Part shown: positions 1 to 64,000 of the stretch, in pieces
How positions within the stretch are numbered: the stretch's first letter is position 1
Layout: every line of letters starts with the position of its first letter
Assembly (NCBI RefSeq): GCF_003261055.1
Contig: NZ_CP030073.1
Coordinates: 6,820,001-6,884,000 of the forward strand
DNA length: 64,000 bases
From: Streptomyces cadmiisoli
Lineage (GTDB): Bacteria; Actinomycetota; Actinomycetes; Streptomycetales; Streptomycetaceae
Direction: 5' to 3'
Translations under genes and position numbers: made by a program
Notes under the pieces: generated by a model
Told to the model about the DNA's origin: nothing
Seen by the model: only the letters and a program-made list of their open reading frames with translations
The model's database searches: none

Positions 1-690
1 GTGACCCGTGTGGTGCCCGGGGAGCCGGCGGCCGTCGCGGAGTTCCTCGCCGGCCGGCCCGTCACCGCGCTCCCGGGTGTCGGCGCCGCGACCGCCCGCA
101 CCCTGCGCGAGTACGGCCTCGACACCCTCGGCCGGGTCGCCACCGCGCCGCTGTCCACGCTCCAGCGCCTGATCGGCGCGACGGCCGGCCGCGAGCTGCA
201 CGAGAAGGCGAACGGCGTCGACCGCGGCCGCGTCGTACCGAACGCCGTCTCCCGCTCCCTGGCCACCGAACGACCGTTCTCGCGCGACGAGCTGGACCCC
301 GACCGGCACCGCCGCGCACTGCTCGCCGCCGCCGGGGAACTGGGCGCCCGGCTGCGCGCCCTGGAGAAGGTCTGCCGCACCCTGACCCTCACCGTCCGCT
401 ACGCCGACCGCTCCGCCACCACCCGCAGCCGCACCCTCACGGAACCCACGGCCCACTCGGCGGCGCTGGCGAAGGCGGCGTACGGCATGTACGAGTCCCT
501 CGGTCTCCAGCGTGCCCGGGTCCGCGCGCTCGCCCTGCGCGCCGAGGGTCTCGCCTCGGCTGAGAAGGCCTCCCACCAGCTCACCTTCGACCCCGTGGAC
601 GAGAAGGTCCGCCGTATCGAGGAGGTCGCGGACCGCGCGCGAGCGAGGTTCGGGGCGCGGGCGGTGATGCCGGGGTCGCTGGCCGCGTGA
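1..690 (+). CDS. dinB: DNA polymerase IV (Y-family), C-terminal part, cut by the window edge
   Basis: This is the 3' part of a translesion DNA polymerase that copies past damaged bases. The catalytic palm and its acidic residues lie off the left edge. What is visible starts at the thumb helix-hairpin-helix (LPGVGAATARTLREYGL, about residue 24 on). After NGVDRGRV comes the little-finger domain, opened by RSLATERPF near residue 85. Close to the C-terminus, HQLTFDP resembles a beta-clamp-binding motif. The GTG at base 1 is an internal codon, not a real start. The family is clear; whether this is a main or accessory DinB paralogue cannot be decided from this part. Confidence 0.85.
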   Translation: MTRVVPGEPAAVAEFLAGRPVTALPGVGAATARTLREYGLDTLGRVATAPLSTLQRLIGATAGRELHEKANGVDRGRVVPNAVSRSLATERPFSRDELDPDRHRRALLAAAGELGARLRALEKVCRTLTLTVRYADRSATTRSRTLTEPTAHSAALAKAAYGMYESLGLQRARVRALALRAEGLASAEKASHQLTFDPVDEKVRRIEEVADRARARFGARAVMPGSLAA

Positions 691-698
691 CTCCCGGC

Positions 699-730
699 GC
701 GTCCCCGCGGCCGCCGGCCCGCGGGGGCGC
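699..730. terminator. Hairpin after dinB
   Basis: A GC-rich inverted repeat begins a few bases after the dinB stop: GCGTCCCCGCGGCC pairs with GGCCCGCGGGGGCGC across a 3-base loop, with one bulged base and one G-T pair. There is no T-tract, as is usual for Streptomyces terminators. Confidence 0.5.
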
Positions 731-826
731 GGCGCGCACCGGGCCGCCCAAGGGGCCCGTACGGCACTGCTCATGACCGGTTATCACTGCGAGTTTTTAC
801 TGACGCGTAACTTCCCACTTGAACTA

Positions 827-846
827 CTCGTCCGTAACTTGACGAG
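827..846. promoter_or_regulatory. Inverted repeat upstream of the secreted lipase
   Basis: A perfect 6-bp inverted repeat, CTCGTC-N8-GACGAG, lies about 80 bp before the lipase start. A second GTAACTT copy sits just to its left. TTGACG inside the repeat could serve as a -35 element, but the -10 is weak. It is a possible operator or promoter element with no identified partner. Confidence 0.3.
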
Positions 847-922
847 TGAACGGCATCCTCGTGATCCGGATCACAGGGCGTAAGGCAATCGCAACTCCCT
901 TGAGCCGCAAGGAGATCACCCG

Positions 923-1801
923 ATGCTGCCCTGGAAACGAGTGCTCAGATCCGCTGCCGCGCTGCTGCTGGCAGCCGTCGCCGCCACCCTCCCCGCCGCC
1001 ACCGCAGCCCATGGGGCCGACACCGCCACCGCCACGGCCTCGTCCGGCGGCTGGAACGACTACTCCTGCAAGCCCTCCACCGCCCACCCCCGCCCCGTCG
1101 TCCTGGTGCACGGCACCTTCGGCAACTCCGTCGACAACTGGCTGGGGCTGGCACCCTACCTGACCAACCGCGGTTACTGCGTCTTCTCGCTCGATTACGG
1201 CCAGCTGCCGGGTGTCCCGTTCTTCCACGGCCTCGGCCCGATCGACAAGTCGGCGGAGCAACTGGACCGGTTCGTCGACAAGGTGCTCGCCGCGACCGGC
1301 GCCGGCGAGGTCGACCTCGTCGGGCACTCGCAGGGCGGCATGATGCCCCGCCACTACCTCCGGTTCCTCGGCGGAGCAGCCGAGGTGAACGCCCTCATCG
1401 GCCTCGCGCCCTCCAACCACGGCGCGACGCTGAGCGGACTCACCCATTTGCTGCCGTACTTCCCGGGCGCCGAGGAACTGCTCTCGGCCGCCACCCCCGC
1501 CCTCGCCGACCAGATCCCCGGTTCCGCCTTCCTCACCGAGCTCAACGAGGGCGGCGACACCGTGCCCGGCGTCCGGTACACCGTCATCACCACCAAGTAC
1601 GACCAGGTGGTCACGCCGTACCGCAGCCAGTTCCTGAGCGGTTCGAACGTGCGCAACGTCCTGCTCCAGGACCTGTGCCCGGTCGACCTCTCGGAGCACG
1701 TGGCGATCGGGCTGTTCGACCGGATCGCCTTCCACGAGGTGGCCAACGCCCTCGATCCGGCCCGGGCCAAGCCCACCACCTGCGCGTCGGTGTTCAGTTG
1801 A
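923..1801 (+). CDS. Secreted alpha/beta-hydrolase lipase/esterase
   Basis: A secreted triacylglycerol lipase or esterase of the alpha/beta-hydrolase fold, 292 residues. Residues 1-30 or so form a signal peptide (WKRVLRSAAALLLAAVAATL, then an Ala-rich cleavage region). VVLVHGTFGN near residue 60 supplies the oxyanion loop. The nucleophile is Ser136 in GHSQGG, and a late His (SEHVAIG) is the likely general base. Several Cys residues in the mature part suggest disulfides, typical of exported Streptomyces lipases. AAGGAG sits 9 bases before the ATG. It is monocistronic, with a hairpin straight after the stop. From memory it resembles S. coelicolor SCO1735, a studied extracellular lipase; this is unverified. 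Confidence 0.85.
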   Translation: MLPWKRVLRSAAALLLAAVAATLPAATAAHGADTATATASSGGWNDYSCKPSTAHPRPVVLVHGTFGNSVDNWLGLAPYLTNRGYCVFSLDYGQLPGVPFFHGLGPIDKSAEQLDRFVDKVLAATGAGEVDLVGHSQGGMMPRHYLRFLGGAAEVNALIGLAPSNHGATLSGLTHLLPYFPGAEELLSAATPALADQIPGSAFLTELNEGGDTVPGVRYTVITTKYDQVVTPYRSQFLSGSNVRNVLLQDLCPVDLSEHVAIGLFDRIAFHEVANALDPARAKPTTCASVFS

Positions 1802-1809
1802 GCACCGCC

Positions 1810-1844
1810 GGGGCCCGACCGGCCTGAGCCGCCGGTCAGGCCCC
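1810..1844. terminator. Hairpin terminator after the lipase
   Basis: GGGGCCCGACCGGC pairs with GCCGGTCAGGCCCC around a 7-base loop. The 14-bp stem has a single mismatch and starts 8 bases after the lipase stop codon. Confidence 0.7.
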
Positions 1845-2299
1845 GGAGTCCGGGTTCAGCGACCGCGCCGGGCACCGCCCGACCCGGCGAGCGGGACCGG
1901 ACCGACGGCGAGCGCGGCGGCCCTGCGGGGTCCGGGCACGGGGGAACTCCTCGTGACGGTCACCGGGGGATTTCCGGGTGGGCATCCCGTGGGGGGACGG
2001 TCAGAAACTAGCCCCGGAAGACCGTGAAGTCGCCTGCCGGAGGCGATCGGCGGAGATCCTTATGGTCGCTTTAAGGGAGTGCTCAGACTGCGCTGAGGAT
2101 CGAGGCGCCCGAGGACGCACACGCGCGTGCGCTCGGACCGACCGGGACCCGGCTCCGCACCGACGCGTCGACGCGGAGAACGGGCGGATCCATCCGAGAT
2201 ACGGCTACGAGGCCGTGGCCCGGTGAACGGACGGGCCCCACGACCAGGGCCACCGCAAGCCGCCGTGCCCAGGCGCCGCTCGCCGGCCGCCCGGCCCGG
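1845..2299. other. Intergenic stretch without a supported gene
   Basis: An open frame at 1978-2226 lacks a ribosome site and has arginine/acid-rich shadow-like composition, so it was not called. I see no clear promoter, repeat or RNA structure here. Confidence 0.4.
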
Positions 2300-2434
2300 T
2301 CACCCCTGCGGCCACCACGTCCGCGCGATGTCCTTGCGCACCTCAGGGCGCTCGGCCGTCCGCTCGTCGGCTTCCTCGCGGATGCGGCGGGCGTCCGTCC
2401 TGCGCGGGGGCTTGTGCACGGTGAGTCGGCGCAT
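2300..2434 (-). CDS. Small basic 44-residue protein of unknown function
   Basis: A short leftward frame encodes 44 residues that start MRRLTVHKPPRRTDARRI and end ARTWWPQG. A strong ribosome site (AAGGAGG, 5 bases before ATG) and regular codon use support it. The protein is highly charged, probably one helix rich in Arg and Glu, with no signal peptide or membrane segment. It is divergent from the methyltransferase gene, and the 139 bp between them hold the duplicated promoter-like element. I do not recognise a function. Small conserved proteins of this kind are common in Streptomyces, but conservation would need a search. Confidence 0.6.
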   Translation of the reverse strand: MRRLTVHKPPRRTDARRIREEADERTAERPEVRKDIARTWWPQG

Positions 2435-2516
2435 GGCTGCCTCCTTCAGTGCCTGCCGGGTCCCGTGGTGTCACGGAGGCAGACCCTTTCCGGGAGGGTT
2501 GCTCATCGGTACCACC

Positions 2517-2563
2517 CTGTCAGTGGCGGGTGTCACCAATCGACTGTCAGTGGCGGGTGTCAC
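2517..2563 (+). promoter_or_regulatory. Duplicated RecA-NDp/PafBC-like promoter element
   Basis: The 20-mer CTGTCAGTGGCGGGTGTCAC occurs twice, 27 bp apart (2517-2536 and 2544-2563). It matches 8 of 9 bases of TTGTCRGTG, the conserved upstream half of the actinobacterial RecA-independent DNA-damage promoter TTGTCRGTG-N8-TANNNT. In the second copy the N8 is followed by CACGCT, matching the A and final T of TANNNT. That would place transcription start at or next to the methyltransferase ATG. Confidence 0.55.
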
Positions 2564-2573
2564 GCTGGGCCTC

Positions 2574-3188
2574 ATGACGGATGACGACGGTACGACCTCG
2601 CCGGACGCCGTGGACTGGGACGCGTCGGCCGCCGGCTTCGACGACGAGCCGGACCACGGGCTGCGCGACCCTGACGTCCGGGCCGCCTGGGCGGAGCGAC
2701 TGAGCCGGTGGCTGCCCGGCCCCGCCCGCGACGTCCTCGACCTGGGCTGCGGCACCGGCAGCCTGTCGCTGCTCGCGGCCGAGCAGGGGCACCGCGTCAC
2801 CGGTGTCGACCGGTCCCGGGCCATGGTGGACCGGGCCCGCGCGAAGCTCGCCGGACGTGACGCCGCGTTCCTCGTCGGTGACGCGGTGGCGCCCCCGGTG
2901 GGGGAGCAGCGTTTCGACGTCGTCCTCGTGCGGCACGTCGTGTGGACGCTGCCGGACCCCGGCCGCGCGCTGCGGCACTGGCGGGGGCTGGTGCGGCCCG
3001 GCGGACGGTTCGTGCTGGTCGAGGGGGTGTGGGGGACGTCGAGTCCGGTCGGCATCCCGGCCGAGCGGCTGCTCGCGCTCGTGCTGCCGCTGGTGGGGCA
3101 GGCGCGCGTGGAGCGGCTGTCGGAGGACGCCCGGCTGTGGGGCAGAGCCGTGGAGGACGAGCGATACGCCCTGGTGGCGGTGGTCTGA
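2574..3188 (+). CDS. SAM-dependent class I methyltransferase
   Basis: A 204-residue methyltransferase of the Methyltransf_11/25 type, substrate unknown. Motif I (VLDLGCGTGSLSLLA, about residue 50) binds S-adenosylmethionine. VTGVDRS is motif post-I, FDVVLVRHVVWTL is motif II, and LVRPGGRFVLVEG is motif III. There is no ribosome site before the ATG, but a -10-like hexamer ends 7 bases upstream, so the transcript is probably leaderless. This is why the start was placed here rather than further upstream in the same open frame. The duplicated damage-type element in front suggests induction by DNA damage, which is inference. The enzyme could act on a small molecule, a lipid or nucleic acid. Confidence 0.85.
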   Translation: MTDDDGTTSPDAVDWDASAAGFDDEPDHGLRDPDVRAAWAERLSRWLPGPARDVLDLGCGTGSLSLLAAEQGHRVTGVDRSRAMVDRARAKLAGRDAAFLVGDAVAPPVGEQRFDVVLVRHVVWTLPDPGRALRHWRGLVRPGGRFVLVEGVWGTSSPVGIPAERLLALVLPLVGQARVERLSEDARLWGRAVEDERYALVAVV

Positions 3189-3238
3189 GGCCGTCCCAGG
3201 GCCGGGCCGCGCGGCAGGCGGGAATTCGACGACCGGCC

Positions 3239-3739
3239 CTAGCCGAGCAGCGCCTCGAAGGCGTCGTCGTGGGCCAGGGCCTCCAGCTCGTCCAGGGCGG
3301 CGACGGCGGCGGCCGCCGCTGCCGGGTCCCGCGCCGGCAGGCCGCTCAGCGCGAACTCGTCCTCGTCCAGCCGGCGTACGTCCGTGCCGTCGGCGGAGCG
3401 CCACAGGTCCAGGTCGAGATCCTCGACGACCAGCCGCGTGCCCGACAGCTCGGCCGGGCGGGTGACGTCGCAGTACCAGCCCTTCAACACCCCCCGGGCG
3501 TCGCGGACCTCCTTCACCGAGTACCAGCGGTCGCGCCAGTAGTGCTCGGTGAAGACGTCGCCCGACTCGAAGCGCACGAAGCCGAAGTCACGGGCGGCGT
3601 CACCCGCCCAGGGCGCGCGCACCGAGATCCGGACGCCGTCGTCCCCGAGCAGCTCGGCCGGGTAACGGATCTTCGTACGGCCGCCCTTGACCAGGACCAC
3701 CTCCACCGTGCGGGCCGGTTCAGCCGAGTTCGCGGGCAT
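3239..3739 (-). CDS. DUF402 domain protein
   Basis: A 166-residue protein of the DUF402/FomD-like group, whose characterised members hydrolyse nucleoside di- or triphosphates or nucleotidyl conjugates using acidic metal-binding residues. Visible hallmarks are the Tyr- and Trp-rich core (HYWRDRWYSVKEV), the GWYCDVTRP stretch, and the acidic VVEDLDLDLW with DEDEFAL, which would hold the metal. The C-terminal third is an Ala- and acid-rich helix. Its ATG lies inside the end of the preceding acetyltransferase gene (20-base overlap), so the two are probably translated together. The substrate is unknown. Confidence 0.8.
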   Translation of the reverse strand: MPANSAEPARTVEVVLVKGGRTKIRYPAELLGDDGVRISVRAPWAGDAARDFGFVRFESGDVFTEHYWRDRWYSVKEVRDARGVLKGWYCDVTRPAELSGTRLVVEDLDLDLWRSADGTDVRRLDEDEFALSGLPARDPAAAAAAVAALDELEALAHDDAFEALLG

Positions 3740-4649
3740 GGCGCACCTCCGTGGCGCAGATCTCGTACCCGAACCACCTGTTGATCGCGAGCATCGGGCC
3801 GTTGCCCGCGTCGTTGCCGGTGTAGGCCTCCCGGTACCCGGCCGCGCGGGCGCGGTGCAGGGAGTCGTTCTTGGCGAGCTTGGCCAGGCCCCGGCCGCGG
3901 AAGGCGCGGGCGGTGCCGGTCATGGCGCTGCCGTAGCGGGTGCCGCCGTCGGTGTGGGCCGCGCTGAAGGCGACCGGCCGGCCGTCGACGACCACGACCG
4001 AGGTCAGGTCGAGATCGAGGAGCGGTCCGTGCCAGGTGCCCTCGAGCCAGGCCTCGTAGTCCGTGAGTTCGTGGTCGATGTCGCTCGGCTCGTCCGACGT
4101 CGCCTCCGCGTCCAGCTCGAACATCGGCCGGGGATCGGCCGCGAAGTCGGCGGCCGTACGCAGTTCGGCGCCCGCCGGCGGGTCCGCGAGGGGCGGCAGC
4201 GCGCCGTCGGCCAGATCGAGGCGCAGGAAGTGCGCGCTGCGGCTCGCGCGATAGCCGTGGCGCTCGGCGAAGGCGCGGTCGGCCGGGGCGTCCAGGACCC
4301 AGGTGAACAGCCTCGTCGCCCCCAGCGCGGCGAGATGTTCCTCCGCGGTGCGGACCAGCAGCGAACCGGCGCCGTGCCGCAGCCGCTCCGGATGCACATA
4401 GACGTTGACGTAGCCCTGGCCCGGCTCCGGGCTCTCATGGGCCAGACCGACCTGCGCCGTGCCGATGATCTCGCCGTCCCGCTCGGCGACCAGGGCGCGG
4501 TGATGGGCGTCGGGGTGGGCCCGGGTCACGCCGTGGACGACGGAGCGCGGGGTGGACAGCATGAAGGGCAGCGCGAGATGCCGGACCCGGGCGAAGCCCT
4601 CGACATCGGCCGGGACGTCGGGGCGCAGGTCGCGCACGATCACAGTCAT
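3720..4649 (-). CDS. GNAT acetyltransferase with two GNAT domains
   Basis: A 309-residue protein made of two GNAT-fold halves, a layout seen in Streptomyces acetyltransferases of the Eis/mycothiol-synthase-like size class. In the N-terminal half, ERDGEIIGTAQVGL is the core strand and RHGAGSLLVRTAEEHL (about residues 90-105) carries the R-x-x-G-x-G/A acetyl-CoA loop. In the C-terminal half, DGRPVAFSAAHTDG and RGRGLAKLAKNDSL (about 255) give the second acetyl-CoA site, followed by a typical final Asn/Tyr-containing strand. It is the first gene of a two-gene leftward operon with the DUF402 gene. The substrate is unknown. Confidence 0.85.
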   Translation of the reverse strand: MTVIVRDLRPDVPADVEGFARVRHLALPFMLSTPRSVVHGVTRAHPDAHHRALVAERDGEIIGTAQVGLAHESPEPGQGYVNVYVHPERLRHGAGSLLVRTAEEHLAALGATRLFTWVLDAPADRAFAERHGYRASRSAHFLRLDLADGALPPLADPPAGAELRTAADFAADPRPMFELDAEATSDEPSDIDHELTDYEAWLEGTWHGPLLDLDLTSVVVVDGRPVAFSAAHTDGGTRYGSAMTGTARAFRGRGLAKLAKNDSLHRARAAGYREAYTGNDAGNGPMLAINRWFGYEICATEVRHARELG

Positions 4650-4720
4650 GGGGGCGCAGGCTACGTGGAGGAACGGGCCGGGTGCCTCCCATTTTGCGGC
4701 GGGTGCGGAAGAATCGCTCC

Positions 4721-5095
4721 GTGACCTTGCAGATCCACATCGATGAGGGTGCCGAGGCGCCGCCGTTCGAGCAGGTGCGGGAGCAGATCTCCACGCAGGC
4801 GCGGTCGGGGGTGCTGCCCGTGGGGTACCGGCTGCCGACGGTTCGCGGGCTCGCGGAGGCGCTCGGGCTGGCCGCGAACACGGTGGCCAAGGCGTACCGG
4901 GCGCTGGAGACGGACGGGGTGATCGAGACCCGCGGACGCAACGGGACGTTCGTCGCGGCCGCCGGCTCGGCGGCGGAGCGTCAGGCGGCGTCGGCCGCGC
5001 AGGCGTACGCGGACCGGGTCCGGCGGCTCGGGCTCGGCGAGGACGCCGCGCTCGCCGCGGTGAGCGACGCCCTGCGGGCGGCCTACCGGCAGTAG
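4721..5095 (+). CDS. GntR-family regulator, YtrA subfamily
   Basis: A 124-residue repressor with an N-terminal winged helix (PPFEQVREQISTQARSG, then LPTVRGLAEALGLAANTVAKAY as the recognition region) and only a short C-terminal helical tail of about 45 residues. This is the YtrA layout, which lacks a large ligand domain. The GTG start was chosen because GGAAG sits 8 bases upstream. The frame runs a further 13 codons upstream without a better site. YtrA regulators normally sit beside an ABC transporter operon they control; none is next to this one, so the target is not evident. Confidence 0.82.
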   Translation: MTLQIHIDEGAEAPPFEQVREQISTQARSGVLPVGYRLPTVRGLAEALGLAANTVAKAYRALETDGVIETRGRNGTFVAAAGSAAERQAASAAQAYADRVRRLGLGEDAALAAVSDALRAAYRQ

Positions 5096-5114
5096 CCGGG
5101 ACGCGGACGCCGGG

Positions 5115-5888
5115 TCATCCCCGGGTGAGCAGGTCCTGCGGGGTGCGGGTGACCGTCAGCCCCGCACCGTGCGCAAGGACCGCGAACGCCGACGCGTCCT
5201 CCACCGCCGCCCCGCCCGGGTCGTTGTTGAAGTAGGCGTACACGTCCTGCCGGTCGGACCAGGTGGTCGCGATCCGGTCGACCCAGGTGCGCAGGGACCG
5301 GCGCCCGTAGTGGGGCCACGGGTGGGCGCGGCCCTGGTGGAAGCGGACGTAGCCCCAGTCGGCGGTGCGGCGCAGCGGCGTCGCGGGGCGACCGAGGACG
5401 TCCGCCCAGCACAGCGCCGCGCCCCTGGACCGCAGCACCTCCTCGACCCGCGGGGTCCACCACGAGTCGTGGCGCGGTTCGACCGCCACGCGCGTCGAGG
5501 CGGGGAAGCAGCCGAGGCAGGCGTCCAGCAGGTCCGGGTCCGCGCGCAGCGTCGGCGGCAGCTGGAGCAGGACCGGGCCGAGCCGGCGGCCGAGGCCCGC
5601 GGCATGGCTCATCAGACGGTGCACCGGTTCCTCGGGGTCCCGCAGCCGCCTGACGTGGGTCAGGTAGCGGCTGGCCTTGACCGCGACGACGAAGTCCGGC
5701 GGCACGCGTTCCCGCCAGGCGGCGAAGTTCTCCCGTGTCGGCAGCCGGTAGAACGCGTTGTTCACCTCCACGGTGGCGAAGCGCGCCGCGTACTCCTCCA
5801 GCCACAGCCGGGTGGGACAGCCCTCCGGGTACAGCAGCCCCCGCCAGTCCTTGTACTGCCACCCCGACGTGCCGACGAACAGGGTCAT
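5115..5888 (-). CDS. DUF72 (YecE-like) TIM-barrel protein
   Basis: A 257-residue DUF72 protein. The family has a TIM-barrel fold related to sugar isomerases/endonuclease IV, and no firmly established reaction. Recognisable blocks are FVGTSGWQYKDWRGLLYP at the N-terminus, FATVEVNNAFYRLP, FVVAVKASRYLTH, LGPVLLQLPP, VAVEPRHDSW and DVYAYFNNDPGGAA, in family order. It is full length, and the ATG fits the family N-terminus. It converges on the GntR gene with a 19-bp gap and no obvious terminator. Confidence 0.85.
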   Translation of the reverse strand: MTLFVGTSGWQYKDWRGLLYPEGCPTRLWLEEYAARFATVEVNNAFYRLPTRENFAAWRERVPPDFVVAVKASRYLTHVRRLRDPEEPVHRLMSHAAGLGRRLGPVLLQLPPTLRADPDLLDACLGCFPASTRVAVEPRHDSWWTPRVEEVLRSRGAALCWADVLGRPATPLRRTADWGYVRFHQGRAHPWPHYGRRSLRTWVDRIATTWSDRQDVYAYFNNDPGGAAVEDASAFAVLAHGAGLTVTRTPQDLLTRG

Positions 5889-5917
5889 ACCTCCATCAAA
5901 GCACCGCGGCGCGCTCC

Positions 5918-7012
5918 CTACAGGTACAGCCCCGCCTCCGTGCCGCCCCGCGGCTCCGGAAGCGCCGTCGGCGAGGTGCCCCGGCGCAGCGCGTACAGCT
6001 CCGCCAGTGTCGCGCCCTCACGGCCGACGCCCTCCTCGCCGCCCAGCCAGGCCACGGATTCCCGCCGGGTCAGCGGCCCCACCTCGATCCGCGCCAGACA
6101 GCGGCCCGGCCGGACCACGGCGGGGTGCAGCCGCTCCAGGTCCTCGTTGGTGGTCACCCCGACCAGGACGTTGCGCCCCTGGCCCAGCAGGCCGTCGGTG
6201 AGGTTGAGCAGCCGGGACAGCGCCTGCCCCGCCGTGTGCTTCGCCTCGCCGCGGATCAGCTCGTCGCAGTCCTCCAGCAGGAGCAGCCGCCAGCGGCCCT
6301 TGCCCGCCGCGTCCTCCTCGCCGATCGCGATGTCCATCAGATAGCCGACGTCGGAGAAGAGCCGCTCGGGGTCCAGGACGCAGTCCACCTGGCACCAGTC
6401 CCGCCAGGAGCGGGCGAGCGTGCGCAGCGCCGACGTCTTGCCGGTGCCGGGCGGCCCGTGCAGAAGCAGCAGCCGGCCCGCGATGTCCTCCGGGGTCGTC
6501 TTCATCAGCCGGTCCATGGCGTCCGCGACCGGAGCGGTGTAGTTGGGCCGCACCTCGTCCCACGTGCCCGCCGAGATCTGCCGCGTCGTGCGGTGCGGCC
6601 CGCGCCTCGGGGAGACGTACCAGAAGCCCATCGTCACGTTCTCCGGCTGCGGTTCGGGCTCGTCCGCCGCGCCGTCCGTGGCCTGGTCGAGGACCTTCTT
6701 CGCCAGCTCGGACGTGGTCGCCGTCACCGTGACGTCGGCCCCGCGGCTCCAGCGGGAGACGAGCAGCGTCCAGCCGTCGCCCTCCGCCAGCGTGGCACTG
6801 CGGTCGTCGTCGCGGGCCACGCGCAGCACACGGGCGTCCGGCGGCAGCAGCGTCGCCCCGGACCGCACCCGGTCGATGTTCGCCGCGTGCGAGTACGGCT
6901 GCTCGCCCGTCGCGAAGCGGCCGAGGAACAGCGCGTCGACGACATCGGACGGCGAGTCGCTGTCGTCGACGTTGAGCCGGATCGGCAGAGCGTCGTAAGG
7001 GTTCGCAGACAT
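5918..7012 (-). CDS. AAA-type ATPase with DUF5925 N-terminal domain
   Basis: A 364-residue cytoplasmic ATPase. Residues 1-140 form the actinobacterial DUF5925 region (it begins MSANPYDALPIRLNVDD). The AAA core follows: Walker A LLHGPPGTGKTSALR (about 190), Walker B LLLLEDCDELIRG, sensor 1 VGVTTNEDLERLHPAV and the arginine finger RPGRC, as in ClpX/FtsH-like ATPases. The frame stays open about 46 codons further upstream, but the start was set where the conserved sequence begins; the ribosome site is weak. It is divergent from the GH39-like gene. No neighbouring protease or partner suggests a substrate. Confidence 0.8.
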   Translation of the reverse strand: MSANPYDALPIRLNVDDSDSPSDVVDALFLGRFATGEQPYSHAANIDRVRSGATLLPPDARVLRVARDDDRSATLAEGDGWTLLVSRWSRGADVTVTATTSELAKKVLDQATDGAADEPEPQPENVTMGFWYVSPRRGPHRTTRQISAGTWDEVRPNYTAPVADAMDRLMKTTPEDIAGRLLLLHGPPGTGKTSALRTLARSWRDWCQVDCVLDPERLFSDVGYLMDIAIGEEDAAGKGRWRLLLLEDCDELIRGEAKHTAGQALSRLLNLTDGLLGQGRNVLVGVTTNEDLERLHPAVVRPGRCLARIEVGPLTRRESVAWLGGEEGVGREGATLAELYALRRGTSPTALPEPRGGTEAGLYL

Positions 7013-7180
7013 GTCGCCATGATCGGGCACACGGACGGCGTGTGCACCCGGTTTCCCTGGTGCGCGCGGAGTGTCGGCTCCACGTTCCTCCTCCTGCTGT
7101 GTCCCTCTCCGTCCCGTCACCAGGTCGTACATCCACGACATCTGCCCCAACCCCCGGCCCCGCCGTTACTGTTGCCTTCG

Positions 7181-8605
7181 ATGGGACGTCATGGGTGGGA
7201 TTCGGGGGCACAGCGGTGGCGGCTCACCGCGCTGCTCGGCGTGTCGGCGGCCGTCGTGGCCCTGGTGGTGACCCTGGTCAACACGCTGCCCGGCGGTGGC
7301 ACGAGCACCGAGGGCACCTCGCCGGACGGCGACCGGGTGCACGGCACGCCCGCCGTCCCCGCGGGGGAGCCGCGGCCGGACGTCGGATGGGGCTTCACCC
7401 ACACCCAGTTCAGCGCCGACGAGGGACCCGCCGGTGCCACCGCACGGGTGAGCGAGCGCCTGAGCGACGACCGCCTGCCGCAGAACCAGCACATCATGGG
7501 CTGGGGGGCGGACAACCCCGAGCCGGTCAAGGGGCGTTACGACTTCGCGGCCCTGGACCGCCGTGTCGACTTCGTCCGTGCCTCCGGCGGCACCCCCGTC
7601 ATCACCCTGTGCTGCGCCCCGGACTGGATGAAGGGCGGCGAGGCCGGCGCGGACAACACCGACTGGAGCCGGTCGGCCCTGGAGACGGCGCCCGACCCCG
7701 AGCACTTCGCGGACTTCGCCGCGCTCGCCGCGACCGTCGCCAAGCGCTATCCCGACGTGCGTCACTTCATCGTCTGGAACGAGTTCAAGGGCTTCTGGAA
7801 CGACACCGAGCACCGCTGGGACCACGAGGGCTACACCGAGCTGTACAACCTGGTGCACCGCGCGCTGAAGAAGGTCGACCCCGACATCATGGTCGGCGGC
7901 CCGTACCTGGTGATGGACAGCGTCGACCCGCGCCAGACCGAGAACGCCTCGCGCACGCTCAGGGGCCCCTGGGGCGCGTTGGACCAGCGGGTCCTGGACG
8001 CGTTCACCTACTGGAACGAGCACAAGGCGGGCGCCGACTTCGTCGTCGTGGACGGCTCCAGCTACACCAAGGACGACGATCTGCTGCCCGACGAGTTCGC
8101 CGCGACCGACAAGTTCACGGCGGTCGGCGAGTGGGTGCGCCGGCAGACCGGCGACGACCTGCCGCTGTGGTGGGCGGAGTACTACGTCGAGCCCGCCGAC
8201 GGCAACGACGACCGGCACGGCTGGTCGGAGGCCCGCCGCGGCGCCGTCCAGGCCGCCGGACTGATCGCCATGGTCAAGGGCGGCGCCACCTCCGGTTTCT
8301 ACTGGAACCCGCAGGAGGAGAAGGGCCCGGACTGTCCGGGCTGCCTGTGGACACCGACCGGCTCCGGCGACGGCGGCCGGAAACTGCCGATGTACGACCT
8401 GCTCGCCCGCTTCAGCGCCGAGTTCCCGCCCGGCACGGCGTACGAGCGGGTGTCCGTCGCCGCGGACGACGCCTCCGACCTCCGCGTCCTCGCCACCGAG
8501 CGGGCCGTGCTGGTGGTCAACACGCTCGACCGGGCGACCACGGCGAGGGTCGACGGACGGCGGCTCGACCTCCAGGCGTACGAGGTGCGGTGGCTCGACC
8601 GCTGA
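7181..8605 (+). CDS. Membrane-anchored GH39-like glycoside hydrolase
   Basis: A 474-residue (beta/alpha)8-barrel hydrolase similar to family GH39 xylosidase-type enzymes. An N-terminal membrane segment (residues about 14-35, LTALLGVSAAVVALVVTLVN) exposes the rest outside the cell. Candidate catalytic residues are Glu201 in IVWNEFKGFW (acid/base) and Glu333 in LWWAEYYVE (nucleophile), both at strand ends as expected for clan GH-A. A CPGC pair near residue 384 may form a disulfide or bind metal. It converges (10-bp gap) on the surface-polysaccharide operon, so it may trim or degrade that polymer; this is inference from position. Confidence 0.8.
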   Translation: MGRHGWDSGAQRWRLTALLGVSAAVVALVVTLVNTLPGGGTSTEGTSPDGDRVHGTPAVPAGEPRPDVGWGFTHTQFSADEGPAGATARVSERLSDDRLPQNQHIMGWGADNPEPVKGRYDFAALDRRVDFVRASGGTPVITLCCAPDWMKGGEAGADNTDWSRSALETAPDPEHFADFAALAATVAKRYPDVRHFIVWNEFKGFWNDTEHRWDHEGYTELYNLVHRALKKVDPDIMVGGPYLVMDSVDPRQTENASRTLRGPWGALDQRVLDAFTYWNEHKAGADFVVVDGSSYTKDDDLLPDEFAATDKFTAVGEWVRRQTGDDLPLWWAEYYVEPADGNDDRHGWSEARRGAVQAAGLIAMVKGGATSGFYWNPQEEKGPDCPGCLWTPTGSGDGGRKLPMYDLLARFSAEFPPGTAYERVSVAADDASDLRVLATERAVLVVNTLDRATTARVDGRRLDLQAYEVRWLDR

Positions 8606-8615
8606 GCCACCGCCC

Positions 8616-11600
8616 TCACTTCATCGTCAGGAACCGCTGCACCAGTGACGCGAGCAGCACCGCCAGCAGCGGCAACGAGAACCAGAAGCTGCTCTGGAGC
8701 CACCGCAGCCGCCGCACGCCCGGCCGCATCGCCACCCGGACCACCTCCCGCGACGTCAGCAGCACGATCAGCGCCAGCGCCGCGAGCGCCCCGACCACCG
8801 ACCAGGGCGTCCAGGTCACCAGCGGTCCGGGCGGCCCCGGGTGCGCCTTCGGCACGGCGCCCTCGGGCTGCCGGGCCTGGGTGTAGAGGGTCACGTCCTC
8901 GTTGACGTACACCTTCCGCAACTCGGGCCGCCGGTCCAGGTTCTGGATCAGCCGGGGCTCCCAGGTCGCCGAGTAGCCCACGTCCATGCGCAGGAAGGTG
9001 ACCTGACTGCGGTTGATCATCAGATACGAGTTCGGACCCGCGTCCTTCAACGCCTTGACCAGCCCCGACACCAGCACCGGGTCGGTCGGCGCCTGCGTCG
9101 GCACGTACTGCACCCGCTCCATGTCCCGGGCACCCCACGGCATCGCCGGTGTCACGGTCTCCAGCGGGTCGTCGCTGAGCCACAGCAGCCGGACGCTCGG
9201 TTCGTCATGGGCGTACACGTACTCCATCGCGGCGACCTCGCCGGGGCGCACCCGCTCGAAGGTCTCGTTGCCCCAGCGGGCCACCAGGAACCCGCCCATG
9301 AGCACCAGCCCGGCCATCAGCGCGGCCAGCGGGGCCAGACTCAGCCGGTCCTTGTCGCGCTCCTCGGCGGTGACGCCGGTCCGCGGGAACAGTGCCAGCG
9401 CCGCCAGCAGGGCCGCGCCGGGCAGCGCGAACATGAAGACCCGCAGCGCCATCTCGCCGCCGTAGGACTGCATGCCGAAGCCCAGGAACGGCACGAAGGC
9501 CAGGACCAGCAGCGAACGCTCCCGGTACTTGTGGTCGCGCCGCCGCCACCAGCCCCAGCAGGCGAACGCCATCACTCCGCCGGCCAGCGCCACGCGCGCG
9601 TACAGCACGAGCTGGTGGGCGGAGTTGCCGCCCTCGATCCGGCCGGACACCGACGACGACACGTTGCCGCCGACGCCGCCGACGCCGCCGAACAGCTCGT
9701 CGAAGTGCCCCGACCAGTACGGCTCGGCCATGAAGCCGATCCAGGTCGCCACCATCACACCGAACAGGATTGGCAGACCGCGCAGTTCGGACTTGCCGAT
9801 CAGCACGAGGACGGTCAGCACGCCCAGCATCACGAACGGGGTGAGCTGGTGGGCCGGGACGGTCGCCGCGAACAGGCCGATCACCACCAGCAGCAGCACC
9901 GTGCGCTGCCGCCGGTTCGCCGGTTCCACCTCCGCCTCACCGGGCCGCGCCTTGCTCCAGATCACCCGAGGGGCACGGAACCAGACGAGCAGCATCGCCG
10001 CGAAGACGAGGTAGAGCAGATAGGTGAAGCCCTGCGGGGAGAAGTAGTCCTGACCGACCCAGCCGCTCAGCACGAAGATCCACACGCCGGTCCACTTGGC
10101 GCGCCAGCTCGCCCGCAGCGAACGGGTGAGCAGGAACATCGGCGCCAGGTACAGCAGTTGCACGGTCAGCGGCCACCACCGGATGACCTCGGTGAGGTCG
10201 CCGATCCCGCAGGCCTGCGCGACGAACGCGGCCGCCGCGAAGAAGCCCGGCCAGCTCCAGCGCGCGTCGAGGTCGGGCACGGCGGTGCCGGTCCGCTCGA
10301 TGTGGTCGAGGAACCCGAGGTGCTGCCAGGCCGTCGCGAACCGCGGCTCGGCCTCGATCACCGCGGGCAGCGCGTGCAGCGACACGACGGTCGCCAGCAG
10401 GGTGACCAGCAGCAGCGCCCGGTGCTCCCGGCCCAGCCAGAGCAGCGACCCGAACACCACGACCAGCAGCGCCGCCCCGATCAGCGTCGGCGCCGGCAGC
10501 ACGGAGACCAGACCCAGCCCGCCCATGCGGTCGAGGTCGGCCTCGCCGAGCCGGGACGCGGGCACCCAGTACAGCAGCAGCGCGGCGACGAGCAGACAGC
10601 CGAGGATCACACCGAGCCGGGTGGGAGCCATGCGCCGGTGCCACGGGACCGAGGACCGCGGAGGCGGCAGCTCCGTCTCCGCGAGAGCCACGGACACGGG
10701 CACCGGCTCGGGCCGGGGCTCCGGTTCCGCCGCCGCCTCGTCGGCCTCGGTGTCCCGCTCGAACGGCGCGTCCACCTCCGACTCCGGGACCACCGGCACA
10801 CCCGTGGGCGGAGTGCCCGGCCCCGGCCGCACATCGGGCCGGCGTTCCAGGTGGTCGAGGTCGACATGGATGCCGAGGCCGAGGGTGTCGCTGTCGAGCG
10901 CCCAGGCCGGCCCGCGCTTGCGGGCCGGCCCGGACGCCACCGGGACCTCACGCGCCCCCAGGTCGGCGAGGTCCCCGTCCGGTGCCGCGCCCGCGTCCGC
11001 GGGGTCGGAGGGCGCGGCCTTGACGGTCCGGTACAGCTTGGGCGCGGCGACCGCCACGATCACCGCGAGACTGGCGATCTCCGCGACGCCCGCACCGGTC
11101 AGCCCCATACGGGGGAGCAGCACCAGCGTCAGTCCGAGCACCAGCGCGCACAGCAGGCCCTGCAGCCAGGCGAGTCCGGCGGTGCGGCTCTGGGCGCGCA
11201 GCACCGCGAAGTACGTCTCCATCACGACCCGCAGCACCGCGCCCACCGCGAACCAGCGCAGCAGCGGCGTCGCCGCGTCGGCGTAGCCCGAGCCGAACAC
11301 ACCGAGGATCCACGGCGCGCCGAAGAACAGCACGGCGGCGACCGGCAGCATGATCCGGGCCATCCGCCGCAGCGCCGCGCGGGTGTTGGCGGCGAGCCGG
11401 CCCGGGTCGTGCGAGCCCTCCACGGTCAGCGACGCGCCCATGTTGATCGCGAGCAGGTTGACGGTGCCGCCGATGGTGGTGGCGATGTAGAAGTACGCGT
11501 TGTTCTCGGAGCTGACCTGCGCCGCCACGATGACCGGCACGAGATACACCACGGCCAGCGAGAACAGCGACCCCGTGTAGTCGCCCGCCAGGAACCTGCC

Positions 11601-12353
11601 GACCTCCCTGAGCGTCGGCGGCGCGGACTGTCCCTCGGTCGTCTTCACGTGCCGGGGCACCAGCCGCCGGAACACCAGCCAGCCCAGCGGCAGTACGGAG
11701 GTGGCGATGGCCGCCACCCAGGACACGAAGACACCGGTCACCGGGACGGCCACCGCCAGCGCGATCAGCAGCCCCAGTTTCACCGCGGAGAACACCGTGT
11801 TGCCGACCGGTACCCACAGCGCGCTGCGCAGCCCGGTCAGCACTCCGTCCTGGAGCGTGAGCAGGTTCCAGGCCACGACGGCCACCACGAAACCGGCCGC
11901 GGTCAGCGGCCCGTGCAGGAAGCGGTACGACGGCCCCCAGGCGTCCAGGGTCAGCAGGAAGACCCCGGCCGCGAGCGCCACCACCAGCGAACTGCCCGCG
12001 TAGGTGCGGAAGATGAGCCGACCCGTGGTACGGCCGGCGACCGGTATGAACCGGGCCAGCGCACCGGTGAGCGTCACCGCGGTGAGCCCCGCCAGCAGCT
12101 TCATCGCGGCGATCGCGGCCGAACCCTGGCCGACCGACGACTCGGAGTAGTACCGGGCCGCCGCCAGCCAGAAACCGAGGCCCAAAAGGGCGGAGATGCC
12201 GGTGTTGAGCATCAGCGCGTACGCGTTGCGGAACAGTTGACTGCCGCCCGGCGACCGGCCGAGTCCGGGCAGACGGAGCCGGCGCCGGGGCTGCTCCGCA
12301 TCCCGGGTCCCGGTCGGTTCGGCGGCCTGGGTCGTGGTCGTCGTGTCAGACAC
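8616..12353 (-). CDS. Wzx-like flippase fused to a large polytopic membrane domain
   Basis: A 1245-residue membrane protein in two parts. Residues about 40-445 look like a polysaccharide flippase of the MATE/Wzx (MVF) class: around 12-14 helices, starting NAYALMLNTGISALLGLGFW, with LTGAGVAEIASLAVIV near the end. Residues about 446-575 form a cytoplasmic linker rich in Pro, Glu and Asp. Residues about 575-1245 hold ten or more further helices with loop motifs such as YFSPQGFTYLLYL and a soluble segment before the last two helices. This resembles GT-C type glycosyltransferases or polymerases, but I cannot name the family. The gene overlaps the deacetylase by 8 bases and is last in the operon. 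Confidence 0.75.
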   Translation of the reverse strand: MSDTTTTTQAAEPTGTRDAEQPRRRLRLPGLGRSPGGSQLFRNAYALMLNTGISALLGLGFWLAAARYYSESSVGQGSAAIAAMKLLAGLTAVTLTGALARFIPVAGRTTGRLIFRTYAGSSLVVALAAGVFLLTLDAWGPSYRFLHGPLTAAGFVVAVVAWNLLTLQDGVLTGLRSALWVPVGNTVFSAVKLGLLIALAVAVPVTGVFVSWVAAIATSVLPLGWLVFRRLVPRHVKTTEGQSAPPTLREVGRFLAGDYTGSLFSLAVVYLVPVIVAAQVSSENNAYFYIATTIGGTVNLLAINMGASLTVEGSHDPGRLAANTRAALRRMARIMLPVAAVLFFGAPWILGVFGSGYADAATPLLRWFAVGAVLRVVMETYFAVLRAQSRTAGLAWLQGLLCALVLGLTLVLLPRMGLTGAGVAEIASLAVIVAVAAPKLYRTVKAAPSDPADAGAAPDGDLADLGAREVPVASGPARKRGPAWALDSDTLGLGIHVDLDHLERRPDVRPGPGTPPTGVPVVPESEVDAPFERDTEADEAAAEPEPRPEPVPVSVALAETELPPPRSSVPWHRRMAPTRLGVILGCLLVAALLLYWVPASRLGEADLDRMGGLGLVSVLPAPTLIGAALLVVVFGSLLWLGREHRALLLVTLLATVVSLHALPAVIEAEPRFATAWQHLGFLDHIERTGTAVPDLDARWSWPGFFAAAAFVAQACGIGDLTEVIRWWPLTVQLLYLAPMFLLTRSLRASWRAKWTGVWIFVLSGWVGQDYFSPQGFTYLLYLVFAAMLLVWFRAPRVIWSKARPGEAEVEPANRRQRTVLLLVVIGLFAATVPAHQLTPFVMLGVLTVLVLIGKSELRGLPILFGVMVATWIGFMAEPYWSGHFDELFGGVGGVGGNVSSSVSGRIEGGNSAHQLVLYARVALAGGVMAFACWGWWRRRDHKYRERSLLVLAFVPFLGFGMQSYGGEMALRVFMFALPGAALLAALALFPRTGVTAEERDKDRLSLAPLAALMAGLVLMGGFLVARWGNETFERVRPGEVAAMEYVYAHDEPSVRLLWLSDDPLETVTPAMPWGARDMERVQYVPTQAPTDPVLVSGLVKALKDAGPNSYLMINRSQVTFLRMDVGYSATWEPRLIQNLDRRPELRKVYVNEDVTLYTQARQPEGAVPKAHPGPPGPLVTWTPWSVVGALAALALIVLLTSREVVRVAMRPGVRRLRWLQSSFWFSLPLLAVLLASLVQRFLTMK

Positions 12354-13146
12354 GGGTTCGGCCGGCCTTCCGGCGGACCTGTCGTGCTCTGCGGACCATC
12401 GCGTATCCCTTGGTCAGGACGCGGTCGCCGGCGAAGGTGCGGGTGATCGCGCGGCCCCGGACGAGCCGCTCGAACTCCTCCGCACCGGTGCTGCGGCGCA
12501 CCGTGACACGACGCAGCGCGTACGGCCCCTGGTGCCGGCCGGCCAGGTCGTTGCCCACGGCGAGTGCCTGGGCGTACCCGGTGGCGCGCACCTCCTGCCG
12601 TACCCGCCGGCTGGAGTAGCCGTACGGGTAGGCGAACGACGTGGGGGGAGCGCCGAGTTCATCGGTGACGATGTCCCGGCAGCGGGTCAGCTCGTGGCGC
12701 AGCGCGTCGTCGTCGAGCTGGTCCAGCTGCGGGTGGCTGTGGCTGTGGCCGCCGATCTCCACACCGGCGCCGGCCAGCTCCCGCACCTGGTCCCAGTCGA
12801 GCATCCGGTCCAGGCCGCCCCCGGTGTCGTACGCGCCCCGCAGCCAGCCGGTGGAGACGAACAGGGTGGCCGGGAAGCCGTGCTTGGCGAGCACCGGCAG
12901 GGCGTGGCGGTGCACGCCCTCGTAGCCGTCGTCGAAGGTGACCAGCACCGGGTGCAGCGGCAGCGGGCGGCCGGTGCGCCAGCGCGCCGCCAGATCGGCC
13001 GTGGTGACCGGGGTGAGACCCAGGTCCGCCACGACGTCCATCTGCCGCGCGAACGCGTCGGGCGTGACCGACAGGGCGCGGGTGGCGTCGTTCGGGTCCA
13101 CCGCGACCGCGTGGTACATGAGGATCGGCACACGCGCCTCGCTCAT
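12346..13146 (-). CDS. Polysaccharide deacetylase (NodB homology, CE4)
   Basis: A 266-residue carbohydrate esterase family 4 enzyme that removes N- or O-acetyl groups from a polysaccharide. The NodB motifs are visible: VLVTFDDGYEGVHRHALPVL (motif 1, catalytic Asp and metal Asp), GGHSHSHPQLDQL (motif 2, metal His pair) and FAYPYGYSSRRV (motif 3). ILMYHAV near the N-terminus is typical of the PgaB/IcaB-like subgroup. No signal peptide is seen. The start overlaps the glycosyltransferase stop as ATGA. Its position in the flippase/glycosyltransferase operon points to modification of the same surface glycan. Confidence 0.85.
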   Translation of the reverse strand: MSEARVPILMYHAVAVDPNDATRALSVTPDAFARQMDVVADLGLTPVTTADLAARWRTGRPLPLHPVLVTFDDGYEGVHRHALPVLAKHGFPATLFVSTGWLRGAYDTGGGLDRMLDWDQVRELAGAGVEIGGHSHSHPQLDQLDDDALRHELTRCRDIVTDELGAPPTSFAYPYGYSSRRVRQEVRATGYAQALAVGNDLAGRHQGPYALRRVTVRRSTGAEEFERLVRGRAITRTFAGDRVLTKGYAMVRRARQVRRKAGRTRV

Positions 13147-14129
13147 CTCACGCCCCCCTCGATCGGCTCCACGGAGAACGTGGTGCCGCCCCTGCGCGCC
13201 CGGACACTCCCCACGACGTACCCACCGGCCGCCGCGAACACGCCCGCGACGATCGCCCCGGCCCGGCCCGCACCGCCCGGGCGGGCCAGCAGCGCGTCGC
13301 GCATCCCGCGGGCCACCCCGGCGGGCAGCACCCGGGTCGTGTACCGGCGTTCGGACTCCAGCCCCTTGTCCGCCCCGACGCTCCGGGCCACCAGCGCCTT
13401 CGACAGGCCCTCGGCGTAGGTGCGGGTGCGGAAGTAGCCGAAGTGCTCACGTGCCTCGGGCACCCGGTGGTGGATCACCGCGCGGTCGTCGATCAGCAGG
13501 ATGGCCTCGGGCACGGCCCGGCTGAGGCGGATGCACAGCTCCGTCTCCTCGCAGCCCAGCGGCCGCTTGTCGCCGTCGCGTCCGATGCCGGTGGCGAAAC
13601 CCCCCGCGGCGTCGAACGCGCCGCGGCGGAAGGAGGCGTTGCCGCCGAGGACGTTGCGCACCCGGACCCGCCCCTGCGGCAGGCCCCGGTAGGTGCAGCC
13701 GACCACCCAGTCGAACTCCTCCGGGAACCAGTCCGGGCGGCGGCCCGAGGCCCAGACCGGCTCCGTACGGCCGCCGACCGCCATGACCCGGGGGTCCGCG
13801 TAGCCCTCGGCGAAGTGGCGCAGCCAGTCGCGTTCGGCCACGGCGTCGTCGTCGAGGAACGCGATCACGTCGCCGTGGGAGGCGGCGATGCCGGTGTTGC
13901 GGCCGGCGGACAGTCCGCGGGGGCCCGCGTTGGCGAGCACCCGGACGTCCTCGGCCTCCTTGTACTCCTTGCCCAGCCGGTCCAGGAGCGCCTGGTTGTG
14001 GTCGACGACCAGGAGCGTCTCCAGCGCCGGACGGGACTGCGCCCGCACCGAGGCGACCGCCGCGAGGATGTCCTCCCAGCGGTCCTCGGTGTAGACGCAG
14101 ATCACGACGGAGATGTCGGGACCGCTCAA
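13143..14129 (-). CDS. Family 2 glycosyltransferase
   Basis: A 328-residue GT-A fold glycosyltransferase. ISVVICVYTEDRW opens the Rossmann-like core. LLVVDHNQ and NAGPRGLSAGRNTGI bind the nucleotide sugar. FLDDDAVAE contains the metal-binding D-x-D, and GGNASFRR and GCEETELCIRL (with the ED-like acidic catalytic site) come later. One or two weak hydrophobic helices near the C-terminus may associate with the membrane. The TTG start is inferred: it overlaps the previous stop as TTGA and has GGGAGAGG 5 bases upstream. It ends in ATGA with the deacetylase gene. Donor and acceptor are unknown. Confidence 0.82.
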   Translation of the reverse strand: MSGPDISVVICVYTEDRWEDILAAVASVRAQSRPALETLLVVDHNQALLDRLGKEYKEAEDVRVLANAGPRGLSAGRNTGIAASHGDVIAFLDDDAVAERDWLRHFAEGYADPRVMAVGGRTEPVWASGRRPDWFPEEFDWVVGCTYRGLPQGRVRVRNVLGGNASFRRGAFDAAGGFATGIGRDGDKRPLGCEETELCIRLSRAVPEAILLIDDRAVIHHRVPEAREHFGYFRTRTYAEGLSKALVARSVGADKGLESERRYTTRVLPAGVARGMRDALLARPGGAGRAGAIVAGVFAAAGGYVVGSVRARRGGTTFSVEPIEGGVR

Positions 14130-14947
14130 GACACCTCTCCCCGGACCGAGTCGAGCATCGGTGAGGGGTGCGAACGGCGACGCAGCGCACGCCGGTTGGA
14201 GCGCTCCCGCAGGATCACCCGCAGCACCCGCAGACCGTCGCGCACGGCACGCAGATTGCTGGTGCCGTGGATGCGGAGGTACTCGTGGCTCGGTATCTCC
14301 TGCACCTTCAGTCCCGCCTTGACCACCCGGATGTTCATCAGGGTCTCGACCTCGAACCCGGTGCAGTCGAGTTCGATCTTGTCCAGGCAGTGCCGCCAGA
14401 ACGCGTTGTATCCGTAGCACAGGTCGGTGTAGCGGGCGCCGAACTTGCGGTTGACGACGGCGCACAGGGCGCGGTTGCCGAGCTTGCGGATGAAGGTCAT
14501 GTCGTCGGTGCCGCCGCCGTTGGCGAAGCGCGACCCCTTGGCGAAGTCAGCGCCGGAGACGAGGGCGGAGACGTACGACACGATCTCGTTGCCGTCGGCC
14601 GAACCGTCCGCGTCGACCATCACGATGATGTCGCCGGAGCAGGCCTCGAAGCCGGTGATCAGCGCGTCGCCCTTGCCCTTGCCGCGCTGGGCGACGACCT
14701 TCACCCCCGGCCACAGATCGCGGGCGACGTCGACGGTGTCGTCGGTGGAGTTGCCGTCGACGAGGACCACTTCGTGGATCCAGTCCGGCAGCGTCTTGAA
14801 GACGTACGGGAGATTCTCCGCCTCGTTCATGGCGGGAATCACCACACTCACCGGCGGCGTGATGGCCAGGTGAGAGGAGATCGGCCGGTACGCGCCGGCG
14901 GTGGTCGGATCGTGGCTCGTGGTTGCCGAGCCCAGGATGGAGCTCAT
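14126..14947 (-). CDS. Family 2 glycosyltransferase (dolichyl-phosphate mannosyltransferase-like)
   Basis: A 273-residue GT2 enzyme similar to polyprenyl-phosphate sugar synthases. VSVVIPAMNEAENLPYV starts the catalytic domain, EVVLVDGNSTDDT follows, and IIVMVDADGSADGNEI holds the D-x-D metal site. RYTDLCYGYNAFWR and a GTSNLR motif near the end fit undecaprenyl-phosphate glycosyltransferases. It has no C-terminal membrane helices. The ATG was chosen for its fit with the family and a GAGGGA ribosome site. It is first in a tight four-gene unit (TTGA, ATGA and 8-base overlaps). It probably makes a lipid-linked sugar for the cluster. Confidence 0.82.
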   Translation of the reverse strand: MSSILGSATTSHDPTTAGAYRPISSHLAITPPVSVVIPAMNEAENLPYVFKTLPDWIHEVVLVDGNSTDDTVDVARDLWPGVKVVAQRGKGKGDALITGFEACSGDIIVMVDADGSADGNEIVSYVSALVSGADFAKGSRFANGGGTDDMTFIRKLGNRALCAVVNRKFGARYTDLCYGYNAFWRHCLDKIELDCTGFEVETLMNIRVVKAGLKVQEIPSHEYLRIHGTSNLRAVRDGLRVLRVILRERSNRRALRRRSHPSPMLDSVRGEVS

Positions 14948-15269
14948 GAGTCTGGTCCCTCTCGTCCGGTGGACCGCCCACCCCCGGGCGGCCCGGCTCT
15001 GTGTCCGGTTCGAAAGGGGGGTTGTCAATGGCATGGCTCACCGGCCCCGGAAAACGGCGACCGGTTGCGCGGCACGTCCCGGTCACCCGCAGGTCACCGA
15101 GCACGGCACCCCCCTACCGCGCCCCGCTTCGGCACTTTCGCGGCCCCTGAGCCCTCCCCTGGTGCCGCTGTGGTGATGGTCCGATGCGGGTGAGATGTAC
15201 GACGGTATTGACGAATCACTCCTTATGGCAAGACCTGGAACCTGCCCCACGTTTTTGTTGGTTTGGCCG
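14948..15269. other. Upstream region of the glycosyltransferase operon
   Basis: This 322-bp gap separates the FemAB-like gene from the glycosyltransferase operon. It should hold the operon promoter, but I see no convincing -35/-10 pair on the minus strand. The stretch 15190-15280 is markedly AT-richer than its surroundings. Confidence 0.4.
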
Positions 15270-16367
15270 TTACCTACGACCTGACCGGATCTTGCCCATT
15301 TGCTTCAGTAGTCTGTCGGCGGGTCCGAACAGTTCCGGACGTGCCACCACGACATTGCGCAGCGCCCTGACGGGGGCGCGGCGCGCCCGGTGCCCGAACG
15401 CCACCGGGTGACGGCGTGTCACCCATCCCTCCGACACCCGGATCTCACGGGTCTTGAGGGAGTCCTTGTATTCCTTCTGGCCCCGGCCCAGATCCAGATA
15501 CGCGATGCCGTCGGCGGCGGCCGCCTCGGCCATCCGCAGATGCAGGACGAGTCCCGGGGAGTACTTCGAGAACGCCGGGTCGTACGCCGGGAACCAGCAG
15601 GCGAGCACCCGTTCGGTGCGCAGTCCGAAGTGGGCGGCGACCGGTTTGCCGCCGGCGTAGAGCACGGACAGGATCCCGGCGAACGGCTCGGAGCGGGTGT
15701 GGAACAACTGCTGCACCAGCCGGGTGATCCAGTCGTGCGCGAAGCGGTCGCTGCGCCCGGTCCTGCGGTACTGGGCGGACTTCCAGTCCATCAGCGTGCG
15801 CAGGGCGGCGGGGTCGCGCTCGTCGTGCACGTACACCACGTCGCCGGTGTCACGGCCGAGTTTGCGCCCCTTGGCGAGCGTCGTACGGGTGAATTTCGGC
15901 GATCGCTCGCGCAGCGAGCCGAGATAGGCCTCGTAGCCCTGGTCGACGTCCATCACCGGGGACGGGAAGGTGTCCGAGGCCCCCTCCTCGAAGGGGAGTT
16001 GGCCCTCCACCAGGTGGTCGAACTCCCACACCGCGAGCCCGCAGGCCCGCAGCAGCTCGCGCGCGTCCCAGGTGAACCCGGGGCGGTGCACCACGCCCTG
16101 TGCGTCGGAGACGCCGAGGCCGACGGCCCGGCCGACACCGCTCGTCGTCTTCTGGAAGGCGAAGAAGGCGGCGGGTTCGCCGCCCTCGCGGACCACCGCG
16201 ATGCGCACACCGCGTCTGCACCGGCCCACCGCGAGCGCGAACTCGGGGGACAGGAAGGGATTCGCCAGTTCGGGCACACCGTGCAGATGCGCCTTGGCCT
16301 GCATGGCCGTCCAGGCCGCCCGGTCGGCGGCGGTCAGTTCGCCGGGGCGGTACACACTGATGTCCAC
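15270..16367 (-). CDS. FemAB/BioF2-like GNAT-fold acyl- or aminoacyltransferase
   Basis: A 365-residue protein with the double GNAT arrangement of the FemAB-like (Acetyltransf_6) family. Such proteins transfer acyl or amino-acid groups and often sit in exopolysaccharide clusters (PEP-CTERM/XrtA-type systems have a relative). Visible blocks are VREGGEPAAFFAFQ (first core), RERSPKFTRTTLAKGRKLGR, SVLYAGGKPVAAHFGLR, CWFPAYDPAFSKYSPGLVLHL and YLDLGRGQKEYKDSLKTREI. The last two form the highly conserved second-domain core. No signal or membrane segment is present. It starts 1 base after the stop of the preceding membrane protein gene, so the two form an operon. It probably decorates the polymer made by the downstream genes. 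Confidence 0.8.
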   Translation of the reverse strand: MDISVYRPGELTAADRAAWTAMQAKAHLHGVPELANPFLSPEFALAVGRCRRGVRIAVVREGGEPAAFFAFQKTTSGVGRAVGLGVSDAQGVVHRPGFTWDARELLRACGLAVWEFDHLVEGQLPFEEGASDTFPSPVMDVDQGYEAYLGSLRERSPKFTRTTLAKGRKLGRDTGDVVYVHDERDPAALRTLMDWKSAQYRRTGRSDRFAHDWITRLVQQLFHTRSEPFAGILSVLYAGGKPVAAHFGLRTERVLACWFPAYDPAFSKYSPGLVLHLRMAEAAAADGIAYLDLGRGQKEYKDSLKTREIRVSEGWVTRRHPVAFGHRARRAPVRALRNVVVARPELFGPADRLLKQMGKIRSGRR

Positions 16368-16368
16368 G

Positions 16369-16812
16369 TCACGAGCCCTGTCTTCTCGCGGTGCGGCCGC
16401 CGCGGCGCCGCACCAGGACCAGCAGGAGAGTGAGGGCGCTGACGGCGGTCACGGCCGCGATCCCGCCGCGTACCGACCACAGGTGCAGGGCCAGCAGGCC
16501 CTGGGCGACCAGCATGTCGACGACGATCGCGCCGGACAGCGACACGAGCGCCCGACTCAGCGGATCCAGTCCGTCGAGCGCGGCGGCGATGGCCACGGCC
16601 GGCGCCACCAGCAGGAAGAACAGCGTGAACGGCGCGCGCAGCGGCGCGCCGGACTCGGTCAGCGCGAGCAGCGCGCCGATCCCCCCGACGGCCGTCGCGG
16701 CCCCCGCGAGCACGAGTCCCAGGTCCCTCCCCGAACCCGGTCCCGTCCGCTCGATGCCTTCTGGTCCGTCTGGTCCGTCTGATGCATCTGTGTTGATGCG
16801 GATGGTCTGCAT
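16369..16812 (-). CDS. Small four-helix membrane protein of the polysaccharide locus
   Basis: A 147-residue protein with four predicted membrane helices (LGLVLAGAATAVGGIGALLA, the APFTLFFLLVAPAVAI region, VDMLVAQGLLALHLW, and AVTAVSALTLLLVLV) between a charged N-terminal tail and an Arg-rich end. The frame is open 59 codons further upstream; the ATG at MQTIRINTD was preferred because the membrane topology starts soon after it. It is transcribed just before the FemAB-like gene (1-base gap). I recognise no family. Its location suggests a role in polymer export or assembly at the membrane. Confidence 0.6.
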   Translation of the reverse strand: MQTIRINTDASDGPDGPEGIERTGPGSGRDLGLVLAGAATAVGGIGALLALTESGAPLRAPFTLFFLLVAPAVAIAAALDGLDPLSRALVSLSGAIVVDMLVAQGLLALHLWSVRGGIAAVTAVSALTLLLVLVRRRGGRTARRQGS

Positions 16813-17121
16813 TGGCGACTTTGCCCCCCGAAGCGCCGGATGCCGGGCTTCAATGTGGCCCAGCGCCGCGGGAGCCGTCAAGACGGCGTAATGCGCTGAG
16901 CTGTCGCACATGTGGTCGTTGTCCCCGGGCCGCGGCCCGATGCCGCCGGTGCTCGCGCAGGCCACGGAGTTGACGGTCCGTCGGTGCATCGGTGTCGGTC
17001 ACGCCTTCGAACGCGGGGTGAACACATGGCGGCGGCCGAAAAGTTTTGGCATGGACACTTCCATTCAACACGCGTAGTTGGTACCACGGTTGAGGCAGAG
17101 ATCCTGCTAAAGGGAGGTTCC
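16813..17121. other. Divergent promoter region between membrane protein and SGNH lipase
   Basis: This 309-bp region must drive genes on both sides. The right half is AT-richer (around 17035-17110), as expected of the lipase promoter. Frames running in from either side were rejected as extensions. I cannot assign a sigma factor. Confidence 0.4.
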
Positions 17122-17925
17122 ATGAGACGTTCCCGACTTGTCGTGTTCCTCGGCTCACTCCTCCTCGCGGTCGGAGCCGCCCTCACCGGGGCCGCTCCGG
17201 CGCAGGCGTCAGAAGCCGCCGCCACGGGCTATGTGGCGCTCGGCGACTCCTACTCCTCCGGCGTCGGCGCGGGCAGTTACATCAGCTCCAGCGGCGACTG
17301 CAAGCGCAGCACGCGCGCGTACCCGCAGCTGTGGGCCGCCGCGAACTCACCCTCGTCGTTCTCCTTCACCGCCTGCTCGGGCGCCCGAACGGATGAAGTT
17401 CTCTCGAGTCAGCTCAGCCCGCTCAACTCGACCACCGGTCTGGTCTCCATCAGCGTCGGCGGCAACGACGCCGGATTCGCGGACGTCATGACGACGTGCG
17501 TACTCCAGTCCGACAGCGCCTGCATCTCCCGTATCAACACCGCCCGGGCGTACGTCTCCACGACGCTGCCCGGCAAGCTCGACACCGTCTACACGGCGAT
17601 CCGCAGCCGGGCCCCGTCCGCCCAGGTCGTCGTGCTCGGCTACCCCCGCTTCTACAAGCTCGGCCAGTCCTGCCTCGGCCTGTCCGAGACCAAGCGCCGC
17701 GCCATCAACGACGCCTCGGACCACCTGAACAGCGCCATCGCGCAGCGTGCCCAGAGCCACGGATTCACCTGGGGCGACGTGCGCGGCACCTTCACCAACC
17801 ACGAGATCTGCTCCGGCAGTTCCTGGCTGCACAGCGTCAACTGGCTGAACATCGGCGAGTCGTACCACCCGACCGCGGCCGGCCAGTCCGGCGGCTACCT
17901 GCCCGTGTTCAACAGCGCCGCCTGA
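17122..17925 (+). CDS. Secreted SGNH/GDSL lipase
   Basis: A 267-residue exported esterase/lipase of the SGNH superfamily. The signal peptide spans residues 1-32 or so (ends AAPAQA). Block I is GDSYSSG with nucleophile Ser43, block III is GGND with Asn115, and block V is SYHPT with His249. Six Cys residues in the mature protein suggest three disulfides, as in the Streptomyces GDSL lipases and phospholipases. AGGGAGG lies 5 bases before ATG. It converges on the kinase gene with only 3 bases between stops. From memory it matches S. coelicolor SCO1725, a characterised extracellular GDSL lipase; this is unverified. Confidence 0.88.
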   Translation: MRRSRLVVFLGSLLLAVGAALTGAAPAQASEAAATGYVALGDSYSSGVGAGSYISSSGDCKRSTRAYPQLWAAANSPSSFSFTACSGARTDEVLSSQLSPLNSTTGLVSISVGGNDAGFADVMTTCVLQSDSACISRINTARAYVSTTLPGKLDTVYTAIRSRAPSAQVVVLGYPRFYKLGQSCLGLSETKRRAINDASDHLNSAIAQRAQSHGFTWGDVRGTFTNHEICSGSSWLHSVNWLNIGESYHPTAAGQSGGYLPVFNSAA

Positions 17926-17928
17926 CCC

Positions 17929-19569
17929 TCAGGGAGTCGGCGAAGGTGAGGAGGAGGCCCCGTCCGACGGGGTCTCCGACACACAGGTCACCGAGAACGC
18001 CACCGCCTCCGACGTCGTGCGGACCGGATCGCGGACCTCGACACCGATCTCGTTCTCGTACGTCCCGCTGTCGGCGTACGTCGTCACGATCACCCAGTCC
18101 TGCCGGGTTTTCCCGCCCCCCTCCGGGAACGACAGCGTCCGCCAGCTCTGGACCTCGCCGTCCTCGGTCACCCAGCGGTAGTCCACCTCGGCCGGCAGCC
18201 GGCCCACCGTGAACGTCGCCGTGAACGCGGGAGCGTGGTCGTCCGGCGGCGGACAGGCACCGGAGTACTCCGTGCGCGCCCCGGTCAGGGCGACCGTCAC
18301 CGACTGCGGCGGCGGAGCGCCGGTGGGGCTCTCGCTCGGACTCGGCGTGGTCCGCGTCTCCTCGTCCTCCGGTTCGGTCTTCTCCTCCTCCTCGGGAGCC
18401 GTGGAGGTCTCCTCCGTGGTACGCGTGCCGGCGCCCTCGGGGGTGCCACCGCCGCCGTCGCCGCGGTTCAGCAGCGCGTACGTCAGCCCGGCGAGCGCCA
18501 GCGCGAGCGCCACGACACCCGCGATCAGCACCGCGGCGGTGCGGCGGTCGCGGCGCGGCCGGATCCCCGCCGTGGTCGCGGCGGAACCCGGGGGCGGGCC
18601 CGGGACGGGCGGCGGCGGAGTGGGCGACGGCGGCTGCCGGTGCGCGGCGGCCGTCCGCGCATGGGGCGCCCCGGGCGTCGTCGCGGCGGTGTCCGCGCTC
18701 GCGGTGCCGCCCGCGGAGGGCGTGCCCCCGGCGCCGATCAGCCGCAGGTCCTGCTCGGCCCGCCCGGCCGGCAGCCGCTCGGCCGGATCCTTGCGCAGAA
18801 GGCCCTCGATGACGCCGGCGAGCGGCCCGCCCCGTCGGGGCGGCGGCAACTCCTCGTCGACGATGGCCCGCAGGGTGCTCAGCGGGGTGTCCTGGCGGAA
18901 CGGCGAGTTGCCCTCGACCGCCGCGTACAGCAGCACGCCCAGCGACCACAGGTCGGACTCGGGGCCCGGCGTGCGGCCCAGCGCCCGTTCCGGCGCGAGG
19001 AACTCGGGCGAGCCGACCACCTCGCCGGTCATCGTCAGCGCGGAACTGCCCTCCACCGTCGCGATGCCGAAGTCGGTCAGCACCACGCGCCCGTCGTTCG
19101 ACAGCAGCACGTTGCCCGGCTTCACGTCGCGGTGCAGCACCCCGGCGGCGTGCGCCGCGCGCAGCGCCGACAGCACCTCGGCGCCGATGTGCGCGGCCCG
19201 CCGAGGCTCCAGCGGTCCCTCCGCGTCAAGCAGTTCGGCCAGGGATATGCCGCGCACCAGCTCCATCACGATCCACGGCCGGCCCCCGTCCGTGGCCACG
19301 TCGTACACCGTCACGACGTTGCGGTTCGCCACCCGCGCCGCCGCCCAGGCCTCGCGCTCCAGCCGGGCGTACATCCGCTCCACGTCGGAGACCGGCAGAC
19401 CGGCCGGGGCCCGCACCTCCTTGACGGCGACCTCGCGGTGCAGCACCTCGTCGCGGGCGCGCCACACCGTCCCCATGCCGCCCTCACCGAGCGGCGCCAG
19501 CAGACGGTAGCGGCCGGCGATCACACGTTCACTGCCCGGTTCTACGGACACGGGCGCCCCCATTCGCAT
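17929..19569 (-). CDS. Receptor-type Ser/Thr protein kinase
   Basis: A membrane-bound Hanks-type kinase of about 546 residues. The cytoplasmic kinase domain has a P-loop (GEGGMGTVWRA), the Lys of VAVKEV, the catalytic loop HRDVKPGNVLL, DFG (LTDFGIATVEG) and PEFLAPERAL. A Pro/Ala linker and one helix (AVLIAGVVALALALAGLTYA) follow. Outside there is a Thr/Glu/Ser-rich stalk, then a domain of roughly 110 residues with two Cys (SGACPP and SVTCVS) that looks like an Ig-type beta sandwich. There are no PASTA repeats. Two ATGs (19569, 19563) compete for the start and neither has a good ribosome site. The ligand is unknown. Confidence 0.85.
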   Translation of the reverse strand: MRMGAPVSVEPGSERVIAGRYRLLAPLGEGGMGTVWRARDEVLHREVAVKEVRAPAGLPVSDVERMYARLEREAWAAARVANRNVVTVYDVATDGGRPWIVMELVRGISLAELLDAEGPLEPRRAAHIGAEVLSALRAAHAAGVLHRDVKPGNVLLSNDGRVVLTDFGIATVEGSSALTMTGEVVGSPEFLAPERALGRTPGPESDLWSLGVLLYAAVEGNSPFRQDTPLSTLRAIVDEELPPPRRGGPLAGVIEGLLRKDPAERLPAGRAEQDLRLIGAGGTPSAGGTASADTAATTPGAPHARTAAAHRQPPSPTPPPPVPGPPPGSAATTAGIRPRRDRRTAAVLIAGVVALALALAGLTYALLNRGDGGGGTPEGAGTRTTEETSTAPEEEEKTEPEDEETRTTPSPSESPTGAPPPQSVTVALTGARTEYSGACPPPDDHAPAFTATFTVGRLPAEVDYRWVTEDGEVQSWRTLSFPEGGGKTRQDWVIVTTYADSGTYENEIGVEVRDPVRTTSEAVAFSVTCVSETPSDGASSSPSPTP

Positions 19570-19609
19570 CCGCGAGTGATGTGTCGTCGGATTTCTCCCC
19601 AAAAGTAGC

Positions 19610-21181
19610 TCAGCCGAATGCGGATGCCGCCCCCCTGAACACCAATCCGGCCCCGAGGACCACGACGACGCAGGCGGAACCCATCGGCGCGGTACGGCGG
19701 ACCAGCGCGGCCAGCGGACCGGCGGACCAGCGGGGACGCCGGACCAGGGCCCGGGTCACGCGGCCGCCGAACCGGACGACGGCGAATCCGGCGGCGGTCA
19801 GGGTGAGCGCGAGCCCGGCCCCGTACGCGACGACCAGCAGCAGCCCGAACCAGGCCTGCCCCAGCGCGGCGGCGCCCACGAGCACGACCACCGCCGAGGG
19901 ACTGGGCACGAGCCCGCCGGCGAAGCCCATCAGGATCGTGCCGCGCAGGGTGGGCGCGACGGGATGGCTGTGGGTGTGACCGCCGTGGGTGTGCTCGACG
20001 GAGTGCGGGTGGGCGTGCGCGTGACTGTGCTGGTCGTGATCGTGCTCGTGCCCGTGATGGCGGTCGTGCCCGTCGTCGTGCTCGTGGTGGTCGTGACCGT
20101 CGTGGGGCGCGTGTGCGGCGTGGGCCTGCGCGTGGGCGCGGGTGTGCGCGCGGTTGCGGAGCGCGCGGCGCAGGAGTCCCGCGCCGGCCAGCGTCACCAG
20201 CACTCCGCTGGCCACGCCCAGCCAGGCGATCACCGAGGGCGCCGCCGCGGAACCGGCCGTGACCAGCAGACCGAGGGCGACCACGCCGAGGGTGTGGGTG
20301 ACCGTCACCGAGGCGGCCAGCGGCAGGACATGGCGCATCCGGGCCCGGCCCCCGTGCGCCGCCGCCGTCGCGGCCATCAGGGTCTTGCCGTGGCCCGGGG
20401 CGAGGGCGTGCATCGCGCCGAGCCCGAGCGCGATCAGCAGGGCGAGCCCGGCGAAACCGACGGTCAGGTCGTGCCGGGCCACCAGCGACTCCAGGGCCCG
20501 CGTCCAGCGGTCGGCGCCGCGCGGCAGGACGGACGCGCCGGGCGCCTCGCCCCGTTCGTCGACCAGGGCCGCACCGCCGGGCCGCACCCGCAGCGAGGCG
20601 GACGTGGTGTCGGCCGGGGAGGAGAGCAGTTCCTCGGGGTAGGCCGTCAGCTCGCGGGAGGAGGACTCGGCCGGCACGTCCGACGCGGTGAGCGTCGTAC
20701 GGTCGCCGCGCGCGGTGATCTCCCGCCAGCCGGGGCCCGAGTCGGCGCCCGCGCTGCGGAAGTCCACGGACACCGGGCCGCCCTCGGGCAGGGGAGCGGT
20801 CAGCCGGCACTCCACCCGCAGGGTGTCGAGCCCGGCCTGACCGGGCAGCACGCGCGCGCGGCTGCGGGCGACGTCGAGCGAGCGCGGGCGCCCGTCGACC
20901 GTCACCTCGCTGTTTTGCGCGGCGTCCGCGCACCGCTGCCGGGCCCAGCCGGCCACGCCGAGCCGTTCCACCTCGCGTCGCGCCTGGGTCGCCGGGATCT
21001 CGGCGAGGTCCTCGACATGGTCGACGCGCAGTTCGCCGGGCGCGGCGACCAGACCGTCGTAGTGGTTGACGGTGAAGTTGCCCAGAGGATGCGCGCCCGC
21101 CGTGGCGGCGGGGACGAGCACGATCGCCCCGGCGAGGCCGAGCACGGCCGCGGCGGAGGCGAGGACACGACGGGACCTCAC
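19610..21181 (-). CDS. NicO-like metal transporter with exported N-terminal domain
   Basis: A 523-residue protein of the NicO (RcnA/HoxN-like) nickel/cobalt transporter superfamily. A signal peptide (residues 1-30) ends ATAGA, so cleavage would leave His31 (HPLGNFTVNHYDGL) as the mature N-terminus. Residues 31-270 or so form an exported beta-rich domain. Then come about six membrane helices with AMHALAPGHGKTLMAA, a signature of the family. Between them lies a loop of about 70 residues that is almost all His and Asp. TILMGFAGGLVPSPSAVVVLV is the second signature. The GTG start overlaps the TPR stop as GTGA. The metal and the direction of transport are not shown by sequence. Confidence 0.82.
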   Translation of the reverse strand: MRSRRVLASAAAVLGLAGAIVLVPAATAGAHPLGNFTVNHYDGLVAAPGELRVDHVEDLAEIPATQARREVERLGVAGWARQRCADAAQNSEVTVDGRPRSLDVARSRARVLPGQAGLDTLRVECRLTAPLPEGGPVSVDFRSAGADSGPGWREITARGDRTTLTASDVPAESSSRELTAYPEELLSSPADTTSASLRVRPGGAALVDERGEAPGASVLPRGADRWTRALESLVARHDLTVGFAGLALLIALGLGAMHALAPGHGKTLMAATAAAHGGRARMRHVLPLAASVTVTHTLGVVALGLLVTAGSAAAPSVIAWLGVASGVLVTLAGAGLLRRALRNRAHTRAHAQAHAAHAPHDGHDHHEHDDGHDRHHGHEHDHDQHSHAHAHPHSVEHTHGGHTHSHPVAPTLRGTILMGFAGGLVPSPSAVVVLVGAAALGQAWFGLLLVVAYGAGLALTLTAAGFAVVRFGGRVTRALVRRPRWSAGPLAALVRRTAPMGSACVVVVLGAGLVFRGAASAFG

Positions 21182-22686
21182 CGGTCTGCCTCCAGCTTCC
21201 TCAGGGCCGCCCGGGCCTCGCGCGCGGCCGACGGGGAGAACCCGGCGTTGAGTTCGAGCGCCGCCGTCAGCGAGGCACGGGCGTCCTTCGTCCGGCCCGT
21301 GGCGAGCTCGATCATGCCGCGGTGGTGGAGGAAGGCGGCGTTGCGGTAGCCGGTGGCGGTGGCCCGGCGGGCGTACGGCAGGGCCTCCTCGTCGCGGCCG
21401 TTGACGTGCAGCGCCCAGGCCAGGGCGTCCGCCGTGTGCACCGTGCGGCGGCGGGACCACTCGGCGCGGGCCGCGCTCAGGGCGAGGGCCGCGTCCCCGT
21501 GGTCGGCCGCCGCGAGCGCGGTGTCGAGATCCGGGTTGACGCCGCCCGCGCGGGCGAGCGCCGTCCAGGCGTCGACGAGCGCGTACTGGTCGCGGGCCCT
21601 GACCCGGTCGCCGTCGGCGCCGCGCTCCTCGTACAGCTCGCCCAGCGCGACCAGCGCGCCGGGCAGCGGGGCGCGGGCGACGACCGCCTCCATGCCCCGC
21701 ACGGCCGCCGAGCGGTCGCCCAGCGCGGCCTGGGCGAGGGCGCGGCCCTCCAGCGCGGGCAGGTACGTGTCGTCGGCGGCGAGGGCGCGCGCGTAGTGCC
21801 GCAGGGCGGCCCTGTGGTCGCCCTGGTTCCACTCGAGCCGGCCGAGCGCGGTGGCGACGTAGGCCACGTCGCCGGGTGACACGGCGTTGCCAAGGGCCCG
21901 GCGCAGGACCTGACGGGCGGTACGGACGTCGCCGCGCAGTTCCCGTACGTACGCGTACCTGGTGAAGACCGGTATCCCCGGCCGGCGGGTGTCGGCGGTG
22001 TCGACCGCCTCGGACGCGGCCCGGTAGCGGCCGAGTTCGACGAGGGCGTCGACGCGGGTGGCCAGCGCGCGCTCGTTGTAGGGGTTCCGCCGCAGGGCCC
22101 GGTCGGCGAGGCGCAGGGCGCCGGTGAAGTCGTGCCGGGCCGCGGCGAGGGCGGCCCGCCCGGCCAGGGCCTGGTCGTTGTCGGGGCGAAGGCCCAGTGA
22201 GCGCTTCAGCGCCCGTTCGGCCTGCGGGTAGCGGGACGGGTCGCCGTCGACCCGGGCCTGTTCGACGTAGGCGAGCCCGAGGACGGCCCAGCTGCCGAAG
22301 TCCCGCGGCTGCGCCCGGAGATGGGCCTGGAGGGCGGCGACGCTCTCGTCGAGGTCGCCGCCGGCCTGTGCGACCGCGGGCACGGCGCCGGGGGCCGCGG
22401 CCACGCCACGCGCGTGGTCGTCCCGGACGTTCCCCACGGCGATCGAACCGGCCGTCAGTGCCACGGCCAGCAGGACGGCGCAGCCGGTGAACCGGCCGGC
22501 CCGCCGGCGCCGCACGGCCGCCGCGACCCGCCGCAGGGCGACGACCCGCCCGTCCGCGCCCGCGTCGGCGCGCTCGTCCGGGCCCGGGCCCGGGTCCGGG
22601 GCGGTGGCGGGCCGCGCGTCGGGTCCGACCTGCGGCCTCCGGTCGAGCCGGCTCTCCGGCTCGCTGTCGTTCGTACGCGGGACCAT
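21178..22686 (-). CDS. Membrane-anchored TPR-repeat protein
   Basis: A 502-residue protein with a disordered N-terminal region (residues 1-60), one membrane helix (about 68-88, TGCAVLLAVALTAGSIAVG) and then at least eight tetratricopeptide repeats to the end. Examples are SWAVLGLAYVEQARV, ALRLADRALRRNPYNERALA, LGRLEWNQGDHRAALRHYARAL, and AFLHHRGMIELATGRTKDA. The repeats, probably outside the membrane, would act as a protein-binding scaffold. It sits between the DUF4331 gene (94-bp gap with a hairpin) and the NicO gene (GTGA overlap), so it is translationally coupled to the transporter. Confidence 0.82.
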   Translation of the reverse strand: MVPRTNDSEPESRLDRRPQVGPDARPATAPDPGPGPDERADAGADGRVVALRRVAAAVRRRRAGRFTGCAVLLAVALTAGSIAVGNVRDDHARGVAAAPGAVPAVAQAGGDLDESVAALQAHLRAQPRDFGSWAVLGLAYVEQARVDGDPSRYPQAERALKRSLGLRPDNDQALAGRAALAAARHDFTGALRLADRALRRNPYNERALATRVDALVELGRYRAASEAVDTADTRRPGIPVFTRYAYVRELRGDVRTARQVLRRALGNAVSPGDVAYVATALGRLEWNQGDHRAALRHYARALAADDTYLPALEGRALAQAALGDRSAAVRGMEAVVARAPLPGALVALGELYEERGADGDRVRARDQYALVDAWTALARAGGVNPDLDTALAAADHGDAALALSAARAEWSRRRTVHTADALAWALHVNGRDEEALPYARRATATGYRNAAFLHHRGMIELATGRTKDARASLTAALELNAGFSPSAAREARAALRKLEADR

Positions 22687-22726
22687 GCCCTCTCCTCGGT
22701 GCGCGACTGGTTCGACGACGTGAAGC

Positions 22727-22767
22727 GGCGCGGCCCGCGCCGTGGGGGACGGAAGACGGGCCGCGCC
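22727..22767. terminator. Hairpin between DUF4331 and TPR genes
   Basis: An 11-bp perfect stem (GGCGCGGCCCG with CGGGCCGCGCC) encloses a 19-base loop just after the DUF4331 stop. It may end part of the transcripts and so make the downstream TPR-NicO genes less expressed. Confidence 0.5.
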
Positions 22768-22780
22768 AGTGGACGGGGCG

Positions 22781-24310
22781 TCAGTACGCCCGGCCGCGCA
22801 TCCGGCGCCACCACAGCAGGCCGGCGCCGATCAGCAGGATCCCGGCCGCTCCGGCGCCCGCGGAGGCGGCGATGAGCGTGGTGTCGTCCGAGGACGTCCC
22901 GACCGGCTGGAGCGCGTCGCCGATCTGGTTGCGTACGTCGTTGCCGCCCGAGGTGCCCTGGGCGAGGGGGCCGCGGGACCCCTCCGTCGGCAGGGCGAGG
23001 TACGGGAAGCTCTTGCCGAACGCCTTGTCGTTCTTGTCGACCGCGTCGCCCAGGTCGTTCTTCTGGCCGAGCAGTTCACCCTCGACGACCTGGAGCGAGG
23101 CGTCGACCACGTCGTCGCTCAGACGCCGGCCGTTGGGGAAGCCGGCGGTGTCGCCGTCGAGCACGCCGAGCCGCTTGGGCTTCGCGGCGGGTTTGATCGA
23201 GGTGTTGAGACGCAACTGCTCCGACGGACGCACATGCGGCGGCTGGTTGAGGTCCTTCACGCCCTTGAGGAAGACGTCGACCAGGTCGTTGCGCGGTTCG
23301 GCGGGCGCCTCGATCTTGTAGATCGCCTCGATGAGCTTGGGCAGTTCGGGCTTGGTGACGTTGTCCAGGAACTGGCCGTCGTTCCAGGGCGAGTCCGCGT
23401 TGAACCTGTCCTTGTCCTCGATCGGGTTGACGACCTCGTTGACCAGCGGGTTGCCGAGCCGCGATACCTGTGTGAAGTGGCCCTGGGCGTTCTTGCGCTG
23501 GGTCGTCGACCAGATGCCCACGATGGGCTGCTTCGCGGACTCGCGGATCAGCTTGTTGGGCAGCTGGAGGGCGACGGAGTTGACGTTGTAGCCCTTCAGC
23601 GTGTCGTTGCCGACCTCGGAGAGGTTCCCGCCGTACAGCAGGTCGAAGACCCGGAGGTCCAGGAAGAAGGGGTCGTCGGCCTGCCCGGCGAACGTCGTGG
23701 AGCCCCCGGCGAGCCGATGGACCGCCTGCTTGCGCAGCTGGGCGTAGTCCGGCATCGACGCCTTGCCGACGTTCGAGGGAGCGACCGGCACGTCGTCGGC
23801 GATCTTCGTGCGGGACAGCAGGCGCTGGTCCTTCAGCCGGAGCAGTTCGAGGTCGTAGGTCTGCGTGACGTTGAGGTCCGGGTCGTCGAGGCTCTCGACG
23901 GGGCCGGTGTTGTAGAGGAACGTCTTCTGGTTCTTGACGTGTGTCCTGAACGTGTAGCGGAACAGCAGTTCGCCCTGCGCGTCGCCGTTGTTGTCGATGT
24001 GGATGTCGTACTGGGCGTCCTCGGCGAAGGTGAAGAAGTTCGGTCCGCCGGCCGGCTCCTCGAACGGTATCCAGTTGGCGATGACCGTCGTCGTGTCGGG
24101 CTTGTCCGGGCTCACGAACGCGTACACGTCCGTGTTGTCGTACTGCGGGGTGCCCGAGATCAGCGGGGCCTCCCGATGGCTGGAGGCGGTGGCCGCCCCC
24201 GGTTCCAGCGCGGTCACACCGGCGGCTGCGAGCCCCCCGGCGGCCAGCGCACCACAGATGAGGGTGGCGACGCCCTTGCGTCCGCCGCCACTCCTGGAGA
24301 TAGGTGTCAT
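22781..24310 (-). CDS. DUF4331 surface protein with C-terminal membrane anchor
   Basis: A 509-residue exported DUF4331 protein. The signal peptide is about residues 1-42 (RKGVATLICGALAAGGLAAAG; cleavage around ATASS). The family signature follows directly: SSHREAPLISGTPQYDNTD, then YAFVSPDKPDT and FAEDAQYDIHIDNNGDA, an acidic, possibly cation-binding region. Near the end, LIAASAGAGAAGILLIGAGL with WWRRMRGR forms a membrane anchor, so the domain faces outside. The biochemical function of the family is unknown. GGAGG lies upstream of the ATG, and a SigK-like promoter lies 39 bp before it. It is the first gene of the DUF4331-TPR-NicO unit. Confidence 0.85.
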   Translation of the reverse strand: MTPISRSGGGRKGVATLICGALAAGGLAAAGVTALEPGAATASSHREAPLISGTPQYDNTDVYAFVSPDKPDTTTVIANWIPFEEPAGGPNFFTFAEDAQYDIHIDNNGDAQGELLFRYTFRTHVKNQKTFLYNTGPVESLDDPDLNVTQTYDLELLRLKDQRLLSRTKIADDVPVAPSNVGKASMPDYAQLRKQAVHRLAGGSTTFAGQADDPFFLDLRVFDLLYGGNLSEVGNDTLKGYNVNSVALQLPNKLIRESAKQPIVGIWSTTQRKNAQGHFTQVSRLGNPLVNEVVNPIEDKDRFNADSPWNDGQFLDNVTKPELPKLIEAIYKIEAPAEPRNDLVDVFLKGVKDLNQPPHVRPSEQLRLNTSIKPAAKPKRLGVLDGDTAGFPNGRRLSDDVVDASLQVVEGELLGQKNDLGDAVDKNDKAFGKSFPYLALPTEGSRGPLAQGTSGGNDVRNQIGDALQPVGTSSDDTTLIAASAGAGAAGILLIGAGLLWWRRMRGRAY

Positions 24311-24348
24311 GCTGTCCGTCCTCCGTGCCGACTTGCCTGTCGCCGGGG

Positions 24349-24376
24349 ATTCGGAGCCGGCGGCGAGGCGGATTGG
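24349..24376 (-). promoter_or_regulatory. SigK-like promoter for DUF4331
   Basis: Read leftward, CCAATC-N16-CCGAAT ends 38 bp before the DUF4331 ATG. The mycobacterial SigK consensus, as I recall it, is CCATCC-N16/17-CCGAAT. The -10 is perfect, and the -35 matches with one insertion-type difference (CCAATC or CAATCC). Confidence 0.6.
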
Positions 24377-24439
24377 TGGAAACCCGAAACTCATTTCCCG
24401 GCCACCCGACCCGCGTTTTCGGCCCGCTGATCCGTAACC

Positions 24440-24466
24440 CCATCCGGAGGCGTGCGCGCCGCGAAT
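24440..24466 (+). promoter_or_regulatory. SigK-like promoter for the sigma/anti-sigma operon
   Basis: CCATCC-N15-GCGAAT lies about 50 bp before the sigma-factor TTG start. The -35 is a perfect match to the recalled SigK consensus and the -10 matches 5 of 6; the spacer is one base shorter than in mycobacteria. It implies autoregulation. Confidence 0.55.
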
Positions 24467-24516
24467 GCCGTACGTCATGGTGGGGGCCGGGGTGCGGCCC
24501 GGGAGGGGGAGGCGAG

Positions 24517-25059
24517 TTGGAGGCGGACGATCTTCTGCTGCGCGTCGCGGACGGCGACCAGAAGGCATTCGAGGAGCTGTACACGCAGGTGTCCGGGACG
24601 GTGTTCGGGCTGGTGAGGCGAGTGGTGCGGGATCCGGCCCAGTCGGAGGAGGTGGCCCAGGAGGTGCTGCTCGAACTCTGGCGGTCCGCGGCCCGGTTCG
24701 ATCCGGCCCGCGGCAGCGCCCTGTCATGGATCCTCACGCTCGCCCACCGGCGCGCCGTGGACCGGGTGCGCAGCGCCCGCGCGGCCGGCGAACGTGAGGA
24801 GCGGGAGGCCAGACGCGCCCACCACCCCGCCTTCGACCAGGTCTCCGAGGAGGTCGAGGCCGGGCTCGAACGCGAGTGGGTGCGCCGCTGCCTGGACCGC
24901 CTCACCGCCCTCCAGCGCCAGTCCGTCACCCTCGCCTACTACGACGGATACACCTACCGAGAGGTGGCCGAGCGGCTGTCCCTGCCGCTGGGCACGGTCA
25001 AGACCCGGATGCGCGACGGACTGACCCGGCTGCGCCAGTGCCTGGGAGGAGTGGCGTGA
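24517..25059 (+). CDS. sigK: ECF sigma factor, SigK type
   Basis: A 180-residue ECF sigma factor of the SigK group. Region 2 (ADDLLLRVADGDQKAFEELY through EEVAQEVLLELWRSAARFDP and LSWILTLAHRRAVDRVR) binds the -10, and region 4 (LTALQRQSVTLAYYDGYTYR with REVAERLSLPLGTVKTRMR) binds the -35. Cys125 and Cys175 are 50 residues apart, the same spacing as the redox-active Cys133-Cys183 pair described for M. tuberculosis SigK. TTG is the only initiator in frame near the ribosome site (GGGAGGGGGAGG). The stop overlaps the anti-sigma start as GTGA. Likely targets are its own operon and the divergent DUF4331 unit. Confidence 0.85.
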   Translation: MEADDLLLRVADGDQKAFEELYTQVSGTVFGLVRRVVRDPAQSEEVAQEVLLELWRSAARFDPARGSALSWILTLAHRRAVDRVRSARAAGEREEREARRAHHPAFDQVSEEVEAGLEREWVRRCLDRLTALQRQSVTLAYYDGYTYREVAERLSLPLGTVKTRMRDGLTRLRQCLGGVA

Positions 25060-25874
25060 GCGTCCTGCACCGCATCCTGGGCCGTGACGACCTGCACAGT
25101 CTGGCCGCGCCGTACGCGCTGGACGCGCTGGAGGGCGACGAGCGGCGCCGCTTCGAGAAGCATCTGGCGCGCTGCGAACGCTGTGCCGCCGAGGTGCGGG
25201 CGCTCTCGGAGGACGCCGTCCGCCTCGCCCGGTCCACCGCCGCGCCCGCGCCGGCCGCACTGCGCGAACGGGTGCTGGCCGCGGTGCGGACCACTCCGCA
25301 GGACCCCGCGCCGGCCCGCGGGCACGCCCCCGCGCTGCCCGCGCACGTCTGGGGCACGCAGCCCCCGCCGTCGTCGTCACGCACCCGTACGCCCCGCATG
25401 CGCCCCCTGCTCGTCCCGTTCGCCACCGCGACCGCGGCGGCGGCCCTCGTCGTCGCCTCCCTGTTCGCCGTCCAGGCGAACCGGACCCAGGAGCAACTGA
25501 ACGCCGAACGGGACCGGTCACGTGAGATCGCCGAGGTGCTCGCCGCCCCCGACGCACGGGCGACGACCGGCCGGGACGGCGACGGGGGAACGATCGGAGT
25601 GGTCGCCTCCGCGTCGGCGGGCCGCGCCGTGGTCACCTTGAGCGGATACGACGATCCACCGGACGACCGGGTGCATCAGCTGTGGCTCATGCGCCCCCGG
25701 GCGCAACCACGCTCCCTCGGACTCTTCGAAGGCGACACGCCCCTGGTCGCGAGCGGCCTCGACCCCTCCGCGTCGTCACTCGCCGTGACCGTCGAGCCGG
25801 ACGGGGGATCACCCCGACCCACCAGCCAGCCACTTGTCCAACTCGCCCTGAAATCGCTCGGATTCGGAGAGTAA
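25056..25874 (+). CDS. Anti-sigma factor of the RskA family
   Basis: A 272-residue membrane anti-sigma factor. The N-terminal domain (HSLAAPYALDALEGDERRRF) carries HLARCERC, an H-x3-C-x2-C motif typical of zinc-binding anti-sigma domains. One membrane helix follows at about residues 115-140 (LLVPFATATAAAALVVASLF). The exported RskA C-terminal domain comes next, with VHQLWLMRPRAQPRSLG and SLAVTVEPDGGSPRPT. RskA-type proteins hold the sigma factor until cut by site-1 and Rip-type proteases. The overlap with the sigma gene ensures paired synthesis. The signal it senses is unknown. Confidence 0.87.
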   Translation: MSVLHRILGRDDLHSLAAPYALDALEGDERRRFEKHLARCERCAAEVRALSEDAVRLARSTAAPAPAALRERVLAAVRTTPQDPAPARGHAPALPAHVWGTQPPPSSSRTRTPRMRPLLVPFATATAAAALVVASLFAVQANRTQEQLNAERDRSREIAEVLAAPDARATTGRDGDGGTIGVVASASAGRAVVTLSGYDDPPDDRVHQLWLMRPRAQPRSLGLFEGDTPLVASGLDPSASSLAVTVEPDGGSPRPTSQPLVQLALKSLGFGE

Positions 25875-25989
25875 TCGTCAACCCCCTTACGGGGAAGGTG
25901 AATCCTGTGACCGCGATACACGGGTGCCCCAAGGGGACGATAGGGTTACTCTGCCCGGGCCGGGTGGACTCGTACGGGTGGGGAGTGAC

Positions 25990-26259
25990 ATGGAACAGAT
26001 AACAGTGCGCAACAGGGCCAGGGTCCCTGCGATCACCTGCGGGAGCAGTGCGACCAGTTCGCGCCTCGACCGCCACCTGTCGGTGCTGGCGGGGCCCGCG
26101 GTCCCGCAGCGGGACACGGCCGAGGCGACCTCGCTGATGCGTGAGCTGACCGCGCGTGAGCCCGCTTCCACCCACAGCGCCAGGGGTGCGCGAGTGAGCC
26201 GGGTCTCACTCTTCGCCCCGCTGCGTCGGCTGCGCCGCACCCTGTTCGGCGGTCGCTGA
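25990..26259 (+). CDS. Conserved small basic protein of unknown function
   Basis: An 89-residue protein starting MEQITVRNRARVPAITCG, with TSSRLDRHLSVLAG and a basic tail (FAPLRRLRRTLFGGR). It has one Cys, no signal peptide and no membrane helix. GGGAG precedes the ATG, and TAGGGT at 25941-25946 is a plausible -10. I recall similar short proteins widely in Streptomyces but no function. Codon use is typical. It follows the anti-sigma gene with a 115-bp gap containing its own likely promoter, so it is probably not part of that operon. Confidence 0.7.
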   Translation: MEQITVRNRARVPAITCGSSATSSRLDRHLSVLAGPAVPQRDTAEATSLMRELTAREPASTHSARGARVSRVSLFAPLRRLRRTLFGGR

Positions 26260-26533
26260 CCGGTATTCGCGTTCCTCGACGTCCTGAGGACCCGCGCTCA
26301 GGCGGTTCGCACCGTCCCGGCGCAGCGCCGTGCTCCCGTCGTCCGTCATCCCCACGGCGCGCGGCGAGGCCCCGGCCGGCCACCTGAGCGCGGGCACGTC
26401 CCCGCTTCGCGCCCCCACCCGGCAGTGTCGGGCGCCCCGGCTCGCACTTCGAACGACTCTTCCCCCCCCCGCACCGCTCGCCGCCGGTCCACCGGCGTGC
26501 GGTGGCCCCGTCGGCGGCAGCCGTGCCGGCGGG

Positions 26534-27703
26534 TCAGATCAGCGCCAACTGGCCCTCCGGGCCCTCCTCCTGCCGGTCCAGGACGGAGGCCGGCCTGCGC
26601 GCGCCCTCCGGGACCGGCAGGACCCCGGCCGTACGCAGGTCCGATGCGGTGACCGGGTCCGTCGGACCGTCCGGCAGGCGGGCGGTGTCGGCCAGCAGGG
26701 CCAGGACCGTGACCAGTTCCAGCAGCTCGGAGGTCCAGGCCTGGGTCCAGGCGGCCGGGCGGATCGCCGCCAGCGTGCCCGGTTCGGCCTCGTCCGTGCG
26801 GGCGGTGAGCCACTGCTCCAGCACCCGGACGCCGTCCACGGTGAAGTCCCAGGCCTGCGGCGGCACGGGGGAGACGCGGCCCTCGTCCAGGTGGAGGGTC
26901 TCCTCGTCGCGGTCGTAGCGGACGGTGAGGGGGCGGGCGGGCAGCGGCGCCCGGACGTAGGGGCGGCGGCCGCCGGGGAGTTTGGGGCGGTCGCCGTTGC
27001 GGCGCATCAGCCACAGTGTGCGGTGGCCCGCCTCGACACCCTCGGCCCAGAGCGCCGGGTCACCGGTGAGGGGGACGACGGGTCCCGCGGGCGACGCGCG
27101 CACCGCCGCCATGATCCAGGCGAGGACGTCCAGCGGCTCCGGGACCTGCCCGAGCCGGCTGCCGAGGTACCGCACCAGGCCAGGGGCCAGGTTCGGTTCC
27201 CGCGCGCCGGGGCGGCGGTGCAGCGGGCGGACGCGGCCGGGCCGGAGCACGGGCAGTTGCGAGGTCGCCAGCAGCAGCGGTTCGCCGGAGCCGGGGGCCG
27301 CCGCCGTCTCGACGACGAAGACCTGCTGGTCGTCGGCGACACGCCACAGTTCGGGACGGGCCGCGTCGATCAGGCGGTGGTCGGGGATCAGCCACTGCTC
27401 GTCGAACGGGGCGGACAGCACCCGGACGGGTTCCGGACCCGGACCCGTGGCCCGCACCAGCCGCTCCGTGCCGGTGGACTGGCCCGGAAGCTGTCCGACC
27501 GCGGAGTGCAGCGTGCGCGAGCGCGTCGGCTCGAACAGCCTCTCGCGGTCCGACCCCGCCGCCTTCGTCAGCGCGGCCCAACGAGCCGCGAGAGACGCCG
27601 GGTCGGGGGCCACCGGCCAGGCCCGGCCGAGCCGGGGTGGTGCGACGGACCACGGCATGAGGTCCGCGAGCAGCGGAGCGTCGTCGTACGTCACGCTGGG
27701 CAT
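26534..27703 (-). CDS. Stand-alone Type ISP restriction-modification specificity-like protein
   Basis: A 389-residue cytoplasmic protein resembling the C-terminal (target-recognition) part of Type ISP restriction-modification enzymes such as LlaBIII. Recognisable stretches are YDDAPLLADLMPWSVAPPRL at the start, GPEPVRVLSAPFDEQWLIPD, EPNLAPGLVRYLGSRLG with VPEPLDVLAWIMAAVRAS, and VPLTGDPALWAEGVE. The nuclease, helicase and methyltransferase parts of the full enzyme are absent, both here and nearby. Proteins of this size are common in Streptomyces annotations under the same name, so this is probably a separate conserved family and not a fragment. The real role is unknown. Confidence 0.65.
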   Translation of the reverse strand: MPSVTYDDAPLLADLMPWSVAPPRLGRAWPVAPDPASLAARWAALTKAAGSDRERLFEPTRSRTLHSAVGQLPGQSTGTERLVRATGPGPEPVRVLSAPFDEQWLIPDHRLIDAARPELWRVADDQQVFVVETAAAPGSGEPLLLATSQLPVLRPGRVRPLHRRPGAREPNLAPGLVRYLGSRLGQVPEPLDVLAWIMAAVRASPAGPVVPLTGDPALWAEGVEAGHRTLWLMRRNGDRPKLPGGRRPYVRAPLPARPLTVRYDRDEETLHLDEGRVSPVPPQAWDFTVDGVRVLEQWLTARTDEAEPGTLAAIRPAAWTQAWTSELLELVTVLALLADTARLPDGPTDPVTASDLRTAGVLPVPEGARRPASVLDRQEEGPEGQLALI

Positions 27704-27743
27704 CGTACGACGTGTGTCCGCGGCGCGGCCGGGGTCGCCCGGT

Positions 27744-28493
27744 TCAGGTGGCGTCCAGCGTGACCGTGAACGAGAAGCGGTCGCCGCGGTAGTGGATGAC
27801 GGCCACGTCCAGCGGCCGTCCCCCGGTGTCGTAGGTGACGCCCGTGTAGTGCAGGATCGGGCTGAGCAGCGGGACGTCGAGCAGACGGGCCGTCTCGGGG
27901 TCGGCGAGACGCGCCTGGACGGTGTCCGTGATGCGGCTGATGTCCGCGCCCACGACGTCCCGCAGCACCTTGGTCATGGGCCAGCGGACCAGGTCGTCCA
28001 GGTCGACGCGGTCGGCCAGTTCCGGACGGACGTAGTTGACGGCGTGGTTGGTCGGCTCGCCCGTCTTCTCGTCGCTGCGCAGCCGGTGGTACGTCGCCAC
28101 CTCGTCGAGGTCCGGGAAGAACTCGGCGAACTCGCCCGGCACCTCCGCCCGGCCGTGGGTCAGCAGCTGGGTCGTCATGCCGGACTGCTGGGCCACGATC
28201 GCGTCCACCGAGCCGAGCAGCCGCACGGGAGTGCCCCGGCGGGCGTCCGGCTCGATGAACGTGCCGCGCCGGCGGTGGCGGGTGATGAGGCCCTCGTCCT
28301 CCAGCTCCTTCAGTGCCTGCCGCATGGTCAGCACACTCACCCCGTAGTGCACCGCCAGCTGCTCCTCCGTGGGCAGGCGCAGCGGGTCCCGGGGCGAGCG
28401 GCCGAGTATCGAGGCGCGCAGCGACTGCGAGACCTGGTACCAGAGCGGCAGCTTGCGGTTCAGGACGATCGAATCAGGGGCGAAGGAGGTCAC
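27744..28493 (-). CDS. GntR-family regulator with UTRA domain
   Basis: A 249-residue HutC-type repressor. The winged helix (LPLWYQVSQSLRASILG, LPTEEQLAVHYGVSVLTMRQAL, DEGLITRHRRRGTFI) fills residues 1-80, and a UTRA effector domain fills about 95-245 (PGEFAEFFPDLDEVATYHRL, then YTGVTYDTGGRPLDVAVIHY). It lies 28 bp after hmgA on the same strand, so it is likely cotranscribed and may regulate homogentisate breakdown in response to a small aromatic acid. That ligand is inference. A palindrome in the hmgA upstream region is a candidate operator. Confidence 0.85.
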   Translation of the reverse strand: MTSFAPDSIVLNRKLPLWYQVSQSLRASILGRSPRDPLRLPTEEQLAVHYGVSVLTMRQALKELEDEGLITRHRRRGTFIEPDARRGTPVRLLGSVDAIVAQQSGMTTQLLTHGRAEVPGEFAEFFPDLDEVATYHRLRSDEKTGEPTNHAVNYVRPELADRVDLDDLVRWPMTKVLRDVVGADISRITDTVQARLADPETARLLDVPLLSPILHYTGVTYDTGGRPLDVAVIHYRGDRFSFTVTLDAT

Positions 28494-28521
28494 GGGCCCA
28501 TCCGTACCGGCCGGGGAACGC

Positions 28522-29847
<1,326 letters not shown>

Positions 29848-29934
29848 GATCGCTGCTCCCTTGCCCGCCGATTCCTATGGCTCACCGTAGGATTGCGGTT
29901 GCTCCGGCGCAAGAGGCGATGCGTCCTCCTCTCG

Positions 29935-29947
29935 CCGGATGATCCGG
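29935..29947. promoter_or_regulatory. Palindrome in the hmgA upstream region
   Basis: CCGGATGATCCGG is a 13-bp palindrome centred on a single G, about 90 bp upstream of the hmgA start and 65 bp before the divergent lipoprotein gene. It is a candidate operator, possibly for the cotranscribed GntR. Confidence 0.3.
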
Positions 29948-30011
29948 AGGATGACGAGAACCAGACTCCAGGGGGATTCAGGGTGTCGGACCCGTGTTCT
30001 AGTCTCCGGGC

Positions 30012-30575
30012 ATGCCGTGGACCCGACGACCACTCGCCGCGCTCGCGGTCTGTGCCCTGCTGCTGTTCTGGTCCGCGGGCTGCGGCACCAGTGACGCGGG
30101 AGAACGGACGCACGGCCGGTCCCCGGCTCCGGTGGGCCGGCTCCTCGACGTCACCGACGACGCGGGGCGGCCCTACCGCGAGGTGGACGCGGAACACGCC
30201 CCCGAGGTCGACATCGAGATACAGCCGGACACCTCCGGCGCCGGCTGGGACGTACGGCTGAGCGTCCACGGCTTCGGCTTCTCGCCGGCCGGCGCGCGGG
30301 CGGAGGCGGTGTCCGGCCGGGGCTTCGCCCGACTCTTCGTCGACGGCCGCCCGGTCGCCGAACTGCGCTCCGGCGAGCACCGCCTGGACGCCGGCCTCGT
30401 CCCGCGCGGCACGCACCAGGTCACCGCGCGGCTGTACGCCGACGACGGCACCGGCTGGGCGGTCGACGGCGAGCCCGTCCAGTGCACGGCCGACATCACC
30501 GCCTCGGGCGCCGAACCGACCGCGGCGGCAACGGGCCCCGGAGGTACACCGGACGACGACGGCCGGGCATCATGA
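30012..30575 (+). CDS. Secreted lipoprotein of unknown function
   Basis: A 187-residue lipoprotein. Residues 1-23 form the signal (RRPLAALAVCALLLFW) with a lipobox WSAGC, so Cys24 would be lipidated. The mature part has one beta-rich domain of about 130 residues (VDIEIQPDTSGAGWDVRLSV, GFARLFVDGRPVAEL, LVPRGTHQVTARLYADDGTG), suggesting an Ig-like or C2-like sandwich. A Pro/Ala tail follows. TAGTCT ends 6 bases before the ATG and no ribosome site is seen, so the transcript may be leaderless. Its stop overlaps the TetR start as ATGA, so the two are co-expressed. The function is not recognised. Confidence 0.75.
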   Translation: MPWTRRPLAALAVCALLLFWSAGCGTSDAGERTHGRSPAPVGRLLDVTDDAGRPYREVDAEHAPEVDIEIQPDTSGAGWDVRLSVHGFGFSPAGARAEAVSGRGFARLFVDGRPVAELRSGEHRLDAGLVPRGTHQVTARLYADDGTGWAVDGEPVQCTADITASGAEPTAAATGPGGTPDDDGRAS

Positions 30576-31189
30576 AGCGCGTGCCCCACGCGACATCGCT
30601 CCGTCGTGCGCCCGTGCAGCGCCGCAGCGCCGAACGGCTGACACGGATTCTCGACGCCTGCGCCGACCTCCTCGACGAGGTCGGCTACGACGAACTCAGC
30701 ACCCGTGCCGTGGCGCAGCGCGCCGGCGTCCCCATCGGCTCGGTGTACCGGTTCTTCGGCAACAAGCGCCAGATGGCCTGCGCGCTCGCCCAGCGCAACC
30801 TGGAGCGCTACACCGAGCGTGTGACGGAGCGTCTGAAGGCCGCCGGGCGGCGCGACTGGCGGACCGCCATGGACGCCGTGCTCGACGAGTACCTCGCCAT
30901 GAAGCGCACCGCACCCGGCTTCTCCCTGGTCGACTTCGGCAACCAGATACCGGTCGGGGCCCGGCACACCGAGCCCAACCACCTGGTGGCCGACCGTCTG
31001 GGCGACCTCGTCTCCGGCTATCTCGGCCGGACGCCCGACGACGCCCTGCGCCGCACCTTCCTGATCGCGGTGGAGACCGCGGACACCCTCGTGCACCTGG
31101 CGTTCCGGCTGGATCCGCGGGGCGACGAGGCGGTCGTCGCGGAGATGCGGGAGATGCTGCGGGCGTATCTGGCGCGCGTCCTGGACTGA
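30572..31189 (+). CDS. TetR-family regulator
   Basis: A 205-residue TetR repressor. The HTH occupies about residues 18-65 (RILDACADLLDEVGYDELST, VAQRAGVPIGSVYRFFGNKR). The C-terminal ligand domain has SLVDFGNQIPVGARHTEPN and ends with a long helix. The frame is open upstream inside the lipoprotein gene, but the ATG overlapping its stop is the natural start. A TetR-type palindrome lies 44 bp downstream, in the promoter of the molybdopterin oxidoreductase, and is its probable target. From memory, S. coelicolor SCO1712 (a TetR affecting antibiotic production) lies at a similar place; this is unverified. Confidence 0.87.
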   Translation: MKRVPHATSLRRAPVQRRSAERLTRILDACADLLDEVGYDELSTRAVAQRAGVPIGSVYRFFGNKRQMACALAQRNLERYTERVTERLKAAGRRDWRTAMDAVLDEYLAMKRTAPGFSLVDFGNQIPVGARHTEPNHLVADRLGDLVSGYLGRTPDDALRRTFLIAVETADTLVHLAFRLDPRGDEAVVAEMREMLRAYLARVLD

Positions 31190-31232
31190 ACCGGCCGATT
31201 CGCGCCGTGTCCCCGCGAGGCCTCCCCACCGT

Positions 31233-31250
31233 GCATACCGGTCGGTATGC
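31233..31250. promoter_or_regulatory. TetR-type operator before the molybdopterin oxidoreductase
   Basis: GCATACCGGTCGGTATGC is an 18-bp palindrome with 8-bp perfect arms and a 2-base centre. It lies 50 bp before the oxidoreductase GTG and 44 bp after the TetR stop. The arms are of the TACCG/CGGTA type common for TetR proteins. Confidence 0.65.
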
Positions 31251-31299
31251 TCGGGCCCAGTCCGTGCGTCACCGCTGTCGCCAGACCCCGGGAGGACCC

Positions 31300-33531
31300 G
31301 TGTCCCGCACCGCCCTGCGTATCTGCCCCCTGTGCGAGGCCACCTGCGGGCTGACGCTCACCATCGAGGGAACCCGGGTCACCGGCGCCCGCGGCGACCG
31401 CGACGACGTGTTCAGCCAGGGGTTCATCTGCCCCAAGGGGGCCTCCTTCGGCGCGGTCGACGCCGACCCCGACCGGCTGCGCACCCCGCTCGTGCGCCGC
31501 GACGGGGAACTGCGCGAGGCCACCTGGGAGGAGGCCTTCGACGCGGTGGCCGCCGGGATCCGGCCGGTCGTCGAGCGGTACGGGCCGCACAGCGTCGGTG
31601 TCGTCCTCGGCAACCCCAACGTGCACACCATGGCCGGCGCGCTGTACCCGCCGGTCCTCATCGCCGGGCTCGGCACCCGCAGCCTGTTCACCGCCTCCAC
31701 GGTCGACCAGATGCCCAAGCACGTCTCCAGCGGGCTGCTCTACGGCGACGCGCTCGCGATCCCCGTGCCCGACCTCGACCGCACCGACCACCTGCTCCTG
31801 ATCGGCGCCAACCCGCTGGAGTCCAACGGCAGTCTGTGCACGGCGCCCGACTTCCCCGGAAGGCTCAAGGCCCTCAAGGCCCGCGGCGGCACGCTCACCG
31901 TGATCGACCCGCGCCGCACCCGCACCGCGAAACTGGCCGACCGGCACATCGCCGTCCGCCCCGGCACGGACGCGCTGCTCCTGGCCGCCATGGCGCAGGT
32001 CCTGTTCGAGGAGGACCTCGCCGATCCCGGCCACCTCGCGCCCCATGTCCAGGGTCTGCCCGAACTCCGCGACGCGATAGGGGACTTCACCCCCGAGGCC
32101 GTCGCGGCGGCCTGCGACGTCGACGCCGCCACCATTCGCACCCTCGCCCGCGAACTGGCCGCCGCCCCCACCGCCGCCGTCTACGGCCGTATCGGCAGCT
32201 GCACCGTCCCGCACGGCACGCTCGCCAGCTGGCTCGTCGACGTCCTCAACATCCTCACCGGCAACCTGGACCGGCCCGGCGGCGCCCTGTTCCCGCAGGC
32301 CGCCACCGACCGGACCCCCCGGCCCGCCGGACCGGGCCGCGGGTTCGCGCTCGGCCGCTGGCACTCCCGGGTCGCCCGGCACCCCGAGGCCAAGGGCGAA
32401 CTGCCGCTGTCCGCGCTCGCCGAGGAGATCGACACCGCCACCGAGGAGGGAGAACCGGTCCGGGCGCTGATCTCGATCGCCGCCAACCCCGTGCTCTCCG
32501 CGCCCGACGGGGACCGCCTCGCCAAGGCGCTCGACTCGCTGGACTTCATGGTCAGCGTCGACCCCTACCTGAACGAGACCTCACGCCACGCCCACGTCGT
32601 CCTGCCCCCGCCCCCGCCCGCGCAGAGCGCGCACCACGACTTCGCCTTCAACACCCTCGCCGTCCGCAACCAGGTCCGCTACACCCGCCCCGCCGTCCCC
32701 CTGGAGCCCGGACGGATGGCCGAGACCGAGATCCTCGCCCGGCTCGTGCTGGCCGCCACCGGAATGCACGGCGCCGACCCGGCCGCCGTCGACACGATGG
32801 TCGTCGACCAGACCCTCGGCAAGGCGGTCGGGGAACCGCACTCACCCGTGCACGGCCGCGACCCGCGGGAACTGGCCGCCCGGCTCACGGGTGACGGCGG
32901 CCCGGAGCGACGGCTCGACATGATGCTGCGCCTCGGGCCCTACGGCGACGGCTTCGGCGCCCGGCCGGACGGGCTGACGCTGGAGAAGCTGCTCGCCCGT
33001 CCGCACGGCATCGACCTCGGCCCGCTGCGGCCCCGGCTGCCGCAGCCGCTGAAGACGGTGAGCGGAAAGGTGGAGCTGCTGCCGCAGCCCCTCGCCGACG
33101 ATCTGCCGCGGCTGCGCGCGGCGCTGCGGGAGCGGCCCGCCGGACTCGTCCTGGTCGGCCGCCGTCATCTGCGCTCCAACAACAGCTGGCTGCACAACGT
33201 GCCCGCCCTGACCGGCGGCAGCAACCGCTGCACCCTGCACATCCACCCGGACGACGCCGCCCGGCTCGGCCTGCGGGACGGGCAGCCGGTCCGGATCAAG
33301 GGCGCCGGGGGAGAGGTGACGGCCCCGGCGGAGGTCACCGACGGCGTACGCACCGGAGTGGTCAGCCTGCCGCACGGCTGGGGCCACGACCGGCCCGGCA
33401 CCCGGCTGGCGCACGCCGCCGCGGACCCCGGGGTCAACGTCAACCAGCTCCTCGACGGCAGCCTCCTCGACCCCCTGTCGGGCAACGCGGTCCTCAACGG
33501 AGTGCCGGTCGACCTCGCCCCCGTGACCTGA
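31300..33531 (+). CDS. Molybdopterin-dependent oxidoreductase with [4Fe-4S] cluster
   Basis: A 743-residue enzyme of the formate dehydrogenase/DMSO reductase superfamily. Four Cys (9, 12, 16, 44; C-x2-C-x3-C-x27-C) form the [4Fe-4S] site. ANPLESNGSLCTAPDF and VIDPRRTRTAKLADRHIAV bind the first bis-MGD half, and the C-terminal molydop-binding domain (RRHLRSNNSWLHNVPAL with LHIHPDDAARLGLRDGQ) binds the second. Where formate dehydrogenases have a Cys or Sec molybdenum ligand, this protein reads DQMPKHVSSGLLYG, so the ligand may be Ser or absent. No TAT signal is present, so it is cytoplasmic. The GTG has GGAGG 5 bases upstream. The substrate is unknown. Confidence 0.85.
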   Translation: MSRTALRICPLCEATCGLTLTIEGTRVTGARGDRDDVFSQGFICPKGASFGAVDADPDRLRTPLVRRDGELREATWEEAFDAVAAGIRPVVERYGPHSVGVVLGNPNVHTMAGALYPPVLIAGLGTRSLFTASTVDQMPKHVSSGLLYGDALAIPVPDLDRTDHLLLIGANPLESNGSLCTAPDFPGRLKALKARGGTLTVIDPRRTRTAKLADRHIAVRPGTDALLLAAMAQVLFEEDLADPGHLAPHVQGLPELRDAIGDFTPEAVAAACDVDAATIRTLARELAAAPTAAVYGRIGSCTVPHGTLASWLVDVLNILTGNLDRPGGALFPQAATDRTPRPAGPGRGFALGRWHSRVARHPEAKGELPLSALAEEIDTATEEGEPVRALISIAANPVLSAPDGDRLAKALDSLDFMVSVDPYLNETSRHAHVVLPPPPPAQSAHHDFAFNTLAVRNQVRYTRPAVPLEPGRMAETEILARLVLAATGMHGADPAAVDTMVVDQTLGKAVGEPHSPVHGRDPRELAARLTGDGGPERRLDMMLRLGPYGDGFGARPDGLTLEKLLARPHGIDLGPLRPRLPQPLKTVSGKVELLPQPLADDLPRLRAALRERPAGLVLVGRRHLRSNNSWLHNVPALTGGSNRCTLHIHPDDAARLGLRDGQPVRIKGAGGEVTAPAEVTDGVRTGVVSLPHGWGHDRPGTRLAHAAADPGVNVNQLLDGSLLDPLSGNAVLNGVPVDLAPVT

Positions 33532-33535
33532 AATC

Positions 33536-33549
33536 GTCAGCGCGCTGAC
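33536..33549. promoter_or_regulatory. 14-bp palindrome after the molybdopterin oxidoreductase
   Basis: GTCAGCGCGCTGAC is a perfect palindrome 4 bases after the stop codon. It may be a short terminator hairpin or an operator for the downstream transporter gene. Confidence 0.3.
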
Positions 33550-33623
33550 CTGAGCAAAGCTGTGACCAGCAGTTTTGCGCTTATTGCTCGCGCGTCAACA
33601 TCTTGTTAACGCCATGTGGCGCG

Positions 33624-33678
33624 ACCTAACGTCATCGCACCGCCGGCCCTGGTGGGAGTTCAAGGGCGAACGTTAGGT
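33624..33678. promoter_or_regulatory. Wide inverted repeat before the citrate transporter
   Basis: ACCTAACGT and ACGTTAGGT form a perfect 9-bp inverted repeat 37 bases apart, ending 10 bases before the transporter ATG. No ribosome site lies between the repeat and the ATG. It could be a two-site operator around the promoter, or a stem in the mRNA leader. Confidence 0.45.
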
Positions 33679-33688
33679 ATCCACACAC

Positions 33689-35089
33689 ATGCTGACCATC
33701 CTCGGCTTCCTCATGATCGCGACCTTCCTGGTCCTGATCATGATGAAGAAGATGTCGCCCATCGCGGCGCTCGTGCTCATACCCGCGCTGTTCTGCGTGA
33801 TCGTGGGCAAGGGCGCGCACCTCGGCGAATACGTCATCGACGGCGTCTCCAGCCTCGCCCCCACCGCGGCGATGCTCATGTTCGCGATCGTCTACTTCGG
33901 GGTGATGATCGACGTCGGTCTCTTCGACCCGATCGTCCGCGGCATCCTGAAGTTCTGCAAGGCCGATCCGATGCGCATCGTCGTCGGTACCGCCCTGCTC
34001 GCCGCGATCGTCTCGCTGGACGGCGACGGCTCGACCACGTTCATGATCACGGTCTCGGCGCTCTACCCGCTGTACAAGCGGCTGAAGATGAGCCTGGTCA
34101 TCCTGACCGGTGTCGCGGCGATGGCGAACGGCGTGATGAACACCCTGCCGTGGGGCGGCCCCACCGCCCGCGCCGCCACCGCCCTGAAGCTCGACGCCAG
34201 CGACATCTTCGTCCCGATGATCCCGGCCCTCGCCGTCGGACTGCTGTTCGTGATCGCCCTGTCGTACGGGCTCGGACTGCGCGAGCGCCGGCGGCTCGGC
34301 GTGCTGACGCTGGACGAGGTGCTCGTCGAGGAGAAGGAGACGGTCCTGGTGACCGCCGGTTCCGGCGCGGGCACCGGCCTCGGCAAGGAAGGCGCGGGCA
34401 ACGGCGGTTCGGGCGCCGGTGCCGACGCCGACGAGGAGGACGACGACTTCCAGGGCCTCGACCCGAACCGGCCCACGCTGCGTCCCAAGCTGCTCTGGTT
34501 CAACGTCCTGCTCACGGTGACCCTGCTCACCGCCATGATCATGGAGTGGCTGCCGATTCCGGTGCTGTTCCTGCTCGGCGCCGCCCTCGCCCTCACCGTC
34601 AACTTCCCGAAGATCCCGGACCAGAAGGCCCGGCTCGCCGCCCACGCCGACAACGTCCTCAACGTCTCGGGCATGGTCTTCGCCGCCGCCGTCTTCACCG
34701 GCGTCCTCCAGGGCACCGGCATGGTCGACAGCATGGCCGAGTGGCTGGTCGACATCATCCCCGCCGGCATGGGCCCGCACATGGCCCTCGTCACCGGCGT
34801 GCTGAGCCTGCCGCTCACCTACTTCATGTCGAACGACGGCTTCTACTTCGGCGTCCTGCCGGTCCTCGCCGAGGCCGGAGCGGCGCACGGCGTCTCCCCG
34901 CTGGAGATGGCCCGCGCCTCGCTCGTCGGCCAGCCGCTGCACATGTCCAGCCCGCTCGTCCCGGCCGTGTACGTGCTGGTCGGCATGGCGAAGGTCGAAT
35001 TCGGCGACCACACCCGGTTCGTGGTGAAGTGGGCGGCCCTCACCTGTCTGGTGATTCTCGCCGCCGGGGTCCTCTTCGGCATCATCTGA
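33689..35089 (+). CDS. CitMHS-family citrate/metal-citrate transporter
   Basis: A 466-residue, 12-helix symporter of the CitMHS family, which takes up citrate complexed with a divalent or ferric ion. Family features include MLTILGFLMIATFLVLIMMKK at the start, SLDGDGSTTFMITVSALYP, MNTLPWGGPTARAATALK and, near the end, YFMSNDGFYFGVLPVLAEAG. A cytoplasmic loop of about 60 residues in the middle is Gly/Glu/Asp-rich. From memory, S. coelicolor CitSc (SCO1710) has been studied as a metal-citrate transporter of this family; metal preference here is unknown. Its stop lies within the first copy of the 16-bp tandem repeat. Confidence 0.88.
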   Translation: MLTILGFLMIATFLVLIMMKKMSPIAALVLIPALFCVIVGKGAHLGEYVIDGVSSLAPTAAMLMFAIVYFGVMIDVGLFDPIVRGILKFCKADPMRIVVGTALLAAIVSLDGDGSTTFMITVSALYPLYKRLKMSLVILTGVAAMANGVMNTLPWGGPTARAATALKLDASDIFVPMIPALAVGLLFVIALSYGLGLRERRRLGVLTLDEVLVEEKETVLVTAGSGAGTGLGKEGAGNGGSGAGADADEEDDDFQGLDPNRPTLRPKLLWFNVLLTVTLLTAMIMEWLPIPVLFLLGAALALTVNFPKIPDQKARLAAHADNVLNVSGMVFAAAVFTGVLQGTGMVDSMAEWLVDIIPAGMGPHMALVTGVLSLPLTYFMSNDGFYFGVLPVLAEAGAAHGVSPLEMARASLVGQPLHMSSPLVPAVYVLVGMAKVEFGDHTRFVVKWAALTCLVILAAGVLFGII

Positions 35090-35164
35090 CCCGTCGGAGG
35101 TCTGACCCATCGGAGGTCTGACCCGTAGGACGCCCGACCCGTTGGATGCCCGACCCGTCGGACA
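35085..35164 (+). repeat. Five tandem 16-bp repeats
   Basis: Five head-to-tail units of 16 bp start in the last codons of the citrate transporter and run into the gap before the MFS gene. The first is TCTGACCCGTCGGAGG and the last CCCGACCCGTCGGACA. Units 1-3 share TCTGACCC, and units 4-5 begin CCCGACCC. The number of copies may vary between strains. Confidence 0.8.
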
Positions 35165-35210
35165 TCGAGGCCACGCCCCGACAGGGGCCCGAGCGCACCA
35201 GGAGGACCCC

Positions 35211-36473
35211 TTGAGGCCCGGCAGGAACCGCGGCTGGCTGCTCCGCCTCGTCATCGCCTTCAGCTTCGCGCAGGCGGCGGTGTCGATGGCCCGGCCGGCC
35301 GTGTCCTACCGGGCTCTCGCGCTCGGCGCCGACGAGCGGGCGGTCGGTGTGATCGCCGGTGTCTACGCCCTGCTGCCCCTGTTCGCCGCCGTCCCCCTGG
35401 GCCGCCGTACCGACCACGGCCGCTGCGCGCCCCTGCTGCCGGCCGGAGTGGTCCTGATCTCCGGCGGCTGCGCGCTCAGCGGCGTCGCCGGCTCCCTGTG
35501 GGCGATGGCGGTCTGGAGCGGTGTGATGGGCCTCGGCCACCTCGCCTTCGTCATCGGGGCGCAGTCCCTCGTGGCCCGCCGGTCCGCCCCGCACGAACAG
35601 GACCGCAACTTCGGCCACTTCACCATCGGCGCCTCGCTCGGCCAACTGGTCGGCCCCGTGGCGGCCGGCGCGCTCATCGGCGGCCACGACATGGCGACCA
35701 GCAGCGCGCTCGCCCTGCTGGTGGCCGGCGCGGGCGCCGCGGTCGCGTTCACCTCGCTGTGGCGCATCGAGGACCGCCGTACGTCCTCCGGGTCCCGCGC
35801 GCGGCCGGGCGACCGGGTCCCCGTGCGGCGCATCCTGCGCGCCCGGGGTGTGCCCGCCGGCATCCTGATCAGCCTCGCCGTGCTGTCCGCTACCGATGTG
35901 CTGACCGCCTACCTGCCGGTGGTCGGCGAGGACCGGGGCATCGCGCCCTCGGTGATCGGCCTGCTGCTCAGCCTGCGGGCCGCGGCCACCATCGCCTGCC
36001 GGCTGGTCCTCACGCCCCTGCTGCGCCTGGTCGGCCGTACCCTGCTGCTCACCGTGACCTGTCTGCTGTCGGCGCTGCTGTGCGCGGGCATCGCGCTGCC
36101 GGTGCCGCTCTGGGCGCTGGCGCTGATCCTCGCCGCGCTCGGCTTCTGTCTGGGCGTCGGGCAGCCGCTGTCCATGACGACGGTCGTGCGGGCCGCGCCC
36201 GACGGAGCCCGTTCCACCGCCCTCGCCCTGCGTCTGACCGGCAACCGGCTCGGTCAGGTCGCCGCGCCCGCCACGGCCGGTCTGATCGCCGGACTCGCCG
36301 GTGTGGCCGCGCCGTTCGTGATGCTCGGCGGGCTGCTGCTGGTCTCCGCCGGTGTGGCGCTGCGCTCCCCGGCGCGGCCCGCCGACCGGGACGGGGCGAC
36401 CGCGGACCGGGAGCCGCCGGCCCGCGGAAGGGCGCGCCGTACGAGCGGCGCCGGCCGCCGCACGCCCCCCTGA
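35211..36473 (+). CDS. MFS transporter, YfcJ/SetA-like
   Basis: A 420-residue 12-helix major facilitator. The inner loop after helix 2 reads VPLGRRTDHGR, matching the MFS motif A pattern G-x-x-x-D-R/H-x-G-R. Helix pairs are clear (WLLRLVIAFSFAQAAVSMA; GVIAGVYALLPLFAA; LAFVIGAQSLVAR), with a central loop near residue 195. The C-terminal tail of about 35 residues is Arg/Pro-rich and disordered. The TTG start has GGAGG 6 bases upstream, better than any ATG/GTG in frame. The substrate is unknown; drug or sugar efflux is possible. It lies 121 bp after the citrate transporter. Confidence 0.8.
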   Translation: MRPGRNRGWLLRLVIAFSFAQAAVSMARPAVSYRALALGADERAVGVIAGVYALLPLFAAVPLGRRTDHGRCAPLLPAGVVLISGGCALSGVAGSLWAMAVWSGVMGLGHLAFVIGAQSLVARRSAPHEQDRNFGHFTIGASLGQLVGPVAAGALIGGHDMATSSALALLVAGAGAAVAFTSLWRIEDRRTSSGSRARPGDRVPVRRILRARGVPAGILISLAVLSATDVLTAYLPVVGEDRGIAPSVIGLLLSLRAAATIACRLVLTPLLRLVGRTLLLTVTCLLSALLCAGIALPVPLWALALILAALGFCLGVGQPLSMTTVVRAAPDGARSTALALRLTGNRLGQVAAPATAGLIAGLAGVAAPFVMLGGLLLVSAGVALRSPARPADRDGATADREPPARGRARRTSGAGRRTPP

Positions 36474-36555
36474 CGCTCCCGTGCCACGGGCCGACGGGGC
36501 CGTCGGGCGGCGCGGCTGCGCGGGCCGGGGCTCCCGCCCCGGTAAGGGATGGGGC

Positions 36556-37023
36556 ATGACGATCCGCCAGACCCGTACCAGGGCGGCCCTCGCGGTCGCC
36601 GGTGCCCTGCTCGCGGTGGGCGCGCCGACCGCGTACGCCACCCTCGCCGACGACGCCCCCGTGTCCGCCCCCGCGCCCGCCGCGGTGCGCGGTGATCCGT
36701 ACGTCGAGACCCGTCTGCTGTTCGGCACCGAGCGCCCCGACGGCGGACCGGCCGTCACGGACCGGCAGTTCACGGCCTTCGTGGACCGGGAGGTCACGCC
36801 CGGCTTCCCCGGCGGACTGACCGTGCGCAGTGTGCGCGGACAGTGGCGGAACGCCGACGGCACCATCGACAAGGAGCGGTCGTACGAGCTGGTCCTGCTC
36901 TACCCGCTGCGCGAGGCGACGGCGAGCGACCGCAGGATCGAGGAGATCCGCCGGGCCTACGAGAAGGAGTTCGGCCAGGAGTCGGTGGGGCGGGTCGACG
37001 ACCGGGCCCACGTGGACTTCTGA
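36556..37023 (+). CDS. Secreted DUF3574 protein
   Basis: A 155-residue exported protein. The signal peptide covers about residues 1-30 (RTRAALAVAGALLAVGAPTAYA). The DUF3574 domain follows (YVETRLLFGTERPDGGPAV, QFTAFVDREVTPGFPGGLTV, RSYELVLLYPLREATASD, IEEIRRAYEKEFGQESV). It looks like a small alpha/beta ferredoxin-like fold. The function of the family is unknown. GGGGATGGGGC before the ATG is a usable ribosome site. It stands 82 bp after the MFS gene and ends 42 bp before the aldehyde dehydrogenase operator. Confidence 0.8.
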   Translation: MTIRQTRTRAALAVAGALLAVGAPTAYATLADDAPVSAPAPAAVRGDPYVETRLLFGTERPDGGPAVTDRQFTAFVDREVTPGFPGGLTVRSVRGQWRNADGTIDKERSYELVLLYPLREATASDRRIEEIRRAYEKEFGQESVGRVDDRAHVDF

Positions 37024-37065
37024 CGGCGGTGTGACCCGGGCCCCGCGGCCACCCCTGGCGCCACA

Positions 37066-37084
37066 AAACTATCACCGCTAGTTT
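37066..37084. promoter_or_regulatory. TetR-type operator of the aldehyde dehydrogenase operon
   Basis: AAACTATCACCGCTAGTTT has perfect AAACTA/TAGTTT outer arms and lies 39 bp before the dehydrogenase ATG. It matches 15 of 19 bases with the palindrome at 42431-42449 beside a TetR gene. TAGTTT may double as the -10. Confidence 0.65.
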
Positions 37085-37123
37085 GGGCGCGGACGAGACG
37101 CAGGTTCGGGAGGCAGGTAGCTC

Positions 37124-38512
37124 ATGAAGGCCCAGCAGGCCCTGTACATCGACGGAGTCTGGCGGCCGGCCGCCGGCCCGGACGCGATCGAGGTGGTGAA
37201 CCCGGCCGACGAGCAGGTCATCGGCCGGGTACCCGCCGGCAGCGCCGAGGACGTGGACCACGCGGTGCGCGCCGCCCGCGCCGCCCTGGCGGCCTGGTCC
37301 GCGACCCCGCCCGCCGAGCGGGCCGCGCGCCTGACCGCCCTGCGCGACGTCCTGGTGGCCCGCAAGGAGGAGATCGCCCAGACGATCACGGCGGAGCTGG
37401 GCGCGCCCCCGGCGTTCGCGCAAGCGGTGCACGTGGGCGCGCCCATCGCGGTCGCGGGCTCGTACGCCGAACTGGCCGCGGCGTTCGCCTTCGAGGAGAA
37501 GGTCGGGAACTCCGTCGTCCATCTGGAACCGATCGGCGTGGTCGGTGCGATCACCCCGTGGAACTACCCGCTCCACCAGGTCGTCGCCAAGGTCGCCCCC
37601 GCCCTGGCCGCGGGCTGCACCGTCGTCCTCAAGCCGGCCGAGGACACCCCGCTGACCGCGCAGGCCTTCGCCGCGGCGGTGCACGAGGCGGGCTTCCCGG
37701 CCGGTGTGTTCAACCTGGTCACCGGCCTCGGTCCGGTGGCCGGCCAGGCCCTCGCCGAGCACCCGGACGTCGACCTGGTGTCCTTCACCGGTTCCACGGC
37801 CGTCGGCCGGCGCATCGGCGCCACGGCCGGAGCGCATGTGAAGAAGGCCGCCCTCGAACTGGGCGGCAAGTCCGCCAACGTCATCCTGCCCAGCGCCGAC
37901 CTGGCCAAGGCCGTCAACGTGGGCGTCGCCAACGTGATGTCCAACTCCGGCCAGGCGTGCAACGCGTGGACCCGCATGCTCGTCCACACCTCGCAGTACG
38001 ACCGGGCCGTCGAGCTGGCCGCGGCGGCCGCCGCCAAGTACGGCGACCGCATCGGCCCGCTCGTGAACGCCGCCCAGCGAGACCGGGTGCGCGGCTACAT
38101 CGCGCAGGGCGTGGCCGAGGGCGCCCGTCTGGTCGCGGGCGGCACCGACACCCCGCACGAGCGCGGCCACTACGTCAGCCCGACCGTGTTCGCCGACGTC
38201 ACTCCCACGATGACCATCGCCCAGGAGGAGATCTTCGGCCCGGTGCTGTCGGTGCTGCGCTACGAGGACGAGGACGACGCCCTGCGCATCGCCAACGGCA
38301 CCGTGTACGGACTCGCCGGAGCCGTCTGGGCGGGTGACGAGTCGGAGGCGGTGGCCTTCGCCCGCCGGATGGACGCCGGCCAGATCGACATCAACGGCGG
38401 CCGCTTCAACCCGCTCGCGCCCTTCGGCGGCTACAAGCAGTCGGGTGTGGGCCGTGAGCTGGGCGTGCACGGCCTGACCGAGTACCTCCAGACCAAGTCC
38501 CTCCAGTTCTAG
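37124..38512 (+). CDS. NAD(P)-dependent aldehyde dehydrogenase
   Basis: A 462-residue soluble aldehyde dehydrogenase that oxidises an aldehyde to its acid. The nucleophile is Cys279 ([11 protein letters not shown]), the general base is Glu245 ([12 protein letters not shown]), and the cofactor loop is [33 protein letters not shown] is the conserved Rossmann entry, and [15 protein letters not shown] and [18 protein letters not shown] are the late signatures. It is first in an operon with the zinc alcohol dehydrogenase (14-bp gap). The pair would take an alcohol to an acid. It is probably controlled by the TetR encoded at 41763-42404 through the shared palindrome. Confidence 0.92.
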
Positions 38513-38526
38513 AGGAGTCGCCCGCC

Positions 38527-39624
38527 ATGGCCGTCCGCCCCACCGTCCGTGCCGCCGTACTGCCCGCGGTCGGCTCCCCGCTGGAGATCACCGGCATCGA
38601 ACTGCCCGACCCGGGCCCGGGACAGGTCCGGGTCCGGCTCGCCGCCGCGGGGGTGTGCCACTCCGACCTGTCGCTCAGCGACGGCACCATGCGGCTGCCG
38701 GTGCCCGCCGTCCTCGGGCACGAGGGCGCCGGCACGGTCGTCGCCGTCGGTGAAGGGGTGACCCGCCTCGCTCCCGGCACCGATGTCGTCCTCAACTGGG
38801 CGCCCTCCTGCGGAAGCTGCCCCGCCTGCGCGCGCGGCGAGGTCTGGCTGTGCGCCGACGCCCTCACCGGCGCGGCCCGCGTCCACGCCCGCCGGGCCGC
38901 CGACGGAGCCGAACTCCACCCCGGGCTCAACGTGGCCGCGTTCGCGCAGGAGACCGTCGTCCCCGCCTCCTGCGCGCTGCCGGCGCCGCCCGGCGTCCCG
39001 CTGACCGACGCGGCGCTCCTCGGCTGCGCGGTCCTCACCGGCTACGGCGCCGTGCACCACTCGGCGCGGGTCAGGGCCGGGGAGAGCGTCGCGGTGTTCG
39101 GTGTCGGAGGCGTCGGTCTGGCCGCGCTCCAGTCGGCGCGTATCGCGGGCGCGGAGCGGATCGTCGCGGTCGACGTGACGCCGCAGAAGGAGGGACTGGC
39201 CCGCGCCGCGGGCGCCACGGACTTCGTGCTCGCCACCGAGAACACGCACCGCGAGATCCGCGCGCTGACGGCCGGGCAGGGCGTCGACGTAGCAGTCGAG
39301 TGCGTCGGCCGCGCCGTCACCATCCGCGCCGCCTGGGACTCCACCCGCCGCGGCGGCCGTACGACGGTCGTCGGCATCGGCGGCAAGGACCAGCAGGTCA
39401 CCTTCAACGCCTTGGAGATCTTCCACTGGGGCCGCACCCTGAGCGGCTGCGTCTACGGCAACTGCGACCCGGAGCGCGACCTGCCCGTGCTGGCCGACCA
39501 CGTCCGCTCCGGCCGGCTCGACCTCGCCGCCCTGGTGACGGAACGCATCACCCTGGACGGCATCCCGGCCGCGTTCGAGAACATGCGGGCGGGGAAGGGC
39601 GGCCGGGCGCTCGTCGTCTTCTGA
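38527..39624 (+). CDS. Zinc-dependent alcohol dehydrogenase (MDR family)
   Basis: A 365-residue medium-chain dehydrogenase close to class III-type and mycothiol-dependent enzymes. The catalytic zinc site is formed by GVCHSDLSL and GHEGAGTVVAV. The structural zinc lobe has CGSCPACARGEVWLC. NAD is bound by VFGVGGVGLAALQSARIAGA. GCAVLTGYGAVHHSARVRAG and GCVYGNCDPERDLPVLADH are typical late blocks. It oxidises a primary alcohol whose aldehyde product would be taken by the preceding dehydrogenase. AGGAG lies 8-9 bases before ATG. A GC-rich hairpin follows the gene. Confidence 0.92.
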   Translation: MAVRPTVRAAVLPAVGSPLEITGIELPDPGPGQVRVRLAAAGVCHSDLSLSDGTMRLPVPAVLGHEGAGTVVAVGEGVTRLAPGTDVVLNWAPSCGSCPACARGEVWLCADALTGAARVHARRAADGAELHPGLNVAAFAQETVVPASCALPAPPGVPLTDAALLGCAVLTGYGAVHHSARVRAGESVAVFGVGGVGLAALQSARIAGAERIVAVDVTPQKEGLARAAGATDFVLATENTHREIRALTAGQGVDVAVECVGRAVTIRAAWDSTRRGGRTTVVGIGGKDQQVTFNALEIFHWGRTLSGCVYGNCDPERDLPVLADHVRSGRLDLAALVTERITLDGIPAAFENMRAGKGGRALVVF

Positions 39625-39647
39625 CCGGACGCACCCGCACCGAGGAC

Positions 39648-39674
39648 GGGGTCCGGGGCCGCGCCCGGGACCCC
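39648..39674. terminator. Hairpin after the alcohol dehydrogenase
   Basis: GGGGTCC pairs with GGACCCC around a 13-base GC-rich loop, 23 bases after the stop. It lies in the convergent gap with the EamA gene. Confidence 0.45.
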
Positions 39675-39874
39675 GCGGCGATGCCCGGACCGGCACCCGG
39701 GCGCACTCCACTTCGCCGGGTCCGGACCGGCCCCGGCGATCACACCGCACCCCCGTCGCCGTCCTGGTGCTGCTGCTGGAGGCGACGGGCACGTCGATGG
39801 CGGTGTCCGGCCACATCCTCGTGCTCGCCGCGACGGCCCTGCTGTCCATCAAGGTCCTCGCGGACCGGGCGCGG

Positions 39875-40882
39875 TCACGCCGACTCGGCGGCCCGCTCGC
39901 TCCGCCGCGGTTCCGGAACCGCCTCCGGCGCCGGAACCGCCTCCGGCGCCGGAACCGCGTCCGGCGCCGCGGTCCGCGGCCGGGACCGGGACCGGGACAC
40001 CGCCACCCCGACCAGGCACAGCGCCCCGCCCGCCAGTGTGAGCAGGCCCGGCACCTCGCCGAGGGCCAGCCACGACATCAGGACCACCAGCGCGGGCACC
40101 GCGTACGTCGTGGCGCCCATGCTCCCGGCCGTCGTACGGGCCAGGGCGTACGCCCAGGTGGTGAAGGCGAGCGCGGTCGGGAACACGCCGAGGTACACCA
40201 TGTTGAGGGTGGCCGACAGCGGTGCCTTCGCCGCCTCCGCCGCCAACTGCCCCGCGAACGGCAGACATCCCACCGCGCCGACCAGGCACCCGAACGTCGT
40301 CACCTGCAAGGCGCTCGCCCGGCCGAGAGCCGGCTTCTGCGCCACGACACCGCCGGCGTACGCCACCGCGGCCAGCAGGCACAGCACCACCCCGAGCAGC
40401 GACGAGCCCCCTCGGCCCGACATCGACAGGCCCACGGTCACCGCTCCGGCGAACGACACCGCCATCCCCGCCAGCAGCCGCGGCGGCATCCGGTCGCCGA
40501 GCAGCCGTGCGGCGAGCAGGGCGATGAGGATCGGCCCGATGTTCACCACCAGGGCCGCGGTGCCGGCGTCGACCTGCTGCTCGCCCCAGTTGAGGGCGAC
40601 CATGTAGACGCCGAACCACAGCACGCCCGAGGTAGCGATCCCGCGCCAGGACGAGCGCGGCGGCCATCCCTCCCGCCGTACGAGGCAGAACACCCCGAGG
40701 ACGAGGGCGCCGGCGAGCAGCCGGCCGAGCGCCAGCGCGCCCGGGGAGTACGCGGTGCCCGCGCTGCGGATCGAGACGAAGGCGGAGGCCCACAGCACGA
40801 CCGAGACGCCCGCGGCGCAGGCGGCGAGCAGTCCGGCTCGTCGGGACGGCGGGGCGGGGGTTTCCTCGGCGGCGTTCATCAT
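39875..40882 (-). CDS. EamA-family (DMT) transporter
   Basis: A 335-residue drug/metabolite transporter with ten predicted helices in two EamA halves. The first runs from GLLAACAAGVSVVLWASAFV to AVTVGLSMSG; the second starts SSLLGVVLCLLAAVAYAGGV and ends with LTLAGGALCLVGVAVSRS. FVSIRSAGTAYSPGALALGR and NWGEQQVDAGTAALVVNIGP are typical of the family. The tail holds three APEAVP-type repeats encoded by 18-bp DNA repeats. It follows an ArsR-like regulator on the same strand (84-bp gap), which probably controls it. The substrate is unknown. Confidence 0.85.
   Translation of the reverse strand: MMNAAEETPAPPSRRAGLLAACAAGVSVVLWASAFVSIRSAGTAYSPGALALGRLLAGALVLGVFCLVRREGWPPRSSWRGIATSGVLWFGVYMVALNWGEQQVDAGTAALVVNIGPILIALLAARLLGDRMPPRLLAGMAVSFAGAVTVGLSMSGRGGSSLLGVVLCLLAAVAYAGGVVAQKPALGRASALQVTTFGCLVGAVGCLPFAGQLAAEAAKAPLSATLNMVYLGVFPTALAFTTWAYALARTTAGSMGATTYAVPALVVLMSWLALGEVPGLLTLAGGALCLVGVAVSRSRSRPRTAAPDAVPAPEAVPAPEAVPEPRRSERAAESA
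39915..39968. repeat. Three 18-bp tandem repeats inside the EamA gene
   Basis: GGAACCGCCTCCGGCGCC occurs twice and then once with a single change, head to tail. In the EamA frame they encode the hexapeptide APEAVP, first unit DAVP-like, in the cytoplasmic C-terminal tail. Confidence 0.85.
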
Positions 40883-40966
40883 GCTCCTGAGGCTAGGAGG
40901 GCGAAGGGCCCGGGGGCTCGCGGAATTCGGACCGGGTGTCGGGGCGGGGTTCGCAGCGCGGACCGC

Positions 40967-41680
40967 TCAGCGCAGCTGCCGCGCCTCGATGCCCAGCAAC
41001 TCGGACAGCGCGCGTTCGCCCGTCGCCGTCACCTTCACGGCCCGTTCGGAGCCGATGCGTACGCACCAGCCCGCGTCCAGGGCGTGCCGGCACAGGGCCG
41101 CGCCCGCGACACCCGCGAGATGCGGGCGGCGCTCCGTCCAGTCGAGGCAGGCGCGCACCAGGGGACGGCGGCCGGTGCGGGGCAGGTCGATACCGGCGGC
41201 GGAGAACCACGCCAGTCCCGCGTCGGTGAGCGCGAACCCGGTGTCCCGGCGCAGCAGCCCGCGGGAGGCGAGCGCGTCGGTCACCGTGATGCCCAGCCGG
41301 CCGGCCAGGTGGTCGTAGCAGGTGCGGCCGCGCGCCATGGCCGACCCGGCGCCCGACTCCCGCAGCGTGCGCGGCCGTTCGGCCGCGGTCCCCGGGGCGA
41401 CCTGCGCGGCCAGCTCCTCGACCAGCTGCGCGGCCCGCGCGTCCGCCAGCCGTACGTAGCGGTGCCGCCCCTGCCGCTCCTCGGCGATCAGCCCGCCGGC
41501 GACGAGCCGGTCCAGGTGCTCGCTGAGTGTCGACGCGGCCACGCCCGCGTGCCGGGCCAGCTCGCCGGCGGTCCACGCCCGTCCGTCGAACAGGGCCAGC
41601 AGACACGCGGCACGCGTCTCGTCGGCGAGCAGCCCGGCGAACGCGGCCAGTCCCTTCGCGCGGGGGTCCCTGGTGGTCAT
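40967..41680 (-). CDS. ArsR-type winged-helix regulator
   Basis: A 237-residue regulator with an N-terminal ArsR-like winged helix (GLLADETRAACLLALFDG, AGELARHAGVAASTLSEHLDRL, EERQGRHRYVRLADARAAQL). A longer C-terminal half (residues 95-237) contains CYDHLAGRLG and WCVRIGSERAVKVTATGERAL. No classic metal-site Cys pair is seen in the recognition helix. The ATG at MTTRDPRAKG has GGGAG upstream and was preferred to an earlier in-frame codon. It lies immediately upstream of the EamA transporter, so it probably represses that gene in response to the transported compound. Confidence 0.82.
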   Translation of the reverse strand: MTTRDPRAKGLAAFAGLLADETRAACLLALFDGRAWTAGELARHAGVAASTLSEHLDRLVAGGLIAEERQGRHRYVRLADARAAQLVEELAAQVAPGTAAERPRTLRESGAGSAMARGRTCYDHLAGRLGITVTDALASRGLLRRDTGFALTDAGLAWFSAAGIDLPRTGRRPLVRACLDWTERRPHLAGVAGAALCRHALDAGWCVRIGSERAVKVTATGERALSELLGIEARQLR

Positions 41681-41762
41681 GGCTCCCAGCATGCGGCACG
41701 CACCTTTCGGCGTCCGCCGAAAGGTCCCGGCGCCCTGTCCGGCCACTCGCGTCCGGTCCGCA

Positions 41763-42404
41763 CTAGGCGGGCCGCCCGACCTGCGCGTACTGCTGGGCCA
41801 GCCCGTCCAGCAGGGCCGCGAGTCCGGTCTCGAAGGCCCGCTCGTCGATCTTCTCCTGGCGTTCGGCGAGGAGATGGGCCTGACCGAGGTGCGGATAGTC
41901 GGCGGGATCGTAGGCGCTGACGTCGTCCACGAAGCCCGCGGCGAAGGAGCCGAGCGCGGAGCCCATGATGAAGTACCGCATCAGCGCCCCGATGGAGGTG
42001 GCCTGCGCGGGCGGCCAGCCCGCCTCGACCATCGCGCCGTACACGGCGTCCGCGAGACGCAGCGCGGCCGGCCGGCGGCCGGGGCCGCGGGCGAGGACGG
42101 GGACGATGTTCGGGTGGTCGCGCAGCGCGGAGCGGTAGGAGACCGCCCAGTCGTGCAGCGCGGCCCGCCAGTCCCGTCCGTCCTCGAACATCGACAGATC
42201 GACCTGGGCGCTCACCGAGTCCGCGACCGCCTCCAGGATCTCGTCCTTGGTGCGGAAGTGGTTGTAGAGCGAGGGCCCGCTGACGCCCAGCTCCGCGGCG
42301 AGCCGGCGGGTGGAGACGGCCGCGAGGCCCTCCGTGTCCACGAGCGCGCGTGCCGTCTCGACGATCCGGTCGGTGCTGAGCAGGGGCTTGCGCGGTCGGG
42401 CCAT
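41763..42404 (-). CDS. TetR-family regulator of the dehydrogenase genes
   Basis: A TetR repressor of about 213 residues. The HTH is at residues 8-55 (DRIVETARALVDTEGLAAVS, RLAAELGVSGPSLYNHFRTK), with a TetR_C-type ligand domain after it (FIMGSALGSFAAGFVDD). An ATG three codons upstream (42413) is also possible; neither has a clear ribosome site. It is divergent from an acyl-CoA dehydrogenase, with a 19-bp palindrome between them. The same palindrome precedes the aldehyde/alcohol dehydrogenase operon 4.7 kb to the left, so both are likely targets. Confidence 0.87.
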   Translation of the reverse strand: MARPRKPLLSTDRIVETARALVDTEGLAAVSTRRLAAELGVSGPSLYNHFRTKDEILEAVADSVSAQVDLSMFEDGRDWRAALHDWAVSYRSALRDHPNIVPVLARGPGRRPAALRLADAVYGAMVEAGWPPAQATSIGALMRYFIMGSALGSFAAGFVDDVSAYDPADYPHLGQAHLLAERQEKIDERAFETGLAALLDGLAQQYAQVGRPA

Positions 42405-42430
42405 GGCGCACATAGTAGGGCTGCGACTGG

Positions 42431-42449
42431 AAACTAGCAGTGCTAATTT
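42431..42449. promoter_or_regulatory. TetR operator between TetR and acyl-CoA dehydrogenase
   Basis: AAACTAGCAGTGCTAATTT is a near-perfect palindrome (AAA-Y-TAGCA-N-TGCTA-R-TTT) in the 80-bp divergent region. It overlaps a possible leftward -10 (TAGTTT) and lies 36 bp before the dehydrogenase ATG. Confidence 0.7.
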
Positions 42450-42484
42450 AAATGTGCGACATTCAATCTGTGGGGTGACTCGTC

Positions 42485-43636
42485 ATGGACCTGGAGCTCA
42501 GCGAGGAGCAGCGCGCGGTACAGCGGCTCGCCCGGGACTTCGCGGACCGTGAGATCGCCCCGAACGTCGTGGCCTGGGACCGCGCCGAGGAGGTGGACCG
42601 GGGGATCGTCAAGAAGCTCGGCGAGGTCGGTTTCCTCGGTCTGACCGTGGACGAGGAGTACGGCGGCAGCGGCGGCGACCATCTCGCGTACTGCCTGGTG
42701 ACCGAGGAACTGGGCCGCGGGGACTCCTCGGTGCGCGGCATCGTGTCGGTCTCGCTCGGCCTGGTCGCCAAGACGATCGCGTCGTGGGGGAGCGCCGAGC
42801 AGCGGCGGCGGTGGCTGCCGGGGCTGACGTCCGGCGGGTACGTCGGCTGTTTCGGCCTCACCGAACCGGGCACCGGCTCCGACGCCGGCAACCTCGCCAC
42901 CCGCGCGGTCCGGGACGGCGACCACTACGTCCTCGACGGCACCAAGACGTTCATCACCAACGGCACCTGGGCCGATGTCGTGCTGCTGTTCGCCCGCTCC
43001 ACGGACGCCCCCGGCCACCGGGGCGTGTCCGCCTTCCTGGTGCCGGCCGACGCACCCGGCCTGACCCGCCGCGCGATCCACGGCAAACTCGGTCTGCGCG
43101 GCCAGGCCACCGCCGAACTGGTCCTCCAGGACGTCCGGGTGCCCGCCGGCGCGATGCTCGGACCGGAGGGCAAGGGCTTCTCGATCGCCATGTCCGCCCT
43201 CGCCAAGGGGCGGATGTCGGTCGCCGCGGGCTGCGTCGGCCTGGCACGGGCCGCGCTGGAGGCGGCGGTGCGGTACGCGGGCGAGCGCGAGCAGTTCGGC
43301 CGGAGCATCGCCCACCACCAGCTCGTCCAGGAGCTGATCAGCGACATCGCCGTGGACGTCGACGCCGCCCGGCTGCTGACCTGGCGGGTCGCCGATCTGA
43401 TCGACCGCGGACTGCCGTTCGCCACCGAGGCGTCCAAGGCGAAACTCTTCGCCTCGGAGGCGGCCGTCCGCGCGGCCAACAACGCCCTCCAGGTCTTCGG
43501 CGGTTACGGCTACATCGACGAGTACCCGGCGGGCAAACTCCTGCGCGACGCCCGGGTGATGACCCTCTACGAGGGCACGAGCCAGATACAGAAGCTGCTC
43601 ATCGGGCGGGCGCTGACGGGGGTTTCGGCGTTCTGA
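42485..43636 (+). CDS. Acyl-CoA dehydrogenase
   Basis: A 383-residue FAD enzyme that introduces a 2,3-double bond into an acyl-CoA. The N-terminal helical domain begins LELSEEQRAVQRLARDFADR. CFGLTEPGTGSDAGN and ITNGTWADVVLLFAR form the FAD-contacting middle beta domain. YAGEREQFGRSIAHHQLVQ and QVFGGYGYIDEYPAGKLLRD are the C-terminal signatures. Glu363 in YEGTSQIQKL is the likely catalytic base, as in short- and medium-chain members. It is divergent from its probable TetR regulator. It may act downstream of the acid produced by the neighbouring dehydrogenases, once activated to CoA. Confidence 0.92.
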   Translation: MDLELSEEQRAVQRLARDFADREIAPNVVAWDRAEEVDRGIVKKLGEVGFLGLTVDEEYGGSGGDHLAYCLVTEELGRGDSSVRGIVSVSLGLVAKTIASWGSAEQRRRWLPGLTSGGYVGCFGLTEPGTGSDAGNLATRAVRDGDHYVLDGTKTFITNGTWADVVLLFARSTDAPGHRGVSAFLVPADAPGLTRRAIHGKLGLRGQATAELVLQDVRVPAGAMLGPEGKGFSIAMSALAKGRMSVAAGCVGLARAALEAAVRYAGEREQFGRSIAHHQLVQELISDIAVDVDAARLLTWRVADLIDRGLPFATEASKAKLFASEAAVRAANNALQVFGGYGYIDEYPAGKLLRDARVMTLYEGTSQIQKLLIGRALTGVSAF

Positions 43637-43694
43637 GTACCGTCTGAGTACCGGAGCGGATGTGGTGCCCGCCGCCGCGGCTCACCCTGTTCGC

Positions 43695-43982
43695 ATGAGT
43701 GACACTTCGGTCAAACAGCAGAGCACGGCCGCCTTCTACGGACAGGCCGTCGCGTCCTTCGCGGTCGCCCTGGCCGCCACCGCCGTCGGCATCTTCCAAC
43801 TGGACGCCGACCCCTGGGTGCGCGGCTTCCTGGGCATCGCCGTCCTGTATCTCGTCACCTCCGCCTTCACGCTCGCCAAGGTCATCCGGGACCGGCAGGA
43901 GGCGGGGCAGATCGTCAACCGGGTCGACCAGGCCCGGCTGGAGAAGCTGCTCGCCGAGCACGATCCGTTCGAGAAGCTCTGA
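43695..43982 (+). CDS. YiaA/YiaB two-helix inner-membrane protein
   Basis: A 95-residue membrane protein with two helices (YGQAVASFAVALAATAVGIF and WVRGFLGIAVLYLVTSAFTLA) joined by the short LDADP loop, then a charged helix (IRDRQEAGQIVNRVDQARLE). This is the YiaAB domain, known in E. coli from envelope-stress-related proteins of unclear function. It follows the acyl-CoA dehydrogenase by 58 bp on the same strand and may be cotranscribed. The ribosome site is weak. Confidence 0.82.
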   Translation: MSDTSVKQQSTAAFYGQAVASFAVALAATAVGIFQLDADPWVRGFLGIAVLYLVTSAFTLAKVIRDRQEAGQIVNRVDQARLEKLLAEHDPFEKL

Positions 43983-43991
43983 ACCAGCTCA

Positions 43992-44006
43992 CTAAGCGCT
44001 CGCTCA
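43992..44006. promoter_or_regulatory. Candidate TetR autoregulatory site
   Basis: CTAAGCGCTCGCTCA lies 50 bp before a TetR start. It matches CTAAGC-N4-GCT-N-A of the perfect palindrome at 45321-45336 in front of the MaoC-like gene. This suggests one regulator binds both. Confidence 0.45.
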
Positions 44007-44055
44007 CCTTCGGCGGTATGGTGGTGCCCCTGTCATCGAGAGGGGCGAGCGAGCG

Positions 44056-44703
44056 ATGAGTACGGCGGAGCAGACGGCCGGTGAGGAGGGCCCGACGTGG
44101 GGAGAGGTCACCCCTGACGCGGCCCGGCGACTGCTGATCGCCGCCGTGGAGGCCTTCGCCGAACGCGGCTATCACGCGACGACGACCCGGGACATCGCGG
44201 GCCGCGCGGGCATGAGCCCGGCCGCGCTGTACATCCATTACAAGACCAAGGAAGAACTGCTGCACCGCATCAGCAGGATCGGCCACGAGAGGGCCCTCGG
44301 CATCCTGCGCACCGCGGCGAGCGGCGAGGGCAGCCCGACGGTGCGGCTGGCCGACGCGGTGAGCTCCTTCGTCCGCTGGCACGCCGGAGGGCGCACCACG
44401 GCGCGGGTCGTGCAGTACGAACTGGACTCGCTCGGCCCCGAGGCCCGCGCCGAGATCGTCGCGCTGCGCCGGCAGTGCGACGCCCAGGTGCGCGAGATCA
44501 TCGAGGACGGCGTCGCGGCGGGCGACTTCGAGGTGCTCGACGTGCGGGGCACCACCCTCGCCGTGCTCTCGCTCTGCATCGACGTGGCCCGGTGGTTCAA
44601 CACCGAGGGCCCCTGGACGCCCGACGAGGTCGGCGCGCTGTACGCCGACCTCGTGCTGCGGATGGTGGGGGCCGAGCGGGCTCCCGGCGGCGAGGGGCGG
44701 TAA
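44056..44703 (+). CDS. TetR-family regulator
   Basis: A 215-residue TetR repressor. The HTH is LLIAAVEAFAERGYHATTT with ATTTRDIAGRAGMSPAALYI and YKTKEELLHRIS (residues about 18-70). The C-terminal domain has RWHAGGRTTARVVQYELDSL and ARWFNTEGPWTPDEVGALYA, as in regulators of fatty-acid or CoA metabolism such as KstR2/FadR-like proteins. It converges on a MaoC-like dehydratase gene whose promoter carries a palindrome resembling its own upstream region. It is the probable regulator of that gene. Confidence 0.87.
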   Translation: MSTAEQTAGEEGPTWGEVTPDAARRLLIAAVEAFAERGYHATTTRDIAGRAGMSPAALYIHYKTKEELLHRISRIGHERALGILRTAASGEGSPTVRLADAVSSFVRWHAGGRTTARVVQYELDSLGPEARAEIVALRRQCDAQVREIIEDGVAAGDFEVLDVRGTTLAVLSLCIDVARWFNTEGPWTPDEVGALYADLVLRMVGAERAPGGEGR

Positions 44704-44722
44704 CCCGGCGTCGAGGCCGGGT
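44703..44722. terminator. Short hairpin overlapping the TetR stop
   Basis: ACCCGGC and GCCGGGT pair perfectly around the 6-base loop GTCGAG. The stem begins at the last base of the stop codon. The remaining 77 bases to the MaoC stop are GC-rich and hold no gene. Confidence 0.5.
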
Positions 44723-44799
44723 GGTCAGGGCCGGGCGCCGGTGGTCCGCGGCCCGTACCGGTCGGTCCCCGTGGGCCCGGTCCGGTCCGAGCCGGCGCC

Positions 44800-45261
44800 T
44801 CAGAGGTAGTAGCGCGCCACGGATTCGGCCACGCACACCGGCTTGTCGCCGCCCTCGCGCTCCACGGTGAAGGCGACCGCGACCTGGACGCCGCCCGCCA
44901 CCTCCTCGACCCCGGTGATGCGCGCGGTGGCGCGCAGCCGGGAGTCGACCGGGACGGGCGAGGGGAACCGCACCTTGTTCGTGCCGTAGTTGACGCCCAT
45001 CCGCACGCCCTCGACGGCGATGAGCTGGGGGCCGAAGAGGGGGAGCAGCGACAGGGTCAGATAGCCGTGCGCGATGGTCGTGCCGAACGGGCCCGCGGCG
45101 GCCTTCTCCGGATCCACGTGGATCCACTGGTGGTCCCCCGTGGCCTCGGCGAACAGATCGATCCGCTTCTGGTCGACCGTCACCCAGTCCGTGTACCCGA
45201 GCTGCTCGTCCACCGCCGCCTTCAGCTCGTCGACGGACGTGAAGATCCTCGGCTCTGCCAT
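44800..45261 (-). CDS. MaoC-like (R)-specific enoyl-CoA hydratase/dehydratase
   Basis: A 153-residue single hotdog-fold MaoC-type hydratase. The catalytic Asp/His signature is visible in FAEATGDHQWIHVDPEKA (Asp and His of the hydratase 2 motif) with GPFGTTIAHGYLTLSLLP. NYGTNKVRFPSPVPVDSRLR is also family-conserved. Such enzymes hydrate trans-2-enoyl-CoA to (R)-3-hydroxyacyl-CoA in fatty acid or PHA metabolism. It is monocistronic, and its start lies 60 bp from a perfect TetR-type palindrome. Regulation by the TetR encoded just downstream in the opposite orientation is likely. Confidence 0.88.
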   Translation of the reverse strand: MAEPRIFTSVDELKAAVDEQLGYTDWVTVDQKRIDLFAEATGDHQWIHVDPEKAAAGPFGTTIAHGYLTLSLLPLFGPQLIAVEGVRMGVNYGTNKVRFPSPVPVDSRLRATARITGVEEVAGGVQVAVAFTVEREGGDKPVCVAESVARYYL

Positions 45262-45320
45262 GTCCCGGCCTCTCGCGTGGCGAAGTGGCGCGCGGCGTCG
45301 GCACGCCGAGCGCGGAATGT

Positions 45321-45336
45321 CTAAGCAACTGCTTAG
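45321..45336. promoter_or_regulatory. TetR-type operator before the MaoC-like gene
   Basis: CTAAGCAACTGCTTAG is a palindrome with perfect 7-bp arms and a 2-base centre, 60 bp upstream of the MaoC-like ATG and 65 bp before soxR. It should overlap the leftward promoter. Confidence 0.65.
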
Positions 45337-45387
45337 CATGGTCGGGCGGGCGCCCCGTGTCAACGGACGCGGGGCGCGGCGGGTGGG

Positions 45388-45393
45388 TAGGCT
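45388..45393 (+). promoter_or_regulatory. Probable -10 of a leaderless soxR transcript
   Basis: TAGGCT is a good Streptomyces -10 and ends 7 bases before the soxR GTG. This puts transcription start at the start codon. The -35 region is weak. Confidence 0.45.
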
Positions 45394-45400
45394 CTGAGGG

Positions 45401-45916
45401 GTGCCCAAGATTCCCGAGAAGATCCATGAGCTCACGGTCGGCCAGCTCGCCGCACGCAGCGGCGCCGCCGTGTCGGCCCTGCACTTCTACGAGTCCAAGG
45501 GCCTGATCCGCAGCCGCCGCACCGCCGGGAACCAGCGCCGCTACACCCGTGACACCCTGCGCCGCGTCGCCTTCGTCCGTGCCGCCCAGCGCGTCGGCAT
45601 CCCGCTCGCCACGATCCGCGAGGCACTCGCCGAACTGCCCGAGGAGCGCACGCCCACCCGGGAGGACTGGGCCCGTCTGTCCGCGGCCTGGCGGTCCGAG
45701 CTCGACGAACGGATCAAGCAGCTCAACCGGCTGCGGGACCACCTCACCGACTGCATCGGCTGCGGATGCCTCTCCCTGGACACCTGCGTCCTGTCCAACC
45801 CCGACGACGCCTTCGGCGAACGCCGGTCGGGCTCGCGCCTGATGGTGGAACGCCCGGCCGGCGGCCGTACCCGGCCGCCCCGCGACCGTGAGCCGGCACC
45901 CGAGGAGTGCTGCTAG
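45401..45916 (+). CDS. soxR: Redox-sensing transcriptional activator SoxR
   Basis: A 171-residue MerR-family regulator. The HTH is [20 protein letters not shown] with [20 protein letters not shown] dimerisation helix follows, then the [2Fe-2S] cluster loop [12 protein letters not shown] (C-x2-C-x-C-x5-C, about residues 121-132), the signature of SoxR. In Streptomyces SoxR is oxidised by redox-active secondary metabolites and activates a handful of oxidoreductase and efflux genes elsewhere in the genome. The C-terminal 35 residues are Arg/Pro-rich and probably disordered. The GTG start is likely leaderless. Confidence 0.93.
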
Positions 45917-45956
45917 AGCACATCGGCGGTACGGGCCCGGCGGGCGGTGCGCCGAA

Positions 45957-45977
45957 GGCGGGCATGCGCTGCCCGCC
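45957..45977. terminator. Bidirectional hairpin between soxR and RNA ligase
   Basis: GGCGGGC pairs with GCCCGCC around a 7-base loop in the 67-bp convergent gap. It can end both transcripts. Confidence 0.55.
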
Positions 45978-45983
45978 CCGGCC

Positions 45984-47051
45984 TCACTCGAACTCGGTGC
46001 CGCCCTTGCGGGTCAGATACGCCGGGCTGACCGCCTTGGCGATGGCCCGCCCGCCGGTCACCGGGCTGTACCGCTCGACGGCCGGCCGTATCACCACGCC
46101 CTCCCGCAGATGCGCCCCGCGGCCGGACACCGTCTCGCGCCCGGTGGCGGCCTCCAGCACCCGCCCGATGTCGTACGGGCCCAAGTACAGCCGCGGCACC
46201 AGCGGCAGTTGCCCCTCCAGCAGGGCCGCCGCGTCCAGCCAGCGCACCCGGCCGCCGATGTCCGCGGACACGTCGAACACGGCGTATCCGAGGGTGTCGC
46301 GCCGCCCGTCCGCGCCGTAGGTCAGGTCCTGCACGCCGGCGCCGTACACCTCGGCGAAGATGCCGACCCGTCGCGCCCCCAGTCGTTCGGCGAGCCGGGC
46401 CGTGACCTCGGCGACCCCGTGCCCGCGCACCGCGCGCCAGTACAGATTGCGCGCGTCCTCCCGAAGCGCCAGTGACTTCGCGCCGAACCCCTTGGAGGAG
46501 ACGAGCAGGCGGTCCTCGTCCGCGAGATACGTCACCAGGCAGGCGGACCCGTGCAGCTTCTCGGTCAGCACCACCGGCTCGCCCGGGGCGAAGACGTCCG
46601 GGTGGCGCTGGATGTTCTCGATGTCGACCCACGGCAGCAGGTCCGGCGCGGACTCGACGTCACCGTTCATCGTCGGCGGCACCGGCGGCACCCACTTGGT
46701 GATGCCCAGCAGCTCGGCGAAGTCGGTGCCGTCCGCGGCGGCCCGCGCCAGGTCGACGTCCGCCAGCGCAGCGGGCCGGCACACGATGCCCTGCGACAGC
46801 TCACCGCGCAGCCGCACCGCCTTGACCCGGTCCGCGTTGCCGCCCGCCAGCCGCCCGGTCAGCCCCAGTTCCTCGATCAGCCCGGTCGGGAGGACGGACT
46901 GCTCCGGGATGTAGAGCGCGACGTCGCCGCTGCGGTACGCGCCCTTGGCGACGACGGCCCGGTACAGGCCCACCTGGGCCAGTTCGAGCGCGTCGGCGTT
47001 CGGATGCTCGTGGACGGTCAGCACTTCGGCGGTCACGCGCAGGGTCGACAT
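45984..47051 (-). CDS. Rnl5-type RNA ligase (DraRnl-like)
   Basis: A 355-residue ATP-dependent RNA ligase like Deinococcus radiodurans DraRnl, which seals 3'-OH/5'-phosphate nicks in duplexes with an RNA 3' side. An N-terminal OB-like module (about residues 1-130, VYIPEQSVLPTGL-type, here ALYIPEQSVLPTGLIEELGL) precedes the nucleotidyltransferase domain. Motif I is VLTEKLHGSACLV with the lysine to be adenylated. Later strands include RVGIFAEVYGAGVQDLTYG (motif III), REGVVIRPAVERY (motif IV) and RAIAKAVSPAYL (motif V). GAGGAGC precedes the ATG. It stands alone, with no cap/polynucleotide-kinase partner nearby. Confidence 0.85.
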   Translation of the reverse strand: MSTLRVTAEVLTVHEHPNADALELAQVGLYRAVVAKGAYRSGDVALYIPEQSVLPTGLIEELGLTGRLAGGNADRVKAVRLRGELSQGIVCRPAALADVDLARAAADGTDFAELLGITKWVPPVPPTMNGDVESAPDLLPWVDIENIQRHPDVFAPGEPVVLTEKLHGSACLVTYLADEDRLLVSSKGFGAKSLALREDARNLYWRAVRGHGVAEVTARLAERLGARRVGIFAEVYGAGVQDLTYGADGRRDTLGYAVFDVSADIGGRVRWLDAAALLEGQLPLVPRLYLGPYDIGRVLEAATGRETVSGRGAHLREGVVIRPAVERYSPVTGGRAIAKAVSPAYLTRKGGTEFE

Positions 47052-47243
47052 CGGGGCGCTCCTCGGGTTCGTCGGAGGTGTTTCATCGACCCCAACTGTC
47101 CGTACCCGAAAGGGGTGGAGCGACCGGTTTTGCGGCTGATAGCGTCCGGCGGTGCCGGCCCGCCCGGCAGGAGGTGCGGCATCCCCTGCGCACCCCCGGC
47201 GGACCCCCGTTCCCCGTCCCCCGTCGGCCCCGCGTCCCGCTCC

Positions 47244-47846
47244 TCAGGCGGACATCAACAGCCGCCCGCGCCTGGCGTACGCCAGTGCCTCGGGCGTGAG
47301 CACGGGTCGCGGCACCAGGATTCCGCAGTCCGCGCAGACCGGACCCGACGAGGGTTCGTGGTCCAGGTCGTACTTCCACACGAGGCGTTCCCCGCAGCAG
47401 ACCGGACAGGCCGAGCCGGGGTCGCGCTCCAGTGCGGCGATCAGGCGGCGCAGCACCTCCGCCAGCGGCTCGTCCGGGTGGACCCGCGGGTCGTCGCACC
47501 AGGCGACACCGAAACCGCCCCAGGTCAGCCGGTGCCAGTCGTCCACGGTGCCCGGCCTGCGCAGCCCGTCGTGCTTCTCCTTCTTGCGGCGCTCGGCGAA
47601 CTCGACCTCATAGGCCAGCCAGACCGCCCGCGCCTCCTCCAGTTCCTCCAACGCGGCCACGAGCCGCGCAGGGTCGGGAGAACGGTCCTCCGGGCCGAAC
47701 CCGGCCCGGGAGCACAAGTGGTCCCAGGTCGCCCTGTGCCCGTAGGGGGCGAACCTCTCAAGGCACTTGCGCAGTGAGTAGCGCCGCAGCGCCAGATCGC
47801 ATCGAGGGTCGCGTACCTGTCTCGCCAGACTCCGGAAACCGGCCAT
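47244..47846 (-). CDS. Cys-rich zinc-ribbon-like protein of unknown function
   Basis: A 200-residue protein. The first 135 residues are helical and charged (ALRRYSLRKCLERFAPYGH, LEELEEARAVWLAYEVEFAE, TWGGFGVAWCDDPRVHPDEP). Near the end, CPVCCGERLVWKYDLDHEP and CADCG give two C-x2-C pairs about 24 residues apart, a likely zinc ribbon. It resembles no family I can name; RNA or DNA binding is possible. The ATG has GGAGG 8 bases upstream, but a GTG six codons earlier is also possible, preceded by an unusual duplicated start (see 47861-47946). It is transcribed toward the RNA ligase gene on the same strand, 192 bp away. Confidence 0.65.
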   Translation of the reverse strand: MAGFRSLARQVRDPRCDLALRRYSLRKCLERFAPYGHRATWDHLCSRAGFGPEDRSPDPARLVAALEELEEARAVWLAYEVEFAERRKKEKHDGLRRPGTVDDWHRLTWGGFGVAWCDDPRVHPDEPLAEVLRRLIAALERDPGSACPVCCGERLVWKYDLDHEPSSGPVCADCGILVPRPVLTPEALAYARRGRLLMSA

Positions 47847-47883
47847 CGCCTGCACCTCCGTCACACCTGCACCTGTACTTCGG

Positions 47884-47946
47884 TCACTTCGGCGTCGTCG
47901 TACGGACGTCGCCGAATAGACGTATCGACACCCGATTCGGCTCCAT
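47884..47946 (-). CDS. Candidate 20-residue leader peptide
   Basis: ATG with a strong ribosome site (GGGGAGG, 7-8 bases upstream) opens a 20-codon frame, MEPNRVSIRLFGDVRTTTPK. Its stop overlaps a GTG as GTGA, opening an 8-codon frame (VTEVQVQV) that itself ends over the GTG of the zinc-ribbon gene. This chain of overlaps suggests translational coupling or attenuation. It could also be the trace of a frameshift. Confidence 0.4.
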   Translation of the reverse strand: MEPNRVSIRLFGDVRTTTPK

Positions 47947-48228
47947 CCGTTTTCCTCCCCGTTCGACGGTTGCCCTCGTTCGGTCGTCTCACCTCCAAGA
48001 AGAAGTGACACATTCTCATCCCCCGGCTCAGGGGCAGCCGGCAGAACGTCCCGCTCACCCGCACCGGGAGGAGTCGGCTTGCCGCGGCGCCACCCCGCAA
48101 CGCCCTCGACGGACTGAGAACTCCCGGCGGATCTCACGGGTTCCTGAAGACCGCCGCGGTATGCGCGCCGATTGCCGGCCTTCCGTCCCCGCACTCCGCG
48201 ACGGCGGCTGATGAGGGCCGAGTTCGAA

Positions 48229-48264
48229 CCGGGCCCGCGCGCTCGATCGTGCGCCGGGCCCCGG
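48229..48264. terminator. Hairpin after the alpha/beta hydrolase gene
   Basis: CCGGGCCCGCGC and GCGCCGGGCCCCGG can pair imperfectly around a 10-base loop, about 22 bases beyond the hydrolase stop on the leftward transcript. Confidence 0.4.
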
Positions 48265-48285
48265 CGGTCACGGCCACGACAGCGC

Positions 48286-49602
48286 TCACCCGGCGGCGGG
48301 CCCGCCGATGCGGCCCGCCGTCAGCACCACTTGCGCCAGCTCCCGGTGCACGATGTCGCTGTGCGCGCCGGACGGCGGCCCGCCGCGCCGGACCACCGCC
48401 GCGGCGTCGACGTTGACGCAGCCGCCGGCGGGCAGTCGCTGCCGCAGCGCCTCCGCCAGTGTCAACGCGCGTGTGCCCGGCACCCCTCGGACCCCGCCGA
48501 ACCCCATCGCGCCCCACCGCTCGCCCAGGACGCGCCGGGCGTCGAGGTCCAGCAGACCGCGGTCGTCGCCCGCCATCCGGGAGGCCAGCGGATAGAAGGT
48601 GCCGAGGGACGAGTCGTGGCGGGAGTGGCAGCACACCAGGGGGCCGTCGATGCGGTTGTGCTGGCCCTGGAGCACCCCGCCCGCGCGCGCGTCGTGCGGA
48701 AGGCGGGCGGCGAAGGCGTAGTGGGAGAAGGCGCCCTGGAGCAGGGTGACGGACTTGACCGTGCGCACCCCCTCGGGCAGCCCGCGCAGCGCGAACGACA
48801 CCAGCCGCGCGCCGAAGCTGTGCCCGACCAGATGCACCCGCACCCCGGGCACGGCCCGGGCGAGCTGCCCGACCACCCGGCCGAGCCCGCGCTCCCCGAC
48901 GGTGCCGGCCCGCCGCTTCATCGCGTGGTAGGTCGCCTGCCGCAGCAGTTCGTGCGCGCCGTCCCAGGGATCGGGCAGCGAGAGGGACGGAGCCGAGCCG
49001 GCCAGCGCCGCCGCGAACTGCGCGCACACCGACGCCGCGGGCGCGAAGAACATCGCGGGCTCGTCCTGGGGCACCCCCTCCGCCAGTGTGTCCGCCGCGA
49101 ACAGCGCCTGGGGGCCCGGCGGTACGAGTTCCACCAGCAGCCGCACCAGCCGGGCGAACTCGTCCAGCTCGGCGTCCTCGCGCGGCTGCTGGTCCAGCAG
49201 CCGCGCGAGCTGGTCGATCACCGTCGCCCGCCCCGGGAAGGTCTCCAGCAGGGCGTGCCGTGTGTCCTTGTCGAGCGCCGGGCGGCGCGGCGTCTCGGCC
49301 GCCACGGACCGCGGGAAGTCCGGGATCGGCTCGTCCGCGAACCGCATCGACGGCCAGACCACCCCCACGTATCCGATGCGTGCCCGCGGCGCCAGTTCGG
49401 GGAACGGGGCGAGGAAGCGGCTGCACAGCGCGGTCGCGGCGGAACGGTCGCTGTTCCAGCCGTGCGCGAAGACGACCAGGTCCCGCACGCCGCGCTCCGG
49501 GACGCCGGCCAGCAGCCGGTCCCGCTGCCGGCCGTGCGGGTCGCCGTCCGCGTCGAAGGTCAGCTCCCAGTAGGGAGACACGCTCACTGCCGGATCCGCC
49601 AT
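48286..49602 (-). CDS. Alpha/beta-hydrolase fold protein
   Basis: A 438-residue cytoplasmic hydrolase-like protein. DLVVFAHGWNSDRSAATALC (about residue 42) is the first strand with a His-Gly oxyanion. HLVGHSFGARLVSFAL (about 260) carries the nucleophile Ser in G-H-S-F-G, and PLVCCHSRHDSSLG may hold the acid. There is no signal peptide. A long helical insertion fills residues 90-230. It resembles serine-dependent lipase/peptidase-like proteins of Streptomyces with unknown substrates. It stands 89 bp after the NamZ-like gene on the same strand and may share its transcript. Confidence 0.75.
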   Translation of the reverse strand: MADPAVSVSPYWELTFDADGDPHGRQRDRLLAGVPERGVRDLVVFAHGWNSDRSAATALCSRFLAPFPELAPRARIGYVGVVWPSMRFADEPIPDFPRSVAAETPRRPALDKDTRHALLETFPGRATVIDQLARLLDQQPREDAELDEFARLVRLLVELVPPGPQALFAADTLAEGVPQDEPAMFFAPAASVCAQFAAALAGSAPSLSLPDPWDGAHELLRQATYHAMKRRAGTVGERGLGRVVGQLARAVPGVRVHLVGHSFGARLVSFALRGLPEGVRTVKSVTLLQGAFSHYAFAARLPHDARAGGVLQGQHNRIDGPLVCCHSRHDSSLGTFYPLASRMAGDDRGLLDLDARRVLGERWGAMGFGGVRGVPGTRALTLAEALRQRLPAGGCVNVDAAAVVRRGGPPSGAHSDIVHRELAQVVLTAGRIGGPAAG

Positions 49603-49691
49603 GACAGGCCCCCAATCGCCCGCCGAGGTGCGATGCGGTCGCATCGTCCTGCCAACGGGCGTTGTTGGCCATACGTCATGGCGCTTCCGGT

Positions 49692-50954
49692 TCAGCGGTA
49701 CAGGAGGTACTCCCTGCGCACCCGCCGGAAGGCCGCGAGCTCCTGCTGCCAGCCCGCCACCACGTCGTCGGTGTCCGCGCCGGCGTCGATCATCGTGCGG
49801 ACCAGGGTGGAGCCGGTGAGCTTGTCGATCCAGTTGTCCGGACGCCAGGCGAAGCCGCTCCAGGTCTTCTTCGCGGTCACCAGCAGGGCGATCCCGGTGC
49901 GCACCGGGTCGTACGCCGCCCGGTCGTGCACATGGAGCTGCACGCCCCCGACGGTCTTGCCCTGGAACTTCGAGAAGGTCGGCGCGAAGTACGCCTCCCT
50001 GAAGCGCACGCCCGGCAGGTCCAGCTCGTTGGCGGCGGCGGCCCAGCGCCCGTCGACGCCCTCCGCGCCGAGCAGTTCGAACGGTCTGGTGGTCCCGCGC
50101 CCCTCCGACAGGTTCGTCCCCTCGAACAGGCACGTCCCCGAATACACCAGGGCGGTCTCGGGCGTCGGCATGTTGGGGCTCGGCGGCACCCACGGCAGCC
50201 CGGAGGCGTCGTAGAAGTCCGACCGCCGCCAGCCAGTCATCTGCACGGTGTCCAGCCGCACCGGCGAGGCCAGGAACTCCCCGTTGAACAGCCGGGCCAG
50301 TTCCGCGACGGTCATGCCGTGCGCCTGGGAGATGGGCTGCCGTCCGACGAAGGTGGCGAACTCCTTGTGCAGCACGGGGCCGTCGGCCGATCGCCCGGTC
50401 ACCGGGTTGGGCCGGTCGAGCACCACGAGGCGCTTGCCCGCCAGGGCGGCCGCCTCCATGCAGTCGAACAGCGTCCAGATGTAGGTGTAGAAGCGCGCGC
50501 CCGCGTCCTGGATGTCGAAGACGACCGTGTCCACCTGCGACGCCGTGAAGATGTCGGCGAGCGGCTGCCCGCTCTTGAGGTAGGTGTCGTAGACGGGCAG
50601 CCCGGTCGCCGGGTCGTCGTAGCGGCCCTCGGAGCCGCCGGCCTGGGCCGTGCCGCGGAAGCCGTGCTCGGGACCGAAGACCGCGGTGAGGTTCACACGG
50701 TCGTCGGCGTGCATCACGTCGACGATGTGGCGTACGTCCCTGGTGATGCCGGTCGGGTTGGTGACCACGCCGACCCGGTCGCCGTCCAGGAGCGCGTAGC
50801 CGTCGGCGGCCAGCCGCTCGAAGCCGGTGCGCCCGCGGTGCCCCTTGCCGGTGGCCGGGGAGGCCGAATGCCCCGCCGCGGTGTTCGGGGACGCCGCGGA
50901 CAGGGATGCGACTGCCGTGGTCGTGGCGAGCAGACCGCGTCTGGACAGGTGCAT
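49692..50954 (-). CDS. NamZ-like exo-beta-N-acetylmuramidase (DUF1343, GH171)
   Basis: A 420-residue exported protein of the DUF1343 family, whose Bacillus subtilis member NamZ removes terminal N-acetylmuramic acid from peptidoglycan fragments. A TAT-like signal (SRRGLLATTTAVASLSAA, twin Arg near the start) covers residues 1-35. Family blocks are VGVVTNPTGITRD, VFGPEHGFRG (likely catalytic Glu), LPVYDTYL, VVFDIQDAGARFYTYIWTL and VLDRPNPV, in the expected order. GGAGGTC lies 5 bases before the ATG. A LacI-type palindrome about 45 bp upstream suggests induction by muropeptides or MurNAc. It would act in cell-wall recycling. Confidence 0.88.
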   Translation of the reverse strand: MHLSRRGLLATTTAVASLSAASPNTAAGHSASPATGKGHRGRTGFERLAADGYALLDGDRVGVVTNPTGITRDVRHIVDVMHADDRVNLTAVFGPEHGFRGTAQAGGSEGRYDDPATGLPVYDTYLKSGQPLADIFTASQVDTVVFDIQDAGARFYTYIWTLFDCMEAAALAGKRLVVLDRPNPVTGRSADGPVLHKEFATFVGRQPISQAHGMTVAELARLFNGEFLASPVRLDTVQMTGWRRSDFYDASGLPWVPPSPNMPTPETALVYSGTCLFEGTNLSEGRGTTRPFELLGAEGVDGRWAAAANELDLPGVRFREAYFAPTFSKFQGKTVGGVQLHVHDRAAYDPVRTGIALLVTAKKTWSGFAWRPDNWIDKLTGSTLVRTMIDAGADTDDVVAGWQQELAAFRRVRREYLLYR

Positions 50955-50995
50955 GAGTGACCTCCGGGACCGGATTGACAGTGGCATGGGCACGT

Positions 50996-51005
50996 TAAGC
51001 GCTTA
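50996..51005. promoter_or_regulatory. LacI/GntR-like palindrome before the NamZ-like gene
   Basis: TAAGCGCTTA is a perfect 10-bp palindrome about 42 bp upstream of the ATG. Its AAGCGCTT core is common in LacI-family operators. No LacI gene lies in the window. Confidence 0.45.
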
Positions 51006-51118
51006 CCCGGGTGGTGCGGAAGGTGCGGGCCGCGGGAGACCGGCCCAGCCGTTCGGCGCAGTCGCGCGGCCCCGCGGCCACCCGCTCGCACGACGTCGCG
51101 TCACCCTTCCTCTACCAC

Positions 51119-51136
51119 ATACCGACCGGTTAGTCT
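51119..51136. promoter_or_regulatory. TetR-type operator before the SDR/acyl-CoA synthetase operon
   Basis: ATACCGACCGGTTAGTCT shares 14 of 18 bases with the palindrome at 56576-56593, which fronts the kinase/dehydrogenase operon. It lies 49 bp before the SDR start. Confidence 0.6.
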
Positions 51137-51184
51137 GACCCGGCAGAGCCGCAGGCGCGTCAGCCCCGAAGGAGACCGGTCGTC

Positions 51185-51946
51185 GTGGAAGCCGTGCAGG
51201 GTACGGGAGTGGTCGTCACCGGAGCGGGGGGCGGCATCGGAGCCGCGCTGGCCCGCCGATTCGCCGCCGAGGGCGCGCGCGTGGTGGTCAACGACCTGGA
51301 CGCCGGCAAGGCGGAGGCGGTCGCCGAGGAGATCGGCGGGATCGCCGTCGCGGGCGACGCCTCCGCCGTCCTCGACCGGGCGAGGGACGCGCTCGGCGGC
51401 ACGGTCGACGTCTACTGCGCGAACGCCGGTGTCGCCTCGGGCGGCTCGGAGGACGCGGGCGAGCCCGTCTGGGAACTCGCCTGGGACGTCAACGTGATGG
51501 CCCATGTCCGCGCCGCGCAGGCCCTGCTGCCGGACTGGCTGGAACGCGGCAGCGGGCGGTTCGTCTCCACGGTGTCCGCCGCCGGGCTGCTCACCATGAT
51601 CGGCGCCGCGCCCTACAGCGTCACCAAGCACGGCGCCTACGCCTTCGCGGAGTGGCTGTCCCTGACGTACCGCCACCGGGGTCTGAAGGTCCACGCGATC
51701 TGCCCGCAGGGCGTGCGCACCGACATGCTGGCCGGCACCGGCAGCGCGGGCGACCTGGTGCTGGTGCCGACCGCGATCGCGCCCGAGGACGTGGCGGACG
51801 CGCTGTTCAAGGGCATCGAGGAGGACCGCTTCCTGATCCTGCCGCACCCCGAGGTCGCCGAGTACTACCGGGCGCGGGCCGCCGATCCGGAGCGCTGGCT
51901 CGGCAACATGAACCACCTCCAGCAGAAGTGGGAGTCGCTGCGGTGA
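51185..51946 (+). CDS. Short-chain dehydrogenase/reductase (LvaD-like position)
   Basis: A 253-residue classical SDR. VVVTGAGGGIGAALARRF (about residues 9-26) is the NAD(P) motif TGxxxGIG. VDVYCANAGVASGG is the NAG motif. The Ser/Tyr/Lys centre is STVSAAGLLTM with YSVTKHG (Tyr-x3-Lys). AAGGAG lies upstream of the GTG. Its stop overlaps the acyl-CoA synthetase start as GTGA. In the levulinate operon of Pseudomonas putida an SDR (LvaD) reduces the 4-keto group of levulinyl-CoA. A similar keto/hydroxy-acyl-CoA step is plausible here given the neighbours, but is not proven. Confidence 0.87.
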   Translation: MEAVQGTGVVVTGAGGGIGAALARRFAAEGARVVVNDLDAGKAEAVAEEIGGIAVAGDASAVLDRARDALGGTVDVYCANAGVASGGSEDAGEPVWELAWDVNVMAHVRAAQALLPDWLERGSGRFVSTVSAAGLLTMIGAAPYSVTKHGAYAFAEWLSLTYRHRGLKVHAICPQGVRTDMLAGTGSAGDLVLVPTAIAPEDVADALFKGIEEDRFLILPHPEVAEYYRARAADPERWLGNMNHLQQKWESLR

Positions 51947-53610
51947 CCGGCTCACGGTACGCGGCCAAGCCCTGGCTGGCGCTGCTCGACGACGCCCAGC
52001 GCGCCCCGGTCGACCCCGCCGACTCCCTGGTGCACGCGCTGCGCCGGGCGGTCACCGAGGCGCCGGACCGTACCTTCCTCACCTACTTCGACGGGCGGCT
52101 GAGCTACCGCGACGTCGACCTGCTCAGCGACTCGGTCGCCGGGCACCTCGCCGCGCGCGGTCTGGAGCGCGGCGACCGGGTCGCCGTGCTCCTGCAGAAC
52201 TCGCCGCACTTCGTACTCGCCGTGCTCGGCGCCTGGAAGGCGGGCGCGGTCGTCGTCCCGGTCAACCCGATGTACAAGTCGGCGGAGGCGGGGCACGTAC
52301 TGCGGGACGGCGGGGTGACCGCGCTGATCTGCTCCGAGCGGGCCTGGGAGGCGTATCTGCGCGAGGCCGCCGCCGACTCGCCGGTGCGGATCGCGCTCAC
52401 CGCCAGCGAGCTGGACTTCCAGACCCGGCACGACACGCGCGTGCTCGGCTTCGAGCCGCTCCCGCGGGCGGCGGACGCCGACGACCTCGTCTCCGTCGCC
52501 CGGCACGGGCACCCGGCCCCCGAGGACCGCGACCCCGGCCCGGCCGACATCGCGCTGATCAGCTACACCTCCGGCACCAGCGGCACCCCCAAGGGAGCCA
52601 CCAACACCCACGGCAACATCATGTACAACGCCGAGCGGCAGCGGACCGGCCTCGCCCTGCCCGACGCGCCGGTGTACTTCGCGATGGCGCCGCTGTTCCA
52701 CATCACCGGCATGGTCTGCCAGTTCGGCGCCTGTCTGAACAGCGCGGGCACCCTGGTGCTGGCCCACCGCTTCGAGGCCGGCGTCGTCCTGGAGGCGTTC
52801 GCCGCGCACCGGCCGCACTACACGGTCGGCCCGTCGACCGCGTTCATGGCGCTGGCCGCCCACCCCTCCGTCACCCCGGACCACTTCTCGTCCTTCCGGA
52901 TCATCTCCTCCGGAGGCGCCCCGCTGCCGCCGGCCCTGGTGGAGAAGTTCCGGGCCGGCTTCGGGCCGTACATCCGCAACGGCTACGGGCTCACCGAGTG
53001 CACCGCGCCGTGCGCCGCCGTCCCGCCCGGCCGCGAGGCGCCCGTCGACCCGGGTTCGGGAACCCTGGCCGTGGGCGTGCCGGGACCCGACACGGTCGTG
53101 CGCATCGTCGACGACCAGGGTGCGGAGCTGCCGTTCGGGGAGCAGGGCGAGATCGTCGTACGCGGCCCGCAGGTCGTGCCCGGCTACTGGCGGCGGCCCG
53201 ACGCCACCGCCGAGACCTTCCCCGGCGGCGAGCTGCGCACCGGCGACATCGGGTTCATGGACACCGAGGGCTGGCTGTACGTCGTCGACCGCAAGAAGGA
53301 CATGATCAACGCGTCCGGCTTCAAGGTCTGGCCGCGCGAGGTCGAGGACGTGCTGTACACCCACCCGGCCGTACGCGAGGCGGCCGTCGTCGGCGTCCCC
53401 GACGGCTACCGGGGAGAGACCGTCAAGGCCTACATCAGCCTGCGCCCGGGAGCCGAGGCGGACCCGGACGCGCTCGCCGCGTACTGCAAGGAGAGACTGG
53501 CCGCCTACAAGTACCCGCGGCAGGTGGAGGTCCTGCCCGACTTGCCGAAGACGGCGAGTGGGAAGATCCTCCGTCGGGAATTGCGTTCCCGTTCACGCGA
53601 GAGTCAGTGA
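51943..53610 (+). CDS. Acyl-CoA synthetase (AMP-forming)
   Basis: A 555-residue ANL-superfamily ligase that activates a carboxylic acid to its CoA ester via an acyl-adenylate. Core motifs are LISYTSGTSGTPKGATNTHG (A3, P-loop), YIRNGYGLTECTAP (A5), GELRTGDIGFMDTEGWLYVVDRKKD (A7/A8; stretch cut at GELRTGDIG and VVDRKKDMI), and LPKTASGKILRREL (A10 with catalytic Lys). It is full length. It starts as GTGA overlapping the SDR stop. With the SDR in front and the acyl-CoA dehydrogenase/kinase operon behind, it probably feeds a medium-chain or keto/hydroxy acid into breakdown. Confidence 0.9.
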   Translation: MTGSRYAAKPWLALLDDAQRAPVDPADSLVHALRRAVTEAPDRTFLTYFDGRLSYRDVDLLSDSVAGHLAARGLERGDRVAVLLQNSPHFVLAVLGAWKAGAVVVPVNPMYKSAEAGHVLRDGGVTALICSERAWEAYLREAAADSPVRIALTASELDFQTRHDTRVLGFEPLPRAADADDLVSVARHGHPAPEDRDPGPADIALISYTSGTSGTPKGATNTHGNIMYNAERQRTGLALPDAPVYFAMAPLFHITGMVCQFGACLNSAGTLVLAHRFEAGVVLEAFAAHRPHYTVGPSTAFMALAAHPSVTPDHFSSFRIISSGGAPLPPALVEKFRAGFGPYIRNGYGLTECTAPCAAVPPGREAPVDPGSGTLAVGVPGPDTVVRIVDDQGAELPFGEQGEIVVRGPQVVPGYWRRPDATAETFPGGELRTGDIGFMDTEGWLYVVDRKKDMINASGFKVWPREVEDVLYTHPAVREAAVVGVPDGYRGETVKAYISLRPGAEADPDALAAYCKERLAAYKYPRQVEVLPDLPKTASGKILRRELRSRSRESQ

Positions 53611-53628
53611 GTCATCACGGAAAGGCAG

Positions 53629-54231
53629 GTGGCGGCAGTGCCCAGGACGACGGACGGAGAGGGAGCCCCAGTTCCTCAGCGGCTCCTTGCCGCCGCCACC
53701 CGGCTCTTCGCCGAGCAGGGATACGACCGCACCTCGGTGCAGGAGATCGTCGAGGCGGCCGGCGTCACCAAGGGTGCGCTGTACCACTACTTCGGCTCCA
53801 AGGACGACCTCCTGCACGAGGTCTACGCCCGTGTCCTGCGCGTGCAGCAGGAGCGCCTCGACGCCTTCGCCGACGCCGACGAGCCGGTCGAGAAGCGGCT
53901 GCGGGCCGCGGCGGCCGACGTGGTGGTCACGACGATCGAGAACCTCGACGACGCGATGATCTTCTTCCGCTCCATGCACCATCTGAGCCCGGAGAAGAAC
54001 AAGCAGGTGCGGGCCGAGCGCCGGCGCTACCACGAGCGCTTCCGCGCGCTCATCGAGGAGGGCCAGCAGGCGGGCGTCTTCTCCGCCGCCACACCCGCCG
54101 ACCTCGTCGTCGACTACCACTTCGGCTCGGTCCACCATCTGTCGACCTGGTACCGGCCCGACGGCCCGCTCAGCCCGCAGGAGGTCGCCGACCAGCTGGC
54201 CGACCTGCTGCTGCGCGCGCTGCGGCCCTGA
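53629..54231 (+). CDS. TetR-family regulator of the acyl-CoA cluster
   Basis: A 200-residue TetR repressor. The HTH is RLLAAATRLFAEQGYDRTSV, QEIVEAAGVTKGALYHYFGS, then KDDLLHEVYARVL. The C-terminal domain includes IFFRSMHHLSPEKNKQVRAE and DYHFGSVHHLSTWYRPDGPL. A second GTG nine bases in (53638) is an equally possible start. It lies 18 bp after the synthetase on the same strand, between two operons with matching palindromes (51119 and 56576). It is therefore the likely repressor of the whole cluster, released by an acyl-CoA. Confidence 0.87.
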   Translation: MAAVPRTTDGEGAPVPQRLLAAATRLFAEQGYDRTSVQEIVEAAGVTKGALYHYFGSKDDLLHEVYARVLRVQQERLDAFADADEPVEKRLRAAAADVVVTTIENLDDAMIFFRSMHHLSPEKNKQVRAERRRYHERFRALIEEGQQAGVFSAATPADLVVDYHFGSVHHLSTWYRPDGPLSPQEVADQLADLLLRALRP

Positions 54232-54247
54232 ACGGCGCGAACGGTGC

Positions 54248-54285
54248 GGACGCGGTGCGGTCCCGGCCGGGACCGCACCGCGTCC
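54248..54285. terminator. Strong bidirectional terminator
   Basis: A perfect 38-bp palindrome in the 60-bp convergent gap: the arms GGACGCGGTGCGGTCCC and its complement flank GGCC. The stem is 17 bp and ends both the TetR and the acyl-CoA dehydrogenase transcripts. Confidence 0.85.
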
Positions 54286-54291
54286 GGCCGC

Positions 54292-55506
54292 TCACAGGTA
54301 CTTCTTCAGTTCCCGCCGCGCCAGCGACCGCTGGTGCACCTCGTCCGGGCCGTCGGCGATCATCAGGGTCCGGGCTCCCGCGTACAGCTCCGCCAGCGGG
54401 AAGTCCTGGCTGACGCCGCCCGCGCCGTGCAACTGGATCGCCTTGTCGAGGATGCCGACGACGGTGCGGGGCGTGGCGATCTTGATCGCCTGGATCTCCG
54501 TGTGGGCGCCCCGGTTGCCGACCGTGTCCATCATCCACGCCGTCTTCAGCACCAGCAGCCGCAGTTGCTCGACGGCCACCCGCGCGTCCGCGATCCAGTT
54601 GTGCACCACGCCCTGCTGGGCCAGCGCCTTGCCGAAGGCCGTACGGTCCACGGCCCTGCGGCACATCAGTTCGATCGCCCGCTCGGCCATGCCGATCAGC
54701 CGCATGCAGTGGTGGATCCGGCCGGGACCGAGCCGCGCCTGGGCGATGGCGAAGCCGCCGCCCTCCTCGCCGATCAGATGGGACACCGGCACGCGCGCGT
54801 GGTCGAAGACCACCTCGGCGTGGCCGCCGTGGTAGTGGTCCTCGTAGCCGAAGACCTGCATCGCGCGCCGGATGGTGACGCCGGGCGTGTCGCGCGGCAC
54901 CAGGACCATGGACTGCTGCCGGCGCGGGTCCGTCCCGTCCGGGTCGGTCTTGCCCATCACGATGAAGATCGCGCAGTCCGGGTTCATCGCGCCGGAGATG
55001 TACCACTTGCGGCCCGTGATGACGTACTCGTCGCCGTCCCGCTCGATGTGCGTCGTGATGTTCGTGGCGTCGGAGGACGCGACGTCCGGCTCCGTCATCG
55101 CGAACGCCGACCGGATCTCACCGGCGAGCAGCGGCTGGAGCCACTGCTTCTTCTGCCGCTCGTCGCCGAACTGCGCGAGCACCTCCATGTTCCCGGTGTC
55201 CGGCGCGGCGCAGTTCGTCGCGGTCGGCGCGAGCTGCGGGGACCGGCCGGTGATCTCGGCCAGCGGGGCGTACTGGAGGTTGGTGAGCCCCGCGCCGTAC
55301 TCGGAGTCGGGCAGGAAGAGGTTCCACAGCCCCTGGCGGCGCGCCTCGGCCTTCAGCTCCTCGACGACCGGCGGGGTGTCCCACGGCGAGGCGAGCCGCT
55401 CGCGCTGCTCGTGCGCGACCCGTTCGGCCGGGTGGACGTACTCGTCCATGAAGGCGAGCAGCTTGGCGCGCAGCTCCTCGGTGCGTGCGTCGAACGCGAA
55501 GTCCAT
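54292..55506 (-). CDS. Acyl-CoA dehydrogenase (ACAD10/11-like group)
   Basis: A 404-residue FAD-dependent acyl-CoA dehydrogenase. The N-terminal helices start MDFAFDARTEELRAKLLAFM and continue with HPAERVAHEQRERL. RSAFAMTEPDVASSDATNI and YVITGRKWYISGAMNPDC form the FAD/substrate middle domain. CMRLIGMAERAIELMCRRAV, AFGKALAQQGVVHNWIADAR and LHGAGGVSQDFPLAELYAGA complete the family. The ADGPDEVHQRSLAR end is typical of members related to eukaryotic ACAD10/11. It starts 6 bases after the kinase stop, so the two form one operon, mirroring the fused kinase-dehydrogenase of ACAD10/11. Confidence 0.9.
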   Translation of the reverse strand: MDFAFDARTEELRAKLLAFMDEYVHPAERVAHEQRERLASPWDTPPVVEELKAEARRQGLWNLFLPDSEYGAGLTNLQYAPLAEITGRSPQLAPTATNCAAPDTGNMEVLAQFGDERQKKQWLQPLLAGEIRSAFAMTEPDVASSDATNITTHIERDGDEYVITGRKWYISGAMNPDCAIFIVMGKTDPDGTDPRRQQSMVLVPRDTPGVTIRRAMQVFGYEDHYHGGHAEVVFDHARVPVSHLIGEEGGGFAIAQARLGPGRIHHCMRLIGMAERAIELMCRRAVDRTAFGKALAQQGVVHNWIADARVAVEQLRLLVLKTAWMMDTVGNRGAHTEIQAIKIATPRTVVGILDKAIQLHGAGGVSQDFPLAELYAGARTLMIADGPDEVHQRSLARRELKKYL

Positions 55507-55512
55507 GACGGA

Positions 55513-56535
55513 TCAGCCTTCCTGAAGAGTGGTCAGGCCGTGCTCGATGAAGACGGGGACCAGCTCGCCGATGCGGTCGAAGCCGCCGCCGACGGTCTGC
55601 CCGAGCGTGTAGCGGTAGTGGATGCCCTCGAGGATCACGGCGAGCTTGAACCAGGCGAACGCCGTGTACCAGGAGATCGCCGCGGCGTCCCGCCCGGAGC
55701 GGGCGGCGTACCGCTCGACGATCTCGGCCGGGGCCGGGTGCCCGGCGGCCTCGGCGGTGGTGGAGACCGGCGAGTGCGACGTGCCCAGCGGGGTGCTGTA
55801 CATCACCAGCAGGCCGAGATCGGTCAGCGGGTCGCCGAGCGTGGACATCTCCCAGTCGAGGATCGCCGTGATCCGGTCGTCGGCGCCGATCAGGACGTTG
55901 TCCAGCCGGTAGTCGCCGTGCACCACGGTCGGCGCGGGGGAGCGGGGCAGCTCCCGGCCGAGCGCCGCGTGCAGCTCGTCGATGCCGGCCAGTTCACGGT
56001 TGCGGGAGGCGTCCAGCTGCTTGCCCCAGCGGCGCAGCTGCCGGTCCAGGAAGCCCTCGGGGCGGCCGAAGTCCGCGAGGCCCACCTCGGCGGGGTCCAC
56101 CGCGTGCAGGTCGACGAGCGTGTCCACCAGCGACAGCACCGCGTCCCTGGTGCGCTCGGGGCCGAGCGGGGTGAGCTGGTCCGCGGTGCGGTACGGGGTG
56201 CCGGGCACGAACTCCATGACGTAGAACGGCGCTCCGAGCACCTCCTCGTCCTCGCACAGCAGCACCGGACGCGGCACCGGCACGTTCGTCGGGTGCAGGG
56301 CGCTGATCACCCGGTGTTCGCGCCGCATGTCGTGCGCGGTGGCCAGCACGTGACCGAGCGGCGGCCGGCGTACGACCCACTGCGACGCGCCGTCGGTGAC
56401 GGCGTAGGTGAGGTTCGACCGTCCGCCCTCGATCAGCCGGCCGGTCAGCGGGCCGTGCACCAGGCCCGGCCGTTCGCGGTCGAGCAGACCGCGCAGCCGG
56501 TCGGGATCGAGGCCAGGCGGGTGGTCGGCAACCAT
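55513..56535 (-). CDS. APH-family acyl-CoA-associated kinase (LvaA-like)
   Basis: A 340-residue aminoglycoside-phosphotransferase-fold kinase. LIEGGRSNLTYAVTDGASQW carries the nucleotide loop, VVRRPPLGHVLATAHDMRRE the ATP lysine region, VVHGDYRLDNVLIGADDRIT the catalytic loop (Asp of HGD), and AILDWEMSTLGDPLTDLGLL the metal Asp. This subfamily includes P. putida LvaA and the kinase domain of ACAD10/11, which phosphorylate 4-hydroxyacyl-CoA, and is unlikely to confer drug resistance. AGGAG lies 7 bases before the ATG. It is first in an operon with the acyl-CoA dehydrogenase, with an operator 41 bp upstream. Confidence 0.88.
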   Translation of the reverse strand: MVADHPPGLDPDRLRGLLDRERPGLVHGPLTGRLIEGGRSNLTYAVTDGASQWVVRRPPLGHVLATAHDMRREHRVISALHPTNVPVPRPVLLCEDEEVLGAPFYVMEFVPGTPYRTADQLTPLGPERTRDAVLSLVDTLVDLHAVDPAEVGLADFGRPEGFLDRQLRRWGKQLDASRNRELAGIDELHAALGRELPRSPAPTVVHGDYRLDNVLIGADDRITAILDWEMSTLGDPLTDLGLLVMYSTPLGTSHSPVSTTAEAAGHPAPAEIVERYAARSGRDAAAISWYTAFAWFKLAVILEGIHYRYTLGQTVGGGFDRIGELVPVFIEHGLTTLQEG

Positions 56536-56575
56536 CGTCGCTCCTACGGACACGGGAAACAGGACTCGACCAATG

Positions 56576-56593
56576 ATGCCGACCGGTCGGTAT
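56576..56593. promoter_or_regulatory. TetR-type operator of the kinase/dehydrogenase operon
   Basis: ATGCCGACCGGTCGGTAT is an 18-bp palindrome broken only at positions 3 and 16, with a perfect 12-bp centre. It lies 41 bp before the kinase ATG and matches the site at 51119-51136. Confidence 0.7.
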
Positions 56594-56640
56594 GTAGTCC
56601 AGAGTGTCGCGTGAACGTGACCCGGGCCACGATAGGCCGA

Positions 56641-56670
56641 CAGCTCCCCGCCCGGGTCGGCGGGGAGCTG
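56641..56670. terminator. Hairpin terminator of the histidine-rich gene
   Basis: CAGCTCCCCGCC and GGCGGGGAGCTG form a perfect 12-bp stem with a 6-base loop, 42 bases after the stop of the leftward histidine-rich gene. Confidence 0.75.
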
Positions 56671-56712
56671 CGAAGGGGTGGTCGGCGGCCGCCGGCGGCG
56701 GGTGCCGGACGC

Positions 56713-57009
56713 TCAGTGGTCGTCCCAGTGGCCGTTGTGCGCGGCGTGCCGGTGGCCGTCGTGCAGGTAGTCGACGTGGTCGCCGTGCTGGACCCGCAGG
56801 TGGCCGCAGTTCTCGTCGTGCTGGTGGTCGTGGTCCGCGTGGGCGGCGTGCCCGCTGGGCTCGCACTCGTCCCAGTGCCCGTCGTGCTCGCGGTGCAGGT
56901 GACCGTCGTGCGCGTAGTCGATGTGGTCGCCGTGCGGAACCTCGTCGTGCCCGCAGGCCGGGCCGTGGGCGTGCGGGTGCGCGGAGTGTTCCTGGTGGAG
57001 GGTGGTCAT
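56713..57009 (-). CDS. Histidine-rich metal-binding repeat protein
   Basis: A 98-residue cytoplasmic protein with about 30 His residues. After MTTLHQEHSAHPHAHGPA it consists of two copies of a 29-residue unit, each starting with CGH and containing HGDHxDYxHDGHxH and ending GHWD. An acidic/His linker joins them (ECEPSGHAAHADHDHQHDEN). Three Cys and the ordered His spacing point to high-capacity zinc, nickel or copper storage. GAAGG precedes the ATG. Upstream, TATGTT may be a -10. No metal regulator gene is adjacent. The metal is unknown. Confidence 0.75.
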   Translation of the reverse strand: MTTLHQEHSAHPHAHGPACGHDEVPHGDHIDYAHDGHLHREHDGHWDECEPSGHAAHADHDHQHDENCGHLRVQHGDHVDYLHDGHRHAAHNGHWDDH

Positions 57010-57162
57010 GGCGTTCACCTTCGTGGTCCGGGTGATGACGACGGACAGGCTGCCATGCGAAGAGAACATATCCCGACATTCGGGGTGCGTGGCGTGCGAC
57101 TGCCGACCCGGACCCGACCTGCGGACCCGACCGCGTACCTGCCCCGCGGACCCGGTGGCGTT

Positions 57163-57486
57163 TCAGAGGACGAGTGCCGACGCGCAGGCCGCCATGGCCA
57201 CGGTGCACGCCACCGCCGCCACCGCGTGGCGGGCCGAGAGGGCCCGGGGGCGGTCGGTCGCCGTCAGGGCGCCGATCCGGTGGTGGGCCACCAGCAGGAA
57301 GACCAGCCAGAGGGCGAAGCACAGGGCGCAGACGACGATCCGGACGGCCGAGGCACCGCCGTGCAGCGCGGTCCGCATCGCGAGCACGGCGGCCACCGTC
57401 CCCGACAGCGTGGTGCGCCGCCAGGCGAGCCGGGTGCGCTCCGGCTGGAGCCCCGGATCCCGCTCCCGCGCGGCGGTCCCGGTCAC
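57163..57486 (-). CDS. DUF202 membrane protein
   Basis: A 107-residue membrane protein with three helices: RTTLSGTVAAVLAMRTALHG, then VRIVVCALCFALWLVFLLV, and AVAAVACTVAMAACASALVL. RDPGLQPERTRLAWRRT is the DUF202 N-terminal signature. The GTG overlaps the stop of the preceding DUF202 gene as GTGA. The pair probably forms a complex. Related yeast Vtc subunits share the fold, but the bacterial function is unknown. Confidence 0.82.
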   Translation of the reverse strand: MTGTAARERDPGLQPERTRLAWRRTTLSGTVAAVLAMRTALHGGASAVRIVVCALCFALWLVFLLVAHHRIGALTATDRPRALSARHAVAAVACTVAMAACASALVL

Positions 57487-57875
57487 GCCTCCCACCCGAC
57501 CAGTACGACGATCACCATCGCCACGGCCACCACCGCGACGACGAGGGACAGCAGCGCCGGGAAGCGGGAGACCGGCAGGTCCTCGCCGCGGCGCATGGCG
57601 CGTTCGCAGCGCATCCAGTGATCGACCGCCCGCAGGGAGCACAGCACGCCCGCGGCCAGCAGCGCGAGCGCCAGCCCGACCCGCCAGCCCCGGCTCAGAT
57701 CGGGCAGGAACTGGTCCACCGCGAACCCGCCGCCGATCAGCGCGAGGGCCGTGCGCAGCCAGGCCAGGAACGTACGCTCGTTCGCCAGCGAGAACCGGTA
57801 GTCGGGGGTGGCGCCCTCCGTCCGGATCCGCTCGGGTGCGAACCACAGCCGGACGCTCCGTACGATGTCGATCAC
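57483..57875 (-). CDS. DUF202 (YidH-like) membrane protein
   Basis: A 130-residue protein of the YidH branch of DUF202, with three helices (FLAWLRTALALIGGGFAVDQ, VGLALALLAAGVLCSLRA, ALLSLVVAVVAVAMVIVVLV). DYRFSLANERTFLAWLRTAL is the family signature. It is first in a two-gene operon with the shorter DUF202 protein (GTGA overlap). This tandem arrangement is common in actinobacteria; the function is unknown. Confidence 0.85.
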   Translation of the reverse strand: MIDIVRSVRLWFAPERIRTEGATPDYRFSLANERTFLAWLRTALALIGGGFAVDQFLPDLSRGWRVGLALALLAAGVLCSLRAVDHWMRCERAMRRGEDLPVSRFPALLSLVVAVVAVAMVIVVLVGWEA

Positions 57876-57962
57876 GTGCGCGACTCTAGCCGGGTCCGCT
57901 CGGGGCCACCGTGGCCGTCGCCGGGCGTTCCGGGGGACAGGTGGGCCGTGTCACGGCGGGGC

Positions 57963-57989
57963 GACGGCAGGGGCCGCGGGCCCGCCGTC
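57963..57989. terminator. Hairpin at the end of the NUDIX gene
   Basis: GACGGC and GCCGTC enclose an inner GGGCC/GGCCC stem, with a 2-base bulge and GCG loop. It overlaps the stop codon of the leftward NUDIX gene. Confidence 0.5.
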
Positions 57990-58503
57990 AGCTTTCGGAC
58001 CGGAACGCGTGCAGCCGCCGGTAGGCGGCCAGCCCGTCCGGCACCCACTCCCACTCGTCGAGCCGTCGCCGCACCTCCGCCTCGGTCAGGAAGTCGTGCC
58101 AGGCGACCTCCTCGACCTGCGGCCGGACCGGCAGGTCGCAGCGCACCTGGTGGACGGCGCACCACCAGGCGTGCCCGGCGCCGTTGTCGTAGAGGAACTT
58201 GAACAGATACTCCGGACGGGGGAGGCCCGTGACGCCGAGCTCCTCCTCGGCCTCACGCAGCGCCGCGTCGTCGTAGGACTCGCCCGCCCCGACGACACCG
58301 CCGACGAACATGTCGTGGAGCCCGGGGAACACCAGCTTGGTCGGGGTGCGGCGGTGGACGAAGATCCGGCCCTCCGTGTCCCGGGCCAGGATGAAGACGC
58401 ACCGGTGGCGGAGCCCGCGCGCGTACGCCTCCCCACGCGGGGACTGCCCGATGACCCGGTCCTGCTCGTCGACGATGTCGAGGATTTCGTCAGCAGCGCT
58501 CAT
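57988..58503 (-). CDS. NUDIX hydrolase, YfcD-like
   Basis: A 171-residue pyrophosphohydrolase. The NUDIX box GGVVGAGESYDDAALREAEE followed by ELGV fits G-x5-E-x7-R-E-x2-E-E-x-G-U exactly. The N-terminal ILDIVDEQDRVIGQSPRGEA and HRCVFILARDTEGRIFVHRR place it in the YfcD/isopentenyl-diphosphate-isomerase-like subgroup. AWWCAVHQVRCDLPVRPQVE is typical of it too. The substrate (a nucleoside diphosphate-X) is not evident. It stands between the DUF202 pair and a DMT permease on the same strand, 112 bp from each. Confidence 0.88.
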   Translation of the reverse strand: MSAADEILDIVDEQDRVIGQSPRGEAYARGLRHRCVFILARDTEGRIFVHRRTPTKLVFPGLHDMFVGGVVGAGESYDDAALREAEEELGVTGLPRPEYLFKFLYDNGAGHAWWCAVHQVRCDLPVRPQVEEVAWHDFLTEAEVRRRLDEWEWVPDGLAAYRRLHAFRSES

Positions 58504-58619
58504 ACGGCCATCCAAGCAGGCCGGGGCCGGGCGGCGGATCGTGTCCCGCTCCCCGTGACCCCGCGACCGGCCACGACGGCACGGGGCGACGCTCCCGGCG
58601 GGGCGGGGCCGCGCCCGCC

Positions 58620-59534
58620 TCAGGGCGTCTGGAGTGCCGGAACGCGGGCCGGGGTGCGCGCGCCGCGCGGCATCGCCGGGTGCAGGCCGAGCAGGACGAT
58701 GCCGGCCACCACCGCGATCAGACCCGTCGCTTCCCAGGCCGGCGCGCCGGCGTCGGTGCGCAGCCGGTCGCCGAGGAAGCCCACGCCGCAGGCGATCCCG
58801 GCCAGGGGCTGGGCGGCGGTGAGAGCGGGCAGCGACTTGCGCAGGGACGCGCTCTCGAACGCGCTCTGGACCAGGATCAGCCCCGTGACGCCGAGCAGCA
58901 GCACGGCGTACGGCTGCCAGGAGGTCAGCAACTGCGCCGGTCCGCCCGCGGCGAACAGTTCGCCGCTGACCCGGGTCAGCGCGTCCTGCACGCCGTACAG
59001 CAGCCCGGCGGCCAGGGCCAGCAGCACCGGGCCGGAGGTCAGCCGGACGCGGCGGGCGTACGTCGCCAGCAGCAGCGCCGTGCCCACCGTCCCGCCGATG
59101 ATCAGCCACAGCCGCAGCGGATCCGCGACGGCGCCGCCCCCGTGCGGTTCGCCGGCCAGGAGGAACGCGGTGACACCGCCCGCGAGCAGCGCGAGGCCCG
59201 CCCAGCCCTGGCGGCCCAGCGGGCAGCCGGTCCGCCGGCGGGACAGGGCGAGGGCGAACAGCAGGTTGGTGGCGAGGAGCGGTTCCACCAGGGAGAGCCG
59301 GCCCTGGGCGAGGGCCGCGGCGCCGAGCGCCATGCCGGCCACCATCAGAGCTGTCCCGCCGAGCCAGCTCGGCACCTTCATCAGGTCGAGCAGCAGCCGC
59401 GGGGAGAGGAAGTCGCCGAGCGGCGCCCGCTGGGCCGCGCTCTGCTGGAGGACGAAGCCGAACCCCAGACAGCACGCGGCGCTCACGGCGAGGGCCAGGA
59501 CCAGTACCGACAAGCTGCCTACCTCACTGATCAT
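58620..59534 (-). CDS. DMT-superfamily permease
   Basis: A 304-residue membrane protein with nine or ten helices, from LSVLVLALAVSAACCLGFGF to ATGLIAVVAGIVLLGLH. The first loop FVLQQSAAQRAPLGDFLSPR and the later LTSGPVLLALAAGLLYGVQD and ESASLRKSLPALTAAQPLAG resemble actinobacterial EamA/NIPA-like magnesium or metabolite permeases of this family. The ATG was chosen just before the first helix; a GTG three codons earlier is also possible. No partner gene indicates the substrate. Confidence 0.78.
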   Translation of the reverse strand: MISEVGSLSVLVLALAVSAACCLGFGFVLQQSAAQRAPLGDFLSPRLLLDLMKVPSWLGGTALMVAGMALGAAALAQGRLSLVEPLLATNLLFALALSRRRTGCPLGRQGWAGLALLAGGVTAFLLAGEPHGGGAVADPLRLWLIIGGTVGTALLLATYARRVRLTSGPVLLALAAGLLYGVQDALTRVSGELFAAGGPAQLLTSWQPYAVLLLGVTGLILVQSAFESASLRKSLPALTAAQPLAGIACGVGFLGDRLRTDAGAPAWEATGLIAVVAGIVLLGLHPAMPRGARTPARVPALQTP

Positions 59535-59923
59535 CCACCGGGTGACGGGCACCGGGCGGAGGAAAGGGGGACACGTGCGAGCGACCGTGGCGGCTCGTCG
59601 TCCGGGGCGCCCCGCCGAGCGGAGCGGTGGGGCCGACGCGGCCGCACGGCCATGGTCGGGTGCCCGGCACCACCGCGCCATGGCACACGTCACATCCAGG
59701 GGCGTCGATGGGGAGCGGGTGCGCCCGCCCGTGCGCGAACCGTACCGGGCCGGGACGCAGGTCCGCGCCCTCGGCAAGTCCCGTTGCCCACAAGGCAGTT
59801 GACGGCCGCCGAGAACCGGCCCGGCTTGACGGAAAGCGTTGGCTATGGGTTTGCTGTGCGGTCGTCGGCCCGATCGCGGGCCGGCATCCGGCAACGTCAC
59901 CTGAGGAAAGTCCAAGTCCCACG
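59535..59923. other. Divergent promoter region before the TTA-containing gene
   Basis: This 389-bp region separates the leftward permease from the rightward TTA gene. Two TTGACG hexamers (59799 and 59826) 27 bp apart could be -35 elements for the rightward gene, though good -10 partners are not clear. No gene is supported here. Confidence 0.4.
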
Positions 59924-60865
59924 GTGTTCTTACCCCCGCCCACCCGTGCCCGAGAGTGCGCGGACCGGGCCTTCGACGCGGCCCTGGACGACACGGAGCT
60001 GGGCGCCGCACGCACCGCCCTCGCACAGGGCCGCTGGCAGGTCGCCCGCTCCCTGCTCGCCCGCACCGGCGACGACTGGGACCGGCGCGGACACCGCGTC
60101 ACCGTCCTCGCGCTGGAACCGTACAGCGCCGCCTGGGCCCACGAGTGGCTCGCCGCGGAGCCCGGCTCGGCCGACGCCGCCGTCCTGCTCGCCCTGGCGC
60201 AGGTGCGTCGCGCGCTGCGCCGCAAGGGCACGCCCGACTGCGCCCGTGAGGCGTGCCGCGCCGCCGTCGTGCTCGCCCCGGCCGATCCCACCCCCTGGCT
60301 CGGCCTGCTCATGCTGGAGCGAGCCCTGGGCACGCGCGACGCGGTGGTCCGGGCGTTCGAGCAGGTCCGGGCACGCTGCGCCGACCACCACCACGCCCAC
60401 CACCTGATGGTCGCCCGCCTCGCCGAGGAGGGCGCCGACGGCCCGGACCCGGCGCACGAGGTGTACGACTTCGCCGACCGGGCCGCCCGGCGCGCCCCCG
60501 CCGACTCCCCCCTCGCCGTGCTGCCGGTCGTCGCCCGGGCGGAGCGGTACCGCGCCCTGGCCACCTCCGGGTGCGAGCCCTCCGACCCGGCCGCCTCGGA
60601 CCACTGGTGCACCCGAGGGGCCCGCCGGGTGATGAGCGCGGCCTTCGACTGGTGGCTGGAGTGGGAGCAGGACGGCCACCCGCGCCGCCTGGTCGACCTG
60701 AACTACCTCGCCCACGCCAAGTACTGCGAAGGCAGGGACGCCGAGGCCGCCGCCCTGTTCCAGCGCATCGGCGACCATGTCACCGCACGCCCCTGGTCGT
60801 ATCCGGACCGTGCCGCGCACGCCGCTTTCCGCGCCGCGCGCGACCGGGCTCTCGGCGTGCGCTGA
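59924..60865 (+). CDS. Helical repeat protein with an early TTA codon
   Basis: A 313-residue soluble protein, all helical, with TPR-like units (LGAARTALAQGRWQVARSLL, WAHEWLAAEPGSADAAVLLA, LNYLAHAKYCEGRDAEAAAL). I cannot name the family. Codon 3 is TTA, the only TTA I noticed in a called gene of this window. TTA needs the bldA-encoded tRNA, so translation should be limited to late growth. No other in-frame initiator follows before residue 80, and any upstream start would still include the TTA. The ribosome site (GAGGAAAG) is about 14 bases from the GTG, which is long. A role in development or secondary metabolism is inference. Confidence 0.7.
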   Translation: MFLPPPTRARECADRAFDAALDDTELGAARTALAQGRWQVARSLLARTGDDWDRRGHRVTVLALEPYSAAWAHEWLAAEPGSADAAVLLALAQVRRALRRKGTPDCAREACRAAVVLAPADPTPWLGLLMLERALGTRDAVVRAFEQVRARCADHHHAHHLMVARLAEEGADGPDPAHEVYDFADRAARRAPADSPLAVLPVVARAERYRALATSGCEPSDPAASDHWCTRGARRVMSAAFDWWLEWEQDGHPRRLVDLNYLAHAKYCEGRDAEAAALFQRIGDHVTARPWSYPDRAAHAAFRAARDRALGVR

Positions 60866-60873
60866 GGCAACAT

Positions 60874-60919
60874 GCGCTCGTGCGCCGAGAGGGCGTGCGC
60901 TCCTGTGCCGAGGGGGCGT
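60874..60919 (+). repeat. Two imperfect 23-bp direct repeats
   Basis: Units start GCGCTCGTGCGCCGAG and GCGCTCCTGTGCCGAG and each end GGGCGT; a third partial unit (GCGCCGAGG) follows. They fill the gap after the TTA-containing gene. Confidence 0.6.
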
Positions 60920-61069
60920 GCGCCGAGGCGCGGACGCCGGGTCCGTCGTGCGGTGCTCGTGCGACGGGCGGGCCGGCCGGGGCGACCGCGGCACAGGCGG
61001 TGGTGACGGAATGCTGACGGTGAGCGCCGTCCCTGGCCGCGCGGGGCGTGCGAGTGCTCGAATGGGTGC

Positions 61070-61795
61070 GTGAACTCCGGACAACCCGAGGACACCGGCC
61101 GGCCGATCGGCCGCCGTGTCCTGCTCGCGACCCTCGGCCTGGGAGCCCTCGGCGTCGCTGCCGCGCCCACCCTCCAGGGCGGACTGGAGTCCTTCCTCGG
61201 CAGCGCCGCCGACAAGGACCCCACGGGCCTGACGGGCCTGCTGCCCAACGGCGGCGGCTTCCGCTACTACTCGGTCGCCTCGTCCGTACCGCGCAAGAAC
61301 GCCACGTCCTACCGCCTGACCGTCGACGGCCTGGTGGACCGGCCGCGCGCCTACACACTGGCCGACCTGCGTGCCCTGCCGCAGACCCGCCTGGTGCGCG
61401 ACGTGCAGTGCGTCACCGGGTGGCGGGTCCCGGACACGCCGTTCGAGGGGGTGCGCCTGTCCCGGCTCCTGGACGCCGCGGGAGTGCGTCCCGCGGCCGG
61501 GGCGGTGCGTTTCACCTGCTTCGACGGCGCCTACTCCGAGTCCCTCACCCTCGACCAGGCCCGCCGCGCCGACGTCCTGGTCGCCCTGCGCATGCAGGAC
61601 GAGGACCTCGGCCACACCCACGGCGGCCCGGTCCGGCTGTACGTGGCTCCCATGTACTTCTACAAGTCCGCCAAGTGGCTCTCCGGCATCACCGTCACCG
61701 AGGACGTACGGCCGGGCTACTGGGAGGAGCGGGGCTACGACGTCGACGCCTGGGTGGGCCGTTCGAACGGACGCGACGATGAACCCACCGGTTGA
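61070..61795 (+). CDS. YedY/MsrP-like molybdopterin oxidoreductase
   Basis: A 241-residue sulfite-oxidase-fold molybdoenzyme. A twin-arginine signal with a short hydrophobic run (GRRVLLATLGLGALGVAAA) directs export. The Mo-binding core has FRYYSVASSVPRKNATSYRL, and Cys in RDVQCVTGWRV is the molybdenum ligand. FEGVRLSRLLDAAGV, LGHTHGGPVRLYVAPMYFYK and SAKWLSGITV complete the family. E. coli MsrP repairs periplasmic methionine sulfoxide with the haem protein MsrQ. Here the following cytochrome b561 gene overlaps by 17 bases and probably replaces MsrQ as electron donor. The substrate is unknown. Confidence 0.88.
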   Translation: MNSGQPEDTGRPIGRRVLLATLGLGALGVAAAPTLQGGLESFLGSAADKDPTGLTGLLPNGGGFRYYSVASSVPRKNATSYRLTVDGLVDRPRAYTLADLRALPQTRLVRDVQCVTGWRVPDTPFEGVRLSRLLDAAGVRPAAGAVRFTCFDGAYSESLTLDQARRADVLVALRMQDEDLGHTHGGPVRLYVAPMYFYKSAKWLSGITVTEDVRPGYWEERGYDVDAWVGRSNGRDDEPTG

Positions 61796-62399
61796 CGCGC
61801 CCGCCGCGACCCGGGTCCGCCGGTTCGGCACGGCCGAGCGGTGGGTGCACCGGACCACGGCCGTCCTGATGGGTGTCTGCGTACTCACCGCGGCCTGTCT
61901 CTACCTCCCCGAGCCGGCGCAGCTCGTCGGCCGCCGTGCCCTCGTGGTCACGGTCCACGAGTGGGCCGGTCTCGCCCTGCCGGTGCCCCTCCTCGCCGGC
62001 CTCGCCTCCCGGGCGCTGCGGTCCGACCTGCGGCTGCTGAACCGCTTCGGCCCGCACGACGGGGTCTGGCTGCGGGCCGCCCTGCGCCGCGACCGGCGGG
62101 ACGAGGCGCGACCGGCGGGGAAGTTCAACGCCGGGCAGAAGATCTACGCTGCCTGGATCGCCGGCGCGACGCTGGTGATGCTCGGCACCGGGCTGATCAT
62201 GTGGTTCACGCACCTGACCCCGCTGGTGTGGCGCACCGGTGCGACCTTCGTCCACGACTGGCTGGCCCTGACCATCGGCATCGTCCTCGCGGGGCACATC
62301 GGCATGGCGCTGGCGGACCCGGAGGCCCGGCGGGGGATGCGGACGGGGCTGGTGAGCCGGGAGTGGGCAGAGCGCCGGCATGCGCTCTGGCGCCGGTGA
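61779..62399 (+). CDS. Cytochrome b561-type haem membrane subunit
   Basis: A 206-residue di-haem cytochrome b of the b561/FdnI-like fold with four helices. Candidate haem ligands are His in ERWVHRTTAVLMG, VVTVHEWAGLA, TFVHDWLAL and LAGHIGMAL. KFNAGQKIYAAWIAGATLVM is a family block. It starts inside the YedY-like gene, so translation is coupled. It should pass electrons from the membrane pool to the exported molybdoenzyme. A strong hairpin ends the operon. Confidence 0.87.
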   Translation: MNPPVDAPAATRVRRFGTAERWVHRTTAVLMGVCVLTAACLYLPEPAQLVGRRALVVTVHEWAGLALPVPLLAGLASRALRSDLRLLNRFGPHDGVWLRAALRRDRRDEARPAGKFNAGQKIYAAWIAGATLVMLGTGLIMWFTHLTPLVWRTGATFVHDWLALTIGIVLAGHIGMALADPEARRGMRTGLVSREWAERRHALWRR

Positions 62400-62426
62400 G
62401 CGTCCGCGCGTCACGCGCGTGAGAAG

Positions 62427-62468
62427 GGCGTCCGGGCCCGGGGCTGATTCGCCCCGGGCCCGGACGCC
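62427..62468. terminator. Strong bidirectional terminator
   Basis: An 18-bp perfect stem (GGCGTCCGGGCCCGGGGC and its complement) with a TGATTC loop lies in the 133-bp convergent gap between the cytochrome and gluconate permease genes. Confidence 0.85.
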
Positions 62469-62532
62469 TTCCGCGGCTCGGACAGTGCCGGCCGCCGACC
62501 GCCGCGCGGCCCCCGCAGGAGCCGCGCGGCGG

Positions 62533-63930
62533 TCATATGAGCAGCGACAGCAGCAGCACCAGCGCGCCCGCGACCACCGAGATGATCGTCTCCATGATCG
62601 ACCAGGTCTTGATCGTCTGGCCGACGCTCAGCCCGAAGTACTCCTTCACCAGCCAGAAGCCGGCGTCGTTGACATGGCTGAAGAACAGTGAGCCGGCGCC
62701 GATGGCCAGGACCAGCAGCGCGGCGTGCGTGGTGGACATGTCGGCCGCGAGCGGCGCGACCAGACCGGCCGCCGAGATGGTCGCCACGGTCGCCGAACCC
62801 GTCGCCAGCCGGATCGCCACGGCGATCAGCCAGGCCAGCAGCAGCGCCGGGATCGACCAGTCCTCGGAGATCTCCAGGACCATCTGACCCACACCGGAGT
62901 CGATCAGCGTCTGCTTGAAGCCGCCGCCGGCCCCCACGATCAGCAGGATGCCCGCGATGGGCGCGAGGCCCTTCTCGACGATCCCGGAGACGCGCTCCTT
63001 GGAGAAGCCGGCCGGGCGGCCCAGCGTGAAGATGCCGACGAGCACCGAGGTCAGCAGGGCGATCAGCGGGGAACCGGCCACGTCGAAGACACGCTGCACG
63101 GTGTTCTCGGGGTCGTCCACGACGATGTCGACCAGTGCCTTGGACAGCATCAGGAAGACCGGCAGCAGGATCGTTGTCAGCGTGGCGGCGAAGCTCGGCC
63201 GCTTCTCCAGCTCCTCCGAGGGGCGCTGCGGGATCATCCGCTCCGGAGCCGGGACGTCCACCCACCTGGCGGCGTAGCGCGAGAACAGCGGACCGGCGAT
63301 GACCACCGTCGGGATGGCGACGAGCACGCCGAGCGCCAGGGTCACTCCGAGGTTGGCCCCCACGGCGTCGATGGCGACCAGCGGCCCGGGGTGCGGCGGG
63401 ACCAGGCCGTGCATGACCGACAGACCCGCCAGCGCCGGGATGCCGATGCGCATCAGCGAGTGGTTGCCGCGCTTGGCGACCATCAGGACGACCGGGATCA
63501 GCAGGACGACGCCGACCTCGAAGAACAGCGGCAGGCCGATCACCGACGCGATGAGCACCATGGTCCAGGGCATGGAGCGCCCGCTCGACCTGGCGAGGAT
63601 GGTGTCGACGATCTCGTCGGCGCCGCCGGAGTCGGCGAGCATCTTGCCGAGGATCGCGCCGAGCGCGATCAGCACGCCGACGCCTGCCACCGTGGCACCG
63701 AGTCCCGCGGTGAAACTGGCGATGACCTTGTCCAGCGGCGCGCCGGCGAAGGCTCCGAGCGCCAGCGACCCGATGGTCAGCGCCAGGAAGGCGTGGAGCT
63801 TGTACTTGGTGATGAGCAGGACGATGACGGCGATGCCGGCCAGCACGGCGATGCCCAGCTGGGCGTGGCCGGCCGAGGTGATCGGCTCGACGGTGTCCGC
63901 TGCCAGCATCTCGGCGCTGAGTCTGGTCAC
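62533..63930 (-). CDS. Gluconate:H+ symporter (GntP family)
   Basis: A 465-residue permease of the GntP family with 12-14 helices. Signatures include GATVAGVGVLIALGAILGKM, ADSGGADEIVDTILARSSG, GLPLFFEVGVVLLIPVVLMV, SVMHGLVPPHPGPLVAIDAV, TGSATVATISAAGLVAPLAA and FSHVNDAGFWLVKEYFGLSV. It takes up gluconate or a related sugar acid. The GTG has AAGGGAA upstream, but the first 20 residues lie outside the family core, so a later start is possible. Gluconate kinase and the GntR regulator usually next to it would be off the right edge. Confidence 0.92.
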   Translation of the reverse strand: MTRLSAEMLAADTVEPITSAGHAQLGIAVLAGIAVIVLLITKYKLHAFLALTIGSLALGAFAGAPLDKVIASFTAGLGATVAGVGVLIALGAILGKMLADSGGADEIVDTILARSSGRSMPWTMVLIASVIGLPLFFEVGVVLLIPVVLMVAKRGNHSLMRIGIPALAGLSVMHGLVPPHPGPLVAIDAVGANLGVTLALGVLVAIPTVVIAGPLFSRYAARWVDVPAPERMIPQRPSEELEKRPSFAATLTTILLPVFLMLSKALVDIVVDDPENTVQRVFDVAGSPLIALLTSVLVGIFTLGRPAGFSKERVSGIVEKGLAPIAGILLIVGAGGGFKQTLIDSGVGQMVLEISEDWSIPALLLAWLIAVAIRLATGSATVATISAAGLVAPLAADMSTTHAALLVLAIGAGSLFFSHVNDAGFWLVKEYFGLSVGQTIKTWSIMETIISVVAGALVLLLSLLI

Positions 63931-64000
63931 GGGGGGTTCCCTTGTCAGTGGTGGGGTGAGGGGGAAGGTGTGGGGGGTGGTGGTGCGGGGGTCACGAGGC

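What the first reader, a model, noticed from the sequence alone, without database searches (positions are those of the whole stretch)
51119..56593. Lva/ACAD10-11-like cluster for breakdown of keto or 4-hydroxy acids in Streptomyces
The cluster has SDR, acyl-CoA synthetase, APH-type kinase and acyl-CoA dehydrogenase. In P. putida the levulinate operon uses the same four activities (LvaD, LvaE, LvaA, LvaC): activation to CoA, keto reduction, phosphorylation of the 4-hydroxyl, and rearrangement to 3-hydroxyacyl-CoA. In animals the kinase and dehydrogenase are fused in ACAD10/11. Here they are adjacent genes 6 bp apart. No LvaB-like small protein is present, as in ACAD10/11. The natural substrate may be a hydroxy or keto fatty acid, or a gamma-lactone.
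Basis: partly seen in the sequence, partly recalled or inferred. Interest (0 to 1): 0.75.

Follow-up and report, generated by a model that had tools for sequence, protein, structure and literature searches.

The report
Streptomyces 4-hydroxy-acid catabolic regulon
A widespread Streptomyces gene cluster looks like the bacterial counterpart of the animal ACAD10/11 enzymes that break down 4-hydroxy fatty acids, with its two facing gene sets tied together by one shared DNA switch, which makes the pathway and its natural substrate directly testable in a laboratory Streptomyces.

Summary
The ACAD is 54% identical to mouse ACAD11 and keeps the residues named for the 4-phosphoacyl-CoA reaction (R258, H266, R269, D385); four other own-genome ACADs examined lack the full set. 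The kinase is closest to ACAD11 and unassigned bacterial kinases, far from antibiotic kinases of known target. Of 149 actinobacterial genomes 49 have both genes, of 53 with the ACAD; mostly they are not adjacent. New here: SDR-ACS-TetR and kinase-ACAD carry the same 20-bp palindrome, in 19 of 19 and 20 of 20 upstream regions compared; it resembles published PfmR and PaaR operators. So it is probably one TetR regulon, joined in some species by an F420-dependent oxidoreductase. Most likely it activates 4-oxo/4-hydroxy acids or opened gamma-lactones to CoA, phosphorylates the 4-hydroxyl and eliminates phosphate to 2-enoyl-CoA. It is not an lva operon (no LvaR or LvaB), levulinate is unproven, and LvaA could not be obtained for the tree.

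The parts
51118..51137 (+). palindromic operator in front of SDR, CATACCGACCGGTTAGTCTG
   Evidence: same word in 19 of 19 SDR upstreams compared
51185..51946 (+). SDR oxidoreductase (GxxxGxG at residue 13, YSVTK at 144); candidate 4-oxo/4-hydroxyacyl oxidoreductase
   Evidence: the substrate is inferred
51943..53610 (+). acyl-CoA synthetase (AMP-binding + C-terminal domain), overlaps the SDR stop by 4 bp
53629..54231 (+). TetR regulator (TetR_C_24), proposed repressor of both units
   Evidence: present in 19 of 19 Streptomyces loci read
54292..55506 (-). ACAD10/11- and LvaC-type acyl-CoA dehydrogenase family protein with R258, R263, H266, R269, D385
55513..56535 (-). ACAD10/11- and LvaA-type kinase (APH family), proposed 4-hydroxyacyl-CoA kinase, with R72-E73, R165, D208, N213
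56575..56594 (-). palindromic operator in front of kinase-ACAD, CATACCGACCGGTCGGCATC
   Evidence: same word in 20 of 20 kinase upstreams compared

Best explanation
The five genes are one TetR-controlled catabolic regulon for acids oxygenated at carbon 4. The synthetase makes the CoA thioester; the SDR sets the 4-position (4-oxo to 4-hydroxy, or interconverts the two); the kinase phosphorylates the 4-hydroxyl of the acyl-CoA; the ACAD, using FAD without net oxidation, eliminates phosphate to give 2-enoyl-CoA, which enters ordinary beta-oxidation. TetR sits on the same palindrome in front of both convergent units and is released by a CoA intermediate. Shown here: gene content, diagnostic residues, co-occurrence, shared conserved palindrome. 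Inferred from ACAD10/11 and LvaA/LvaC: the kinase and ACAD chemistry. Inferred only: the SDR role, the substrate, TetR as the binder and its ligand.
For: ACAD: best solved relatives are ACAD11 (8v3u, E 8.6e-136; 53.7% identity to mouse ACAD11) and 4hr3; the first structure outside that group has E 3e-40. All six positions named for ACAD11 in PMC12440821 section 7 are kept (HRRHRD); the four key ones are in 155 of 177 ACAD rows, and four other own-genome ACADs in the set lack the full set (TGRVRE, TARVGE, TRRIFG, TARICE). Kinase: ACAD11 kinase E 2.9e-47 and 35% identity, against E 4.8e-7 or worse for macrolide, viomycin and capreomycin kinases; NCBIfam APH(3') 39 bits against a cut-off of 205. 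Co-occurrence: 49 of 53 ACAD genomes of 149. In 19 Streptomyces loci: kinase-ACAD 19, TetR 19, SDR 18, synthetase 16. Palindrome: 39 of 39 upstream regions; no further exact match of the pattern in the 10.24-Mb genome; with at most 1 mismatch in 13 genomes, 17 sites against 0 for the reversed control.
Against: No biochemistry. SDR and synthetase are generic (none of the 25 best NCBIfam models listed for each reached its cut-off), and 3 of 19 loci lack a full synthetase, 1 also the SDR, so those steps may be supplied elsewhere. In 38 of 49 phylum genomes with both genes the pair is not adjacent as assembled. The kinase lies outside the ACAD11 clade, its best structure 9o56 and the weaker 9fsg (E 3.1e-10) are named aminoglycoside phosphotransferase (-like) by their depositors, and the kinase residues also occur in several own-genome APH paralogues, so they do not discriminate. 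One of 13 genomes (G004) has the kinase but no site at 1 mismatch. The palindrome core was not found in the other actinobacterial loci, the second own-genome cluster or the Rhodococcus loci scanned. TetR as binder is inferred from position and family.
Confidence: 0.8

Rival explanations
1. The kinase-ACAD chemistry is right, but the natural entry is a 4-hydroxy acid or gamma-lactone, and the SDR oxidises or inverts the 4-hydroxyl (kinases of this kind may prefer one enantiomer) rather than reducing a 4-keto acid such as levulinate.
For: ACAD10 kinase strongly prefers the R form (PMC11342911 passage). Other ACAD-APH operons carry two SDR genes and no listed synthetase beside them (the plasmid gene tables are incomplete). 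The SDR is generic.
Against: Nothing here separates reduction from oxidation or inversion; the synthetase next to the SDR fits an acid entering as free acid either way.
Confidence: 0.35
2. Ordinary straight-chain beta-oxidation genes beside an unrelated APH-family kinase.
For: Pfam domains alone would allow it; synthetase and SDR are generic.
Against: The catalytic Asp and the phosphate-contacting Arg/His/Arg set are intact; ACAD10/11 showed no activity on the plain acyl-CoAs tested in the passage read; kinase and ACAD co-occur even when not adjacent and share one palindrome with the rest.
Confidence: 0.06
3. The kinase is a drug-modifying (aminoglycoside or macrolide type) kinase and the palindrome is a stress or resistance switch.
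For: PF01636 and the depositors' name of 9o56 refer to phosphotransferases of the aminoglycoside kind.
Against: Antibiotic kinases of named target match only at E 4.8e-7 or worse and far under NCBIfam cut-offs; the enzyme partners are CoA-handling families.
Confidence: 0.02

Closest known systems
Mammalian ACAD10 and ACAD11 (PMC12440821, PMC11342911)
   Same: kinase and ACAD of the same two families; all named catalytic and phosphate-contacting ACAD residues; kinase HGD....N and both CoA-contacting arginines by description
   Different: separate adjacent genes instead of one fused chain; TetR regulon with SDR and synthetase; kinase in another branch of the tree
lva operon of Pseudomonas putida (Rand 2017, not held; known here through passages of PMC6692424, PMC12440821 and PMC11342911)
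   Same: same four enzyme types: synthetase, SDR, APH-type kinase, ACAD
   Different: two convergent units; TetR instead of the sigma54-dependent LvaR; no LvaB or LvaF/LvaG-like gene in the five-gene interval; substrate unknown. P. citronellolis also lacks LvaB (PMC6692424)
ACAD-(SDR)-APH-histidine phosphatase operons of Proteobacteria, Deinococcus and a Streptomyces plasmid
   Same: same ACAD and kinase families with SDR
   Different: histidine phosphatase present, synthetase not listed inside the operon; kinases in a different 44-row clade
PfmR (Thermus) and PaaR (Burkholderia) TetR operators (PMC7022988, PMC2770484; passages)
   Same: palindrome core: published PfmR consensus TACCGACCGNTNGGTN differs at one position from each window site; PaaR repeat ACCGACCGGTCGGT
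   Different: other target genes (fatty-acid and phenylacetate metabolism)
qsd gamma-lactone operon of Rhodococcus erythropolis (PMC3689677, PMC4640858, PMC6262395; passages)
   Same: TetR-type regulator with an acyl-CoA ligase; opening a gamma-lactone gives a 4-hydroxy acid
   Different: lactonase QsdA and MFS gene; no kinase or ACAD in the text searched

Membership tests
ACAD10/11-LvaC ACAD family | R626, H634, R637, D753 (mouse ACAD11) conserved | tested here: met
   R258, H266, R269, D385, residue list
ACAD10/11-LvaC ACAD family | closer to ACAD11 than to conventional ACADs of known structure | tested here: met
   E 8.6e-136 against 3e-40
ACAD10/11-LvaC ACAD family | elimination of 4-phosphate with redox-active FAD and no net oxidation | not testable with these tools
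   needs enzyme assay
ACAD10/11-LvaA kinase family | APH fold with catalytic Asp and Asn (mouse D220, N225) and two CoA-contacting Arg | tested here: met
   D208, N213, R165, R72 beside the alpha-C Glu. The paper's R86 was placed by its description, since its number does not fit the printed chain by the same offset. Some own-genome APH paralogues share R-D-N
ACAD10/11-LvaA kinase family | clusters with ACAD11 kinase and LvaA away from other APH kinases | tested here: inconclusive
   actinobacterial clade beside an ACAD11-containing clade at a weakly supported fork (91/75); thin outgroup; LvaA not obtained
lva operon | single operon with LvaR (sigma54 type) | tested here: not met
   two convergent units with TetR; LvaR type from PMC6692424
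lva operon | LvaB small protein | tested here: not met
   no gap over 60 bp between the genes
lva operon | synthetase and SDR specific for levulinate | not tested
   LvaD and LvaE sequences not obtained
PfmR/PaaR-type TetR regulators | related TetR protein and CCGACCGGTCGG-type palindrome | tested here: inconclusive
   domain and palindrome found; binding not testable; that 3vpr, the nearest solved relative, is PfmR is recalled

The most novel reading that the evidence does not exclude
The regulon is a core Streptomyces salvage route for gamma-lactone or butenolide molecules, its own hormones included: opened lactones are 4-hydroxy acids, and a homologous kinase-ACAD pair (55% and 71% identical) sits on a Streptomyces plasmid in a biosynthetic-looking neighbourhood with an AfsA-related hotdog protein and ketosynthases.
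Probability: 0.08. Interest if true: 0.78.

Novelty: new variant of a known kind. Interest (0 to 1): 0.5.

Why it matters
It extends the 4-phosphoacyl-CoA route, worked out in Pseudomonas and mammals, to 57 of 61 genomes of the window's genus by kinase and to 49 of 149 sampled actinobacterial genomes by both genes. In the records seen these proteins carry generic names such as acyl-CoA dehydrogenase family protein and phosphotransferase family protein. The conserved palindrome gives a simple handle: whatever releases TetR from it should reveal the natural substrate.

Tried and rejected
Single lva-like operon: rejected, two convergent units and a TetR gene. Kinase-ACAD fusions in Actinobacteria: L093 and L210 gave ORFs of 813 and 776 aa, but Pfam finds only APH in them, so the length is spurious frame extension. 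Genes between TetR and ACAD in six loci (L113-L115, L119, L121, L122) differ between loci, except that L121 and L122 share a peptidase-like one (by look), so not counted as part of the system. Larger regulon from sites with up to 2 mismatches: rejected, since they are no commoner than the reversed control (27 against 25). P. putida LvaA/LvaC for the tree: sought through plasmids, one genome-contig scan and Pseudomonas genomes and not found; 77 of 79 Pseudomonas genomes have at least one ACAD of this kind, beside a LysR-looking gene in two loci. Literature: no paper on this cluster in Streptomyces was seen in the listings of searches; the listings are capped and the library holds only open licences, so this is weak.
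Full report
What is there. The window lies in a 10.24-Mb genome, taken as Streptomyces from named close relatives of its proteins. From 51185 to 56535 there are five genes without room for others: SDR, acyl-CoA synthetase and TetR on the + strand, then ACAD and APH-family kinase on the - strand. SDR and synthetase overlap by 4 bp; ACAD and kinase are 6 bp apart; the TetR and ACAD stops face each other 60 bp apart. Codon-position GC supports the ACAD, kinase and TetR frames.

ACAD. Its best solved relatives are ACAD11 (8v3u, 8v3v, 2wbi) and 4hr3 (putative acyl-CoA dehydrogenase; bacterial source recalled) at E 8.6e-136 to 2.9e-134; the next has E 3e-40. Identity to mouse ACAD11 is 53.7% over 402 columns. 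PMC12440821 section 7 (read whole) names R626, H634 and R637 as phosphate-contacting and D753 as catalytic, with R631 and H597 nearby. I aligned 177 ACAD rows (window, mouse, 172 ACAD-labelled frames from L068-L249, 3 from own-genome loci, one of these a repeat of a row in L108). The window has all six residues; 155 of 177 rows have the four key ones. Of the 22 without, 2 score 400-600 bits and differ at one key position (HRRYRD, HRRHKD), 18 score under 200 bits, and 2 are own-genome conventional ACADs: L008 has none of the three phosphate contacts, L009 only R637, both Glu in place of Asp. Two more own-genome ACADs (the second one of L108, and L110) also lack the full set. The own genome has 28 ACAD matches in all; the rest were not examined.

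Kinase. Among solved structures the best are 9o56 (named aminoglycoside phosphotransferase by its depositors), 3dxp and ACAD11 (E 1.9e-65 to 3.8e-46); then 9fsg (aminoglycoside phosphotransferase-like, 3.1e-10) and macrolide kinases from 4.8e-7. The catalytic D208 and N213, R165 and R72-E73 match ACAD11 residues described for CoA binding and catalysis; R72 was matched by the paper's description, not its number. R-D-N at the last three positions is kept in 92 of 95 family rows, but also in some own-genome APH paralogues, so this does not discriminate. A tree of 90 kinase cores was built from 96 prepared rows: the 6 missing rows are own-genome paralogues with short matched cores; 13 of 17 Streptomyces orthologues (L111-L127) were left out beforehand; Pseudomonas kinases fetched were not included. 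It puts the window with Streptomyces orthologues (100/94) in a 16-row actinobacterial clade (88/85), beside a 17-row clade with mouse ACAD11 and 3dxp (100/100) and a 44-row, mainly proteobacterial clade (100/100) that also holds some actinobacterial kinases and 9o56. Four own-genome APH paralogues fall outside; two on long branches fall among the clades, and the joining fork is weak (91/75), so the branching is open. LvaA was not obtained.

Distribution. The kinase is found in 57 of 61 genomes of the genus at E at most 1e-60, best matches 70-100% identical, three of them partial. In 149 genomes sampled from the phylum the ACAD (E at most 1e-100) is in 53 and the kinase (profile, E at most 1e-40) in 60; 49 have both, 4 ACAD only, 11 kinase only, 85 neither (Fisher p 9e-24, ignoring relatedness). 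The genes are adjacent in only 11 of those 49 as assembled, so co-occurrence is not mere linkage. In 19 Streptomyces loci read with flanks (18 chosen from the 61 genomes: L107, L111-L127; plus L068), kinase-ACAD are adjacent in 19, TetR is near in 19, SDR in 18, synthetase in 16. L107 and L116 lack the synthetase; L123 keeps only its end and lacks the SDR. In six loci other genes lie between TetR and ACAD, yet linkage persists.

One regulon. Upstream stretches (260 bases, plus 60 into the gene) of SDR and kinase from the window and those loci share CATACCGAC in 19 of 19 and 20 of 20. In front of SDR it reads CATACCGACYGGTTAGTCTG in all 19; in front of the kinase CATACCGACYRGTCGGCATB in 18 of 20, and a form shifted by one base in L118 and L119. 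In the window: 51118-51137 and 56575-56594. The word is in none of the synthetase, TetR and ACAD upstream stretches taken. A pattern made from these sites has no other exact match in the 10.24-Mb genome, and two matches with 1 mismatch. In 13 genomes at most one mismatch gives 17 sites against 0 for the reversed control; 11 of the 13, own included, have it at the kinase, G006 has the shifted form there (L119) and G004 none (with coordinates). The 13-base core was not found in the other actinobacterial loci scanned (L069-L106), in the second own-genome cluster L108, nor in the Rhodococcus loci L160, L166 and L167 or plasmid loci L159 and L168, so this switch looks specific to the Streptomyces orthologues. 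A third site lies in front of a TIGR03619 F420-dependent LLM oxidoreductase gene, followed by an FO-synthase-like gene (name judged by look). Of 24 Streptomyces orthologues of that gene (in 31 genomes), the 10 with 86% identity or more, own included, have the site within 4 mismatches, each better than 200 of 200 mononucleotide shuffles; the other 14 do not. The own site was among the references used. In one genome (L352) a site lies between a hydrolase and a thiolase gene.

Regulator. PMC7022988 (passages) gives the PfmR consensus of Agari et al. as TACCGACCGNTNGGTN; each window site differs at one position. PMC2770484 (passages) reports that the conserved repeat, ACCGACCGGTCGGT, is needed for negative control of paaA and proposes PaaR as its binder. 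The nearest solved TetR is 3vpr (E 9.7e-27), which I recall as PfmR. So TetR is most simply an acyl-CoA-responsive repressor of both units; binding and ligand are inferred.

Mechanism. By the chemistry shown for ACAD10/11 and reported for LvaA/LvaC (passages of PMC12440821, PMC11342911 and PMC6692424), kinase and ACAD should convert 4-hydroxyacyl-CoA to 4-phosphoacyl-CoA and then 2-enoyl-CoA. Synthetase and SDR fit activation and setting of carbon 4, but they are generic and lost in some loci. PMC6692424 reports that LvaE loss is tolerated in P. putida and that no lvaB homologue was found in the P. citronellolis region, so neither a missing LvaB nor a lost synthetase argues against the pathway.

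Relation to known systems. It works like lva and ACAD10/11 but is not an lva operon: regulator type, LvaB and single-operon layout fail. Levulinate as substrate is not supported by anything here.

Noticed in passing
L108 (G000:C1:413000-432000), 7582-13136: A second kinase-ACAD cluster in the same genome, on one strand: ACAD (about 40% identical, signature HRRHRD kept), conventional-type ACAD, kinase (46%), SDR, TetR-like gene, beside an enoyl-CoA hydratase on the other strand; the palindrome core was not found.
   Followed up: partly
L158 (plasmid of Streptomyces cathayae, NZ_CP121683.1), 6915-10760: Plasmid copy between IS3 transposase genes with both operator-like sites, kinase and ACAD about 88% and 92% identical, only the last 26 residues of the synthetase matched and TetR matched in two pieces.
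   Followed up: partly
L159 (plasmid of Streptomyces sp. NBC_00388), 6853-16508: Homologous kinase-ACAD pair inside a biosynthetic-looking neighbourhood with ketosynthases, CoA-transferase and an AfsA-related hotdog protein.
   Followed up: no
window 31230-31249: A related but differently spaced palindrome (GCATACCGGTCGGTATGC) just after a likely regulator gene and in front of a molybdopterin-oxidoreductase-like gene; a similar site precedes a similar gene in L345. The gene names are judged by look, not from a family search.
   Followed up: no
window 56716-57069 (-): Histidine-rich 118-aa protein without Pfam match at E 1e-5, directly upstream of the kinase operator.
   Followed up: no
window 49692-50993 (-): NamZ-type exo-muramidase gene, divergent from the SDR and seen next to the cluster in 11 of 19 Streptomyces loci, some of which were cut short on that side; no functional link seen.
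   Followed up: partly
L161-L165, L168: ACAD-(SDR)-APH operons with a histidine phosphatase in Proteobacteria, Deinococcus and a Streptomyces plasmid, a second layout of the same enzymes.
   Followed up: partly
G000:C1:8436950-8437210: Short piece 61% identical to the ACAD, with one stop codon inside; no match to the cluster's proteins over 40% of their length in the stretch around it.
   Followed up: no
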